NCBI GenBank assembly: GCA_037783545.1
Contig: JBBELK010000631.1
Span: 310,001 to 374,000 of the forward strand
Direction of reading: 5' to 3'
Length of the DNA: 64,000 bases
DNA from: Henricia sp. BOLD:AAB3569
Taxonomy: Eukaryota; Echinodermata; Asteroidea; Spinulosida; Echinasteridae
The notes beneath the pieces are model-generated. The model ran no database searches. It was not told the DNA's origin and worked only from the letters and a program-made list of their open reading frames with translations. A program made the position numbers and the translations under genes. Below are positions 1 through 64,000 of the stretch, piece after piece. Each line of letters begins with the position of its first letter. The first letter of the stretch is position 1.

Positions 1-1792
1 ATAACTTAACACGCCTAAATCTGGTTTATATTTCAGTTATCGGATACGCCGCACGCCTGTTGCGAATGACATTCATCACTTTGAACATCTACGATCAAAG
101 ATCACAATTCACCACAAAAAAGCCCCTTTGTACAACGCACCTTGGTCTATTAATAACGACTGCACAGTGAGGATATGACGTGTTCACGAGCCGGGGGTTT
201 CTATTTTCGGCTAGTTCTCCCTTTGAGCTCGCCGTCAGGTATCGTACAAACGACGGAAAGAGGCGACCGACCATGGACCCGTTATTCACTTGTTTTTGCA
301 TAGGCTCCGACATGGCCAAATTAATTGTGACGTCATCGAGCTCGCGCGCTGACGTCATCTAGCGGACGCGCCACTGTTAGGTAAGCGCGCGAAATGTTAG
401 GACATTTCTACAATGCGAGTTTCAATGAAAGGGGGAATTTTATTAAATAAAAGCTATCTGCTTTTAGACTGACACAGTGAGTTCCTTTTAACACCGTGAA
501 GAGGTGGATCGCATCTCGATACTTGAAGGTCAAATTAAAGTGGAAAGAAGCAAATTGGTTGTGTATTGGTATTTCAGGAATTCAAGAAATAGAACAAAGT
601 ACGCGAAAGGGTGATGGACATTTTGGAAAAGTGCATGATGCCGAATTTGGAGAGAAAGCGATCGAGAGACGAAGGCATTTTGTATGTGGAAAGGGGTCAT
701 TATATGAAAACGGTACACAGTGTCACCGTTACGTCGTGACACTTTTTTTTCTTCTAAATATAATATATGACACAAACGGGCTCGAGAAAACGATTACTCA
801 AACGATATAAACAGTAGGCCTATACATGCTATTGTGAATCAAACAACACCTTTATACCTGTTGAGTGCGTGGGAGTCGTGTCGGTGCAGCAGGCGTCGGT
901 ACAGTGCTACCGTGCTCACCGACCTCGTGAAAAGCAAGTCAGTATTTCACCCCTCGACGCCCATATAATCTCAAAACAGATATAGGTTGAATCTGTATAT
1001 ATGAGCTCTATCTTACCAGAAACAATTATGTCAAAAACACAAATTCGTCACGTTTTACGAGTTTGACGCTGCCGAGAGCTCCACTCCCCTGCCCTGCGAA
1101 ATGCCATTCATTTGTACACGATGCGGTGTACTAGAGTTCCGTCCCATCATGCATTGCGCGCTGACTGCGCGCATGGAATTATGGGGAAACCGTAAAGGTA
1201 CGTATCGCATGCGCCAATGATTTAAGCTTCAAATTTCGGAAACCTCGAATTCCCTCAACCCTGGACGGATTTCGTGATCACGTCCGTAATACTTGGCCCC
1301 TTGATCTAATTGTAGAATCCCAGAGCGCCTCTTACGCACTAAAACAATGAAGTCCCGGGTGACAGCCAACGTTCCATTAGCCTAGAAAGAACGTGTCGTT
1401 TGATCGAAAAAAGAAAATAAGAAAATATCTTCCTTTATCTTTTTGTTCTCCTACGAACGTCTACTTCCTTATTTGTGTGAAGTATATGCTAATCCTAGCT
1501 GAACGATATTGAGCACAAATACCTTTTTAACGATTCTACATCGATATGTAAATTTGTCTCATTTTGGCATCAGTAAAGAGAGCCATTTTAACAGAATATC
1601 AACAACTGCATAATCACGCCATGCATGAAGGCATAGGCTTATATCGGTATGTCATCGAACTCATTAATCGATAATATTGAGTACATGTATCTGATACATG
1701 ATCAGAGTGTGAGATAAGGCGACAAAAGAAATCGTTACCATCAAGAAGGTTCCTTATAATACCCACATAAAATAAATGCTCAAGAAAACCCG
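1..1792. other. Unassigned region with CREs at its left end
   Basis: Apart from the CRE pair at 328-357, the region holds only short chance frames. 1080-1260 is slightly CpG-rich. No exon or repeat was recognised. Confidence 0.5.
328..357. promoter_or_regulatory. Pair of full CRE palindromes
   Basis: Two perfect CREB/ATF sites TGACGTCA at 328-335 and 350-357 flank a GAGCTCGCGCGC core, 22 bp apart. They are the first of eight such sites in the first 12.6 kb. Function is inferred only from the consensus. Confidence 0.4.
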
Positions 1793-2060
1793 AGGGCGGT
1801 CGAGTTGGTCTATATAGTGGTTAATTCCCGCCTTTCACCTCTGGCGTCCCGAGTTCGAATCCGGGGTGTGTATGTGGATTGGGTTTGTATAGTCCCTACT
1901 TGACCGCGTGGGTTTCCCCCGGGGATTTCTCTTGGTTTTTTTCTCCAACTTCTAAAACTGCATCTCCCTCTTCGTCATCTCAAGTTGATAATAAAGTAAA
2001 GTCAATGATATTATGCTAATACCATATAGTTGATGGCATAAAGGGCCTTATACTATAGTT
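1793..2060 (+). mobile_element. tRNA-headed SINE, family A, copy 1
   Basis: The head has an A-box-like TTGGTCTATATAGTGGTTAA and a B box GAGTTCGAATCCGGG. The body CCTACTTGACCGCGTGGGTT and CTTCTAAAACTGCATCTCCC is shared with copies at 12190, 29189, 36125 and 38478. Confidence 0.85.
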
Positions 2061-2724
2061 ACCGGTGATAACTGAAGCTCAGATCCAAATTAAGAGAAAC
2101 CCATGGAATAAAATAGAGACTGATAACCCGGAACCAACAGCTTTGCACGGCGACCATAAGAGGCGAGACAAAGTGCTTTGGAATGAGAGCTTTTAACAGT
2201 CATCTCACTAATACTTGATGTTTCCAGTGCGTGGTTTCATTTGCATATCGTGATTAATTCAAACACCTCTAATATACAGTTCTAAAAACCAATAAGGTCT
2301 TGCCTATGGTACCACAACTTCTTAACGAACACTCCTTGAAAGATCTACCCCGAGGACTGTAAAAATGAAATGAATTTCAAAAACAGCGGCGAGTTATGAT
2401 TGCGTATGTCTCTTACTCGGCCACTTACCCTGGGCATTTGAAGAACGCATCCCCGGTGCATGGAGCATTTCGTTCTAATCATCTCTTGAATACTATGACG
2501 TCATTGATGGTGCTGTTGATTAGGTATAAAATGAAATAAATATCAATTAGTGTATGCTGTAGGCTACATTAAAAATACATTATGTTGGTGCACATCTAAA
2601 TAATATTGCTTAATTTCTGGACTTTGTATTTGAAGTCAAGTCGCATTACACTTTAAAGTAACGATATGAATTGAAGACAAACTGGCAACGTCCACTGCAA
2701 ATATGGCATCGCTATACAACTGCC

Positions 2725-3095
2725 GTTATTATTATTATTACATTTATATAGCGCACATTCCATATGGATATGTTCACATGCGCTTCACATTATAATGGTT
2801 TTTACGAAGCTATTAGGCCTACTCCACCTCAACATCGAGATACATAGGTGGGCGGCGCCATTGGCAGCCGACGGCCATGGAGAGACACCGGGGAATCCAC
2901 TTATACTCTTCACGAAAGAGTGCTCTCTAGTTAGTGCGTTACACAACACATTGGACCAACTTAGCTTTACATCCCTTCCGAAGGCTGGAGTAAGTGTGTT
3001 TAAGTGCCTTGCTCAGGGGCACAGGTACCACGGCCGGGTATCGAACCCGCAACCCCATGTTTTCACCCGAGTGTTGCGAGCCAGTGACCCAAACT
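2725..3095 (-). mobile_element. tRNA-headed SINE with (TTA)n and GCGC tail, minus strand
   Basis: The tail is TTATTATTATTATTACATTT ATATAGCGCAC on the + strand. The body AGTGCCTTGCTCAGGGGCAC and the B box GGTATCGAACCCGCAACCCC sit at the right. This is the common deuterostome SINE layout. A relative lies on the + strand at 53650. Confidence 0.85.
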
Positions 3096-3122
3096 AGTCG
3101 GTCACTTTTTAGTGGGTCATCT

Positions 3123-3251
3123 TTAAAGGCACGGGCTCGTCAGCAATGCGCGCGCGCCAAATTACGCAGCTCTATTGAAAAGGCATGGAGCTGCGTATTT
3201 CGTAGCACGAATTTGGCGCGCGCGTATTGCTGACGAGCCTGTGCCTTTAAG
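3123..3251. mobile_element. AAAGGCAC-type palindromic MITE, copy 1
   Basis: Inverted arms AAAGGCACGGGCTCGTCAGC ... complement, with an inner CpG-rich part AATGCGCGCGCGCCAAATT and a second inner pair AGCTGCGTATTTCGT. About 129 bp; forms almost one full hairpin. The family recurs at 7007, 48273, 51538 and 54703. Confidence 0.9.
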
Positions 3252-4121
3252 GTACAAAATTAATTAATATTCTGTAAATGTACGGGCAGACGTTACCTCT
3301 AAGCTACAATTTCGCGTAAGTTCAGCATTTGAAATTAGATCGTGCATAATCCTTGAGAAATACGACGGCAAAGTCTTAATAATGTTGATTTTAAAACACA
3401 CGGTCATTTACAACAACGTTCTGAAAACAAAACTCTTTAAATCTGACGCTGTGCGTACGAAAAGGCCTCTAGAAAAAAATCAAAACTTAGCAATTAGCAC
3501 GTCCCGCTCTGTGTACATAGACAGATGGGAAAGGGAAAATGCTGCGAGGCTTTAACGATGATCGATCGAATTTGAATGGTTTGTCCTGTTCACCTCGCTT
3601 GGCAGTAAGCGAGCCGGCGTTTAGTCGTATGGAATTTACGCTGATAATCTCGAATAAAGGACATGTTTGCTTTTCCTTCAAAGAGCAATTCAATTACATA
3701 TGTTAAAATCGTAGTCATTAAATTATCGTTATTGATTGTTGGAACTGGTAAATGGCTCACATATATTTGATTTGTAAAGCCTGCCTTAATTCCACTCTAC
3801 GAATTTTGTTGCGAATTACCCATTATAGGTAACTTTTTTTAAAGATTAGCTGGGCCTACATATCTATATTAAGACTAAGTCTCAACACACCTTATATACC
3901 TATGTGGGAAAGTCATAGCACAAAATCGGACAAGAAGCCGGCTTCAGACGAAAATACGTAGCGGACAGCAATATCTTTCAATGGTATAACATATTCAAAG
4001 AAGAATTCCACTCTTTTCCTTGTTGGGACAAATTGATGAGATTTCGAAGACGTTAGGGTCGACGGCTTAAAATGTGCAGATTTTATTCTTTGTGCCCAAG
4101 TCTTACGAAAACTGTACAAAG
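3252..4121. other. Unassigned A/T-rich region
   Basis: Short frames without homology; no repeat recognised. Confidence 0.5.
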
Positions 4122-4293
4122 CAGGGGCGGATCCAGGATTTTTAATCCAGGGAGGGGTTTTGCCAGTGCTAGTGCCGACAATGTTGCGGATTCCGACGGT
4201 CACACAGAAAATACATTACATTATTAGTATGTTTTTGAGTCACAGCATGCAGGGGAAGGGGTTGACCCCCAAACCCCTGTGGATCCGCGCCTG
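4122..4293. mobile_element. hAT-like MITE with CAGGGGCGGATCCAG tip
   Basis: A 172-bp element starting CAGGGGCGGATCCAGG and ending GGATCCGCGCCTG. The tip sequence is typical of hAT-superfamily MITEs in animals. Flanks share only CAAAG, so the 8-bp duplication is eroded. Confidence 0.7.
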
Positions 4294-5237
4294 CAAAGTC
4301 AACGCTTTGTCCTAAGTAATTAATGGATAATTAAAACTGTCTATGGTTATTTATAATATATCTACTTATGGAACAAGCAGTATATTACCGGATGAAGGGT
4401 CCATGCATCTCCAGCACATATTAAAGGCCCATTAGGCATACATCATTTGCAGATGAAACATTTTCACGCATCATCATATAGTATTCTAAAGAGCAACATG
4501 TATAACCAAACCACCATAGGGAATCACCATATAGGCCTATCATGTCACGTGATGTATGTAAAGTTAGTGTTATTCACGAGCTAACTACCCCCTCAGATTA
4601 AACATTGTGTATAATATGAATCTGTTTCTTTAATTTAAAAACAGTTTTGTTGGAGTTGGAGCCTAGGCCTATTTCTCACCCCAGTTTTATCTCCCCAGCA
4701 CCAGTTACCAGTTAGTCTTTCTCGTGATTGTTTTACAAACATGCATCATATCATTCGTGGAATTTCGCATCGACTTTTTCGTTTCATCAGAATTTAAAAC
4801 TTCATAAATTATTTGGAGTCAGTTTCTGTTCATGTTCTATTCCCCAGTGAATTGAAGATGCGCCTGTACCAATTATCTGTCCGATTGTTTGGAGTACAAG
4901 GTGACGTCACGAATGAGCCCTAAGGGCTTGCTCCTTATTTGTTCTTTTCTGTTTTATCTGACGTCATGGCCTCTTTAAGGATCCCATGTTTGAGCGGAAA
5001 CACAGCCATGTCGCGTTGGATCGATTCAGCGTCGATTCAGCCAACAAACCCGGGAGTGTTTTAGGGTTGTAGATGACGTCGTGCTATGACATGTGATTGG
5101 GTCGTGCATAGCTGGCCGTGAGTTACGGCTGGTTGGTCCGGGCTGTACCGCGATGCATGAGACGACGACGCGCACGCACAACGCATATGCAGTAAGGCGA
5201 CATTCTATTGGCTAGACTGACACTTGTAGATGGTTCC
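4294..5237. other. Unassigned region with two CREs
   Basis: Only the CREs at 4902 and 4959 stand out. No gene signs. Confidence 0.5.
4902..4966. promoter_or_regulatory. Two further full CRE palindromes
   Basis: TGACGTCA occurs at 4902-4909 and 4959-4966, upstream of the candidate neurotrophin promoter. Single sites also lie at 2496-2503, 9450-9457, 10266-10273 and 12554-12561. Confidence 0.35.
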
Positions 5238-5515
5238 TAAAAGACGGATTATTGTTTGGAAAACCTTAAAACGGCACTAACTCCTCGTGTGATTAAGAAT
5301 GCGTATTATAAAAACCAACATCTGTGTAAGTTAGCTTATAGTACCTCATCTGTACGTCCCGAGAAAACTGTGATACCCATGCTTTCGAGAAATTATGCGA
5401 ACCCGCCGTCCTCTTTAGGCTGGTTCTGTGATTATACTGCATGGACAACAGAGCCGTAATACCACGGTAGTCAGGGACCAAGTTTCTTTCACATAAAGGC
5501 ACCCTTGTGAAAAAA
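5238..5515 (-). repeat. Dispersed repeat G, minus copy
   Basis: On the - strand it holds GGCGGGTTCGCATAATTTCT and TGAGGTACTATAAGCTAACT. The family (about 380 bp, moderately diverged) also lies at 5660-5869 plus 6252-6440, 8325-8712, 13048-13425, 19885-20010 (minus) and 36945-37250 plus 37966-38060. No tRNA head or coding part is seen. Confidence 0.75.
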
Positions 5516-5869
5516 AAATGTGTGCGCACACGCATTTATATAAGTTCATTTTCAATCAACGTTTTCTTATAAAGAGATATCTCGGGAGGAATCATTGCAT
5601 TTGTCTCTTCCATGAACAAGGTTTTCGCTCAATTAATGGTTGAATAAAAATCCTATATATACAGGATGTGCAATGTGCCAAGATTTCACTAAAAACTTAC
5701 TCAATGGAAGATGGTTTCAACTGTCCATATGCAATGCTAAAATACTTCTGCCATAAAGCATATACACTTTTTACAAGAAAACGAAAATTTAAGATGAATT
5801 TACATAAATGCGTGTGCACAAACATTGTTTACAAGGGCGCCCTCGCGTGAACACAAGTAGGTCCCGATA

Positions 5870-6251
5870 GCGTAATTTTTTTTTCCCAGGATTGCTCCTG
5901 ATTGGCCTAACCACATGCATATATTGCATACTGAAGTGTTTTGTTGATAGCTGTCACTTAACACAACTGCGTGGTTCGAGAGTTAGACTATAGGTCTTTC
6001 CTCAATTAATGAAGAAAAATACCAAGAGAGGGAAGATTCGAACCCACAATCTCTCGATTAATAGTCCCACGTCTTAACCACTAGACTACCAAACGACTCG
6101 AAAAACCCTTAAATTTTCTTTCTTATATCCCTTTTATTTAATAACTCTTGAGGGCGCTATATAGAAAATATGAATATTCATTTACAATGCACCAATCAAA
6201 AGCAGAAAATATTCTCAATGGCCTTTACCATCCTGGGAAAAAAAATTACGC
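5870..6251. mobile_element. 382-bp insertion with a 9-bp target duplication, carrying a tRNA-like segment
   Basis: Tips GCGTAATTTTTTTTTCCCAG / complement of CTGGGAAAAAAAATTACGC. GTCCCGATA is duplicated exactly at 5861-5869 and 6252-6260. It splits a copy of a dispersed repeat, so it is younger than that. A 9-bp duplication fits Mutator-like elements (inference). A tRNA-like stretch lies inside at 6030-6105 (minus). Confidence 0.88.
6028..6105 (-). repeat. tRNA-like segment inside the 382-bp insertion
   Basis: Read on the - strand it has an A-box-like TGGTAGTCTAGTGGTTAAGA and a B box GGTTCGAATCT with tRNA spacing. The acceptor ends do not pair well, so it is probably a captured or SINE-derived tRNA piece rather than a working tRNA gene. 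Confidence 0.5.
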
Positions 6252-7006
6252 GTCCCGATACCGTGGTATCATGGCTCTATTTTCTGTGCAGCAGGGAACC
6301 AGCCTAAATAGGACGATGGATTCGCACAATTTGCAGAAAGCATGCATGGACACATTAATACTGGACACCAGTAACCTTTATGTCCATTATGTTTTATTTT
6401 CACGCTGTTTTAATTCCATGAAAAAAAATATATGACGTAATTGAAATAATAAAAATGTATAAATGTTTATATTGTTTAAGGTCTATTTTTATATGAGCTA
6501 GTTAATAAGGAGGTCAGTACTCAAATCCCCAAACTCCCTGATATCCGAGATATGGAGAAAAAACAGTCTCTTGGGCTGGACCAAATTAAGACGTCTGTAA
6601 AACGCAGCTCACACCTTGGCAAAACAAACGGAGTTTCGACTCGAACAACAAATAATCATGTCTGTCTATTGCAAGTCCCCACTGTGGGACAATGGTGACG
6701 CAAGCTGCATGCGTGAAAACAAACAAAATTAATACTGAAAAACGGAGCCCGTGACGCTTTTCTTTACAGATTTTAATATTTGGGGAGGATTTTATTTCCA
6801 AAAGTGGTCCAAAATAGATTACAAGTTTCTTGCTTAATAACACTTAAACAACAGGGGAATTAGCACATGGCGAAATCCAGTTGAGCGAATAACAACAATA
6901 TGGCGTTTGCGTATTCATGTTCCATTTAAAATTAATCGTACTTAGAAAATGCCGTGAAAATTTCTCCTATATTTGCAATAATTGTCCTTGCTGAAAAATA
7001 CTCCTT

Positions 7007-7128
7007 AAAGGCAAAGCCTCGTCAGCAATGCGCGCGCGCCAAAATCGTGCCATCAAATACACAGCTCCATGCCGTTGCTATATATCGAGCTGCGTATTTC
7101 GTGGCACGAATTTGGCGCGCGCGCATTA
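7007..7128. mobile_element. AAAGGCAC-type palindromic MITE, copy 2 (right tip lost)
   Basis: The left arm, AAAGGCAAAGCCTCGTCAGC then AATGCGCGCGCGCCAAA, is intact. The right arm stops after TTTGGCGCGCGCGCATTA, so the outer right tip is missing. Confidence 0.85.
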
Positions 7129-7616
7129 CAAATCTCCGAATTAAACGTTAAAATGCATATATATGTATATCAACTGTTTTGATTGGTTGTTGTTGTAGCC
7201 CGTACCCAGAGTGGATTTAGCCTTGTTTGGGGCGAACTCGCATAAAAACGGATGTGGTTTTCAATATAATGATTTTAAAAGGCATCGAAGCAAGATTTTA
7301 AAAAAAAACTTGTTTCTTTAAATTCTCAATCTCCAAATAACATTGCTGGGATTAAACAAGTTAACAATCCCTATTTTTCTAGTTTTACGAAAACCCGTTT
7401 TTATTGGGAGCGATGGATGCGTGGGAGGTGGGTTTCGGTCGTTATTAGGTCCTTTCTATCTACTTTTCTCTGAAAACGAGAAATTGGAATTTGTGGATGC
7501 ATGATAGCGCTTCATCTGAAAGTGCGAGGTCGTTTTTGATGAGAATAAAATACTTTGTGATGTTTTTTTTTTTCCCGAATCGTATATTTTTTAGAAGTCA
7601 AATTTTCTGGGTCGGA
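7129..7616. other. Unassigned region
   Basis: Nothing recognised between the truncated MITE and the G-rich tract. Confidence 0.5.
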
Positions 7617-7722
7617 GAGGTGGAGTGGGGGAGGTGTTGGGGGGAGGTGTTGGGGGGAGGGTAGGTGGTGGGGGGGGGGGGGGGGGGAGGGGAGGTGGGG
7701 GGGGGGGGGGGGGGGTGAAGGA
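7617..7722 (+). repeat. G-rich tract with G-quadruplex potential
   Basis: Over 100 bp of G runs split by GGAGGTGTTGGGGGG-like units, ending in a nearly pure G tract. Many G4 arrangements are possible. The reverse frame encodes poly-Pro, a by-product. Confidence 0.95.
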
Positions 7723-8324
7723 GAGATAGCTCAGAGTGGCAGTGTTTTGTTCCTGACGCGAATAGTCTAGACAACTTTGACAAATTAAGACCTGTTTTGT
7801 AAAGTTGGGATGAACCCTTCTGTGACATAATAAAACGCATGTCCCTCTTATGACACCGTCTGACGCAAATGAAACAAAACACTTTTCAAACCGTTATTTA
7901 CTCCAAGGAGAAAAACAACAACAGTGGAAAACACGATGATTGAAAGCGATGTCATCCCGAGAGAACAACACAATATTAGGATCACTTCATTTAGAATGAC
8001 ATGGATATAGTGCAATCGGGTAACTGGCTTTAAAACTAACTGGCCGTGGGCGGTTTATCTGCTCGGTCGTGTTACCGTTTAAACGGTGCTCATTACGCTT
8101 GGCGTATTGGGAGGAAGACGATATTAATCGCCTGTTATTGAGCATAGGGTTGATGCAACAAATGAGGACAAGGATTTTTGTTTACGATTTGTCCATTCTC
8201 GTAGTTTTTGTTCACCTTTTGAGTGGTTGTTTGTGACTTGGTCGCGCAACTCCACGTTTGCAAGAATTGTAGCTGGGTGTTCGCGACCAAAACTATTTGA
8301 CCGGAGAACTTTACTCAAGATGCA

Positions 8325-8712
8325 TAGAAGTGGTTCCAACTGTCCAATGCAATGATTTTGTCCAAGATGGAATATCTATATTTATAATGATAATTGAAGA
8401 TACATTTATATAAATGCGTATGCACACGTATTTTTCTTATACAAGGGCGCCCTCATGTGAACGAACTAGCCCCCTGACCACCTTGGTATTATGGGTCCGC
8501 TTTTCGTGCAGTATACTCACAGAACCAGCCTAAATAGGGCAGTGGCTTCGCACAATTTCTTAAAAGCATCGACACTTGCAGTTATTCATTGTTTTCTCGG
8601 AATACATGGATGAGGTAATGAGCTCACTTAATATACACAGGTTTGGTTTTTATCATACACATCCTAAATCACATGGAGATAAACGTCGTTTATAACCGTT
8701 TTCCATGACGAA
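8325..8712 (+). repeat. Dispersed repeat G, full plus copy
   Basis: AAGTGGTTCCAACTGTCCAA to AAACGTCGTTTATAACCG, with GCGCCCTCATGTGAACGAAC and CCTAAATAGGGCAGTGGCTT. Serves as the reference for family length. Confidence 0.78.
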
Positions 8713-9718
8713 TTTTGTCCCCAGCAAAGTCAGTGGGAAACCATAGAATATATATAAATTTTTTGTTGGATCCATTCCAACACCAGACGCGCATTGCGAC
8801 GATCGAAATTCATCCACGCAAAGATGAAATATTACAATCATTGCATGAGAAACATTGAGTCATAGCACGGAGGCAGAACGCGCATACACGGCATTGCACT
8901 ACCGCCTGAGTTGTATCATATGTGACATTTATATGGATTCCCTTCCCCTGTCTAATTTTTCACACTGTTACAGACTTTGCGTCGATTTGTAACCGTCTTT
9001 CGCGATGATGACGATATCTTATAGCCTACGAAAAATGACTCATATATAATTAAGAGACCTGAAAAGGTTTTTTTCTGTCTGTGTAGTTATTAATATATAG
9101 GATGACTGTGTGGGGGCATAACGGTGCAATCGTGAGTAAAGTACTAATGTGCGTATGAAATATGTACCAATCTATTTGGGCATTTCCATATTTGGGGGAT
9201 GAGTTGTGATTTTCCGGGAAGAATCGTTTAGTGAAGAACCGAAGTAAAGGGAGAACTGGTTACAAAAGCCGGCGAACTTCAAAGTGTCCTTTTGTTGACA
9301 CCTTTCCTTATATAGTCATGTATATCGTCTGATCATACTTTGAAATATCGCTGCGATCGTTTCTTGGGAGTTTTCATCAGTTCTCCAGAATCTTTTGCAA
9401 ACTTTAATCCAGTTTATCTGAATCTAATTTCCCCATGTGACGTGGCCGATGACGTCATGATATCACTCGTTACAACTGAGTTTGGTCAACTGCGCACCAT
9501 GGATAGTAAGATGAATGTGAATTAATCTCTTTAATTTGTAGGATCATGGAGAACGGATTAACGTTCGATTGACGACTTTTCACCCGAACGCACTAAATTC
9601 AACAATGGTTGGTCGTGTCTGGTCGACCATTATTTTGGAATCAGCTCACAAGGCACGGTCGCGCTGGTCACTGGTACCCATCAGGCGTTGAGTTGATGCA
9701 GCGTTTTGCGCGAAGTCA
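8713..9718. other. Unassigned region with a CRE
   Basis: CRE TGACGTCA at 9450-9457. No exon homology. Confidence 0.5.
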
Positions 9719-9861
9719 GGGCTGCGTTCCAAACACGCGAACATTGCAAACGTTTTCATCGTTCGCCAAGAACTGGTACCCGGCTTTTCATAGACGAGTG
9801 CACAAAAGTACTGTAACCAGTGGCTAACGTTGGCAACGTTCGCGTGTTTGGAACGCAGCCC
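9719..9861. mobile_element. GGGCTGCGTTCCAAA-type MITE
   Basis: A 143-bp element with inverted tips GGGCTGCGTTCCAAACACGC / complement (about 28 bp). The inner part has no coding sign. No clean target duplication could be read. Confidence 0.82.
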
Positions 9862-10816
9862 AGTTGACTAACCAAAGGACGTTCGTACTTTAACGTATAG
9901 TGCGCATGTGTCTTGGCAGGATGACGTTTAACCATGCAGTCGTCAATCGAACTTGCTGTGTGTTGCAGAAAGTTTTGACACTGTATGTTACACAAGTTGT
10001 TGCATTGTTACGTTTTGCGTCAAAACATTTCGGTTTAGTATTGCATATGCGTCACTGTTGTTGGGCCACTCACAAAGACGTAAAGGTCGGATAGAACTCG
10101 CAAACAACGTTGTTATATACACCTGTGAAATATACTACAGATTTTGCGATATGTTTACCTTTTTTTCTGGGTTTTATATAATGAAGCGTGCGTCAGGGAG
10201 GAACAAAAGTAATTTGAAGCTGATGTTTCATGTCTGACCTAATTGTGGTCCCAAAAGTGGCATAATGACGTCACAACTTTACCTAACCCATCTAAGATAA
10301 TACAGATTCAAAATATCCAAATCCAGCGGTTGCTTTGTTATATACCTGCCGTGCGTGTAACTCGCCCACTCAACCTCAAAGAACAATAGATTGTCTTAGA
10401 ATGTGGTCGTCTTCTCAATCAAATATGTCTTGCGAAACAAAAGGACCCGTCAGTTGCAGCAGCTGCACCAGGGAAGCCATTTTCTTCTGTCTTCTCAATG
10501 GAAGAAAAGGGAATCAAATAGAGGGGGCGAAAAAACGAAGGCAGAAAAACAAGGTGACATTTTGCCGGGACTATCTCTCGAGAAATACTTTGTGTCCGCA
10601 GATTGGAGTGGTGTCTAGACGTAGGTTTGGCGGGCAAAATGGAATATTGAACAAATTCACCAGAGAATTCCAAATTTTGGGGTCTCTAATTAGCAAACTC
10701 TACTTCGGGCCCTCAAAATAAGTTTAACTTTAGCCGTTTACTTGTTAGGCCTAAGTAACGTAAATGTGTGTATTTTTGCCACTGACCTCTATATACAATG
10801 GAGATATAGCGTTTAG
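9862..10816. other. Unassigned region with an unexplained 128-codon frame
   Basis: CRE at 10266-10273. The frame at 10335-10721 has Cys-rich and basic stretches but no recognisable family and no convincing exon borders, so it is not called a gene. Confidence 0.4.
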
Positions 10817-12004
10817 AACGTCCATAATTATGCTACGCATAGTGCTACGTGGTGCACGCCATTGCCTACCCAACAGTCTGATGGTTGCTTTATGTCATCA
10901 TCTCCTATACGGTGAACACGGCATTGATTCACTACGTCACACCTGCCGCTTGCAACACATAGCAACAACAATTTAGTATGGTCAAGTGGATACTAAGTGT
11001 GCATGTGACAGGAAGTACGTCAGGACACCAGACGCTATGCGAAACACGCAAAAGGCTAATTGAAGCAACGCGTAAGCCATCTTACTCCAGAAAAGACAAT
11101 GCTTCACCTTGACTGCTCCCGATCCCCGGTCCATGCGATCGCTTGCATTCCACTAAACACATAGGTATAGTGAAGTATAGCACAACCATAGTCTAGGCAA
11201 TATATCGTCTTGCCTGGAGTAAAAATGCCCGACGGGTATACTTCATTTCAAGAATGGCTATCGATCCACTGTATGTAGTCAGTGTTTATGCCTTTATCGA
11301 GTTGTCCCTTATATGGCTCTTATTTTTTTGGAGTGATTTCCACTCTTTTAAGAGTGATTTCTACTCTGTTGGAGTGCTTTTATAAGGTATCCACTCTTTT
11401 GAAGAGTGAGTTTTTCACTCTTTTGCATTTAGAGAGTAGTGTCCGTCATGCATTATTAAAATGAACCGCAGCAAACGTATTCTTTTGTGCTTGTTCATTC
11501 ATTGTTTCTTGTATTGTTTTTATGTAAGTCTCCCATTACGCAGACCAATTACAAGGGCTACCAAAGTCAAGTGCAAAGAAACCTGCAGCCCATCATATCC
11601 AGACTATATTAAACAGTCTCTTTACGATACGCGGGGCTGGAAGGGGTAACTAGTTCACACCGAGACATCCAAGTCGCCTCTATAGGCAATCACGGTAAAG
11701 TGCCTTGCTCAAGGGTACAAGGCCTCAATTCCTCAATTCGAACCAACATTCCAACTATATGGCAATTAGCCTTTGGCATGTCTTATATAAATAGCGTCTC
11801 ACTTTCACATGCTCACTTAGTATCCACTTGACCAGTCTAGATTTGTGTTGATATGTGGGCACGCGGCAGTGAAGTACAGATTCAATACCATGTTCACGGT
11901 AGGACAACATGGCATAAAGCTACCACGCAGACTGTTGGTTGCCAGACAATGGCGTGCACCACGTAGCAACAATAGCATAGTATGTGACTTTCTAAACTGT
12001 ACCT
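10817..12004. mobile_element. Second foldback element with about 190-bp inverted arms
   Basis: The left arm (about 10821-11007) and right arm (about 11801-12003) are inverted copies; both contain GCTACGTGGTGCACGCCATTG and GGTCAAGTGGATACTAAGTG. The middle (11010-11800) holds unique sequence, a diverged 'AGAGTGATTTCTACTCT' repeat stretch and a SINE scrap near 11690. Some of it resembles the outer parts of the 22.9-24.4 kb element (CTCTATA...CAATG), so the two may be related. No coding capacity is seen. Confidence 0.75.
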
Positions 12005-12189
12005 CCGTTTGAAAGTGAAGATTTCGGGGCTTTAACCACAACGGTTACACGCAAGAGGCTTATTGGACTCGTGGTGGACCAGTGAAAATAATTGTGATTT
12101 TGTCTTTGACTGGACTCAACACTACAGCCATGATTTCCTTTCGTATGATCTATAAGGGAATTCAGTTGCTGAGATTAGCCGACCTAAGT

Positions 12190-12425
12190 CGCTGGCTTGC
12201 CCTGTAGCCACCTATATGAGGTTCTTCAGCACGGCCGGCCACGAAGTGCGAGAGAACAGAAAGAAATGTTAAAGAAAAACCCCATGCACACACGGACGTC
12301 TGGAAAAACCCATCGCGGAATCAAGCAGAAACTGAGAACCCAATCTACATCGTGACCCTGGCGGGATTCGAACCAGAGCCACGGAGATAAGAACAACTAC
12401 GAGGAAAGAACCACTATACACCAAC
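12190..12425 (-). mobile_element. tRNA-headed SINE, family A relative, minus strand
   Basis: On the - strand TTGGTGTATAGTGGTTCTTT (A box) and CTGGTTCGAATCCCG (B box), then GTAGATTGGGTTCTCAGTTT. The tail differs from copy 1, so this is a sub-family. Confidence 0.75.
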
Positions 12426-12715
12426 CTAATTTACACCCATCCCCTGTATACATGACCTTCTCACAACATTCCCTGTCTTACGCTCCATTGGACTCTGGAC
12501 TCACGTTGACTCAAGAAACCACGTACCTCAAAGCAAATTAAAGTGACTCAAGATGACGTCAACAGTTGTCATATAGAAAAATTGATTTGTTTGCGTTTTT
12601 GCGCAAAATATCTGAGCAATGTGTTTCACGGGTTAAGAAAAAAGATACAGGAGGCTATCGCTTTAATACGGTCTTTAGACTATATACACAGTTCATGTCT
12701 CGTTGTTAAGGCCCG

Positions 12716-12960
12716 TACACTGCAAAAACTGTGGTGTTAAATTAACACCAGTGGTGTTGTCTTATATAGATACCAAGCCTGGTGTTAAGTTTTAACACCA
12801 CAAGTATTAGTTTTAACACCAAGGGTGTTAACAATAATGCATTTATTCCAATTGAGGAAAGAAAAGTAACACCCATGGTGTTAAATTTTAACACTAGACT
12901 TGGTATTTATATAAGACAACACCACTGGTGTTAATTTAACACCGCAGTTTTTGCAGTGTA
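12716..12960. mobile_element. CACTGCAAAAACTG-type palindromic MITE
   Basis: A 245-bp hairpin element with about 50-bp inverted tips CACTGCAAAAACTGTGGTG / complement, flanked by TA. The inside is a chain of GGTGTTAA / TTAACACC short palindromes. No coding. Confidence 0.9.
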
Positions 12961-13047
12961 TAGGGCCTCCAGGATTTGCAATGCCCTAAAATAATTATTT
13001 TAATCAAAAATTTGACAAGAAAAGCGCCTTACTCCAAATGTAAGACA

Positions 13048-13425
13048 GAAATGGTTACTACTGTCCAATGCAGAGATTCCGCACGAGATGATATCTTTTT
13101 ATGAGAAATCGATAATAATTTCATAAAATTGCAGAGCTCTCCTTTTTGTTCACGCTCATTTTTTTAAAAAGGGGTGCCCTCGTGTGAACGAAACTATAGT
13201 TCCTTGACTACCGCGGTGTTATGGCTTTGTGTTCCGTGCAGTATAGCTAGGGAATCATCCTAAATAGGACGACGGCTTTGCGCAGTTTCTTGAAAGCATG
13301 GATATTGTATTGTTTTCTCGGAACGTAGATGAGATACTGAGCTGACCTGAACACAAGTTGGCTTTTATCATACACATCTTCAACCACTCATGAAGATAAC
13401 GCCGTTTGTATATAAGAGCTCCCCA
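13048..13425 (+). repeat. Dispersed repeat G, plus copy before the candidate promoter
   Basis: AAATGGTTACTACTGTCCAA, GTGCCCTCGTGTGAACGAAA, CCTAAATAGGACGACGGCTT, GAGATACTGAGCTGACCTGA. Confidence 0.78.
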
Positions 13426-13942
13426 ATAATGTAATCTATCTTTAAATCATCTGCTCGTAACGACATGTCACCGTACTAACGGGCGATTTTTACGGGGTTA
13501 ATCCCGCGTGCGAAGACTTCCTCGCTTGGAGCACGAGGCCGCTTGACATTTCAAGAGCCTGTCCGAGTACCTCGCTTCGATCCGCGCGTCGTCGACTTTT
13601 GAGCCGAAGCCTGGCAGCTAAGGAGGGGTAAAATCCCGCGCTGCCTGCCACCAGCTGCGCCGAAACAATCCACTCGCAGTCTCGCAGTCACGTGGGAGGA
13701 ATAAGGCGCCGAAACTTCGCCATTCTTATTACTGACAATTATATAAACGTATTGCACAAACTCGCTTCACGCGCGCTTTTCTCCGCGCGGCAGAAATCAA
13801 TTTCACGCCGAGGACGTACACCGCCGTCTGCGCATGCGCGAGACGAGGCACGTCTTGACAGCGTCTGCGCGAGAGGGGAAAGTGAAATCTATTTTTAGAA
13901 AGACGTCTTGTACTAAAAACAGTCACACGATAATTTTGACTG

Positions 13943-13949
13943 TATATAA
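13943..13949 (+). promoter_or_regulatory. TATA box of a candidate neurotrophin promoter
   Basis: TATATAA sits in a locally GC- and CpG-rich stretch (about 13490-14140). A start about 30 bp downstream, near CTCTACAGTTGACC, would lead into the candidate first exon ending at 14392. A short upstream ATG frame of 13 codons starts at 14024. An E-box CACGTG lies near 13690. There is no transcript evidence. Confidence 0.35.
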
Positions 13950-14326
13950 CCGGGTAGGCGGGCTGGGTTTTCTCTACAGTTGACCGCTGCGTGCAATAAG
14001 AACCACGAGCCTTTCGTTTCATACATGGTGCCGGTGATACACTTTGACAACAATTGGTCAGATTAAATCATTCACGCACACGCCGCACTTCGGAGAGTGC
14101 TTTGCGCGAAACCAGCTACGTAGTCATGACAACGATACCAACCAATAATAGCACCAATCTTGTTTTCTTGCTGTATATCAGTGTGTGATGGACGATTGTG
14201 GTGGTACGAGAAAAGCTGGACTGGGTCTAGAAACATTCCGAGACATCGAATCGGCACGGACGGTGCGTCTTAACTCTGCTCCCAGGCCGAGTAGAGCTGG
14301 GTGGTGTTGAAGTTTAGAGACCTGCC

Positions 14327-14392
14327 ATGCCAGAGATGGTCCTCTGCTGGCGCGCCCGCCTGGCTTACACAATGAGACAGTCTGTGCAACAG
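14327..14392 (+). CDS. Candidate first coding exon of the neurotrophin gene
   Basis: This open segment runs from ATG at 14327 to a good donor, CAG/GTAGGT, at 14392/14393. It has an in-frame stop just upstream and a second ATG at 14372. It ends in phase 0, as the neurotrophin exon at 39399 requires. Joined, the second Met gives MRQSVQQ followed by VCLRRLLTLAIFLLPWAVCH, a textbook signal peptide with a polar start, hydrophobic core and small residues before the cut. A TATA box lies 380 bp upstream. The join is inferred: the 25 kb intron is long, and another 5' exon elsewhere cannot be excluded. Vertebrate BDNF also splices alternative 5' exons to one coding exon. Confidence 0.4.
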
Positions 14393-14469
14393 GTAGGTGC
14401 ATTTTACATTTTTATTTTAAATATACGGTTCAAAAGAGACATAAATTATATACTCCGACCGACAGATCA

Positions 14470-14875
14470 ATGTGGCTGATAGATGTAGCATAATGTTATC
14501 AGTCAGTAACGTGTACGGACCACCTCTTGTGGCAAGGATGGCTGCACTAGCCTCCATACGAGCCGCTGAGGCTGGGTGCGTCACTCTGCCTCCTAAGCTC
14601 CTACTAGGGTTGTTTAGGAGACGCGCGGCTCCAGAGGTCAGTTCATCCCATGCAGGTTCCACCAGGTTGAAAACCCACGCAACAAAATGTGTTTTCCGAG
14701 AGCCGTTAACTGCATGATTCTCCCAGAATCAGAAAAGGTAGAAAAAATTGTTCAAACAGGTCCACTTGGACCGCGGAGAAAATCTCTTAAGCGAAACAGT
14801 GTCGAAAGCGATTCCAAAGTGTTTGGTCGATCAGTGCTTTGTTATCCACAAGTTCAAATCTAACAAGTGCTCTGT
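14470..14875 (+). repeat. Dispersed repeat H, plus copy
   Basis: GAGCCGCTGAGGCTGGGTGC, CTGCCTCCTAAGCTCCTACT, ACAGGTCCACTTGGACCGCG, AAGCGATTCCAAAGTGTTTG. Family about 390 bp; other copies at 21275-21665, 35060-35300 (minus), 41165-41550 (minus) and 55320-55440 (minus, partial). Confidence 0.8.
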
Positions 14876-14883
14876 TAGGCCTA

Positions 14884-14972
14884 TTCAACAACAATTGTGG
14901 GTTTTTTTCCAACAACAATTGTGGTTTTTTTTCCAACAACAATTGTGGGTTTTTTTCCAAAAACAATTGTTT
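14884..14972 (+). repeat. Short tandem repeat, about 24-bp unit
   Basis: CAACAACAATTGTGGGTTTT TTTC occurs three to four times with small changes, right after repeat H. Confidence 0.9.
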
Positions 14973-15289
14973 TTGATATGTTAAAAAATTTAAGAAATGT
15001 GCGTTCCTGTTTTGGAGAGAGTATAGGTGTTGCTTTGTAAAGCGCCAAAGAATTTGAATACAGTTTAAGACCGTGTATATACGTGCACGTATACAAAAAC
15101 ATTGAGTTCACTGTACTTAGCCTCCTACAGCCGTATAATCGGAAGTTGTTTTATGGTATGATCCCTCATTGAGCTCGCGGTGCAGACAGACACATCCTAG
15201 AAATAGTTCCGACTCATCAGACCTGTTGCGCGCAACTAGCCACGCCAAATACACATAGACGGGGAACATCGCGCGCTGAGGAGTTAAAG

Positions 15290-15800
15290 ACATATTACAT
15301 GATTGGAAAACTTTTTTAAAAGAAGCCCAAGAACAACATCATTACATAACTGAAGAATGATGTTGATAAACTGCCTTGTGGAAATTTCAGCCACATAGAT
15401 GCAGTAATACTTCAGAAAACCTTAAAAATCTATGCATGGTTTTTGTGTCAACTCATGAAGTAACATTTTGGGTAACTGCAAATGTTGTATTTGGGGCTTT
15501 AAAGGTCAATATATAATTTGCATGATCAAACCTTTTATGGATTTCTGGAGCAAGGGCATAACATATTTTAAAAGGAATGTTGGTAAACTAGCCTGCAGAA
15601 ATGTTAGCGATGCTTCAGAAAACCTTTAAATTCCATTGTGTTAATCAATGGTACAAAAACATTTTCACCCACATTTACAAAAAAAAAACCACCTTTAGTC
15701 TGTTGTTAATAAATTTCTTATACAGAAAGTGCCATTTTGGATATAAATAAATTCATGTCAAAACTTTGATTCCTTTTCTTTTCTTGTCAACTCATGAAAA
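15290..15800 (+). repeat. Dispersed A/T-rich repeat I, two units
   Basis: CTTCAGAAAACCTTAAAAAT and CTTCAGAAAACCTTTAAATT mark two tandem units, with CAACTCATGAAGTAACATTT. Relatives lie at 22195-22530, 26330-26545, 47320-47394 and 61535-61890. No coding capacity. Confidence 0.65.
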
Positions 15801-16499
15801 ATAATTTCCCTTTAACTTTAACTGCTGACTTAAACTGCCTTCATTACTTCATTATCTACATCGGATATTTTTTTATTAAGATAGCGTGTGGCCGTGACAC
15901 TAGAAAGCGTTTGGCAGACACGAGTTGCTCTTAAAACGAAATAGAATGTCAACCGCGTCTAAGCTTGTTTTCCGGTGATTAATTTGTCTAGCTTCTTAAA
16001 AGTGGCGACCGCACTTTTAAAAAACCGGAGAAATTGTGTATAATCGTTGCGCTTGTTTTCTTTTCCCGCTGGTTTTTTGTTTAACCTAAAATCAGTGTGT
16101 ATGATGGTAATTGTTTATAAAATTAAATGGTTAGAAATGTCTCCACATATTTTTAAAACAAGCAATATCAAGTAAAATGGTCGACCCTCGACCCGAAACT
16201 GGCCTTGTGTCGCACAGGACCGAAAGTATTCTTTTATCAGTTTCGCACACTACGCACACAATTTGCGCATGGGACAAATGTTTGCAAAGTACATATACAA
16301 TGCCTGCTAGGTGACTGTCGTGGCTGAAGCGATTCTAGCTGTGAGTTTCAGGGGGAAATGTCATGTCTTCTTGTCTCATATCCGGTGAATTTTAATGAAT
16401 TTTGTCCCCACGATTCGGGGAGTGAGAAGTGTTCATGAACAAAATCGAAGACTTGTGTAAAGCATAGATGTACTAGGGAGACCCCTATGTCACAAATCG

Positions 16500-16570
16500 T
16501 TACGAGTATGGGTACTGCATCTCCACGGCGTGTAAAGGGTTTCGGGTTCGAATCCCGACGATATGATCTC
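16500..16570 (+). repeat. tRNA-like remnant
   Basis: TTTCGGGTTCGAATCCCGAC is a good B box/T arm, and ATCGT...ACGAT can pair as a short acceptor stem, but the D and anticodon arms are poor. Probably a decayed SINE head. Confidence 0.45.
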
Positions 16571-16849
16571 TCAATGTGCTCTGGGGCATATTTCTTTTCA
16601 ATGATCTGAAAGTGGACCTCAACCGTAACAAGCAAAACCTTACTCAAAGTGTTGATAAAAATGGCAACCGACACCACATAATTTTCTTTCTCTGTCCAAA
16701 AATGGCAACTTTCTGTAGGAAATTTAGTTTAAGGTCGTTTAAATACTGACCGCGGACGCTCATTTTTGAAGCATTTATTTAAAGGGGCAATCAGAGTTTA
16801 TTTCTCCGCATTTCACGAGAATACAAAGGTATTGTATTAATCTTCGATT

Positions 16850-17238
16850 ACTAGAGGGACAAATTCCGAATAAAAAATAAGAGGCGTGTTCAGATTTTTT
16901 TCTCCAGAAAATGGATTTCGTTTTAACCTATAAGAATCATTTAAAATACCTCCCCGAAGTACTATCCATGGGAAGAAAACAGGAAATTTGCAATCTCCAA
17001 TTTGTATGTGGAAGCAAAAAGGTTGGTGTAATCACTGCAGTGCTTTATGGAACCAAATAAATTAGTTTACAAAACATCGGCGGTTTTTGACGATATCCTT
17101 GAAAATATACGGATTGAGAGTGCGAAATTTCAGAATGGTAATGAGAAAAATATGACAAATGATGGTATCAAAATCTCAATACCCATGGGAAAATGGGAAG
17201 TCAAAAATGTGATCTGGTCACGCTCCTTTAATGTACAG
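16850..17238 (-). mobile_element. AAAGGAGCGTGACCAG-family element, minus copy
   Basis: The reverse of the 55993 copy over nearly all its length, ending at ATCTGGTCACGCTCCTTTAA near 17231. It makes a 64-codon open frame that is a by-product, not a gene. Confidence 0.8.
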
Positions 17239-17980
17239 TGATGTTTGTTTATAAAGCATCTTACTAATATGGGTAAAGATACCAATGAACACTAGGGATC
17301 ATAGTCTGTTTCTTATAAATCGTAGTCAGCAAATTAGTCAAATTAATGTCCAAACCTGGGACCGACTATATATGGGACTTTACCTTCGCCCTTTTCACGA
17401 AGCCGAGATATTACGCTCGAATGTTAACTGTGTCGTCATCTTGGGTGGCGCCGAGTCATTAGCAGTGATTTGCTTTCATCAGAGGAGTCATAAACGAGTG
17501 TTTTCAAACCAATTTATTCCAATTTATACGGCCCCACTTACAGTAATGCCGTTACGAAAATGAAATAATTTGGCTAGTTCGTTGGTAAATACAGCCCCGT
17601 TAGCAAAGTGGGCGTCTTGCAAAAGGCCGAAAAAAAGTCAGTCACATTATCGTCTGCTTTAAAATATTTATTTCAATCGCCCTATAGCACGACATTTACA
17701 CACGACAGCGAAATCGAATAAACGAATTATAGACGACGTGCGTACTGTCATTCACAAAAAAGAAAAATGACGACTTTGTCTACTGATTTTAAATGCCAAT
17801 GGCGCCCCGGGAGTTGCACTGCCGTTACAAAAAAGAGAAAAAGAAATACATTTATCAGCTCAAACGTTCCATGTCTAGAATGCGAGACGTGGATTTATGT
17901 ATAATCTTGTAAATATGACGTATATTGTGTGTTTGAACACAGTACGTGCGCAAAAGCATTTCCGAAAGATACGTATATGT

Positions 17981-18096
17981 GACCCGATCTGAGAAAGGGT
18001 AACATGGATCTGCCGCAGATTTCTTCTTATATGGTCGCTAAAACCCGACCTAGCCTGCGCGACTTATGTTACCTTTTCTTAGATCGGGTCACATTT
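17981..18096. mobile_element. TGTGACCCGATCT-type short hairpin MITE
   Basis: About 116 bp with inverted tips TGTGACCCGATCTGAGAAAG / complement. A fragment of the same family (CCTAGCCTGCGCGACTTATA) lies at about 61383-61430. Confidence 0.8.
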
Positions 18097-19884
18097 AAGG
18101 CTTTCAAATCACCAAACTGAGGCATCATAAAAAGTCCACCAAAGGCGCCCTCATTCGTTTTGAATTATCAAGCAGGAGCAACATTTGGCACACCAGACTA
18201 ATACTTTTACCCAGTAGAATACACCAAATGGATTGTAGCAGTAGCCACTAAGGTTGTAGAATGTGTAAATATTTGGGTTTTGCCAGCCGGTTTTCTGACT
18301 AAAACTTTTGTGAAATAAAAAATATTACACCCAACTGGTTTTATATACACAAATCAAGGAATACTTTTCACCCTTCAAAACGTTCTTAACAAGCACATGT
18401 GGGGGCGTTTTTCATTTCTAGACTTGGAGGGAACCCACAGTTGAAAAACAAAGTAAAAACATAACACTTCAAAGAGCAACTAAAGCCTATATACGGAATC
18501 ATTTTTGACTTAAACAAATTTGTGGGGATTGTTGCAACTTGAAAAAAAAACCTGGATAAACTAATGTTCATGATATCAAGGAACTGTTTATTTACAACCT
18601 TTGTGCACAAGTCTATGGGAAATTCTTTTGTTGTTTAGTGAGATGACATCACAACTATGTCATGAATATGGAAATTCCTGTCATAAAGGTATAGAAAACG
18701 TGCAATTATACCTATAAACACCCTTTAAAATCTCAGAAATTGATCAACTAGCATGCTTTCATGCAATAAAGTCATACTTCATTCGACATTTAAATATGCA
18801 TGGATTCGAGAAATGAGACGACATGTTTTGAGGTCGTGTTTTGTATCATTTTGGTTATACTTTGACATCGTGACATGCATTCATCTTTTCAGAGCCCATG
18901 CAACTTTGAGTCATAAATCTCTCTACTAAATGCTCAACCCTATGTAGGGCATATCGGTCTAATAATTGGGCGCGTGCCAGCTGAGCCCTGGTTAGGCTTT
19001 TAGGAAACAACACCCAATTCACGAGACACGAGTGGGTGGGTTCCGCGCGTGTCAAACAATATTAACTGCCCTAAGAATAATTTGAGCCTTTCCAATTCCA
19101 GCAAAAGGAAACTTTGGGTTTCCTGAAAGACGTGAAGTAGGGCTAATATGGGAAGCGAGAAATAACTTCCCATGCATGTGTGACCAGGGTAATAATGTTG
19201 TAAAGCGACACCGCTCTTGGCTCATGAAGGAACAAGTTGATTCATGTTGGGTTTGTGCTAGCTGAGGTTACCTCATCTAGGCTCGTGCATGTGCAAAATT
19301 TGGAGACAAAAACGGCATTTGTCATTTCCGATTTCTGACAGGCTACATAATTGAGACTAATGCATGTGGTTTCTGTATCTGAATTTGGAATTATTCGGCA
19401 GTGTTAAGAATACTCACCTAAAACGTCAGTCACTCTCGGCGTCTGCCAGCTCCGGTACATTTTGGGTGCCGGGTGTCCTGTCGTAGCCAAAATGATCAAA
19501 TGCCGGCCATCATGACCATAGTCACGCTGAAGAAACCTCCGGTGAAATCCCTCAATGTATGATTGAAGCAGGTAGCTGCCGTTGTGCAAATATTCCTGTA
19601 AGAGTGCTTGACTCTCAAGTTTGGTCGGAGAACTTGGCCCGGTCACCGCAATCGATGTACACTGATGTACAGATCTTTAAAAAGGGTTTTAAACCTACCG
19701 CCATGGCGTATCAAAAAATCACAATTTGTTTCACACATTATATAAACGTGTAGCGCAGTATTCGCCGCTTGAGGGCGCACGGGTCAGTGCACTGCCTAGA
19801 CTAGTTTCCAGTCCTGTTGAATCGCACTGAGCGCAAGCTGACACATCACATGATATGAAAACAGTTCCAGAAGGCATTATCTTC
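18097..19884. other. Unassigned part of the proposed neurotrophin intron
   Basis: No gene or clear repeat. Short frames only. Confidence 0.45.
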
Positions 19885-20010
19885 ATGTGTGAGATTATAA
19901 CCAACCTGTGTATAAGTCGGCTTACTACCTCATTCACGTTTCGTGGAAACAATGGGGAAAATGTCAATGTTTTCAAGAAATTGTGTTAAGCCACCGTCCT
20001 ATGTGCGCTA
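19885..20010 (-). repeat. Dispersed repeat G, minus fragment
   Basis: On the - strand ATAGGACGGTGGCTTAACAC and GAGGTAGTAAGCCGACTTAT followed by ACACAGGTTGG. Confidence 0.7.
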
Positions 20011-20138
20011 CAACAAAATATCTGACCCACGCCGATTTCTTTCCTGGAAATTGTCAATTCCTTCAGGATAAAAAGCCCACTGCACTACATACCGACCCTT
20101 TAAGAAAGACGTACGCTATGCTTATGGGACGCGTATCA

Positions 20139-20385
20139 GGGTCTTTCTGTATAAATTAGGGGTCCAATGTTGGTGTCCCCCGTTACGTTTTACATCTTGT
20201 TTTTGTAAATTCAGGACACATTCTTTAAATACTTTCCATCTCAAAGAGTGAGTACATAAATTATAATTGATACAAAATGGTTTAAAAGCCATTTTAATGA
20301 TTTTTGTACGAAAAAGAACACATATCAGGTGTAACAGGGGACACTAAATGTCACACTTTTGGACCCCTAATTTATAGAAAGACCC
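20139..20385. mobile_element. GGGTCTTTC-type MITE, copy 1
   Basis: Terminal inverted repeats start GGGTCTTTCTGTATAAATTA and end TAATTTATAGAAAGACCC, flanked by ATCA on both sides. Two copies with different 4-bp duplications (ATCA, TGCT) define the family's 4-bp target duplication. Confidence 0.9.
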
Positions 20386-21274
20386 ATCAGATGGGTTCCC
20401 GGATACAAAGTGCGATGCGGCAAAGTGTCTTGCCCGAGGACACAGGTGTACTAATTAATGATATTTCCACGAATAATGACACTTATTGGCTTACTCTTTC
20501 CCCGCATAGTTGAAAGGAACGTGCACTTGAACGTGTCTGTCCCCAAATTTCGAACTATTTCTCGGGGAGGCCCTCTTGGGCCCACCCTCCATCGTAGAAA
20601 CAAACAACACCCTCGCTATGTGTGTACTGTACACACGAACAAATTCCGCCCACTAGTTTTTATTTTAAGTACTCGGGCGATTTTATTTCTGGGAACTTGC
20701 CAGAGCTCATGTTCCCCGTGGCGGCGTGTAATCATTAGTAGATAAAACAAAACAGAGATAGGGGCTAGACGGGCCCTCGGCTCCCCAAAATGCATTGGAC
20801 TATCGATTTGGTGTCCCGCCAATGAAAAGGTCATCGAGAATTGTGAACTATGCGCCATTGGGCCATTGTTCCCTGGGGGGTTAGAGATGTTCTCAAGAAA
20901 TGAGAGAGACGTACGTTGCATTCATTAGTCGGGGGCGATACGAAGTGTTTCATAAGAGGTGTCAGTACCTACGTCATCATTTAATTAGTAATATTCCTAG
21001 ATCTTAATGACAAAAAGGGGGATTTCATTGAATGGAGAAAAATGATTTCCCTTCTCTAATCACTTGCAATGTCCAGGACCATGTGCGTGCAGTGGTAAAG
21101 GCAAACTACCTCTTTAGATGGATCTAGGGGGCTATAAGGAATACCATAACACAATGACAATCTGGAAATTGCTTTGAAATTTCCCTGGGAATTTACAACG
21201 AAATTAGCAAAAATCTCATTTTTGGTATACAGTTAAAAAAAGACGCAAATTACACTCTCACCAAAAGATCGAAC
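20386..21274. other. Unassigned part of the proposed neurotrophin intron
   Basis: CAAAGTGTCTTGCCCGAGGA at 20421 looks like a SINE body scrap; otherwise nothing recognised. Confidence 0.45.
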
Positions 21275-21665
21275 ATATTATTTTATCGGTAAAGTGTATG
21301 AACACCTCTTATAACAAGGCTTATTGCACCAGCCTCTGTAGGAGCCGCTGAGGCAGGATGCGCCGCTCTGCCTGAAGTGCCTCCCCGAGCTCCTAGACTT
21401 TTAAGGCTATTTAAGAAACGCACGAATGCAGTGGTCAGCTCACCTCGCGCCTGGTTCAATCAGGTTGTTAACCCAACCGATTTGGTTTTCTTAGAGCAGA
21501 TTTCACCCAGAAACAGACAAGGTCACATTTCATTGCTGTGGGAATCACTTTGTTCAAAACAGGTCCACTTGGACCTGGAGGAATTCACTGAAGCGGAACA
21601 GTCTTGAAAGTGATTCCCAAGTGATTGGTTGATCAGTGCCTTGTTATCCACAAATGCACTGTAAC
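21275..21665 (+). repeat. Dispersed repeat H, plus copy
   Basis: GAGCCGCTGAGGCAGGATGC, ACAGGTCCACTTGGACCTGG, GATTCCCAAGTGATTGGTTG, GTGCCTTGTTATCCACAA. Its 76-codon open frame is a by-product. Confidence 0.8.
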
Positions 21666-22194
21666 AACAAACTTTTGTTCTGATTATTAAGAATTGATGT
21701 TTTAATAAGAAAATTCGGTTTCATTTTCAGAAGAGTATACATGTATTATATTTAATAATGCGAAATAAAGAAATACTTTGAAGAAAATCGCGCCTTTTCT
21801 TTAATGGGATTACATCTGAGGTGAACAGACAAATTGTGACACCAAAACAGTACTATTCTCGAGTAGTGCGATTTAATTTGGTCCGCTGAACGAACGCCAA
21901 CCCACGTGCGCCGCGATGCGGTTATAAATTGAGTGTGATCGAAATCGATCAATCGCGCGCCGCGTCAGTGTAAACGCGTCACAAGATCATGTTAACCGTT
22001 TTCTGGGCTGTGGCCCTTTTTCCCTTGCTCTATGCCCGCTGTAAGCGTGTCAAATTCTACTAAGATGGTGGTGATTTGAGATGGATCTGCGATAATGACA
22101 GTTCGCAGCGAATCCACGGTTTACCGTGCGAGTAGACCAGCTGTCCCCGCCCACGCTTTGCATCCCTATGATCTTAACATTGACTGCACTGGGC

Positions 22195-22530
22195 TTATCA
22201 AACTTAAAGGCCCGCTATATCATTTATTGCAATGACCCAAAAATTTACTTTGACAGAAAAAAATACCTTACTCAAAGTGTGGATAGTTTATGTGTTTCTA
22301 AGGTGGTACTTTTTTGTAAGAAATTAATAACCGAAGTTGGTGTTTATATCATTCACTCAACACAAAAACCCGGAAGAGATTTTGATGTTTTTTTTCAAGC
22401 ATTACTGCATCTATGTCGCTGAAATTTCTGCAAATTAATTTCCCAACATTTCTCTTTAGATGTGCAATAACATGTTTCCGAAATGTTATCAAACGTTTTA
22501 CCTTGAAAATAATATTTTGGGCCTTTAACT
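22195..22530 (-). repeat. Dispersed A/T-rich repeat I
   Basis: Reverse of the 15290 type: ACTCAAAGTGTGGATAGTTT, TTCAAGCATTACTGCATCTA TGTCGCTGAAATTTC. Its 98-codon open frame is a by-product. Confidence 0.6.
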
Positions 22531-22912
22531 TGTCGATACTATGTCGTCATTATGTAGCCAGCCTATAACTTCTTTCGCCTACATGTAAGTCAACAGACGT
22601 AAATGCTGTAATTAACATCTTTCCATTTGTGACTTTCAACTGATTTAGCGGTAAAGGTGCCAGAACATCGAAAAAAGACACTTGTGGGCAAAGTCATGCA
22701 GTAGGATTTATACGTGTGCAGGGGCCAAAGGCGCTGCCATTCCTGCGATGCGATGCATAGAGTTTATGTTCAAAACATCGTCTTAATAGCAATCAGGCTT
22801 AGAACCACTGACCTATACAATGGAATGGGTAAGCGACTCCCTAATTGCCCGCCATCTTATTCCATGCTGGCAAAATAATGCCTTGCCTAGACTGCATACT
22901 ACTTTCACTATA

Positions 22913-24399
22913 CAGGCTGGATAAAAAAAAACCGAGATTCTATCGCTAATTGTGACTAAAGTAGGGCACATATGAATCAAAGGGAGATATCATCCTTTAT
23001 GGTGGAATCTCCTCTTTAAAATGACACCCTGATTATGTCATTGTGTTTTCGTTTGACTGCGCAGTGATCAGTGTTATGCAAGGGTCTAGTTTGGGATTTG
23101 CGCCACTTTCGCTATTAAATGGCGGCCAGTGGCCTGAACCATGGCATAGCCTGTTTTAGACGATCAAGTATCCATTGGCAAAACCTAAGACGCCTCTGAA
23201 GATCGCCAGAAAGCAGTTGATGTTGTCTCACAATTCTGTAAGGGTACCACCAGACAATTTAATTGAACATGCATGGTTTTGGCCAGTGATAAACCATTTT
23301 GTCTACGACTGTTGCGTTCTCCCTGCTGCAGGGCCTGCTGCGTTCTCCCTGCTGCAGGGCCTGCTGCGTTCTCCCTGCTGCAGTGCCTGCTGCGTTCTCC
23401 CTGCTGCAGTGCCTGCTGCGTTCTCCCTGCTGCAGTGCCTGCTGCAGGGCCTGCTGCGTTCTCCCTGCTGCAGGGCCTGCTGCGTTCTCCCTGCTGCAGT
23501 GCCTGCTGCAGTGCCTGCTGTGTTCTCCCTGCTGCAGTGCCTGCTGCGTTCTCCCTGCTGCAGTGCCTGCTGCGTTCTCCCTGCTGCAGTGCCTGCTGCG
23601 TTCTCCCTGCTGCAGTGCCTGCTGCGTTCTCCCTGCTGCAGTGCCTGCTGCGTTCTCCCTGCTGCAGTGCCTGCTGCAGGGCCTGCTGCGTTCTCCCTGC
23701 TGCAGTGCCTGCTGCGTTCTCCCTGCTGCAGTGCCTGCTGCGTTCTCCCTGCTGCAGTGCCTGCTGCAGGGCCTGCTGCGTTCTCCCTGCTGCAGTGCCT
23801 GCTGCGTTCTCCCTGCTGCAGTGCCTGCTGCAGGGCCTGCTGCGTTCTCCCTGCTGCAGGGCCTGCTGCGTTCTCCCTGCTGCAGTGCCTGCTGCAGTGC
23901 CTGCTGTGTTCTCCCTGCTGCAGTGCCTGCTGCAGGGCCTGCTGCGTTCTCCCTGCTGCAGGGCCTGCTGCGTTCATCCTGCTGCAGAGCCTGCTGCGTT
24001 CTCCCTGCTGCAGGGCCTGCTGAATTGCATTAATGTTCTCGGATGACAGACCAGTTCCCCTTCGCTCAGACCTTGGACTCAACAAATCGCTGCATTCTCA
24101 TGTAGGACTGAATGTGTTCTGTTTAAGAAAGTCCAGGTTCCCCCCTAACCCACCAACATTTTTATCGGCATGTTAATTTCTAAGGCGTTAAAGAAAGTGG
24201 CGCAAATCCCTAACTAGACCCTTGCATAACACTGGTCACTGCTCAGTCAACCGGAAACATAATGACATGATCAGGGTGTCATTTTAAAGAGGAGCTTATT
24301 CAACCCCAACAGATTATATCTTCCTTTGATTCATATGTGCCCTAATTCATTTACAATTAGCAATAATATCTCGGTTTCGTTTTTTTTTTATCCACCCTG
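22913..24399. mobile_element. Foldback element with a 26-bp minisatellite core
   Basis: Two arms of about 200 bp, 22913-23110 and 24193-24399, are inverted copies. Their tips are CAGGCTGGATAAAAAAAAAC and its diverged partner ending TATCCACCCTG, and both are flanked by TA. Weaker inverted similarity runs outward to about 22770 and 24580. The centre is the array at 23318-24025. No transposase is visible, so it is non-autonomous; the TA flanks fit a Tc1/mariner-like mover (inference). Confidence 0.82.
23318..24025 (+). repeat. 26-bp and 12-bp tandem repeat rich in CTGCAG
   Basis: The unit is CCTGCTGCGTTCTCCCTGCTGCAGTG with T/G variants, mixed with short 12-bp units CTGCTGCAGTGC. Because 26 is not a multiple of 3, each forward frame cycles through the same peptide and stays open. 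The long open frames here (244-282 codons forward, 260 reverse) are therefore by-products of the repeat, not genes. Confidence 0.93.
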
Positions 24400-24589
24400 T
24401 AGTACTGTAGTGTTAAGTGGAATGGAAGCGATCGTGTGGACTGAGAAGCAGTCTAGGCAAAGCATTGTCTTGGGAGTACTAAGATGGCCGTCGCGTTTTT
24501 TTTCTTCAATTCTTGCATATCCATCTGGAATGCTATATTCAATGTATAGAGGCCAGTGGTGTCCCCAGTTAGATGGACATAGACTGGAC

Positions 24590-26329
24590 ATTTCCAGACG
24601 CTTGGTGGCAGCACAGGTGTTTTCCGCGTCTAACACCAAGAGTTGGGAAATGCCTGCAAGTGACGTAATCCACTTGGAAAAGACATGACTAATCCTGGAA
24701 AAATCGCATGTGTGCAAAATGGTAGCTTTTGCAACAGGCATTGTCAACTGTTTAGAAATTTGTATTATAAGGCCTCAAAAAGAAGACATATTGTTTATTT
24801 AGCTCAGGTTGGACTCCTTAAAACATGTCGCTGTTTTATTTTTAATTTCTTTCAATGTATTTCTCAGACTGAAATTAGTCCTCATCACAAAGAATTATGT
24901 AAATTTCCCTAGAGATTGTGATTGCACATTGCTTAAAATAGTCGAGGTCAAAACTGTTATTTTGAAATTGTAAAGTTTGGTAAAATATGCTGAATTTCCT
25001 GTATGCAGGGAACATTGTGCAACTATTTTGATTCTTGATACTGTAGCCAGCACCCCCACCCTTCAGCGCAATAACTCCGCCATTCAACCTTCAAATCTTC
25101 CGTCTTTGGGTAAAAACCATGCACCTTTAGTATTTCTGGTGCCATTGTATACTCGCAAGGCTTAATTAATAAGCCGTATACCCAAATCCGCTCAACTGGC
25201 ACGCAGGATCCAAGTGTCACGTATACTAACCATATTTCTATTTTTAGTGCTTTTTATCGATTACCCCTTCAATGTGACAAACGCGCGCAATTTTTCCCCG
25301 CGTATCGGTGAGCCAATGACGTAAGGATCAGAGTCACACGTGACGATGCTTAAAAGACAACCCTTTTCGCCAAAAATACGCGTTTCAAATGTCACGGGTT
25401 GGGGTGATTTCCGAGGATTGGTTTGGGCCGAGCGAGAAGACAATTGACGAGTTCAAGGTAAATTGGCGTGAATGTCGGGGATGGGCTGGCCAGGCTGCGT
25501 GCGACAGGCAAGCTCGTTGTCTAAGGATACTCGGGTAAATTACGCCCATTGCTATTCGTGCTTTTATTTGTTTCTAATATCATCGCTTAACGTGTGACTC
25601 GCTTAATAGAATCTGGCAGGGTTTACGTGTGTACCGTGCGCAGCAATAGGCGCCCGGGTTATTCATAGCAAGGCAATGACATTGCAATTGAGCTCGTCCG
25701 GAAACCAAGACACCCACGCCGAACAGGGACGCAGAAATATACCCAGTTACCGCCCCAGGTGCCGTGCCGTCGGCCGGCAAATCTGAACCCAGTTCCTGTC
25801 TCGGGATAACGAGCTGGTGCCTATGACGCAGAGATGTAATTGTTCGTGGCAAGTGATATTCGGAAATAATCACAGCGGGCATCCATTCAGCGCCAATGGT
25901 ATTTAAAGCCCGGTATGATTGAGTGGCGTGCGAGATAGTTCATTAACGATGTGTGCTATCTACTAACGCGGTGTGGCGTGAATAGCGCTGCGGCCTCTGG
26001 CTCTTTCGTCACTTGAAACAATAACTGCACTTTCCTACGTCGATACACTTGGTAAAAAAGTCCCAAATAGTCCATTTTACAAGGCTCTGTCCTCCCCCAA
26101 CAAATTACCTGGAATAACACTTTAATAAAACCTGTTTCGGTGAAAAAGCTGGCACGAAAAATATTACAAGTTTGAAGAGGATCTAAGTGGTAATTTTCCG
26201 AAATTTTTACAACTCGATTTTAACATTCGGTAAAATAGCATCCCGAGACTTAAGTAACAATATGCGATGTCTTCAGTCAGTTAAGATGTTGGTGTGTTTC
26301 TCAAAGACCCACATGATTGTATCATGACC
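24590..26329. other. Unassigned region, partly GC-rich
   Basis: 25260-25560 and 25620-25990 are richer in CpG than their surroundings, and a half CRE (TGACGTAA) lies at 25316. These could mark a regulatory region. No exon recognised. Confidence 0.4.
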
Positions 26330-26556
26330 CACAATTTTGCTTATGAGTTGACAAGAAAAACCTTTCTCAAAATGATATGGCAATGGTATTATGGTACAAA
26401 CACATCTGGAGGTAGTTTTAAAATAAGTGGGCACATCTCGTAGCATTCACTTAACATAGAAACCATGCATGAATTCTAAAGGTTTTCTGAAGCATCGATG
26501 TAGCTGAATTGTTTGCAGGCTAGTTTACCAACATTCCTCTTTAGATTATGATGTAA

Positions 26557-26701
26557 TAGAGCCTTTGCACGGCGGCCATGACAGGGGGCAGTCACATTGT
26601 CACCGTGTGTCATGCATGAGTACGTGCTTTGTGGTTCTATTGTTGCATCATTTAAATAAGAAAACCTGCCCCCTGTCATGGCCGCCGGTGCAGAAGCTCT
26701 A
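26557..26701. mobile_element. TAGAGCC/GGCGGCCATGACAGG-type MITE, copy 1
   Basis: A 145-bp element with about 35-bp inverted tips, TAGAGCCTTTGCACGGCGGC / complement. Copies at 29594-29726 (diverged) and 47395-47539 share the core TGTCACCGTG...CATGCATGAGTA. Confidence 0.9.
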
Positions 26702-27426
26702 TACCATTGTTCCAAAATTTCATAAAGCGTTTCACCTTGCAAATGATATATGAAGTTACCTTTAAATGAAAGAAACTTGCTTAAAGTTTGTAGGTATACT
26801 TGTAAACCATCAATGTTCCACTTTTTCTTCATCTTATAAGTTTGACATTTAGCACCGCCACTCCACAATATTTTTCAGCAGTAACCCCGGGTAACCCAAA
26901 AATAACAGAGAGTTTAATAACGAGAAACAACCCTGATGGGTCGGCCGTGCGTACACGGTTGGCATGCGTGGGCGATTCCGGTAATTCGGTTATACCAACA
27001 CTAACGGCATCAAAACGCCTAAACACAATGGACAATTAATGGCAGGCGCCCAGTCTATGGATATGCTAGTATTGCCCAGAACCCACGTAGCTGGCTGTCA
27101 CCTTTTAAAGAGTGATTATTAAATTCCGCTACTGGCATTTAATACCGATATGTCAACCCTCTGAGGCAACTGGAGCTATATCAATATTGATTTTTCTAAG
27201 GATTTTACTTCTCTCGTGCCACTTAAGCTTTATACGTAAAGGTTGAGAATTGAAATGGGCCTTGTTTGAAGCAAAAAATGTAGCAATTCCACTTCGTTGC
27301 GGACCACTTGCCCAATGTATATTAAAACGGAATGCTTTCGAAATAGGATAATGTGCGCTTTGTTGACGGAGTTCCCAAACATCTACAAAATCACTTGAGA
27401 TGAGAGAAAGATCATTTGGATCTTAT

Positions 27427-27640
27427 TCGGGATTCGAACCAGAGACCTCTGACTCACCAGGTAGATGCTCTACCAGATGAGCTATAAGGCACAGTAGTAT
27501 GTGATGTATAGCTAAGTTGGTGAGTCGGAGGTACACTCTCGGGTTCGAATCTCGATAAAGCCCAAATAAATTTTCTCCCATCCCAAGTTTGGTTGATTCA
27601 TTTCAATGGTGATTAGGCGCCATACCAAATATTACGTTCA
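27427..27640. mobile_element. Two tRNA-like SINE heads in opposite orientation
   Basis: At 27430-27490 the - strand reads TAGCTCATCTGGTAGAGCAT and GGTTCGAATCCC. At 27510-27560 the + strand reads AGCTAAGTTGGTGAGTCGGA and GGGTTCGAATCTCGATAAAG, followed by the family tail CTCCCATCCCAAGTTTGGTT and GGTGATTAGGCGCCATACC. Acceptor ends pair weakly; not a working tRNA. Confidence 0.72.
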
Positions 27641-27765
27641 TCACGAAAATGGAGTCACACAAACAACCCAGCACGTTACAGTTTGCCTCTGTTCTTTCTA
27701 AAACATTGGATTTTCGTAGAATTCAAATTCCATGCATACTAAAAACATCACGACCACAAAGCTTG

Positions 27766-27832
27766 TCCGTCTGGGGCTTGTCCGTCCGGGGCTTGTCCGT
27801 CCGGGGCTTGTCCGTCTGGGGCTTGTCCTACC
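27766..27832 (+). repeat. 17-bp tandem repeat (CTTGTCCGTCYGGGG)
   Basis: GGCTTGTCCGTCCGGGG-type unit repeated about four times. Makes a short Leu-Ser-Val peptide by chance. Confidence 0.9.
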
Positions 27833-29188
27833 TATATAGCAACAACTAATGTACGTAAAATGAAATCCAACCATAACAATCGAATTTAAAGAAACAGGTG
27901 AATGAAATAGCTCCCCACTATAGGCAATGTCACAAGAAACATCCATGAATTTGGATATATTTACGAAAACGGCCTATATATATTCATATTCTGCTTAGTA
28001 GGTCAGTGGAGAAAAACATACAGTCCGAGTAAACTCTGCGGACGCAGTGTCTGGTAAGCGTGGGCAAGTGTTGAGAGAAAACTGACTCGCGTTTGTGTAA
28101 TCTCACAAGAGACGCAAAAAGCGTAAAAAACATCGTAGACAATTGCAGGAGACGTGGCATTTACTCGTATAATGAGTTTGCAGCGATGAATGACGTTGGC
28201 GCAGAACAAATTAGCTCGAGATGAGTCTACTTTGCAGTTCTGTCAATCAGGATGAAAAAGAAAAGTCTAAAAAAAGTCTCCGACAATGGACTCCAATCAT
28301 ATCGACCCCTGAAAATAGACTCTTGATATTTAGAGTTTCCCCCACAGGCAGAATCCGTATTGACCAGTGGGATATAGCGAGGATGCTGCATGCACACAAT
28401 CGCCATTTTGGCTAGTTTCGATTTACGCAAGATTTTCATTTCGTGATTGGATGATCCCACGCTTATCTCGGACACAATTAAAGACGGGCACCACCCTCTC
28501 AAGTCCAATAGTTCTGCAACAACAACATGAAGTTGGGGCAACCCTTGAGGACCAAATCAGGTAATTGGCACTACAAACCCACGGCGCATCAGGTTCCAAT
28601 GCTAGCTAGCTCGGTTCGATGAAGCTCCGGTACGCGCTATAATCCCCACCCACGCTGCCACTTCAAGGAGTTTATTACCGTCGCCCTAGACACACTTCTT
28701 ATTGTTGGAAAAGGTCATGTTCTCGAGAGATGAGTACAGTACAAACTGTCTGAGATTGATGGAGTTTGTGCGATGGTTCGGGCCCACAGCGTATATATAG
28801 AAACTTGGGAAAGTACACAAGTGGCAGACTTTGGTCTCGAGATAAACCATAACAATTGGTTCAATGTGTATCATCTATGCTCAGTCGTATTGTAGTCGAG
28901 ATCATATTGTGGCATTATAAATGAATAAAACAACCCAAGAAACTAAGACGTGCTGAACAAGTGCAACTCGTTCGTTATTGTTATATAAAGAAAAAGAAAT
29001 ATGACCCACTTAAAAGTGGATACGAACTTCACAAAAAATGGCAATTGCAGCGATGCCTTGGACTATGGGCGCCGCCATTTTGTCCGTACTGTGCGTACAG
29101 CTTTTTCGTGAATAGGGAAGTCTTGAAACCGTGAAAATATTAACACTGTATGCGATAATATTAAAAAGTGTTGATACCGGACAGGATT
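27833..29188. other. Unassigned part of the proposed neurotrophin intron
   Basis: Short frames without homology; nothing recognised. Confidence 0.45.
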
Positions 29189-29593
29189 ATTTAAGGGCAC
29201 TCGGGTTGGCATATAATGCTTCTTTTTCCACCTTTCACCTCTGGCAGCCCGGATTCGATTCCGATCCGGGGCGTGTATGTGGGATGGGTTTGCAGTCCCT
29301 GCCCGGCTGCATGAGATTGCCCAGAAGATTTTACTAGGGGTTTCCTCCCACTTATAAAACTGCATCTCCTTCTTCGTCATCTCAAGTTAATATTAAAGTA
29401 AAGTTAAAGTTAATACCGTATATGCCTAGTACGTATAGCGTAGTAGATAGCATAAAAGGCCTCAGTTGTCCTAATATTAGCTACAACAACAACTTTACAC
29501 CATGGAAGAAGAAACAAGTTTGTTTGTTCATCAACGTTTATAAAGGGCCTTAGTTGTCGAAGATGCCATAAAATTAACATGGCCCAAATGGTG
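29189..29593 (+). mobile_element. tRNA-headed SINE, family A, with long 3' part
   Basis: Head near 29195-29275 (GGATTCGATTCCGATCCGGG), body CTTCGTCATCTCAAGTTAAT, then AAAAGGCCTCAGTTGTC...AACTTTACACCATGGAAGAA, which is also found at 38700-38815. Confidence 0.82.
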
Positions 29594-29726
29594 TAGACCT
29601 GTGCACTGGCGATTATGACAGGGGCAGCCACATTGACACCGCGAGTCAAGCACTTTGTGGATCTATTGCCTCATCATATAAATAACAAAACCTGCCCCTG
29701 TCATGGCCGCTGGTGCAAAGGGTCTA
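29594..29726. mobile_element. TAGAGCC-type MITE, diverged copy
   Basis: Tips TAGACCTGTGCACTGGCGAT and complement of GGCCGCTGGTGCAAAGGGTC. It follows directly on the long 3' part of a SINE. Confidence 0.8.
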
Positions 29727-31500
29727 TACATGTACGTTTTTTTTATTCAGTCACCTAAAGTCATTGACCCCTGTACATAACTGCACCGTAGTCAACGTTC
29801 ATATTCCAACCATGTGCACGTTGCAGAGACGCAACCACATTAACTTATAGACCGCTGCATCTTATTCCGCGCAGTCATCTCTCCATAATCGAGTCACATC
29901 GGGAAAGACCCCAGGACGAGGAAGCCTAAGCGATATAATGTTCATTGGATTAATCCCCGGCCCGGTATATATGCAATCTGTCGGTGGAACATGCTGCGGA
30001 TTTCTGGAGCAGAATAATTCGAGGTTGACTCGAGGAGTGACCGGTCAGTGAAACGCGATGGTTGGTGCCTCGGACGAGACCCCGGGCGCGTGGTTTACGT
30101 AATTAGGGTCAGTGGCATAGCGATTGAACGGGGAGTTTTGGGGGTGCATCCCGCTAAATAGGCAAAGATCACTGCGCCGAGATCATTAATATTTTATGTG
30201 CCCTCAATTTATTTCTGTAAAAGAGAGCTGAGAGCTGAATGAGTGTGGTCTATAGTGTAGAATTTTCCCGTCATCATAAAGTGGGGTAGGCTTAAAATGC
30301 AAGTGTTTTTGACAATTTCGCAGTGGTTTTGCGCGGTTTTTCCGCTCCAACCACTGCTCAACTTCGCAAGAGATCATGCGAAGACCGTGGGTGACGTCAC
30401 CCAACACCGGCCTGAATAACACTTGCTGTGATTGGCCAGAATCTGTCACCTGGCACAGTAAACATGTCACCCGACTGGTTAGTGCTTATACGGTGGCCCT
30501 TGAAGACCAGTTGCACATAGGCGCACGGTGATACATGTATACAAATGTACTGGATTTTATTGACGTGAACTGTATTTACAGGCTACCGTGAACAATGTCG
30601 TCAACCAGAAAAGGCGTCTATATTTTAATGAAGAATTTTTCTCAGATCATGCATTTTGGAATTTGTGAAAGTGTTTGGAATCATCATTTCCTGTTAACTG
30701 TAAGTTAAGGGAATCATTGGTTTACAACGGAGGAATTGAGAATACATGTAGTACAATGTTATGTTTGGGCAAGGCGTTGGTAGCCGTTTGAAACGAAACG
30801 AAAAATAGGCCTATTTTTAAATTTATTTTTTAGAAAAGACCGCCCGTGGAAATAAATAGCTGCGCAAGAAGAGATATAAACAAAATGGGAGAATTATTAA
30901 ATATAGAAAGAAAAGTCTGGAACAGTCCCGGCCCAGTTCGTACAAGCCAGCAAAAAACGGTAACCGTCCAAATAAAATCGTATTGTTATACCCTATTTGA
31001 TTCATACACAATGCAATTGGTATCGTTGCCGAGTGACTATCAACCACCCATACTGAGAAAAAGATAAACAAATGATATTATTGGCAAGAGAATCCTATAA
31101 CAATGGTATACTCAGGGAGGCTCCGTGCTTGTGAATTGTTTAGGTACAAGGTCAAAATGTCCACGGTATAATAGTCAGAGAGCTTGGGCTTTGGTATGTG
31201 CTGTGCGCGTGGCATGCACACAACTCCGTAAACATTATGGCTAAAAATAACTTCATCTCAAAGTATGAAGATCTATTGGCCGACGAACAATGCTTCTTTC
31301 CAACCTGTTCTGGTGATTTTTTCATCTCTGAGCTGAACAAGCATTGGTTTTTGTTCGCATATGTCAACCTCAACAGTTCAGTAGTTTATCCGTTTGGCTG
31401 CACTGTGAGCTGCCATTTTGAAATGTTTTCGCGACCATAACTATAAATATGTTTCTGACGTAACTGCGGATTCAACCAATGGTCAGTTTTGGTCGTCGGC
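29727..31500. other. Unassigned region with a palindromic CRE
   Basis: The 14-bp CRE palindrome at 30389 is the only clear motif. Confidence 0.45.
30389..30402. promoter_or_regulatory. Extended palindromic CRE inside the proposed neurotrophin intron
   Basis: A 14-bp perfect palindrome, GGGTGACGTCACCC, contains a consensus CREB/ATF site. It is the only full CRE seen between 12.6 kb and 59.9 kb. It could be an intronic enhancer element, or chance. Confidence 0.3.
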
Positions 31501-31502
31501 AA

Positions 31503-31690
31503 CAGAAAATGGTTCAACAGAAATGGTTGAACCATTGGTTGAAGTTGAACCATTGGTTGAACCATTGGTTGAACCATTGGTTGAACCATTGGTTGAACCA
31601 TTGGTTGAACCATTGGTTGAACCATTGGTTGAACCATTGGTTGAACCATTGGTTGAACCATTGGTTGAACCATTGGTTGAACCATTGAAA
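31503..31690 (+). repeat. 12-bp tandem repeat (TTGAACCATTGG)
   Basis: About 14 nearly perfect copies, preceded by imperfect ones (CAACCAATGG, ATGGTTCAACAGAA). Being a multiple of 3, it makes long simple peptides in several frames on both strands (EPLV, NHWL, TNGS). No homology or exon signals, so not called a gene. Confidence 0.95.
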
Positions 31691-31794
31691 CATGTTTCTC
31701 GTTGTGGTTGCGAAAACAGGCCCCAAAACATACATAATCTAAGACTCTAAACCGACAATTTAAACCAACAACATCGCACATATCTAACGAATAC

Positions 31795-31990
31795 ATTTAT
31801 TATGGCGCCCAATCACCATTGAAACGAAACAAACAAATGTAATCGCAGGGGGTATGTGCCTTATCGGGATTCGAACCTTGATACCTCCGACTCACCGGGC
31901 AGATGCTCTACCAGCTGAGCTAGTATAAGGCACAGTGGTAACCTCGATGATTTTTCTCTCATTCCATGTTTGGTTATAACGAATAAACAT
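31795..31990 (-). mobile_element. tRNA-headed SINE with a nearly complete tRNA fold
   Basis: On the - strand GCCTTAT... and ...ATAAGGC pair over 7 bp. The D arm TAGCTCAGCTGGTAGAGC and T arm AAGGTTCGAATCCCG are canonical. The tail (GTTTCGTTTCAATGGTGATT GGGCGCC) marks it as a SINE. The anticodon arm is imperfect. Confidence 0.7.
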
Positions 31991-32274
31991 GATTGGATAA
32001 AAATGTGTGCGTATCCTATCATCCAAACGATTGTTAAAGCTAATACCGTACAGTAGATAGCAGGGTTGTAGTCGAGTCCATCACAAGTCCGATTTAACAT
32101 GATATATCCAGGTGCAACTCCCGTTTTTAATAGAGTCTGTTATGATATTAGGTTGATTCTAGTACCCCGCTTGGGGTCAAGATAGTGCTTGGTAACCATC
32201 TCTAACAGCGGTGATTCCATTATACAGCGAATGTCATGAATACACCCAGCAGGGAAGCCCGTTGGAGGAGTGCT

Positions 32275-32519
32275 GGGTCTTTCTATAAATTAGGGGTCCA
32301 GCTTTGGTGTCCCCCGTTACATTTTACATCTTGTTTTTGTAAATTCAGGACACATTCTTTAAATACTTTCCATCTCAAAGAGTGAGTACATAAAGTACAA
32401 TTCATAAAAAATTGTTTAAAAGCCATTTTAATGATTTTTGTACGAAAAATAACACATATCAGGTGTAACGGGGGACACCAAATGTCACACTTTTGGACCC
32501 CTAATTTATAGAAAGACCC
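32275..32519. mobile_element. GGGTCTTTC-type MITE, copy 2
   Basis: A 245-bp element with terminal inverted repeats GGGTCTTTCTATAAATTAGG / complement and flanking TGCT duplicated on both sides. It is about 90% like the copy at 20139-20385 by eye. The middle has no coding sign. Confidence 0.9.
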
Positions 32520-32530
32520 TGCTATACGTG

Positions 32531-32910
32531 TATGGCAAGCCAAAAGGCTCATAACGTATTGCGGCAACGCGTTGCGAAAATATCACAACGCGTTGCGAAA
32601 ATATCACAACGGGTTGTGCTATCATCCAATCAGAACACTATTTCTGCAACGTGTTGCTAAAAATAGACTCGCGACGTGTTGTGAGGTGTCCAAAAACGCG
32701 TTGCGAACATCTCACAACGCGTTGCCAGATATCCACAACGCGTTGTGAGATGTTCGCAACGCGTTGTTGGACACCTCACAACACGTCGCGAGTCTATTTT
32801 TAGCAACACGTTGCAGAAATACAGTATTCTGATTGGATGATAGCACAACCCGTTGTGATATTTTCGCAACGCGTTGCCGCAATACGTTATGACCCTTTTG
32901 GCTTGCCATA
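32531..32910. mobile_element. 380-bp near-perfect hairpin MITE carrying CAACGCGTTG motifs
   Basis: Two arms of about 190 bp meet at a loop of roughly 10 bp near 32730. The tips are TATGGCAAGCCAAAAGG and its complement. A 6-bp duplication, TACGTG, flanks it (32525-32530 and 32911-32916). Inside, the 10-bp palindrome CAACGCGTTG or close variants recurs about seven times. It lies 11 bp from the end of another MITE. Confidence 0.88.
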
Positions 32911-32916
32911 TACGTG

Positions 32917-35059
32917 GACCTTACAAACCCGTGCTGATGGCCTTGTAGGGCTTCAGGTGCGGAATGCCGTGGGTGACCGGCCAGCAAGGGCCTTTTCAGG
33001 GGACAAAAACCTCCCAACAATGAGATAATAAAAAAAAAACCGTTAGGAGAAGACCACAAGAGTTGAAAGTGTTATGAATTCACGGACCTGCATGTCGCGT
33101 ATAGATCTGTGTCAATTTGAGCCGGGGACAGAACTGGCGCTGGTAAAACACTTTTCTATCACCCTGGCCCCTGCAGTTTTAATAAGCACGTGCTGGGGCT
33201 CTTGCTAAACTAATTTACGACCAGAATTCTTGGGATGACGACTGGAGACTCCAGAGACGAATGGAGAGTGCAGTTCCGTCTTCCCAGGCGCGTGTGCTGT
33301 GTTTCTGGGGACGCGATGGTGCACGTCTGAAGAAGACATCAAATTGTGGCCGGAAATCCGAGGTATTCGCAGTTTGTTCCGCACTTTGGTAGATAGACAT
33401 CACTCGATGATTGAGTATTTCGCCAACGATCAGGAACTGTGGACGACTTAAGGGCGGGGTGTGCCCAACTCAACTCAACTAAACATTTCCCCATGTCACT
33501 CATCCAGGCAGCGTTTAGTGCCGCTGTGGTACCATCTGGAATGTTAGAGCCCGTGTGTGTTCAAGTTTGATACTTTATTCATTGGTAGCAAGCATGTAGC
33601 CGGTACGTTTGGGAAATTCCGCTGTGCGATAATAATGACCGTTGGATATACACGTTCTACCTCTCCGTAATGGATATTATTGATCGTTTAGCGTGTTGGA
33701 CCATGGTACCAGATTTGGAGCGACCTCGGAGAAATACGGGTAGTAACATACGGGGAATACGGACCCAAGCGGTAGGTACGACTGTGGATTTAGCTATAGC
33801 TTTATGCCAACATGTCCTCAGATATAGACGCGGGCACAATTTCGCGTGATTTACTCGAACTGTCAGTTATAGGCATCTAGGGGAATAGAAACATTTCTAT
33901 AAATAAACATATTTGAGTGTGGTATTTTTGCAGTTGGTGTCGATGAGTACAGCAAACTTATTTTCAAGTTAGGATTTTGCTTGGGCGCTTGCCAGATAAT
34001 CAAAGGCATGTAGGCCTATTATCATCTTGATTCTGCTTTAAACAAGGAATATTTTAGAAGTTAGGTTCCAAACCTTGCTCTTCGTTGTTTTCACCACTGA
34101 TAATACAAGGTTCCTGTTATAACAAGGTAATCTGCTAAATCTAAAGAACCTCATATTAATAAATTTCAAATTGAAACTGGTAGCCTCGTTTCAGATGTTA
34201 AGCCATTGTATCTTATACGTTACACGTCTTTTCATTTGCAAATTTGTTCACAAAAGAAAGCACCGAGAACCTCGTTTTCGATGACAATTATTTGAAATTC
34301 CTCTATTTATGGGGCAAAACCTTTCCACGTTTTTAGAGACGGGCTGGTGTCGAGCTAGTCTTTTAAGTGCATTCCATGGTGCAATATTATTTCCCTAAGT
34401 AGGCAGAGAAATAACGTTCGTAGTAAATATAGCTCTCATTACATTCTTGTGCCTGTTTTAAAAATTCTCCCGATGCATAAAAGCGGACCCTCGCCATGAC
34501 ACGTCGTGGGGTGCACCGTGTATGCACCACCGTGCGTGCCATTTGTGTATATACTTCAACATTCTTTTCCCTTCCCCCATGTGTATACATCGGAAGGCAC
34601 GCGCTCATTTTTCGCGCGTGATTTTTTCCCCATAAATTGAGGGACCCTCCTCGACTGTTTGGGATTCCAGGTTTTGTGTCAGTGTCAGCCTTGACTTTGA
34701 ACTCTCCTGATCAATAGTATCGATGCAAATACCGCGATTGTAGACTATGACCTTTGACCTTGTTGATGACAGGCGCGTTCAGTGATGGATGACGATAAAG
34801 CGAAACGCCGAATATTGGAATGCCTCCCCGGATCGCTTGATTTAAACGTGTAAAAAAACAGCCAATAGAGCGTGCAACTTTCGCCATTTCACGCTTCGGT
34901 TTCAATCGCTCATGCGAACGTCTGGGTATCGAATACTAACTATTCTGTCGGCGGGCTTTTTGTTTTTTAAACAAGAAACGAAATTTAAAAATAGAAATTA
35001 ATTTTAAACAAAATTTTAAACAAAATTTCACAAATTAAATTTAAAAACATTATTTCTTG
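32917..35059. other. Unassigned region
   Basis: 33200-33850 has average GC and no repeat, but its frames are short and without homology. Confidence 0.45.
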
Positions 35060-35300
35060 CTCAGAACAAATGTTTGTTGAATACAGTGAACATGTGGATA
35101 ATAAGCCAATCGAATTGCTTTAAAGAATGTTCCACTTCAGTTACTTCCCCCAGGTCCAAGAGGACCTGTTTTAAACAAAGTGATTCCCACAACAACGGAA
35201 TTGTTGTTGGGTGGCGCACCCTGCCTCAGCGGCTCTTGCAGCCTTGCCACAAGAGGTGTACACATTTTACACGCAGATCAAATATTACATCTCTCAGCCT
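35060..35300 (-). repeat. Dispersed repeat H, short minus copy
   Basis: CCAGGTCCAAGAGGACCTGT, AAGTGATTCCCACAACAACG, CACCCTGCCTCAGCGGCTCT, with an internal deletion relative to the 41165 copy. Confidence 0.78.
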
Positions 35301-36211
35301 CCTCGATCTTTTGGTCATAATTTGCGTTATTTTTTAACCTCAAGCACCTGAACCTTTCGAAGTTGTACCATGAAACGTTTTATTTTTTTAAAGATTAAAG
35401 AATCATTATGGTTTAGTTTAACATCTAAGCACTAGCGGAAACGACTCAACATTTTGAGTTGAGGCCTACTCTTCACCTTTGTTAACGCACCCCCTCTCCC
35501 CGAAAACCTGAAAAAAATCTTTTAAAATTCCTTTGATGTTTGAGATAGGGGAACAGTGGAAGAGGCTACTCTCTGTCGCGTTATCATGCACCAAATGTTC
35601 TGAGTGATTCCGCCTCTAAACTTTAAGTCGCAACTGAAGTATATGCAGCTTCAAAAATTAGTTACCTTATTTAGTGGAAACACTGGAGAATTCATTGGTT
35701 TTGAGATTTGGTTCCCGCTCAACGACATTTAGGCCTACCCTTCAAATATTTACGCAGTCCTATCAAAACTTCAAACTGCTGTGCGAACGGACTTTGTTGT
35801 GGCAAACACTGCATGCGCAATTGTGCAACACACAGTGATTGTTACGATTGTCAAAATCTGACTCATACTGTGACAGTATCGGTCGTTGACCTTAACCCAA
35901 TCAGCTGATATTACGCAGCCGATAACATTATTTGACATAGGTATATATACTGTACATGTACTTGGAAAAAAGTTCGTAGTTTGTCCTTAATTCTCTCGTA
36001 ATGTGTGAAAGGTTACCATGTTTTGTGGTCCATGTTTATTCCGGTTATTTGGTTTATAATATGTTGCATTAGGCGCTTTATGCTTGCGTTGCATGCATGC
36101 AATAACCGGTGAACTGGAGATTTCCCATGCAGGGGTTTCCCTCCCACTTCTAAAACTGCATCATCTCCTTCGTCGTCTCAAGAGTTAACGCTAATACCGT
36201 ACAGTATATAG

Positions 36212-36400
36212 CAGGGTTGTAGTCGAGTCCATCACAAGTCCACATCCAGCACAGCCGATAAAATCACAAGTCTTAGACAAGTCCAGTAACAAGAAGCAAA
36301 GGATGAACACGCACAAAAGAATGCCTGTTTTCGAGTTCATTTGAATATAGCTTGTGACTTGAATGAAGACCCAGGCTTGTGAGGACTTTCCTACAACACG
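36212..36400 (+). mobile_element. GGGTTGTAGTCGAGTC-type MITE, right end lost
   Basis: Starts GGGTTGTAGTCGAGTCCATC and follows the 46929 copy through AAGGATGAACACGCACAAA, but no matching right tip was found. It lies just past a SINE tail (36125-36190). The stub at 32062-32098 shares the same first 30 bp next to the same kind of sequence. Confidence 0.7.
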
Positions 36401-37080
36401 AATAGCATCTTATTTTACCACGTAATCGGTGAACTCTCTCGAGATTTGTACTAAAAAGTCACTGCTGATATATCATTTGGTGCTGCAACAAAACTAGCAT
36501 AATTATAACAGCCCAACTTTGGTAGGCTATTTTGTATACGTTGGAGTATAAGTTCTGTGGTGTTTAAAAGTGTTTCCCGACCACGTCAGGTTTTGTTGAT
36601 GTTAACAAAGTTTCCAATTAATGAATATTAAAGAGAACATTTTAGATACATGTAGTACCGCTTTCATTTCCCGCACAATATGACGATTATATCAAACCAC
36701 CATTGCATGAAGCACTCAAAGGGAATCTTGCTCATCTTGGTATCACTAATAGGTGGTTGTGAGGTTCACATCTGTAACTGTCAGACGAACTTTCTTCCCA
36801 CACGAGTTTGTGATTCTTACGGAGCCGTTTTAATATACACATCATCGCTTCTATTATTGGAACCTCCCCTGGCCAGCCAAGTTTGCGGTCGCGCTATGGC
36901 AATGCCCCAAACATTTTATATCGACCAAATTTTGACATGAAAAATAGAAGTGGTTCCAAATGTCTTATGCAATCATTCCACCGATATGTCTTGTATAAAT
37001 GAAAATTACGTGTGCACACACATTTATTTATGTTTTTATTATTTTGTTTACAAAGACGCCCTCGTGTGAACGAAACTATA

Positions 37081-37126
37081 ATCCCCCCCCCCCCCCCCCC
37101 CCCCTCCCCCCCCCCCTCCCCCCGAC
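37081..37126 (+). repeat. Poly-C tract
   Basis: About 44 bases of C broken by single T bases inside repeat G. Likely to vary in length and to be error-prone in assembly. Confidence 0.95.
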
Positions 37127-37644
37127 AACCGTGGTACTATTTCTGCGCAGTATATAGCCAGTGAACCATGATCCTAGGACGGCAGTTTTGCACAATTTCT
37201 TGTCAAGAATTGACAAAGTTTTTCATTGTTTTCTCATCGTGTCTTAACTGAATTTATATGTCCTAAGTTTTACATGTCTCAAGATACAAGTTATGGCACA
37301 TATTTTTTTATTGCAAGACAACGATGTCTTAGTTAATACATCTTAACTTTTCTTATTGCAATCTACCCCAGATAACATTTATCTCGGGGATTCTGTAATA
37401 TGTGATTATAATGTACATAAGCCTATATTACGCATAATGGTGTAGTACCTCCCTATTATTCGGCCTACCCTGGGCGTTCAAGCTGTGTACTTTGTTTACA
37501 CGAATTTATACCCAGCAGTCGATTACATTTTGCCAAGCCTCTTCGTAAATTTGACATCAACGGGAGGTCGCATACACGCAGCCAACGTACTTAGCCCCGA
37601 CGATGTTAAGTTATTACCGATGGGTCGACCTTTGGTGCATGTGC

Positions 37645-37955
37645 AGTGAACGTAGGTCTACTGAATCGAACGTTAGACCTTAGTTAATTCTGCAGGTCGT
37701 GGGTTTGAATTTGGGCCTGCCCGCATCCGTGGTGCGTATGCCCTTGGGCAAGGCACTTTGCCATGAATTGCCTTTTCGCCCAGGAGCAAATGGGTACCTG
37801 TGAGGGTAGTGAAAGCTGATGTGTTTGATTAGACCCTGTGCGCGGAAGTTGCCCGGGACTGCATGCTCTCCAGGGAGTCTAGAAGTGCTCAGGGGTAATA
37901 GCGACAGCGCCTTGAGCATCCTTGGGATGGATATGTGCGCGATACAAATGTCTCA
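37645..37955 (+). mobile_element. tRNA-headed SINE, family B
   Basis: GCAGGTCGTGGGTTTGAATT B box, GGGCAAGGCACTTTGCCATG body, ATGGGTACCTGTGAGGGTAG, tail CTTGAGCATCCTTGGGATGG. It cuts a dispersed repeat into 36945-37250 and 37966-38060. Confidence 0.85.
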
Positions 37956-38477
37956 GGATTTAATGATGTACGCAGATGAGGTACTGAGCCGACTTACACA
38001 CAGGTTGGTTTTCTGTCACGTCGGAATAACGCGTTCTTAACGATGTAATCTGTCTCTAAGTCCAACTCTGAAAGTGCAAACACTTGAAAGTTGAAACGTT
38101 TAGTTTAGTGACTGCAGTACACATCCCCTATACAGAAATAACAAGCAAGGGCACGATGTCTTGGCACAATGAACTCCACCCTACTTCCACGATAAGACAA
38201 TGTAATGGACTACGTGTATTACACAGCCCGGGCTGCACTGTGTTTCACGCCCACGGGTGTTTTCTCATAACTTAGTGTTCTATTTATTTGTACTGAGGAA
38301 GGTGTTACCCATAGTAAATCAATGCAACATAAATCAATCGCGAGAAATATTATTGTAGGCATTAAATCAACACTCGCAAACCGCTTGGTGGAAATTTCTG
38401 GCCGTATTACCTATAATCTTTCTAAAAGGATGGGCAACAGTCTGATATACGGTGTAATTGATGTACCATAATTAATA

Positions 38478-38860
38478 GGGTGGGTTGGTTGGCGTAGTGG
38501 TTCTTTCCTCGCCTTTCACCTCTGGCGTCCCGTGTTCGATTCCGGGGCGTGTATGTGGATTGGGTTTGCAGTCCCTACTTGACCGCGTGGGTTTCCCCCA
38601 GGCGATTTCCCTGGGGGTGTCCTCCCACTTCTAAAACTGCGTCTCTTTCTTCCCATCAAGCTAAAAGTAAAGTTAAACCCAATGCCGTATAGGCCTAGTA
38701 CGTAGTAGATGGCATAAAAGGCCTCAGTTGCTGAAGATGTCATAAGATTAGCCACAACAACAACTTTACACCATGGAAGAAGAAACAAGTTTGTTTGTTC
38801 CTCAACGTTTATGCTATACACGCGCCCAGAGTAAAACGGTTGTGGTTGTGATCTCACACA
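38478..38860 (+). mobile_element. tRNA-headed SINE, family A, best-preserved copy
   Basis: GGGTGGGTTGGTTGGCGTAG TGGTTC head, B box GTGTTCGATTCCGGG, body CCTACTTGACCGCGTGGGTT, then the same long 3' part (AGTACGTAGTAGATGGCATA, CACCATGGAAGAAGAAACAA). Lies 0.5 kb before the neurotrophin coding exon. Confidence 0.85.
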
Positions 38861-39398
38861 AGTCCACTTGACTTTTGTGGTACATGACCCCTTGAACCAT
38901 TTTATTCCGCCGAGGGAGGTACTTTTCCCACGGGGAAGCTTTCAAAAGCAAAGTGGAGGTTTTAACACCTTCGGGAAAGTACGTGAATCGTCATCGACGT
39001 TTCTGGTCAAGTTAATCGAGCGAAGAGCATGTATCTGCCCACGGTCTTTCACTCAAACAGACAAGTACTTTCCCGGATGAATCTCGAAGGTACTCCGGTT
39101 TCTGGGTTACTGTCCGCCCTCAAAGCGTGGGTGCCTTTCGTGCCTTTAGTTAGGGGTGTTGTGCTTATATACTCCAGATTGGCTCTCTGCAAATGAAGCG
39201 TACGTGTCAAAAATTGCAATTAGCCACGAAAGCGCCTTGTAGGATTTGAGGTTCAACAGGTTCGTAATGGATGGCACACTTTCTATTGAGTGAAAGCATT
39301 CCAACAAACACGACCCTGAACGCTTCTCGACACTTGGTGGCAGCAGACAGCAATATCTGCACTTGCTAAATGCGTTTTCTGTTTTTTTTCTTCTGCAG

Positions 39399-40259
39399 GT
39401 GTGCTTACGACGCCTTCTGACTTTGGCGATCTTCTTATTACCATGGGCCGTCTGCCACGCAGCACCTTATACACCAACGGATTACAAAAACAACCGTTTG
39501 GGTAACGACACACTGACAGGGACAGTACCGCGTAAAAAGCATCACGGCAACTCGCACGTGGATCGGGGGTGCAAACACGAGCAGGGGACGGAGGGGAGCC
39601 ACCGGCACCACCACGGTAAGCACCGCTCCAATACACGCCACCGGAACAGGGACAATGAAGTAGTGCCGCTCAAATCTAACGACATCCTGAATGAGATACC
39701 CACCTATGTATCGGACTTGGTGGTGTTCTCACCGGTCAAACCGGCCAATCCTCCGTGGTCTCCGGAAGCCGTCATGGCGCGAGCAGACACCAATGAAGTG
39801 ACCGGGAGACATCATCGAGTCAGGCGGCGCACCACGGAGGGAGAGCCGTATCAAGCCGTCTGCGAGCCCGATCCCAAATGGGTCATCAAGACATGGGCTT
39901 ATGATCTCTTCGGTAACAACGTGACCGTAGTCAACGAGATTACCACATCAGACGGCACCCGAATGAAGCAATGGTTCTTTCAGACCACGTGTAAGAGAAC
40001 TCGGGATGGGCAGTCCAGCCCTCAACCCTGCGCGGGAATCGACACCAAGGTATACGAGTCGGAATGCGAAGAGAAGCGGTCCTTCGTGTACGCCGTGGTG
40101 CGCACGGAGCGGGGCGAGCAGGGCTGGAACTGGGTAACCATCACCACGTCATGTAACTGTGCTTTTCGGCCTGTTAGACCCACGTGGGGTAAAAGACACT
40201 ACGCCGCACACTCATCACTAGACACGCAGACGCAACCTACGATATCACGTGAACGATGA
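39399..40259 (+). CDS. Neurotrophin precursor (NGF/BDNF family), main coding exon
   Basis: Secreted growth factor precursor expected to signal through Trk and p75-type receptors. The exon follows a clean polypyrimidine tract and acceptor (AG ends at 39398), so the coding part starts at 39399 and the open frame before it is intron. It encodes 286 residues. Residues 1-21 are a hydrophobic signal-peptide core ending in CHA before APYT. The prodomain has an N-glycosylation site (NDT, 36-38) and a His-rich stretch near 68-75. A furin site RVRRR lies at 140-144. The mature part has six cysteines at 155, 198, 211, 223, 252 and 254; NGF spacing is 42, 9, 11, 27 and 1 residues, and here it is 42, 12, 11, 28 and 1. 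Family signatures QWFFQTTC, AGIDTKVYESEC and TSCNCAF align with NGF QYFFETKC, RGIDSKHWNSYC and TACVCVL. A tail of about 32 residues follows the last Cys. The initiator Met is in an upstream exon. Confidence 0.93.
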   Translation: MCLRRLLTLAIFLLPWAVCHAAPYTPTDYKNNRLGNDTLTGTVPRKKHHGNSHVDRGCKHEQGTEGSHRHHHGKHRSNTRHRNRDNEVVPLKSNDILNEIPTYVSDLVVFSPVKPANPPWSPEAVMARADTNEVTGRHHRVRRRTTEGEPYQAVCEPDPKWVIKTWAYDLFGNNVTVVNEITTSDGTRMKQWFFQTTCKRTRDGQSSPQPCAGIDTKVYESECEEKRSFVYAVVRTERGEQGWNWVTITTSCNCAFRPVRPTWGKRHYAAHSSLDTQTQPTISRER

Positions 40260-41164
40260 AGTCAAACAACTCAGAGTGTGGCGACATTGAAAGGAAGGTT
40301 TTTCTTCTTAACCGAATTAGATCCAAGAGACAGCTTGGGTTCTAGAGACTGCAGACTTTGTAGCAAGTGGTGAAACCGACGGATTGCGACATGAAGTAAA
40401 CTTGATTACTTCGCATAGCAGTTGCTTACTGAACAAAAGGCCAAACTGGCAAACATTTGGCAATCCAGTCTGTTTTGGCCCGTTCGTTTGGACAATACCC
40501 AGACGAAACTCTCCAACAAAAAAGGCGATTTCACTGCAGCACGTATACAGTGAACAGAATTCGGGTATACAGACAGACGAACAGTAAACGTATACGTGTA
40601 GCACGAGTGTTCTCTCGAATTATCAACCACATAAACTGCCTCAAACCATGTGGCTACTTGAATTATACAAGTACGTCAGTTCGCGCTCTCATTGAACACA
40701 GAATTTGCATCCGATTAAAATGAAATATACGTACAAAGAATTGTGAAGAAATACAAGAAACAATCGGCATTCCAAAAAATGTTGGTATGACGAGGCCTTA
40801 CTGACGCCGAAAGGAGGGAAAATTGAACCTAATTTTTTGATTATCGAAAAGATGAGAGTATAGGTTTTTGACTTGGGAGAAGCACTTTCGCCACTTACGT
40901 TGTGATGTATATATATTTCTTATAGGTACAAGCGAATGACGCAAGGCGACTCCTTAAGTACGATTGTGACGAAGTCTTTTCATTTTCAGGTGAATTGCTG
41001 ATGAAATTGCAGGTTTATGACGAAATGATGGGTTTGTTACAACCCCTTTTTAATGTTTGGAGCAGTGATGCAGTTTGTGATTGAGTAATTCTCTCTTCGA
41101 GACTAAAATAATTCGGTTAAAAAAACGTTATTTTCCTAAAATATCGATTCATGATCTTAATAAA
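40260..41164 (+). other. Neurotrophin 3' flank, probable 3' UTR
   Basis: Single-copy sequence after the stop at 40259. An ATTAAA at about 40714 could be a weak cleavage signal; no AATAAA was seen nearby. Confidence 0.4.
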
Positions 41165-41550
41165 ATTTTGTTGAACACTTATGGATAGGGCATTAATCAA
41201 ATAATCACTTTGGAATCACTTTCAACACTGTTTCTCGTCAGTGGTTTCCTTTAGGTCCAAGAGAACCTGTTTGAACAAAGTGATTCCGACAGTAATGTAA
41301 TGTGGGTTAGTCCTGCAGTTTAAAGGGTTCCCAGAAAACCAGAATTGGGTATTCAACCTGCATGGGATGAGCTGATGTCTAGATCCGTGTCTCCCCCAAA
41401 CAGCACTGGAAGTGCAGAAGTTCAGGGAGACAGTGGCACACCCTGCCTCAGCGGCTCTTTTGGAAGCTGATGCAGTTAGTCTTGCTACAAGAGGTGATCA
41501 TACACATGACTTACCGACAAAATGTTACGTCTCTCAGCCAGAGTATCTGT
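41165..41550 (-). repeat. Dispersed repeat H, minus copy downstream of the neurotrophin gene
   Basis: TTTAGGTCCAAGAGAACCTG, GCATGGGATGAGCTGATGTC, CACACCCTGCCTCAGCGGCT, CAAGAGGTGATCATACACAT. Confidence 0.8.
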
Positions 41551-41717
41551 TTCTTTTTTTAACCGTAAAAGGATCAAAGAGACAAAACTAACCTGCCAAC
41601 AAGTACAATTTTTATCTAAACGATCAATTTTTAAATGTATACACCAATCCTGTAACTAAGGTATCCTTCCCTGGCCCTGTACATCCGCCATAGCTTGGGG
41701 CTTCCACTGAATGAACT

Positions 41718-41958
41718 GGGGCCAATTTCATAAAGCAGTTAAGCAAAAAAAATTGCTTAATCAAAAATTTGTTTGCTTTATAAAATTGGGTTAATATTCA
41801 AAATTTTACGTCAACTTGTGTTTTTAGCAAGAATAGCAGATATTCTTGTGAAAAACGCATGTTGACATGCAATTTCGACTATTGACTCATTTTTATTAAG
41901 CAAACAAATTTTTGATTAAGCAATTTTTGTTGCTTAATTGCTTTATGAAATTGGCCCC
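41718..41958. mobile_element. GGGGCCAATTTCATAAAGC-type MITE, full copy
   Basis: 241 bp; inverted tips GGGGCCAATTTCATAAAGC / complement, continuing as AGCAAAAAAAATTGCTTAAT. The centre holds AGCAGATATTCTTGTGAAAA. Related pieces lie at 46240-46400, 50985-51070 and 51072-51256. Confidence 0.9.
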
Positions 41959-42657
41959 AGCTGAAGCTGCATTTGTTTACTTCAAACAAGTTGCGCGTCT
42001 TTGTAGGGTTGTGTGTACGCGAAGGCGGGCGCATTCGTGCATGTAATGGATGAGCGCTTTTCGTTCTAACAGCAACACAAAACGCGCAGCCCATGCACTG
42101 GACGCACCCCAGCTATATATGGCGGATATACAGGGAAGGAGACCTTAGTTACCGGATTGGTCTATTGATACAAAAGGTCGTCTTTTTAAATTTTTTTGAT
42201 ATATGAAGATAAGCACTGCATATCCTTTGAACTCGGAGAATCCGCTTATGAGAAGGAAGAATTACTCTTGTAACATGACAAGAAAAAAAGCAATCATAAT
42301 GGAAAGTTCACATTCCATTATGTGATTTATACACATAGCCTACCCAGGAGTTTAATAACGGATTCAGTTACACACATTTATAACTACTGGGTACAGGAAT
42401 TCTGCGTGGAAGGAATTCCATAGTAGGCCTATGCCCGTGGGACAAAAAAAAGAATTTTCAAGTAAAATTCTTACTTAACCATGCTAATGTTTATTACATC
42501 AAATATGTTTTTGGAGGTGGTTTAAAGGTCACATGTAATTGAGTTATGGGTTTGTGTCCGGTTACGGAATTGCAAACTTGTACATGGCCTTGAATGTTTA
42601 TTTACGAGTCAATGCTCAAAATATTAAATTGTCTAGGGCATATTTATCCTTGAATTG

Positions 42658-43446
42658 TATATGGAGGCACAGTGATCTAGTGGATAGTGCACTAAACGTT
42701 GGGGTGATACGTCCATGGTTCGAAGCCTGGTCACTATCGCGTTGTATCCTTAGACAAGACACTTTACTCCACATTGTCTCTCTCCACCCATGTGTATAAA
42801 TGGGTACCGGCAAATACATGTACTGGTTGGGAAAACCCAACCAACTGCTGGGGGTAAACCTGTGATGGACTGGCATCCCATCCAGGGGGAGTAGCAATGA
42901 TCCTAGTCACTCCATGGCATGGTAACTAACAACCTGTTGGGAAAACCCAACCAACTGCTGGGGGTAAACCTGCGATGGACTGGCATCCCATCCAGGGGGA
43001 GTAGCAATGATCCTAGTCACTCCATGGCATGGTAACTAACAACCTGTTGGGAAAACCCAACTAACTGCTGGGGGTAAACCTGCGATGGACTGGCATCCCA
43101 TCCAGGGGGAGTAGCAATGATCCTAGTCACTCCATGGCATGGTAACTAACAACCTGTTGGGAAAACCCAACTAACTGCTTGGGGTAAACCTGCGATGGAC
43201 TGGCATCCCATCCAGGGAGAGTAGCAATGCTCCGAGTCACTCCATGCCATGGAAACTAATGACCTGTTGGAGAAACCCAACCAACTGCTGGGGGTAAACC
43301 TGCGATGGACTGGCATCCCATCCAGGGAGAGTAGCAATGCTCCGAGTCACTCCATGCCATGGAAACTAACGACCTGTTGGGGAAACCCAACCAACTGCTG
43401 GGGGTAAACCTGCGATGGACCGGCATCCCATCCAGGGGGAGTAGCG
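42658..43446 (+). repeat. SINE with a 110-bp tandem array
   Basis: The head is GGAGGCACAGTGATCTAGTG plus a B-box-like CCATGGTTCGAAGCC (42661-42735), then ACAAGACACTTTACTCCACA. From 42823 a 110-bp unit (CCTGTTGGGAAAACCCAACC ... GTAACTAACAA) repeats about 5.6 times. The last units share GAGAGTAGCAATGCTCCGAG, so they arose by later duplication. Confidence 0.9.
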
Positions 43447-43974
43447 AATGTTGATGCGAATGGAAGGTTTTGCATTGCCCGAAAGGAATTTTATATCAGC
43501 AAGTGACTGTCAAATAGACAAATGGTGGAGAAAGATTGTCCTCATGTTGACGTTGATTTTTCCTGTTTGTCAATAAAAATTCCAAGTTTAATTGTTGAAA
43601 TTTGAAATGTAGATTATATAATATTTAATATTGTAATTCAAATCTGGTACTATTGATTTACATATTTCAGTAACTTATCTACCGTAAAAAGATGTAAATT
43701 TTGTGCATTTATTGTATGCTAGACACCATTATTTGCTGTAGTCGACAATCGATATTTTTATGCTGTAAATATCTTAAGACGCGCCTCACGTATCATTATT
43801 TATTGATGTATATAAATTTGACAAAGTATCATATTTTATATCCTCGACTCAAAATACGCAAACAGATATCTCCAGAAATCATTTTTTAAAACATGGGTAT
43901 TACACGGGACTAAAATAATAACTCTTTGTTTGATACTTTAGTTTGCTATTTTTATTGTTTATATTTCCAGCACT

Positions 43975-44690
43975 CGGTGTAAAACAGCTCATAGAGAAAT
44001 TTTGATGAGGACCACATGATTTTTCTCTTATTCCTCGTTTGTATGTTTCACTTCCAAGGTGATCAGGCACCATACCAAACGTCGCATTCGTTACTTTGCT
44101 CAGTTTTACAACCATGTGACATCAAAAGAAAGTATAACACTGTGCCTCATAGCACAGCTGGAAGAGCACCTGCCCAGTGTGTCAGAGGTCTTGGGGGAAA
44201 CCTGAGGAAGTATACAACTATGCCTCATAGCTCAGTTGGTAGAGCATCTGCCCAGTGTAAGGATGAGAATTTACGGTTAATTCAGACACCGGTTTGCAAT
44301 TCTTTCAAGTGTCAGTTAACCGGTTAACCGTTCAGCCGACACTAAAGATTGTTGCTGGTGTTTATATCTATATCTATATATGTGCGATGTACACAATACC
44401 TCTAGGCCCCCAAAATAATCGTTGAACCTTTATCTGGTCAATTTTATTACGACCCCATATTTATTTATTTCAATTTCACGAAGTCATTACAAATAACCCC
44501 CTGAAAACTATTGTAAATTTTTTGAAATTGCGTGTCGTTTAAACGTTCGGCACAACCACTTTTTCGGTTAAACGGTTAAACGTCCCATCCCTAGCCTGGT
44601 GTGCTACGGCAGCCACAGGTTTCGAGTTTGAAACACGATGAAGACCACATGATTTTTCTTTTTCCCACATTTGGTTATTTCATTTCCACA
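43975..44690 (+). mobile_element. Tandem tRNA-like repeat units with a nested MITE
   Basis: After a SINE tail piece (TTTTTCTCTTATTCCTCGTT, GGTGATCAGGCACCATACC), two tRNA-like 5' halves start near 44139 and 44219 (TGCCTCATAGCTCAGTTGGT AGAGC). The second is split by the insertion at 44258-44593 and resumes with a diverged T arm (GTTTCGAGTTTGAAAC) and a tail. Confidence 0.75.
44258..44593. mobile_element. TAGGGATG-tipped MITE nested in a tRNA-derived repeat
   Basis: 336 bp with tips TAAGGATGAGAATTTACGG and complement of CGTTTAACGTCCCATCCCTA. Flanks GCCCAGTG and GCCTGGTG look like an 8-bp duplication with two changes, which fits the hAT group. It interrupts the anticodon region of a tRNA-like repeat. 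Confidence 0.75.
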
Positions 44691-45634
44691 TAAAATATCA
44701 TGTTAGAGAAACTAACAGGGGTTTGCGAGTTATTACTTGCATAATTTATGTAGGTACGTTACATGTAACTCTGTATCAGAACTCAATATATTGTGCAAAC
44801 AAGATAGCCAAAATAAAACAAATTTGAAGATATTTGCCGATTTCTTTTTGGTGTCCCGTTGTTGTGGTCCTTAAAATGAGTATTAAGATGTTCAAATATG
44901 AATGGTATGGTCGTGGCACCTTTCATTAGTTCAGTATAATTTGACCACTAGCTTATTTGAGTTGAATTTGTCTTTTTTCAGATACGGAGCCCATTTTGGA
45001 GATGGGTCTGTCCACACTAAAGAGCACACTTTTGTTCAAAAGTAGATAAAAACTATAAAGTTGTTTATGGTAATTTCTTCATTACATTCTGAGTACATAT
45101 CAGGCCATGTAAGAATTGCGTCTATTCTCTAGTTTTCATTTTACAGTTTCAAAAATTACAGCAATATCGTCTGCAAAAAGTAGTGTACTTGGCTTGGGAA
45201 GTCGTCTATGGTGATTGACTCATACTTGTTTGTCACAAAGACAGAACATTGTCCCAAAATATCTGTCCAGTGACATACGTGACTTATTTGGCACTGTAAA
45301 TGAGTCTTTCCACGGTAAAGGGCGCATTTTGACAACACGGACCATATTTTCCAGAAAGTACCTTTGTCTGGTTTCAAAATAAAATAAATAAGTTTCAGTT
45401 GTTCTGAAGAGATAACTTAGGCCCAAAAAGGGTTACAAATAGTGTGACAACATGCCTTTCTAAAAACCCTTTGTACAAATTTCCAATATACGCTCGTAAC
45501 TGGGACGGCCTAAAATGTAACAAGTATCCGTGTGACATCTTTGCCGCTTAATTTTATACTATATAATAGGGCAATATTCCACAGTATTTTTTATCAAAAT
45601 AGGGATAACCAAATTGCAAATAGTATCCAAATTG
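44691..45634 (-). other. CARF 3' flank, probable 3' UTR
   Basis: Single-copy, A/T-rich, next to the CARF stop. On the - strand AATAAA-like hexamers occur near 45386. The convergent neurotrophin 3' end is 5.4 kb away. Confidence 0.4.
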
Positions 45635-46129
45635 TTATACCTCATATCTTGGGCGTTTCACAAGTGGTGAATCTTCCTGCATATCGTTCAATTCACCTGT
45701 TGCTCTCAATAACAAATCCCTTGCCTCCAAAGCTTCAGACGGCCCCAAGTCCACCTCAGAAGGGGTCAGCTCTTCACTTTCATGCAACAAGGATCCTGAT
45801 TGGTCCATTGCAGATGGATCCGAGTCTAACAGATGTTTTGATTGGTCCATACTAGTTACTGATGCAGTGTCGTGTAACAAGCCTTCTGATTCGCTCAGAT
45901 TTGTGTCAGCAGTATCTAACAAGCTCTCTGATTGGTTGTTTCCGTCATCAGAGGAAGTATCAGTGAGTCCAATCATGGCACGCGATTGGCTGAGAGTTGG
46001 GTCATTCTTTTCAGAGTCAATGATCCCCTCGTCTGATTGGCTGAGCCCGGGTGTCATGGATTTTGGATCTTCTAACAGGCTCTGTGATTGGTCCAATTCT
46101 TCTGACTCACTTGGTGCTGCTCCTTGCAC
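45635..46129 (-). CDS. CARF: CARF last coding exon, acidic Ser-rich tail with DQS-LL repeats
   Basis: Acceptor TGTTTAG; stop TAA at 45637-45635. Its 164 residues hold about seven degenerate repeats of the type DQSxSLLxD ([45 protein letters not shown]), then KRPRYEV. The composition suggests an activation domain. It has no close human counterpart, so its function is inferred. Confidence 0.88.
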   Translation of the reverse strand: MQGAAPSESEELDQSQSLLEDPKSMTPGLSQSDEGIIDSEKNDPTLSQSRAMIGLTDTSSDDGNNQSESLLDTADTNLSESEGLLHDTASVTSMDQSKHLLDSDPSAMDQSGSLLHESEELTPSEVDLGPSEALEARDLLLRATGELNDMQEDSPLVKRPRYEV

Positions 46130-49100
46130 CTAAACACACACAATTAAAGGAGCTTGTTTAGATTTGTTTTCCCCAGAAAATGGATTTCGATATAACTCAT
46201 AAAATACCTCCCTAGAATACTATCCATTAGGAACGTTTCTAAATGGGCTTTATGAAATTGGACCCTGGTCAATTTCCTTTAAAGGTTTTGTGAAATTTTA
46301 TGAAAATTAACACCCGAGTGAAACCAATTTCATGGAGCTGTTTAGCAGCTGATTTTGTGCTAACGGAGGCTCCAGCTATTTCATGGAGACCGAAATTGTA
46401 AGCACCACAAAACATTTGTTAACTACGGGGGAAAAACTTCTTGAAGAGAGTAATGCAATCTCCATTTCTCAGCACGCCGTGCTTAAATATCGTCAGTGAA
46501 CGGGTTTAGTGGACGGTTCTGTGGAAACACGCCGATAGAGTCTCTTTATACACACCTCTTGGCAATGCTGGTTAATCTGTGAGATTAGCCGTGCCGTTTC
46601 CGGAGTCAAAGAGTCACTGATGACCATTGTGCCATCGCTCAAGTGTGTCTCCACCTGAGAAATGATACTACCACCCTCTGGAAATAGAAGAGCAAAGAGA
46701 AAGTTGGACCATTTTCAACAGTTTTATAACGATGGAAAAGACAAACACAGCAAATTAATTTGACTTTTTACACTTTCAGAATAAACAACTTCTCAGTCTT
46801 AAATTGCTACTTGCTCTTTCTTCAAGTTCTTACGATATTCAGAAGTGGAGTTACTATTCACTGAATCTGGCCATGTCCCATTATACAAATGTGAGAGATC
46901 CGAGTTTAAAGTTACAGGATAGACATCAGGGTTGTCGTCGAGTCCATTACAAGTCTTTACAAGCCTTCACAAGTCCCTGGTTAATTCAAGTCACGAGCTA
47001 TTCAAATGAACTCCAACAAAGGCATTAGTTTGTGCGTGTTCATCCTTTGCTTCTTGTCACTGTACTTGTGCAGGACTTGTCACAGACTTGTGATAGACTC
47101 GACTACAACCCCAATAGACATAAATCTCATAATCCCTATATCAGACATAAATCTCATACAACCACTATGTTCCATAAAGCTACAATCACTCAATTTAATT
47201 TATAAAGAGGTCGTCCAAAGTTGTCATCATTTTCAGAGTTGTACAGAGCGTAGTATTTTCTAAGACCTCTCTCCCACCCCCTGAAATACTACTTATCAAT
47301 ATTTTAGTCATTACCGTGAAATGTCAACATTTTACAGTTTTCTAAAGTATTATTACCTCTATGTGGCTGAAATTTCTACAAGGCAGTTTATCAATAGAGC
47401 TTCTGCACCGGCGGCCATGACAGTGGGCAGGTTTTCTTATGTAAATGATGTAACAATAGAACCACAAAGCACCTACTCATGCATGACGCACGGTGACAAT
47501 GTGACTGCCCCCTGTCATGGCCGCCGTGCAAAGGCTCTATACAGGCTTTTAACCACTTGACGCCGGAGGACGTGTAAACACGCCAAGATTTCCACATCGG
47601 TGTAGCGGAGGACTAGTAAACACGTTTAGGGGAAATTCATTTGTTAACTGCGTTTGACGTCTACACTCGCAGTAATTTTTGAGGGAAATGGCCAAAACAG
47701 TTCATAACTAAGCTTCATTAGGGTTTACAATGGAGTGCATTGTCATAACAACAATACTTCACTGTACATGGTTAATAAGTTCAGTTGTTATCCGCCCTCC
47801 GTGGTTCAACTAAAATCAATAATCCCGGCGTTAACTGATTAATCACGAGTGGAAAAAAATTCCCTTTGTAACAGTTTACCAATCATGTACTCTACCTTTG
47901 AGATTATGGTAAACATACCTTCTGGATTAGGAGTGAAGGTGACCGTAACTGAGCGTGGTTGTGGCCGGCCGGAATCTGCTGACCACAGCTGACGCTTAGC
48001 GGATTCTTGCTTCATAACACCATCCTGGTCATCTGTAAGCATAAAGGTCATCACTGTTAGAGTCAGCTGCTGTACAAACCTATGGCAAAGAGATGAGCAA
48101 CGCAATTTGTCCGCGATAATGTGAACGCGACACCGGAGGAAGTGTAAACATGTTTTGGTAATGTATAGTCACAGAGACAGTTTACTTGGAGAGTTGCAAA
48201 GTATGGTCTTTTGGTGGAAAGATTCATACAACGTAGAAATGACTCTCAAGAATCAGTATTTGTGGTCTTAATAAAGGCACAGGCTCGTCAGCAATGCCTT
48301 TGCTATGGAGCACGAATTTGGCGCATGCGCATTGCTGACGAGCCTGTACCTTTAACTTTTGGCAGGTCATATTTGCCTTTTTTTTAAATGGTATTTTGTT
48401 GTGCTAAAAATAATCCGGGCATCAACTGGTTAACAGATTTCTTTGTACATGTACCTTCAGAGCCCTGTGTTAATGTGACCGTGACTGACTGCGTCTGTGG
48501 TGTATCTGATCCTGTTGGCCACATTTGATGCACAGACGATGCTGGTTTTAACTTGTTGCTTTCCGGTTCGTCCGGTGAATCCCATAGCGGTTGGCCAAAA
48601 GTCTGCCTTTGAGTATAGGCGATGGAAGCCGGTGGGGGGTCGGTAATGGCTCGAGCATCGGAAATCTGAAAACATGAAAGAATGTCTTTTGGAGCTTTTC
48701 ATTTTGAAACATCCAAATTTAAACCGAAATATCGGGGATGCTGAGAGATTATTTTACTAGAAGCAATCGGCATTAAGCATCGACAAACACTTTTTTGCGG
48801 ATGTGTTGGGCAATACCTTTAAAGGAGCGTGACCAGATCACATTTTTGAGCTCCCCCATTTTTCCCATGGGTGTTGAGATTTTGATACCATATCATGTCA
48901 TATTTTTCTCATTAACATTTTATTTTGTGCTCTCATTATGTATTTTCCAGGATATCATTAAAAAACACCGGTGTTTTGTAAACTAATTTTTCCGTGCAGT
49001 GCAGTGATTACACCAAGCTGTACGACGCGCACCACAGAGTGCATGACACAAGCCACAGAGTAGGCGACCGACTGCGAACGAATATCTGAAACACCCAGCC

Positions 49101-52100
49101 AAGACCAGTAAAACGCATATATGGATTTTCATGTTTTTAGAAGACGTGGTACATTTGACAGAGCTAAATTTCTTCTTCTTTCGTTTGATTCCCAGAATCG
49201 CTCAAAAACAGATCATCTATAGGGCCTTTAACTTGTTGTTGCGCACATTAGGAAATAACCGTTTAAAAATGTCGGGAAACATGCACACAACCGCCAAAAA
49301 ATGTCGGGAGAGGTGGCATTCTTAAAAGTATATACATGTACGTGATTTGCAACACCTCATGAATGTAAACGAACCACCAACCGAAACTGATTTACAGAAA
49401 TCTGCGCACAAAAAACTTTTAACAAACATCAAACTGAAACAAACTTACCGTGATTGGAACAACAGCCTCTAGTTCTCCTTTCTCAATGGCACTAATAGCG
49501 AGTAAGACGTGGTTTTTGATGTCGTTGATCGTTGGGAAGTAGTACAGGTTGTGACGTTCGGGGGCATTCTCACCAGCAAACATTCTACAGACTACATGAT
49601 TCCTGGTGCAGGAGAGAAATCAAACAATGATAAATGAAAGATTTTATAAAGGCTAACTAGTCTTTACAGTTACAAATTTTCCGCATTGTCGTAAACACAG
49701 ACGGATAAAAAGGAATTACAGAATGTTATCAAATATATCTCGGGCAAAACACAAATTCTATTAAATTTAAAACAACAGAATTTAGCAACAAAATAAAACA
49801 GAAAATGTTGTTTGTTTTCTCCCATCTCAATGCTTGCTGGATGATGTAAGCATTTATCTCGTTTTCACTTGTCGGATGATGTAAGCATTGATCGCATTTT
49901 TGCTAACCTCAATGCTTGTCAGATGATGTAAGCCTTTATCTCCTTTTTGCTTACCTCATATTGTTTTCGCTTACTCCAACACTTACCGAACGATGTAAGC
50001 ATTTATCTCATTTTTATTTACCTCAACTCTTGCCGGATGAAGTAAGCATTTATTTCGTTTTTGCCGACACTTCAATGCTTACTAGATAATGTAAGCATTT
50101 ATCTCATTTTGCTAAGCTCAATGCTTGCCGGATGATGCAAACATTTATCTAATTTTGCTAAGCTCAACGCTTACCAGATGATGTAAGCATTTATCTCATT
50201 TTTGCCAACCTCAAGGATTGCCGGATGAGGGAAGCATTTATCTCATTTTCGCTTACCTCAACTATTGCCGAATGATGTAAGCAAGTATCTCATTTTCTCT
50301 TACCTCAATGACTGCCGGATGAGGTAAGCATTTATCTAATTTTCGCTTACCTCAACGCTTGCCGGATGATGTAAGCACTTCTCTCATTTTTGCTTACATC
50401 AAAGCTTACCGAATGATGTAAGCATTTATCTTATTTTCGCTTACTGGATGATGTAAGCATTTATCTCATTTCGCTTACCTTAATGATTGCCGAATCAAGT
50501 AAGCATTTATCTCTCCATTAGCCACCAGTTCCCTGATCTTTTCACACAGTTCTGGATGTAGTCTAGACTTGGAATCTGATCCCATCATAACTGGATCTGG
50601 GCTAATCTGATATTCAGGGGTCGTGTGGTATTGGTGTGCTTGGTTGGTTGGTAGCTGAACGTAATACCTGTGTAAATCACCGTGAAGATTATTATCACTT
50701 CCAGATAAATAATTTATCCTTAAAAGTGAAAAGTTGATTACTTATTCAGATGCACACACAATACACAACAGCAGCAAATATCACAAGAAACGTCTCTGCC
50801 CACAGACGTAGACGGAAAATCTAAAAATCCGAGCCTGAAGCCGGATGCAGTGATTTTGAAAACAGCCTATATCATGCACATGTCAGTTTGTAAGAACTGG
50901 TACATTTGGGTTGGCTTCCAAAATTGTAAGTGATGTGTATTGAAAGGTATTCTCCTACTCTTGTGAAGAACACAAGTTGGCGTATAATTTTGGCTTGTAA
51001 TCCATTTTATAAAGCAAATAAATCCTGTGCTAAGCAAGTTTTTGTGCTAAGCAGCGCCATGAAATTGGCCTGAAATTTCATAAAGCTGTTTAGCAAAAAA
51101 ATTTGCTTAATCAAAACTGTATGTCAACTTGTGTTTTTAGCAGGAATAGCAGATATTCTTGTGAAAAACACAAATTGACATGCAATTTAGACTATTGACC
51201 CATTTTTATAAAGCCATCAAATTTTTTCTGCTAAACAGCTTTTTGAAATTGGCCCCTGGTGGCTATCTGGGCCGCCAGCCTTCGTTATCTTGATTAAGAT
51301 TATACATGTACACACTGACCTTTCAACACCAGCGATTGAATCCACTCCTACTTCCTTCATCATCTGAAACACATGATCCATGGTCTTTTTAACCATTATC
51401 TTGTCCGCTTCGGGTGAAATATCCACTTTGAAGTCTGGGAACTTCTTTACTTTCTTCAGATAAATCCTACAAAATCAGTACAACATCAGGCAATTATGTA
51501 ACATAAATACCAAATCTTTGAACGTGACTCGCTTATCAAAGGCACAGGCTCGTCAGCAATGCGCGCACGCCAGATTCGTGTTACGAAATACAGCTTTATG
51601 CCTTTGCTATGGAGCTGCGTATTTCGTGGCACGAATTTGGCCCGCGCGCATTGCTGACGAGCCTGTGCCTTTAATGTGTGAAAGAGTCATTGTGAATCCT
51701 CTATTACCTAGCAGGGCAGGTACACGATCCTTTGGCTGGTTTCCTGTTTTTATCCGACCTTTTGTTAGGACCGCCTTTCCGACGTGGTCCATACTGACAT
51801 TCCATGACTGCAGCTCGACTCCCTGAACACAAACAACCAAAAAACCAGAACTCTAACAAAAAATCTTATAAAAAGATACTTCTTAGGCAGAATCATTGCA
51901 TCCTCCTTTTGAGTATGGGGTTTTCCCGGTCAAATGGATCATTAAAATTTTGGGACAGTGCACAGTACACTGGCTTTAAGCGTAATTTAAAATACAACTT
52001 ACCAATATTGAGAAATGGTATCCCATCATAAGGCACATAATTAGACTTCCACATGAGTCGTTTGGACTCGCGGGCAGGGGTGGGTGACTGTCTGGTTCCC

Positions 52101-55100
52101 CACGTCGTTCCTGTTTGTTGTCTATGGTAGGTGAGCAAGAGTTCCAGCTCGGTCTCAGTCTCCACGTAGCCTCTGTACGAGTTGCCAATCTCCTGGAAAA
52201 AAACAACATGAAACTGAATAATTTATACGACAAGTTTTGGGCTAACTACAGATGGTAAAAATTCTTGTGCTTAGTTTTGCACACTTGATGCATTTGGATT
52301 CAATTGATGCAATTACTTTTACTGAAGCCATAGTTCATTTTATTCAATATTGCGATTATTTACAAAAAAATATTATCGCAATTTGTGAAAGGACAAGACA
52401 TTCCAATGACAGTGCAAGGCTCGAAATAATTTTTTTTCAGGCTGGAGCAGTTTTGCTAATCATTGGTTTCATTTGAATAGCAATTCTGGAAATTGAGGAG
52501 CACTTATTTCGTACTAGAAATACGGTGTGATTGGCAGACAGAGCCCGCCCGGCAGGCTTGACGCGAGACGGCCGCCGCCGGCCGGTCATTGCCGGTCATT
52601 GCCGGTAGTTACCGGTAGTTGGTAACCATTCCACACGAAATATTCTCATTTCTCAAATACATTTTGGCACATTATCAATGGGAGTTGACGATATTTTCCA
52701 TAAAAATGACGATCAAGCAAAACACGGTCGCTGTGATGCATGAAAAAAAACGATCACAAAAATTACGATCGACAACCCAGCTATCTACATGTACCATGCG
52801 GTGTGGTTGAAACCCGAAAGTATAATTTGTTTGTGACCGTGTAGTACATGCTACAACCTACCTCCGGCTTGTTATTTTAATACCACGTAGCTCCGGAGCC
52901 ACCGTCAACGCACGAACTACACGTTAGCAACAAAATCTACCTACCATGTGTACGTACGTGCAGGGGATTTCACGTGCAGGGAATTCCCCGTCAGAGTAAG
53001 AGGCCAACTCGTGTTGTAAAACGCATGCTGATTGGCTGATAAAAATAATATGACCGGCTTCTAGTAAATTCTGGCCAATGACGTTCAAGTTAACTGACAA
53101 AACGGTGATCGGCATGAGTTGGACTGGTTACCGCCCCACTAAAGCCGGGAATATTATGGTCCGGAAACCAGACTAGGCACGTTCCGGCGCGCGCCCGGGT
53201 CTGTCGAACGTAAGCCCATCGTTTGTTTTAAATACAGCCTTTGTAGATTTTTAACTTGAAATGTGAGGGAAGGGCAACCTTTTGTGCATTTATTTTGTTG
53301 CATTTAGTTTTGTAGCATGTACTGTACATGATGTATGCTGGTGGTGGAAACAATTCTGGACTAAACTTGTGCTAAAAAGTTGATTCGCAGTTTTGCTAGG
53401 CAATCAAAGTTTATGGTTCGCAAACTGCTGTTTTTGCATCGCAAACTGCGATGCGATACCGCTTATTTCGAGCACTGCAGTGGATAAAATATTTTTTTTA
53501 AATTTTAATTCATGAGTAAGGTCATGTGAAATGTAAGCTTTTGTTTATGTTGAGTAAACATCAATCAAAAGGTCGTGTTGTCAAAGGAAATGCTAGTTGT
53601 TGTGTTGTTGATTATTCATAGCTTTGAATCTGAACTCGTAGCTTAGCCTAAAGTGGGATACCATGGCAGAGTGGTTTGGGTCGCTGGCTCGGGTGAAGAC
53701 TTGGGGTTGCGGGTTCGGTGCCGGAATGGGGTACCTATGCTCTTGAGCAAGGCACTTAAACACGCTTGCTTCGGAAGGGATGTAAAACTGTTGGTCCAGT
53801 GTGTTGTGTCACGCACTTAAAAGATCCCAGAGCATTATTTCCTGAAGAGTTAGGGGATTCCACCCCCATTCCCCCATCCCACCTCCCCTGAGCGACCTCG
53901 CCAAGGCCCGGCAGCCGTTGGCTAAATTTGGTCACACCCCCCAAATCAAAATGGTCTAGCTACGCCATTGCGTGTTTGTAAAATGACCGGCCTACCTCAC
54001 AATCTTTCAGCCTGGTTGCCCAAATCGGACAGTTTGGTGGAACCTCCCTCACTTCCACCTCCCTAGCTCCTAGTTGAGACTCAATTTCCCCCGAGTCTGA
54101 GAGAGTTTCTCCCTCCCCGGCAGCGTTTATAACATCCAGCTGGTCCCCTGAAACGCTCACTGTTTGGGCAGAGTCTAGACAAAAGGGAAACATGGGACAG
54201 TAGAAATGAATAAGTCTGACATTCTACAGCCATCAAAAATGTACACAAATACCAATGGCAACAGTGGTACATGTATTAAACAAAAATGTGAATACATATA
54301 AACAATTTACCTGTTTACAAGCTTGTAAACCAATCACATGCTTCTTAGATGTATTTATAACTGGATAATTACCACTTTCTATAGCTATTTATAACAAGCA
54401 CTTGCAGAATGTTATCGAAAGAAGGACACAACTCCAACTCGTTAAGACATGTACCATTTTCATGGAAACATCATATACATTTTACATTATAGACTGCCGA
54501 AGTGAGTACGTCATCTTTTGTTGGTTGCCTAGGTAATTGGCTCTAAACAAAAAATCACTGAACTGTGTCCCTGTGCTTTTGCAATGATACTTTTTCGTTT
54601 AAAGCCAATTGCTATGGCGACCCACGTCACACTTCGGCTGTCTATTGAAATAATTTATTTTCAAGTTTTTTTAACAGGTAAAACCAGCTTGTGCTATCTA
54701 TTTAAAGGCACAGGCTCGTCAGCAATGCACGCGCACCAAATTCGTGCCACGAACTACGCAGCTCTATGCCTTTGCTAATGCTATGGAGCTGCGTATTTCG
54801 TGGCATGAATTTGGCGCGCGCGCATTGCTGACGAGCTTGTACCTTTAACTTAAAACAATGACCGTTTGTCACACAATCACATAAAAACCTTATATAAAAG
54901 TCTTTTGGCCCGACACTTCCACCAACCATGGTTGGCAAAAAGCAACAGGTCTACAAGCCTTTGTAAATAGAATGTGATTCTTCATAAATATGGAATGTGA
55001 AAAGTATTGCTAGTGGTTTTTTAAGCATTTCTTTTTTAAATTTGTTTTGCCAACTTACCATCACTCTCTTCATGCGTGTCTGTGGCCGGTTCGTCAATGA

Positions 55101-55919
55101 CAAAATGTACAACTGAGTTCACTTTGTCGGAAGCATCACCGTTCAATGAAATCTCAATCATATCATCGGAGTCTGAAACCCACGAAGAACTCTTGACAAT
55201 CTCCAGAGGAAACACAGGCTGAAAGAAATACCAGAGAAAGTGGTTCTTTTAATTTTTTCCCAAAATGCACTAATGGCAGGAATACTATACTCTTCCAAAA
55301 AATAAACATAATTTTCATAAAATATTAATTCTTGATCAGAACAGAAGTCTTCGGGGATTTAGCCCAGGTCTAAGTTGCCATGTTTGAACCAAATGAGTCC
55401 CACAACAATGGAATGTGTCACTTCCTGTTTCTGGGGGAATAGTGTATTTTACGGGGTAAAAATTGAAAAGTTGATATTCAATATTTTGTTTTAAATGACT
55501 TATTAAGCATCAATAAGTGCAAATAAAAAATCTTAGAAAACACCTAGAACATTTTTAGCCAGTCTCGTGTTTCGTGCAAAAGGTCTGCAGTTATGATAAA
55601 CTTCTCAATTTTCTGGCATCTTATACATACTTACTTTTCCGCTAGCACTAGCCACTGCCTTGCGCCTCAATCCTTTTGGCACACCTTTTCTCTTATGGCT
55701 CGTCTTCGAGTTGATGAAAGGCATCTTTTCTCCTGCTTCTAACCCTGCAGTTGGTAAGGCCTCATTTTCAGACAGGACGTCATTTCTTGGGATGACCTCA
55801 TCTGTGACCTTCGACTTTGGGTCAGCCTTGTCAGTTGAGAGGGCGGTGTTCGTTTGGTTTTCATCCCCATCGGTGAGATTGAAAATCTTTGTAGATGTAC
55901 TTGGTTCATCCATGCCTAT
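45635..55919 (-). CDS. CARF: Calcium-responsive transcription factor (CaRF), whole gene span
   Basis: Nuclear DNA-binding factor of the ALS2CR8 family; the mammalian protein binds CaRE1 in a BDNF promoter. Twelve exons, all with GT-AG borders and matching phases, give 784 residues from ATG at 55913 (human about 725). They are 55635-55919, 55059-55218, 53996-54174, 52003-52192, 51708-51822, 51320-51466, 50479-50667, 49449-49602, 48455-48665, 47919-48032, 46556-46677 and 45635-46129. The conserved core (about residues 195-460) reads [84 protein letters not shown] and [18 protein letters not shown], all close to human CARF. C278, C303/C305, H368 and H371 could chelate zinc (inference). The C-terminus is acidic and Ser-rich and ends in KRPRYEV. 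Confidence 0.93.
46238..46400. mobile_element. Degraded GGGGCCAATTTCATAAAGC-type MITE
   Basis: Carries GGGCTTTATGAAATTGGACC and CAATTTCATGGAGCTGTTTA, but the centre has diverged. Lies in the last CARF intron. Confidence 0.6.
46556..46677 (-). CDS. CARF: CARF exon, [13 protein letters not shown] block
   Basis: Acceptor ATTTCCAG, donor GTGTGT; phase 1 to 0. [17 protein letters not shown]... aligns with human GESITTKVETNQTRGS. Residues 580-620. Confidence 0.88.
46929..47112. mobile_element. GGGTTGTAGTCGAGTC-type MITE in a CARF intron
   Basis: 184 bp with inverted tips GGGTTGTCGTCGAGTCCATT / complement of GTGATAGACTCGACTACAAC. A longer relative lies at 36212-36400 and a stub at 32062-32098. Confidence 0.85.
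47395..47539. mobile_element. TAGAGCC-type MITE, copy in a CARF intron
   Basis: Same length (145 bp) as the copy at 26557 but inverted. Both copies sit directly beside a fragment of the same dispersed A/T-rich repeat (see 26330 and 47320). Confidence 0.88.
47919..48032 (-). CDS. CARF: CARF exon, second W...VTVT module
   Basis: Acceptor GCTTACAG, donor GTATGT; phase 1 to 1. Reads [20 protein letters not shown], a second copy of the W-x-(4)-G...SVTVT module. Human CARF shows one such module, so this may be an exon duplication in this lineage. Confidence 0.88.
48273..48354. mobile_element. AAAGGCAC-type palindromic MITE, short copy in a CARF intron
   Basis: Only 82 bp: outer arms AAAGGCACAGGCTCGTCAGC / complement are kept, but most of the inner arms on the left are deleted. 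It lies between two CARF exons. Confidence 0.88.
48455..48665 (-). CDS. CARF: CARF exon, first W...VTVT module
   Basis: Acceptor GTTTTCAG, donor GTACAT; phase 0 to 1. Residues 472-541 end in [20 protein letters not shown], related to human LQWTTDSG...MTVTFAEG. The next exon repeats the same module. Confidence 0.88.
48820..49025 (+). mobile_element. AAAGGAGCGTGACCAG-family element, 3' truncated, in a CARF intron
   Basis: Starts TTAAAGGAGCGTGACCAGAT and runs to GTGCAGTGATTACACCAAGC, where similarity to the full copy stops. Confidence 0.8.
49449..49602 (-). CDS. CARF: CARF exon, PERHN / [10 protein letters not shown] block
   Basis: Acceptor TGCACCAG and donor GTAAGT; phase 2 to 0. [20 protein letters not shown] matches human [20 protein letters not shown]. 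The exon ends at AVVPIT. Confidence 0.95.
49828..50478. repeat. About 47-bp minisatellite built from a CARF exon end and its splice donor
   Basis: About 14 diverged units fill most of the CARF intron 49603-50478 and abut the real donor. Read on the - strand, a typical unit is GAGATAAATGCTTAC, then ATCATCCGGCAAGC, then ATTGAGGTAAGC. That encodes [11 protein letters not shown] plus AG/GTAAGC, the same as the real exon end [11 protein letters not shown] plus AG/GTAAGC. At least five units keep a consensus donor. The array plainly grew from the exon-intron border. Confidence 0.92.
50479..50667 (-). CDS. CARF: CARF exon whose 3' end seeds an intronic tandem array
   Basis: Acceptor TTACACAG; donor AG/GTAAGC at 50479/50478; phase 2 to 2. 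Encodes [14 protein letters not shown] (human WYVQLPTQQAHQYH) and ends in [11 protein letters not shown] plus a split Arg codon. The last 35 bp with the donor are repeated about 14 times in the next intron. Confidence 0.95.
51066..51256. mobile_element. GGGGCCAATTTCATAAAGC-type MITE in a CARF intron
   Basis: A shorter copy with tips ATTTCATAAAGCTGTTTAGC / complement and the same centre (AGCAGATATTCTTGTGAAAA). Directly upstream (50985-51065) is another partial copy, so two insertions abut. Confidence 0.87.
51320..51466 (-). CDS. CARF: CARF exon, [10 protein letters not shown] block
   Basis: Phase 2 to 2; acceptor TTTTGTAG, donor GTCAGT. Residues 309-356 open with [14 protein letters not shown], matching human IYIKKVQKFPEYRV, followed by a Met-rich helix. 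Confidence 0.93.
51538..51673. mobile_element. AAAGGCAC-type palindromic MITE in a CARF intron
   Basis: A full copy with arms AAAGGCACAGGCTCGTCAGC / complement and the central AGCTGCGTATTTCGTGGCAC. It ends 35 bp from the splice donor at 51708. Confidence 0.9.
51708..51822 (-). CDS. CARF: CARF exon with zinc-ligand-like cysteines
   Basis: Phase 1 to 2; acceptor TGTTCAG, donor GTAATA. In the phase set by its neighbours it reads [17 protein letters not shown] ... KGSCTCPAR, matching human [17 protein letters not shown] ... CPAR. A longer open frame over the same bases is not the real one. A palindromic MITE begins 35 bp beyond the donor. Confidence 0.93.
52003..52192 (-). CDS. CARF: CARF exon, most conserved block
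   Basis: Acceptor TTCCAG and donor GTAAGT; phase 0 to 1. Residues 207-269 contain [29 protein letters not shown] and [18 protein letters not shown], near-identical to human CARF. This exon alone identifies the gene. Confidence 0.96.
53650..53960 (+). mobile_element. tRNA-headed SINE in a CARF intron
   Basis: CCATGGCAGAGTGGTTTGGG head, GGGTTGCGGGTTCGGTGCCG B box, GAGCAAGGCACTTAAACACG body, TTGGTCCAGTGTGTTGTGTC. Same family as 2725-3095. The 3' end is C-rich and lacks the usual tail. Confidence 0.82.
53996..54174 (-). CDS. CARF: CARF exon, start of the conserved DNA-binding region
   Basis: Acceptor TGTCTAG and donor GTAGGC. Residues 147-206 end in [13 protein letters not shown], matching human NTPIWACRLRSCE. 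This fixes the frame and the phase-0 end. Confidence 0.9.
54703..54846. mobile_element. AAAGGCAC-type palindromic MITE in a CARF intron
   Basis: A full copy, 144 bp, between the exons at 53996-54174 and 55059-55218. Three of the five family copies in the window lie in CARF introns. Confidence 0.9.
55059..55218 (-). CDS. CARF: CARF exon, acidic linker 1
   Basis: Acceptor TTTCAG and donor GTAAGT; starts in phase 0 and ends in phase 1. Encodes residues 94-146, including the acidic stretches [10 protein letters not shown] and [12 protein letters not shown]. Not conserved enough to align, but frame and phase fit both neighbours. Confidence 0.8.
55635..55919 (-). CDS. CARF: CARF exon with N-terminal region
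   Basis: Acceptor TGGCAG before 55919 and donor GTAAGT after 55635; phase 0 to 0. Encodes residues 1-93 from ATG 55913, a low-complexity polar region with a basic patch [15 protein letters not shown] that could serve in nuclear import. There is little similarity to human CARF here, as expected for its divergent N-terminus. Confidence 0.8.
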
Positions 55920-55992
55920 CTGCCAGATAAGGTGGAAAATTAAACAACTGTACGTACTTTTTTTTTTAACAGTCTGAATTACTGCAGGATAA

Positions 55993-56366
55993 CATATTTG
56001 AGGGAGCTTGACCAGATCACATTTTTGACTCCCTCATTTTTCCCATGGGTTTTGAGATTTTGGTACCATATCATTTGTCAGATTTTTCTCATTACCATTC
56101 TGAAATTTTACGTTCACAATCTGTATATTTTCAAGGATATCGTCAAAAAATCACCAACATTTTGTAAACTAATTTATCCAGTTCCATATTAAAAGCAGTG
56201 CAGTGATTACACCAACCGTTTTGCTTCCACATCCAAATTGGAGATTGCTAATTTCCTGTTTTCTTCCCATGGATAGTATTTTGGGGAGGTATTTTATATG
56301 ATTGTTAAATGTTAGATTAAAACGAAATCCATTTTCTGGAAAAAATATGAAAACGCTCCTTTAACG
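55993..56366. mobile_element. AAAGGAGCGTGACCAG-family element in a CARF intron
   Basis: About 374 bp. Starts GGGAGCTTGACCAGATCACA and ends AAAAACGCTCCTTTAA-like; the outer 12 bp are inverted copies. It contains AAGGATATCGTCAAAAA and TGCTTCCACATCCAAATTGG, shared with copies at 16850-17235, 48820-49025, 61228-61385 and a scrap at 46140-46225. Confidence 0.78.
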
Positions 56367-57583
56367 CGACTCCGACACAAGGCCACATCTTGAATAGTTT
56401 CTCTTGGAAGTTTGACTAAACTTGTAAGATTGTCTGCAGATCATTCAGCCATTTAATGGAGCATACATCAGTTTGTACATGTCGCGTGTTGTATAAATAA
56501 TGCAACATGGGTAAGAATTGAGAATTTGATCATAAATATTTCCTAAAAATGACTTAACGAGCATCATACTCAGTCGTACATAGCATTACTTCTTTTTTTA
56601 GCCAGTCTTAGTTATAAAGCCATGTTTTGTAAATTTTGTAAATTGTTTCCCACACAAACACAATTCAAAATGTCAACTCAAAGCAGTTCTAGTTAGTGAC
56701 TAGGCCCTAATTATTTTATTCAAAGTTGACAAACTTACATAGTTTTGTCATCTTTGAATAAATGCACAACAAGCATTCCAACAATTAACGTTAGTGATTG
56801 TTCATGTGCACGTGCGTGCTTGTTGAAAACAATGCACAAACTGAAACAGATATCGGGAACAGATCGACATCTTGACATGGTCGATCACACACCAAGTTTT
56901 ACCCATTTTATCAATTTGATAGTCGCCATTTTTTCTTGTGACGCACTTCGATATTCGACCGACAATTTTTCTTGTATCTAGCCATTCTAACACCAATCAT
57001 TTTGTTCGAAAACATCCGAAACATCCCATGACCAAATAAAACAAGCTGCGATGAAATCCCGGTAATATTTTGAGTAGAAATTCTGAAAACGAGTCATTTA
57101 CCTCGTCATGAATTCTCGCCCAGTCAAGAAAAAATGTTTATTATAATAATAGTCTGGTTCCTTGAAACGCTTTCCATTGTGAAATCGTGCAACAACCCTA
57201 GGCATGCTGACCAAGCTTTTCTTCAGAAAGGTAATGTAGCGTGAGGGCGCTATTTAGTTTTTGTGGTGCCCAAAAAAATCTTGGAAGCTGGACGAGATCA
57301 AGTTTTAAATAAACTGATATTTGTTCATTCAGAGACCTCGCCCAATACTTAATTCAGGAACTTTTCGAGGAAATTGTTTCTGAAATCCCATTGTACAATA
57401 TCAGTAAAAATAAAATTCATTAAAATTAGAAATTGCTAACTTCATTCTATAACAAAGTTGTCTGTTGGTAGGCCTACCCGCTATCAAGAAATTAAAATGG
57501 AATTATTGCGTCGGTCCAAATTCCTTCCTCCATGGTCCAAACATAGAGCAAGGAAATGCTCTATGGTCCAAACGATGTTGAGA
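56367..57583. other. CARF: CARF 5' intron or upstream region
   Basis: No exon recognised; short frames only. It would be intronic if the exon at 57978-58024 is real. Confidence 0.4.
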
Positions 57584-57800
57584 GGAAGTAATTTTGCCCA
57601 TTCACGACGCGGTATGTACTATCATGGATCTATGGTTTCCTGGGAAAACGCTAAAAACTCAACGTGCTCGGGCGGGACTCGAACCCACGACCGCCTGCAG
57701 ACTAGGCAGACGTCTTTAGAGAATTTAGCGTGTTCTCGGGAAACGCACCGAGTACATACATGTAATGCATACCGCGTCGTGAATGGGCAAAATTACTTCC
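57584..57800. mobile_element. MITE with perfect 33-bp inverted tips and an internal tRNA B box
   Basis: The tips GGAAGTAATTTTGCCCATTC... at 57584-57616 and 57768-57800 are exact inverted copies, implying a young insertion. The inside has GGGACTCGAACCCACGACCG, which on the - strand is a tRNA-like B box. Lies upstream of the firm CARF exons. Confidence 0.87.
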
Positions 57801-57977
57801 AGAAAGAATTGGAAAGTTGATAAGGACTTCAGACCGTGTGCAAAACATGAGACATGCTGTTTCCTCACAAAATCTTAAATTTTTCCAGCTAAAAATTTTG
57901 GGTTTTCTGCACATTCCATTGCTAGATGATCAGTCTTTTTAAAGAGAAAAAAATGTGTTCAACTTCCCAATTCATAC

Positions 57978-58024
57978 CTTACTCCCACCTAACAATTTAA
58001 GTGACATTGTTGCCGATTGGATTC
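57978..58024 (-). CDS. CARF: Candidate small upstream exon of CARF
   Basis: This 47-bp segment has an acceptor (CTTTCAG) and a donor (AAG/GTATGA). It contains ATG at 58007 that would add MSLKLLGGSK and end in phase 0, reading straight into the first firm CARF exon (IGMDEPS...). The frame is open upstream of the ATG too, so it may be an internal exon. It shows no clear homology, so CARF may instead start at ATG 55913. Confidence 0.4.
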
Positions 58025-58434
58025 CTGAAAGTTTGAAAATACTTGTTACTTTGTTTGATCTGCTATATACATGTACAACATGGATTTCATTTTTGTAAAG
58101 AAAGAAAATATTACTCTCAATTCAAAAGAAAAAACACCATGAACATTGATAACTCATTTTATTTCCAAGGTTCATGCAAATGAAACAAATCATACTCGAG
58201 GCAGACCTTTCAACTGAGACATTCTGAATATTTAAATCAGTTTCTGAAAACACTTTTTAAGTTGGGTTTTATTTAGCAATTTACAAGTCACAAAGCCATG
58301 GCAGTAATTTCCAAGGGGCGATCTTGTTTTCAAAGGGCACCAAAACAGCATCGATATTTCGCTGAAAGATTCATGAAAAAAGTTTATATCCTGGCTTCAG
58401 TTTGTGGGTAGACAAGATATTTTGAAAGCAACTA

Positions 58435-58609
58435 CAGTAAACTCTCGTTATAACACCCTTCTGATATAAAGCTTTTCTCGATATAATGCTCTCGATATAA
58501 GTCTCGGCCATTATTCTCTGCATTGTGTATGCACTGGTTATAGCGCTCTCTGGATATAAAGCTCAAATGTTTTTGGACCGTTGAAGAGCGCTATAATGAT
58601 AATTTACTG
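58435..58609. mobile_element. pogo/Tigger-like MITE
   Basis: 175 bp with tips CAGTAAACTCTCGTTATAAC and complement of TATAATGATAATTTACTG, flanked by TA. The tip and TA duplication are typical of pogo-type Tc1/mariner elements. Confidence 0.82.
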
Positions 58610-59049
58610 TACATGTATGTTGTTCTAATAATGTAGTAACCAAAAATTCAACAATTCGTCAAACTTTTCAAAATTGAGTTTGCCCAGTAGTTTGAAAACG
58701 GCCAAATGGGTCATTCTATGAAGTTGGGTCACAGCTGATCTAAAGCAAATTTTTTTTTCGTTATGTTTCAAAATGTGGCCCATTTTCATGGAAAGAGCTA
58801 AATTCATGTACACATTAACTAAAGATTTCATTTAGAACTTTGTAACTAACTTTTGCACTGCAAACTGGTTTTGTTGGTTTTTATACAATCGCTAGGGGAA
58901 GTTTGTGATTAAAACTATGAAATCTTTGTACAAATATCTCTACTTTCAAGACTGAAATGCAACTTTCCCTACCCCCTCCAGTTTTTCCCATCAATTCCAG
59001 TTTGCACCCTCCCTCCCCCTCCCCCTCCTTGCAGGCAGCAGATATCCCA

Positions 59050-59106
59050 TCATGCAACTGACAACGTCTTCAGATTTGATATACACTTGTTGAGGATCTC
59101 CTTTTC
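59050..59106 (-). CDS. ATP5PB: ATP5PB last exon
   Basis: Acceptor TATTACAG; encodes EKEILNKCISNLKTLSVA then TGA at 59052-59050. Matches human EKETIAKCIADLKLLA and lacks the short human tail. A 3' processing signal could not be placed with confidence. Confidence 0.93.
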   Translation of the reverse strand, partial: EKEILNKCISNLKTLSVA

Positions 59107-62100
59107 CTGTAATAAAAAAAAGAAAAGGAAAATGATTAGTAAGCAAATGTCCCAGAAAAAAATGCTCTTAGCATAAACAGGTCTCCGGCTAATATCTCAT
59201 GCAATCTCTATCACTTTTGATTGATATTCAATCAAAGGACCTTGGGTAATTTCTGCAGGTCGTGGGTTCGATTCCAGGCCGGCCTGCGTCCGTGGTGTTC
59301 ATGACCTTAAACAAGGCACTTTGCCATAAATTGTCTCTCTCCACCCAGGAGAAAATTAGTACCTGTGGGGGTAGTGAATGTGTTGTGTGATTAGCTCATG
59401 AGTGCCTACCAGGCACCTGGGGCTGTCTACTCCCCAGGGAGCCGAGATGGTTGAATTAAGGAATGTTATCAAGAGCGCAATGACCAGGGGTAATAATATA
59501 ACTCGTACCTGCTGTGGAGTGATGCTCTTGACCACGTTTTCTTCGATCCAGCGTACCATGTGACTCTGCTCCAAACGTTTCTGCATATTGTCCATTTCCA
59601 CTTGGTAATCCTGTCATGAAAGCATACATATAAAGTTTTTAGTTTCTGAAAATAGGGGCCGTCCAAAGTTGTCAACATTTTCAGTTCTACAGAGAGTTGT
59701 ATTTTTCAAGACCCCCTCCCTCCCCCTGAAATACTACTAAACAATTTTATGGTAGTACATGTACCATGAAATGTCAACATTGTACAGTGCAAGTCCTATG
59801 TGGCCCTCGACCCCCTCCCCACTCTTTGTAGAACCGTCAAAATGTTGACAACCTTCATGAGAATCAGAGAGTCTTGTTTTCAACATCGGCAGCCCAATTA
59901 TTGTGCTGCGCCATATTTGAAAGTTTGAAAAGGATGACGATGTCAACCATGCAACGATTGCATGGATGACGTCAAGATTGATGCCTTGTTTCCCGACTCC
60001 CACACGCCATGAAATATGTAAAAATCTGTTGTGTCCTGACTCACGCCCTCTCAAGTCCGGGCGCCAAACTGAAAAAGATGGCGACTCACATGAAGCGTAC
60101 AGAGATAGGCAAACCTTTGCAAGTGTTGTCCCTTCCTTTAACCGATAATGCAGTGGAATGTTTCTTCACTAAAGCCCCAGTCTTGTTAGAGATTGAGAAA
60201 TTGGAAACACTCCTCCCTGTTTTTGGCTGCAAGAGAAAGAGTCTGAACCACTGTGAAATCATGTCATATGATGTGATGCTGTCATTTTTATCGTGTGACT
60301 TACCAGTCTCTTTTTGACCTCTTCACCGACATTCTTCAGCCGATCCCGGTACTCAATTTCCAACTGCATGTCAACATTTTCCTGAATAAACAACAAATAA
60401 ATTGCATTTTTTACAATTCAAACGTTTCTCCAAAGGAAAATATTATAAACAGGGTAATCGACCTACACAGATGTTCTACACACATGTTCTACTTCTTTGG
60501 GTTTCCCCAAGATCTCTGACACACCAGGCAGATGCTCTACCAGCCGAGTTAAGAGGCACAGTGGTCTACTCCTCAGGTTTCCCCAAGACCGCTGACACAC
60601 CGGGCAGATGCTCTACCAGCCGAGTTATGAGGCACAGTGGTATACTCCGTCAGGTTTTCCCCAAGACCTCTGGCACACCAGGCAAATGCTCTACCAGCCG
60701 AGTTAAGAGGCACAGTGGTCTACTCCTCAGGTTTCCCCAAGACTACTGACACACCGGGCAGATGCTCTACCAGCTGAGATATGAGGCACAGTGGTATACT
60801 CCGTCAGGTTTTCCCCAAGACCTCTGGCACACCAGGCAAATGCTCTACCAGCTGAGCTATGAGGCACAGTGGTATATTTCCTCAGGTTTTCCCCCAAGAC
60901 CTCTGACACACCGGGCAGACGCTCTACCAGCTGAGTTATGAGGCACAGTGGTGTACTCCCTCAGGTTTCCAACTTTGAACCGTCGTTAAAGGGGAAAGCG
61001 GAGTGCAACTTTACGCTATTTCGTTGTGACAGGTCACATACGTATTATGGGTTGCATGACTCACTTTCCTGGCCTCAAAGAGATAATTGCGTCCGTCCAG
61101 CCTCCACTGTTCTTTCTTCTCAGCTGCTATGGCATCGGTGAAGATTTGTATGCCTTCTGCTTTGCAGGCGTTGCCTTCTTCTAATTGCTCCTGCATATCA
61201 TGGATGAGAAACATGTAAACAAATTGAAGGAGGTTGAAGGAGCGTGTCCAGATCACATTTTTGACTACCCCATTTTTATCATGGGTATTGAGATTTGTCA
61301 TATCATTTGTCATATTTTTCTCATTACTATTCTGAAATTTCGCGTTCTCAATCCGTATATTTTCAAGGATATCGTCAAAAAACCTAGCCTGCGCGACTTA
61401 TACCACCTTTTTCTAGAGCGATCACATATCAGTGTTTTGCATCAGATTTTTCAAATTTTACTGCCAATTTTTTTCTTAGAAAATGGAATAAAATCCGAAA
61501 AGAATCGCGATTTTTGAAGGCCTAATATATGATTTGCAAGAAATTTGTTTTCTATATTTCTGGATTATAAGAGAATAACATATATAAGGAAGAGTGTTGG
61601 TAAACTAGCCAGCAGAAACGTCAGCTACATAAATGCGGGAATGCTTAAAAAAAAATTCAAAATCCATGCATTTTTTTCCCCGTTAAGTGAGAGTTAAAAA
61701 ATGTGTGCACACACTTTTGAAAATGAAACACCTTTAGTTGTTAATTTATTACAAAAAGTATCATCTTAAAAAGAAATAAGCATGTTGTGTTTGTTCACCG
61801 TTGCTATCAACACTCTGAGTAAGGTTTTTCTTGTCAACTCATGAAGTAACATTTTTGGTCATTGCAAATGATGTAATGGCCTTTAAGTTGAATCGAAATT
61901 GATTTCTTCTACAAACCTGTATCTTTCTGTCTGCATAATCTGCAACAACAGGCCCAAACCACTTGACAGCAAACACCAGCAAACCAATGGCCACTACACC
62001 ATGGACTGTCTCTGGTCCTAACACGTAGATTTCCTTGTTGAGAAGGTACATGACGAGACCGAGGCCATAAACATAGGGCCCTGGCGATAAAATAAAAAAA

Positions 62101-63329
62101 TCTTCTAATCACCACACTTTGTCATCAATAAAGCAACACACAATGCACAAGTACATGTACATTTAATTAATATTTTAAAATTTTCTGCAAATTTGTAATA
62201 ATTAAAATGATTCAACCAAATCGGATGAGTTAGCAGTTATGTGTTTGACCGACGCAGATTTGTCTGTACGCAACATATGCGCACTGTACACTATACTTGG
62301 GCGATTCCATCGTTCTTGATACTTAAAAAAAAAAACATTGCCGAATTTCTGCCTGTGACATGCTAAACAACTTTGTGCCTTAGCTTTGCTTCATAATGAC
62401 GGATTACTTGTTCAGCAAGACATGCTATTGTTCGTTTGGATGTAAAATCAATAAAAGGTAGCCTTTTTCAACTTTGAAGATTTCATTGCAATAAATCACA
62501 GACAGAGGGCGCTGTTTTGAGTGCATCACATAAGGAAGACAGAAGGGAAAAGTTAAGAAAAAACATAAGACTTCAAGTTGGACTTGTGGCAAATTGCTGC
62601 AGTTTCTACCCCCAGTTTTGTCATGGCTTACAGCAGGCAACATGTAAAACAAACTCAAACAGCCATGGATTACAAAAGTTTCAGGAAAATTGAGAAAAAA
62701 GTGAAATCCTTTGTGCACAGTTGAATGTGATTTTCCTGTGTTTGCCTCTTGTGACATCGTGACCTTGGTCATGAATATGCATATTCACATTAGCATAAAA
62801 ACTAAAAACCTTTGTTTTAACCCCCAAAGCAAGCTCCAAATAGGATTTTTATGACTTTAACTGAGTAGAGTGATTTTAAAGCATAGATTTCATTGATAAC
62901 AATCCTAAATAAGGGGGCCCTTTAACATCTAGAATTTCCGACTACTTCCTGGAATTGCCAGGACAACGGGAATCGATTCCTACAAAAGACGGAATTGCAA
63001 TTCTAATTCCCAGCTCTGAATCGACTCAAGAGAGAAATCTGCCCAAGTTTACTTTGCACTCGTCTGGTTAAACAGCAAAAATACCCACTAACTCAAACAG
63101 AGCTCTTGTTCATGAATATGTATAAGATATGGTATAATGATTGGATATAACACACATCCAGCCTGAGAATAATATTTCCTCTTACCTGTGACACCAGTTT
63201 TCTTCTCAATAAACTGAAACCAATCTTCAGGGACGAAACCGAACCGAACCTTGCCTCCATGTTCAGGGATTATATTGGGCATACATCGCTGTTGGCTGGT
63301 GTGAAATAGCAACTTTGGGGCTGCAGACA
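59050..63329 (-). CDS. ATP5PB: ATP synthase peripheral-stalk subunit b, mitochondrial (partial at 5' end)
   Basis: Inner-membrane subunit that ties the F1 head to Fo in complex V. Six exons, all in phase: about 63186-63329, 61917-62080, 61065-61190, 60304-60381, 59509-59610 and 59050-59106. Conserved marks in order are LLFHTSQ (end of the mitochondrial presequence), EHGGKVRFGFVPEDWFQF, KKTGVTGPYVYGLGL, a membrane hairpin ending FGPVVADYAD, then a long charged helix (EQLEEGNACKAEGIQ, EIEYRDRLKNVGEEVKKRLDY, NVVKSITPQQEKEIL) and stop. It aligns along its length with human ATP5PB but ends about seven residues earlier, at TLSVA. The start codon and most of the presequence lie in an exon beyond 64000. 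Confidence 0.95.
59225..59503 (+). mobile_element. tRNA-headed SINE, family B, touching an ATP5PB splice donor
   Basis: GCAGGTCGTGGGTTCGATTC, AAACAAGGCACTTTGCCATA, GTACCTGTGGGGGTAGTGAA, tail GAGCGCAATGACCAGGGGTA. It ends within about 10 bp of the exon edge at 59509, yet the donor GTACGA is kept. Confidence 0.88.
59509..59610 (-). CDS. ATP5PB: ATP5PB exon: stalk helix part 3
   Basis: Acceptor ATGACAG; donor GTACGA; 34 codons, phase 0 to 0. The core RLEQSHMVRWIEENVVKSIT matches human RKEQEHMINWVEKHVVQSIS. A SINE ends only a few bases past the donor. Confidence 0.94.
60304..60381 (-). CDS. ATP5PB: ATP5PB exon: stalk helix part 2
   Basis: Acceptor TATTCAG; donor GTAAGT; 26 codons, phase 0 to 0. 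MQLEIEYRDRLKNVGEEVKK matches human MALEVTYRERLYRVYKEVKN. Confidence 0.94.
60490..60975 (-). repeat. Tandem array of tRNA 5' halves in an ATP5PB intron
   Basis: Six units of about 77 bp (marks near 60514, 60591, 60669, 60745, 60823, 60901). Each on the - strand carries CTCAGCTGGTAGAGC, a tRNA D arm and A box, followed by ATCTGCCCGGTGTGTCAGAG, but no B box. Two such units lie at 44139-44240. Confidence 0.88.
61065..61190 (-). CDS. ATP5PB: ATP5PB exon: stalk helix part 1
   Basis: Acceptor ATGCAG; donor GTGAGT; phase 0 to 0, 42 codons. EQLEEGNACKAEGIQIFTDA and RNYLFEARK match human AQLEEAKQASIQHIQNAI and RHYLFDVQR. Confidence 0.94.
61228..61385 (+). mobile_element. AAAGGAGCGTGACCAG-family element, truncated, in an ATP5PB intron
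   Basis: GAAGGAGCGTGTCCAGATCA through AAGGATATCGTCAAAAAACC. It is then joined to a piece of the TGTGACCCGATCT family and lies 38 bp from the exon at 61065-61190. Confidence 0.78.
61535..61890 (+). repeat. Dispersed A/T-rich repeat I in an ATP5PB intron
   Basis: GGAAGAGTGTTGGTAAACTA GCCAGCAGAAACG, CTTGTCAACTCATGAAGTAA and ATTGCAAATGATGTAATGGC. Ends just before the exon at 61917. Confidence 0.62.
61917..62080 (-). CDS. ATP5PB: ATP5PB exon: membrane segment
   Basis: Acceptor TCGCCAG; donor GTTTGT; phase 1 to 0. Encodes PYVYGLGLVMYLLNKEIYVL and the hydrophobic VVAIGLLVFAVKWFGPVVAD that anchors the stalk. Confidence 0.95.
62087..63185 (-). other. ATP5PB: ATP5PB intron
   Basis: A/T-rich intron between the exons at 63186 and 62080. 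A scrap with AGAGGGCGCTGTTT near 62504; no clear element. Confidence 0.6.
63186..63329 (-). CDS. ATP5PB: ATP5PB exon: presequence end and N-terminus
   Basis: Donor GTAAG after 63186, phase 1. The acceptor is either AATCCAG before 63329 or TCTGCAG before 63320. Encodes SAAPKLLFHTSQQRCMPNII then EHGGKVRFGFVPEDWFQF. No Met exon is visible up to 64000. Confidence 0.9.
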
Positions 63330-63459
63330 CGCTGGATTGGTTCAGAAGAAATGATAACTGTTTAATTCCAACTATTCAGCATTTGCCATGCCACAGTTAC
63401 CAAAAGCAATCGACTTATCGATCACAATTACAATGTAACATTGACCCCGTTCTCACTAG

Positions 63460-63612
63460 AGAAATCGCTTCGTTCGACGATGATTCGACGAAGAGATGTC
63501 CTGATGTGAACGCATCGATGAAGGAAATAGCTTCATTCGATGAAGAGATCGCTTCATTCGACGAAGCAAATTTGTAATGTGAAAGGCTCCCTTCGTTCGA
63601 CGAAGCGATTTG
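63460..63612. repeat. Cluster of TTCGACGAAGCGAT motifs
   Basis: ATCGCTTCGTTCGACGA at 63465 and CTTCGTTCGACGAAGCGATT at 63592 are inverted, with TTCGATGAAG / TTCGACGAAG repeats between. May be a small palindromic element upstream of the ATP5PB exon at 63186-63329. Confidence 0.55.
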
Positions 63613-64000
63613 GTGGGCCTGTTACACAAGCGCGTTGTGCGTCAAGCGCCTAGCAAGAGTTGTTTTGGACGCGCCGCTGGAAAACCACAGGGCCGGAGTT
63701 GGGTCTTTCCACGCTAATGGGCCTATTTGAAAAATAAGTCACAAAATTGTGACATTTTTGTCTGTCCAGTTACATACGTATAAGGGGAAATTTGTACACA
63801 AGCTTTTCCAAAATGTATGTTGTGGCAGCATTTTCTGAACTTTTTTGGCAAAAGTTATCTCCCGAGAACAGTACACAGAAAGTTGGAGATAAACTTAAGA
63901 CATCTGAAAGGAATTATTCACTTATTTTTGCAGGATAATTACTGTAGCTTGGATAGTTTATATTATCTCATTAGTAATTTTTTGTTAGACGTTTAATATT
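63613..64000. other. ATP5PB: ATP5PB intron continuing past the window
   Basis: No Met exon or promoter seen, so the ATP5PB first exon is probably beyond 64000. Confidence 0.5.

Follow-up and report, generated by a model that had tools for sequence, protein, structure and literature searches.

A neurotrophin gene on the plus strand and a CaRF gene on the minus strand are direct neighbours in this sea star genome. They are arranged tail-to-tail, with 5,375 bp from stop codon to stop codon. The window, i.e. the whole 64,000-nucleotide stretch analysed, covers positions 310001-374000 of C631, a contig of 561,561 bp. The assembly keeps both haplotypes and totals 740.7 Mb in 2,104 contigs. The earlier note had placed CaRF directly beside the neurotrophin, in convergent orientation and 5.4 kb away, and this is confirmed by the Pfam matches of both genes, by a 12-exon model of CaRF and by the length of the gap. 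In our preferred reading, to which we give a probability of about 0.7, two intact and ordinary orthologues, one encoding CaRF and the other a vertebrate-like neurotrophin, are neighbours as a matter of passive gene order, without cis coupling. Such a neighbourhood would have come about by a rearrangement in one lineage or as an ordinary retained linkage.

The neurotrophin was identified in an open frame at 39294-40256 (+), which matches Pfam NGF (PF00243) with E 3.7e-24 and 85.5 bits, against a cut-off of 27. Its best relatives among solved structures are neurotrophin-4 (E 6.4e-18) and neurotrophin-3 (E 9.3e-18), followed by venom NGF, BDNF and NGF. The coding exon of this NT-type precursor extends over 39399-40259 (+), stop codon included. 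Reading of the translation by eye and the alignment with neurotrophin-4 reveal a signal-peptide-like stretch, a pro-region, the basic cleavage site RVRRR and a mature cystine-knot domain with six cysteines. The product is probably secreted and acts as a ligand for receptors of the Trk/p75 type. The start at 39399 given in the earlier note is accounted for by an AG acceptor at 39397-39398. There is no initiator methionine before the signal-like stretch in this frame, which, together with the acceptor, puts the start codon in a separate 5' exon whose position was not found. In the sea urchin, Sp-NT is the canonical deuterostome neurotrophin and, according to its description (PMC2772990), it is likewise a cystine-knot protein whose pro-region and mature domain share a single large exon. 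Unlike Sp-NT as presented there, the window gene apparently has its initiator methionine in a separate upstream exon. A single search of viral contigs with the neurotrophin as query yielded no confirmed relative.

The genome holds a second neurotrophin-like gene, found on contigs C218 and C99, whose motif has one more cysteine next to the fifth cysteine of the knot. By this extra cysteine it fits the description of the sea urchin Sp-NT2 (PMC2772990). It is distinct from the gene adjacent to CaRF. Neither of the two contigs carries an ALS2CR8 match among the at least ten listed in the genome.

The model of the CaRF (ALS2CR8) gene comprises 12 coding exons running from 55913 to 45635 (-). Its 2,355 nt encode 784 aa with one terminal stop, the frame is open from the ATG at 55913 to the stop codon at 45635, and all 11 introns are of the GT-AG type. 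The exons were located by tblastn with a working version of the human CARF sequence, combined with splice phase. The product matches nearly the whole ALS2CR8 domain of Pfam (profile positions 3-228 of 235, E 4.5e-52, 177.7 bits). Aligned with this version of human CARF, it is 38% identical over 467 columns, with an E of 3e-92 that refers to a one-sequence comparison. All exons are on the minus strand. Exon 1 begins with the ATG (55635-55913; open frame, donor and phase) and is followed by exon 2 (55059-55218; open frame, splice sites and phase) and exon 3 (53996-54174; tblastn and splice model). The core of the DNA-binding domain is in exon 4 (52003-52192), which is 68% identical to human CARF over 65 aa. 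Exon 5 (51708-51822, with 16 protein letters not shown) was obtained by tblastn and the splice model. Exon 6 (51320-51466) matches ALS2CR8 with E 3.9e-4, which is below the curated cut-off when taken alone, and exon 7 (50479-50667, with 13 protein letters not shown) with E 9.1e-9. A conserved second region is encoded by exon 8 (49449-49602; tblastn and splice model). Exons 9 (48455-48665), 10 (47919-48032) and 11 (46556-46677) were defined by open frame, splice sites and phase, and exon 12 (45635-46129), with the stop codon, by open frame, splice site and phase. Human similarity is weak in exons 1-2 and 9-12, which were placed mainly by these features. An AG acceptor at 55920-55921, upstream of the ATG, suggests a further 5' non-coding exon.

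The domain order, the conserved second region and the DNA-binding exon are alike in vertebrate CARF and in the window gene, while the N- and C-terminal parts align poorly with the human protein. Human CARF has 14 coding exons (PMC2877716), against the 12 found here. The product would be a nuclear DNA-binding factor. ALS2CR8 matches are distributed over C631 (two), C1074 (two), C674 (one), C245 (two), C139 (one) and C209 (two, one of them under the cut-off), which makes at least ten in the genome. Against human CARF, one exon of the window gene scores 89 bits, with 67-68% identity over 57-65 aa, and the other fetched ALS2CR8 loci reach at most 39 bits and 23% identity, C674 being the best of them. 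As the best match among the fetched loci, the window gene is, by this comparison, the CARF orthologue and not a distant family member. The CaRF domain is also combined, in one protein, with RNase-H-like and SWIM domains, and this co-occurrence hints at a transposase origin of the CaRF DNA-binding domain. Among the papers listed by the literature searches, no link between ALS2CR8 and transposases was found; two of these papers mention the terms only in a table entry on LINE1 and cancer and in a proteomics table.

Contig C1074 represents the second haplotype of the whole window, to which it is related by 27 collinear blocks longer than 300 bp, with 87-99% identity and with indels. On C1074, the neurotrophin and CaRF stand in the same relation as on C631. 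Three more hits of this comparison in the block table are repeats located elsewhere. Between the haplotypes, the neurotrophin exon exhibits one synonymous difference in 861 bp and no non-synonymous one. CaRF exhibits 43 synonymous and 11 non-synonymous differences, corresponding to a dN/dS of 0.07 when two gapped codons are left out. Both coding regions are open (for the neurotrophin, minus its 5' exon), and the protein-level change between haplotypes is small.

The convergent intergenic gap (40260-45634, 5,375 bp) contains a 110-bp tandem array at 42826-43450. None of its ORFs of at least 70 aa (15 inside the gap and one across the right edge) has a Pfam match at E 0.01, and an Rfam scan of the window returned nothing above the gathering score. 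The next gene on the right codes for the mitochondrial ATP synthase subunit b (ATP5PB-like, 59359-63375, minus strand). Two of its exons match PF05405, with E 1.2e-8 and 3.2e-6, and a solved ATP synthase subunit b matches with E 9e-14; the bounds given are ORF ends, and the N-terminal exon (63088-63375) was read by eye. To the left of the pair, a ribosomal protein L10a gene is situated at about 294-296 kb of C631, and inspection by eye of the ORFs of at least 70-75 aa in the interval from there to the neurotrophin revealed no recognisable gene. Beyond the window, C1074 carries an immunoglobulin-domain gene, two long unassigned ORFs and a GluN1-like NMDA receptor gene, the latter about 38 kb past the CaRF start. 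The GluN1-like gene, neuronal and calcium-linked, lends this stretch a neuronal flavour, though the direct neighbours of the pair, the ATP synthase subunit and the ribosomal protein, are housekeeping in kind.

How surprising is it to find these two genes side by side? For a pair named beforehand, chance adjacency would occur with odds of about 1 in 10,000 (two neighbours, 24,000 genes assumed). These odds count against the passive reading, and one of the motif counts described below, that of the relaxed core, is also on the high side. The pair was chosen afterwards from thousands, and claimed regulator-target relations are many, so that every genome should contain a pair of this kind somewhere. 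The earlier note had offered chance and an old regulator-target linkage as possible readings, and adjacency in a single species is not enough to discriminate between them. The listed part of the literature matches contained nothing on a neurotrophin-CaRF gene pair.

A different origin of the same passive order, which we consider rather unlikely, is that the closeness of the two genes dates back to an ambulacrarian or deuterostome ancestor, was retained for no functional reason and was lost in vertebrates. The adjacency in both haplotypes is in line with such an old linkage. In human, NGF and ATP5PB are located at 1p13, RPL10A at 6p21, GRIN1 at 9q34 and CARF at 2q33; the window CaRF, by contrast, adjoins a neurotrophin. 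The closeness of ATP5PB to NGF, at 1p13.2, means that part of the neighbourhood may be old. The positions of the other two neighbours' orthologues, at 6p21 and 9q34, argue in the opposite direction, since they indicate that the local order has been scrambled. CaRF looks like the odd one out among these positions, which cannot tell which gene moved. The ICA69, NLE (WDR12-like) and Strabismus families, vertebrate neighbours of CARF or NGF, are on C256, C1058 and C496/C138, and are absent from C631 and C1074. The contigs are short, and this absence is therefore weak evidence.

We hold it to be improbable that the pair is kept together by function, i.e. that CaRF regulates the adjacent neurotrophin and that selection maintains both in one chromatin domain, perhaps along with the GluN1-like gene on the same contig, the presence of which would suit this scenario. 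Carf knockout mice reportedly, by the title of a paper, have reduced BDNF in the cortex, which also speaks for it. Taken with the isolation of CaRF through the CaRE1 element of Bdnf (PMC2877716), this means that the regulatory tie between CaRF and BDNF in vertebrates is not imaginary. According to the same source, mammalian CaRF attaches in vitro to the CaRE1 element in promoter IV of Bdnf, and its overexpression activates this promoter, which favours a functional linkage further. Against it, ChIP-seq in mouse neurons detected no peak of CaRF at this promoter, a result that the authors concede may be a false negative (PMC2877716). Moreover, CaRF activity answers to L-type channels and not to NMDA receptors, and it is regulated differently from CaRE1 activity (PMC3235121). 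A trans-acting factor, besides, needs no proximity to its target. The convergent orientation excludes a shared bidirectional promoter, and over 15 kb would separate the CaRF promoter from the coding exon of the neurotrophin.

CaRF binding sites were counted with the mouse and human CaRF motifs of PMC2877716. The counts cover the window as a whole, in which no promoter of the neurotrophin was pinpointed. The chCaRE pattern was found twice, compared to a mean of 1.32 in shuffled sequence (35 of 100 shuffles reach two), and cCaRE with up to two mismatches 39 times, compared to 36.6 (38 of 100 shuffles). The relaxed CaRF core was the highest of the three patterns, with 14 sites against 9.4 (9 of 100 shuffles), and two of these 14 sites are within 10 kb of the neurotrophin exon. 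With these three mouse and human patterns, no enrichment of CaRF sites at the neurotrophin was found in the window, the counts being near chance, which weighs against a functional linkage.

Two CaRF-like motifs that precede the neurotrophin exon by about 5 kb (34183-34280, minus strand; sites at 34183 and 34269) appeared to favour the regulatory scenario. They form the sole such pair in 201,662 bp, where independence expects 0.008 per window, with thresholds that were set after the pair had been seen. Genome-wide, the pair pattern was matched in 103 places. Several of these are tandem arrays, and in many the same sequence lies between the two sites. The backwards control gave 666 places, and the pair count itself is therefore uninformative. 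A DNA search with the pair region, in which 40 of 2,032 candidates were scored, retrieved at least 38 further copies with 86-91% identity, in addition to those in the window and on the allelic contig. The pair thus belongs to a dispersed repeat, and for this reason we discounted it as regulatory sites. The link between regulator and target is unsupported by the motif counts, by the repeat-borne pair, by the orientation of the genes and by the second neurotrophin-like gene.

It would be bolder still to propose that the adjacency is ancestral to deuterostomes, that the two genes shared a chromatin domain and were scattered in vertebrates after genome duplication, and that the action of CaRF on BDNF was kept in trans. 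To this scenario we attach very little probability. Should ambulacrarians and amphioxus turn out to share the adjacency, this would be one of the few cases of a transcription factor in physical linkage with its claimed target since before vertebrates, and an unduplicated genome could then serve to test the regulation of a neurotrophin by CaRF. For the present, the finding provides models of the neurotrophin and CaRF genes of a sea star, along with a precise and cheap comparative test. A wrong join of the two genes, named in the earlier note as an option that would refute the linkage and made conceivable by an assembly that keeps both haplotypes in 2,104 fragmented contigs, is ruled out for all practical purposes, barring an identical error in both haplotypes, since C1074 differs by several percent and many indels and keeps the order across the whole window.

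Two features of the mitochondrial sequence, its code and its tRNA order, make an asteroid the probable source. Codes 5, 9 and 24 all leave the cox1 frame open, and code 9 is the only one to read asparagine in FSTNHKDIG, the form known for cox1; this agrees with an echinoderm. The tRNAs found upstream of cox1 are ordered Leu(-), Gly(-), Tyr(-), Leu(-), Asn(-) and Gln(+), the inverted arrangement of sea stars.

An open frame of 783 aa on contig C674, located on the plus strand at 5843-8191 of locus L032 (C674:205001-215000), carries the CaRF domain, ALS2CR8 in Pfam (E 1.6e-16), together with a ZSWIM1/3-type RNase-H-like domain (E 8.2e-8) and, as a third match, a SWIM zinc finger (E 3.3e-5). On the minus strand of contig C209 (492419-496762), domain matches place ALS2CR8 about 3 kb from an RNase-H-region match. 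Judged from these sequences, the union of the domains in one frame on C674, and their proximity on C209, suggests that a transposase-type protein may have been the source of the CaRF DNA-binding domain. Such an origin would parallel that of plant FAR1/FHY3, which descend from a transposase-type protein according to PMC13306707. In PMC2877716, CaRF is described as resembling none of the known transcription factor families, and among the matches listed for the ALS2CR8/transposase literature none stated a transposase-type origin for its DNA-binding domain.

The assembly also contains a second neurotrophin-like gene, in two near-identical copies that may be alleles (C218:1360343-1360558 and C99:3114913-3115131). 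An additional cysteine adjoins its fifth knot cysteine, a feature shared with the second sea urchin neurotrophin, NT2, as described in PMC2772990.

On C1074, the diverged second haplotype, a GluN1-like NMDA receptor gene (plus strand, 4818-8881 of locus L035, C1074:40001-50000) lies about 38 kb past the CaRF start. Together with CaRF and the neurotrophin, this receptor subunit gene thus falls within about 60 kb, a closeness that is probably coincidental. In two long open frames on the minus strand of loci L019 (2911-5007, 699 aa) and L034 (7887-9722, 612 aa), basic motifs recur that follow the pattern ERARRYRERKRE / ERNRIRAREGMRRHRE; a Pfam search with both frames returned no match.

A 47-bp minisatellite, recognized as a tandem array and by reading of the sequence, occupies window positions 49868-50512 in a CaRF intron, a region that is shorter on C1074. 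By reading, its units look like the 3' end of CaRF exon 7 with the splice donor; tblastn gave weak matches between units and residues about 405-420. In the neurotrophin-CaRF gap, a 110-bp unit is repeated in tandem 5.7 times (42826-43450); this array is apparently shorter in the other haplotype. A dispersed repeat of about 100 bp (window 34180-34285) bears two CaRF-like sites (AAACGAGGY) in many of its copies; a genome DNA search found 2,032 candidates at first look, and all 40 of those scored matched.

Mitochondrial copies were found at C2104:6427 and at C955:7592, 23813 and 40034; those on C955, at least three, run head-to-tail at a spacing of 16,221 bp and probably represent an assembly concatemer.
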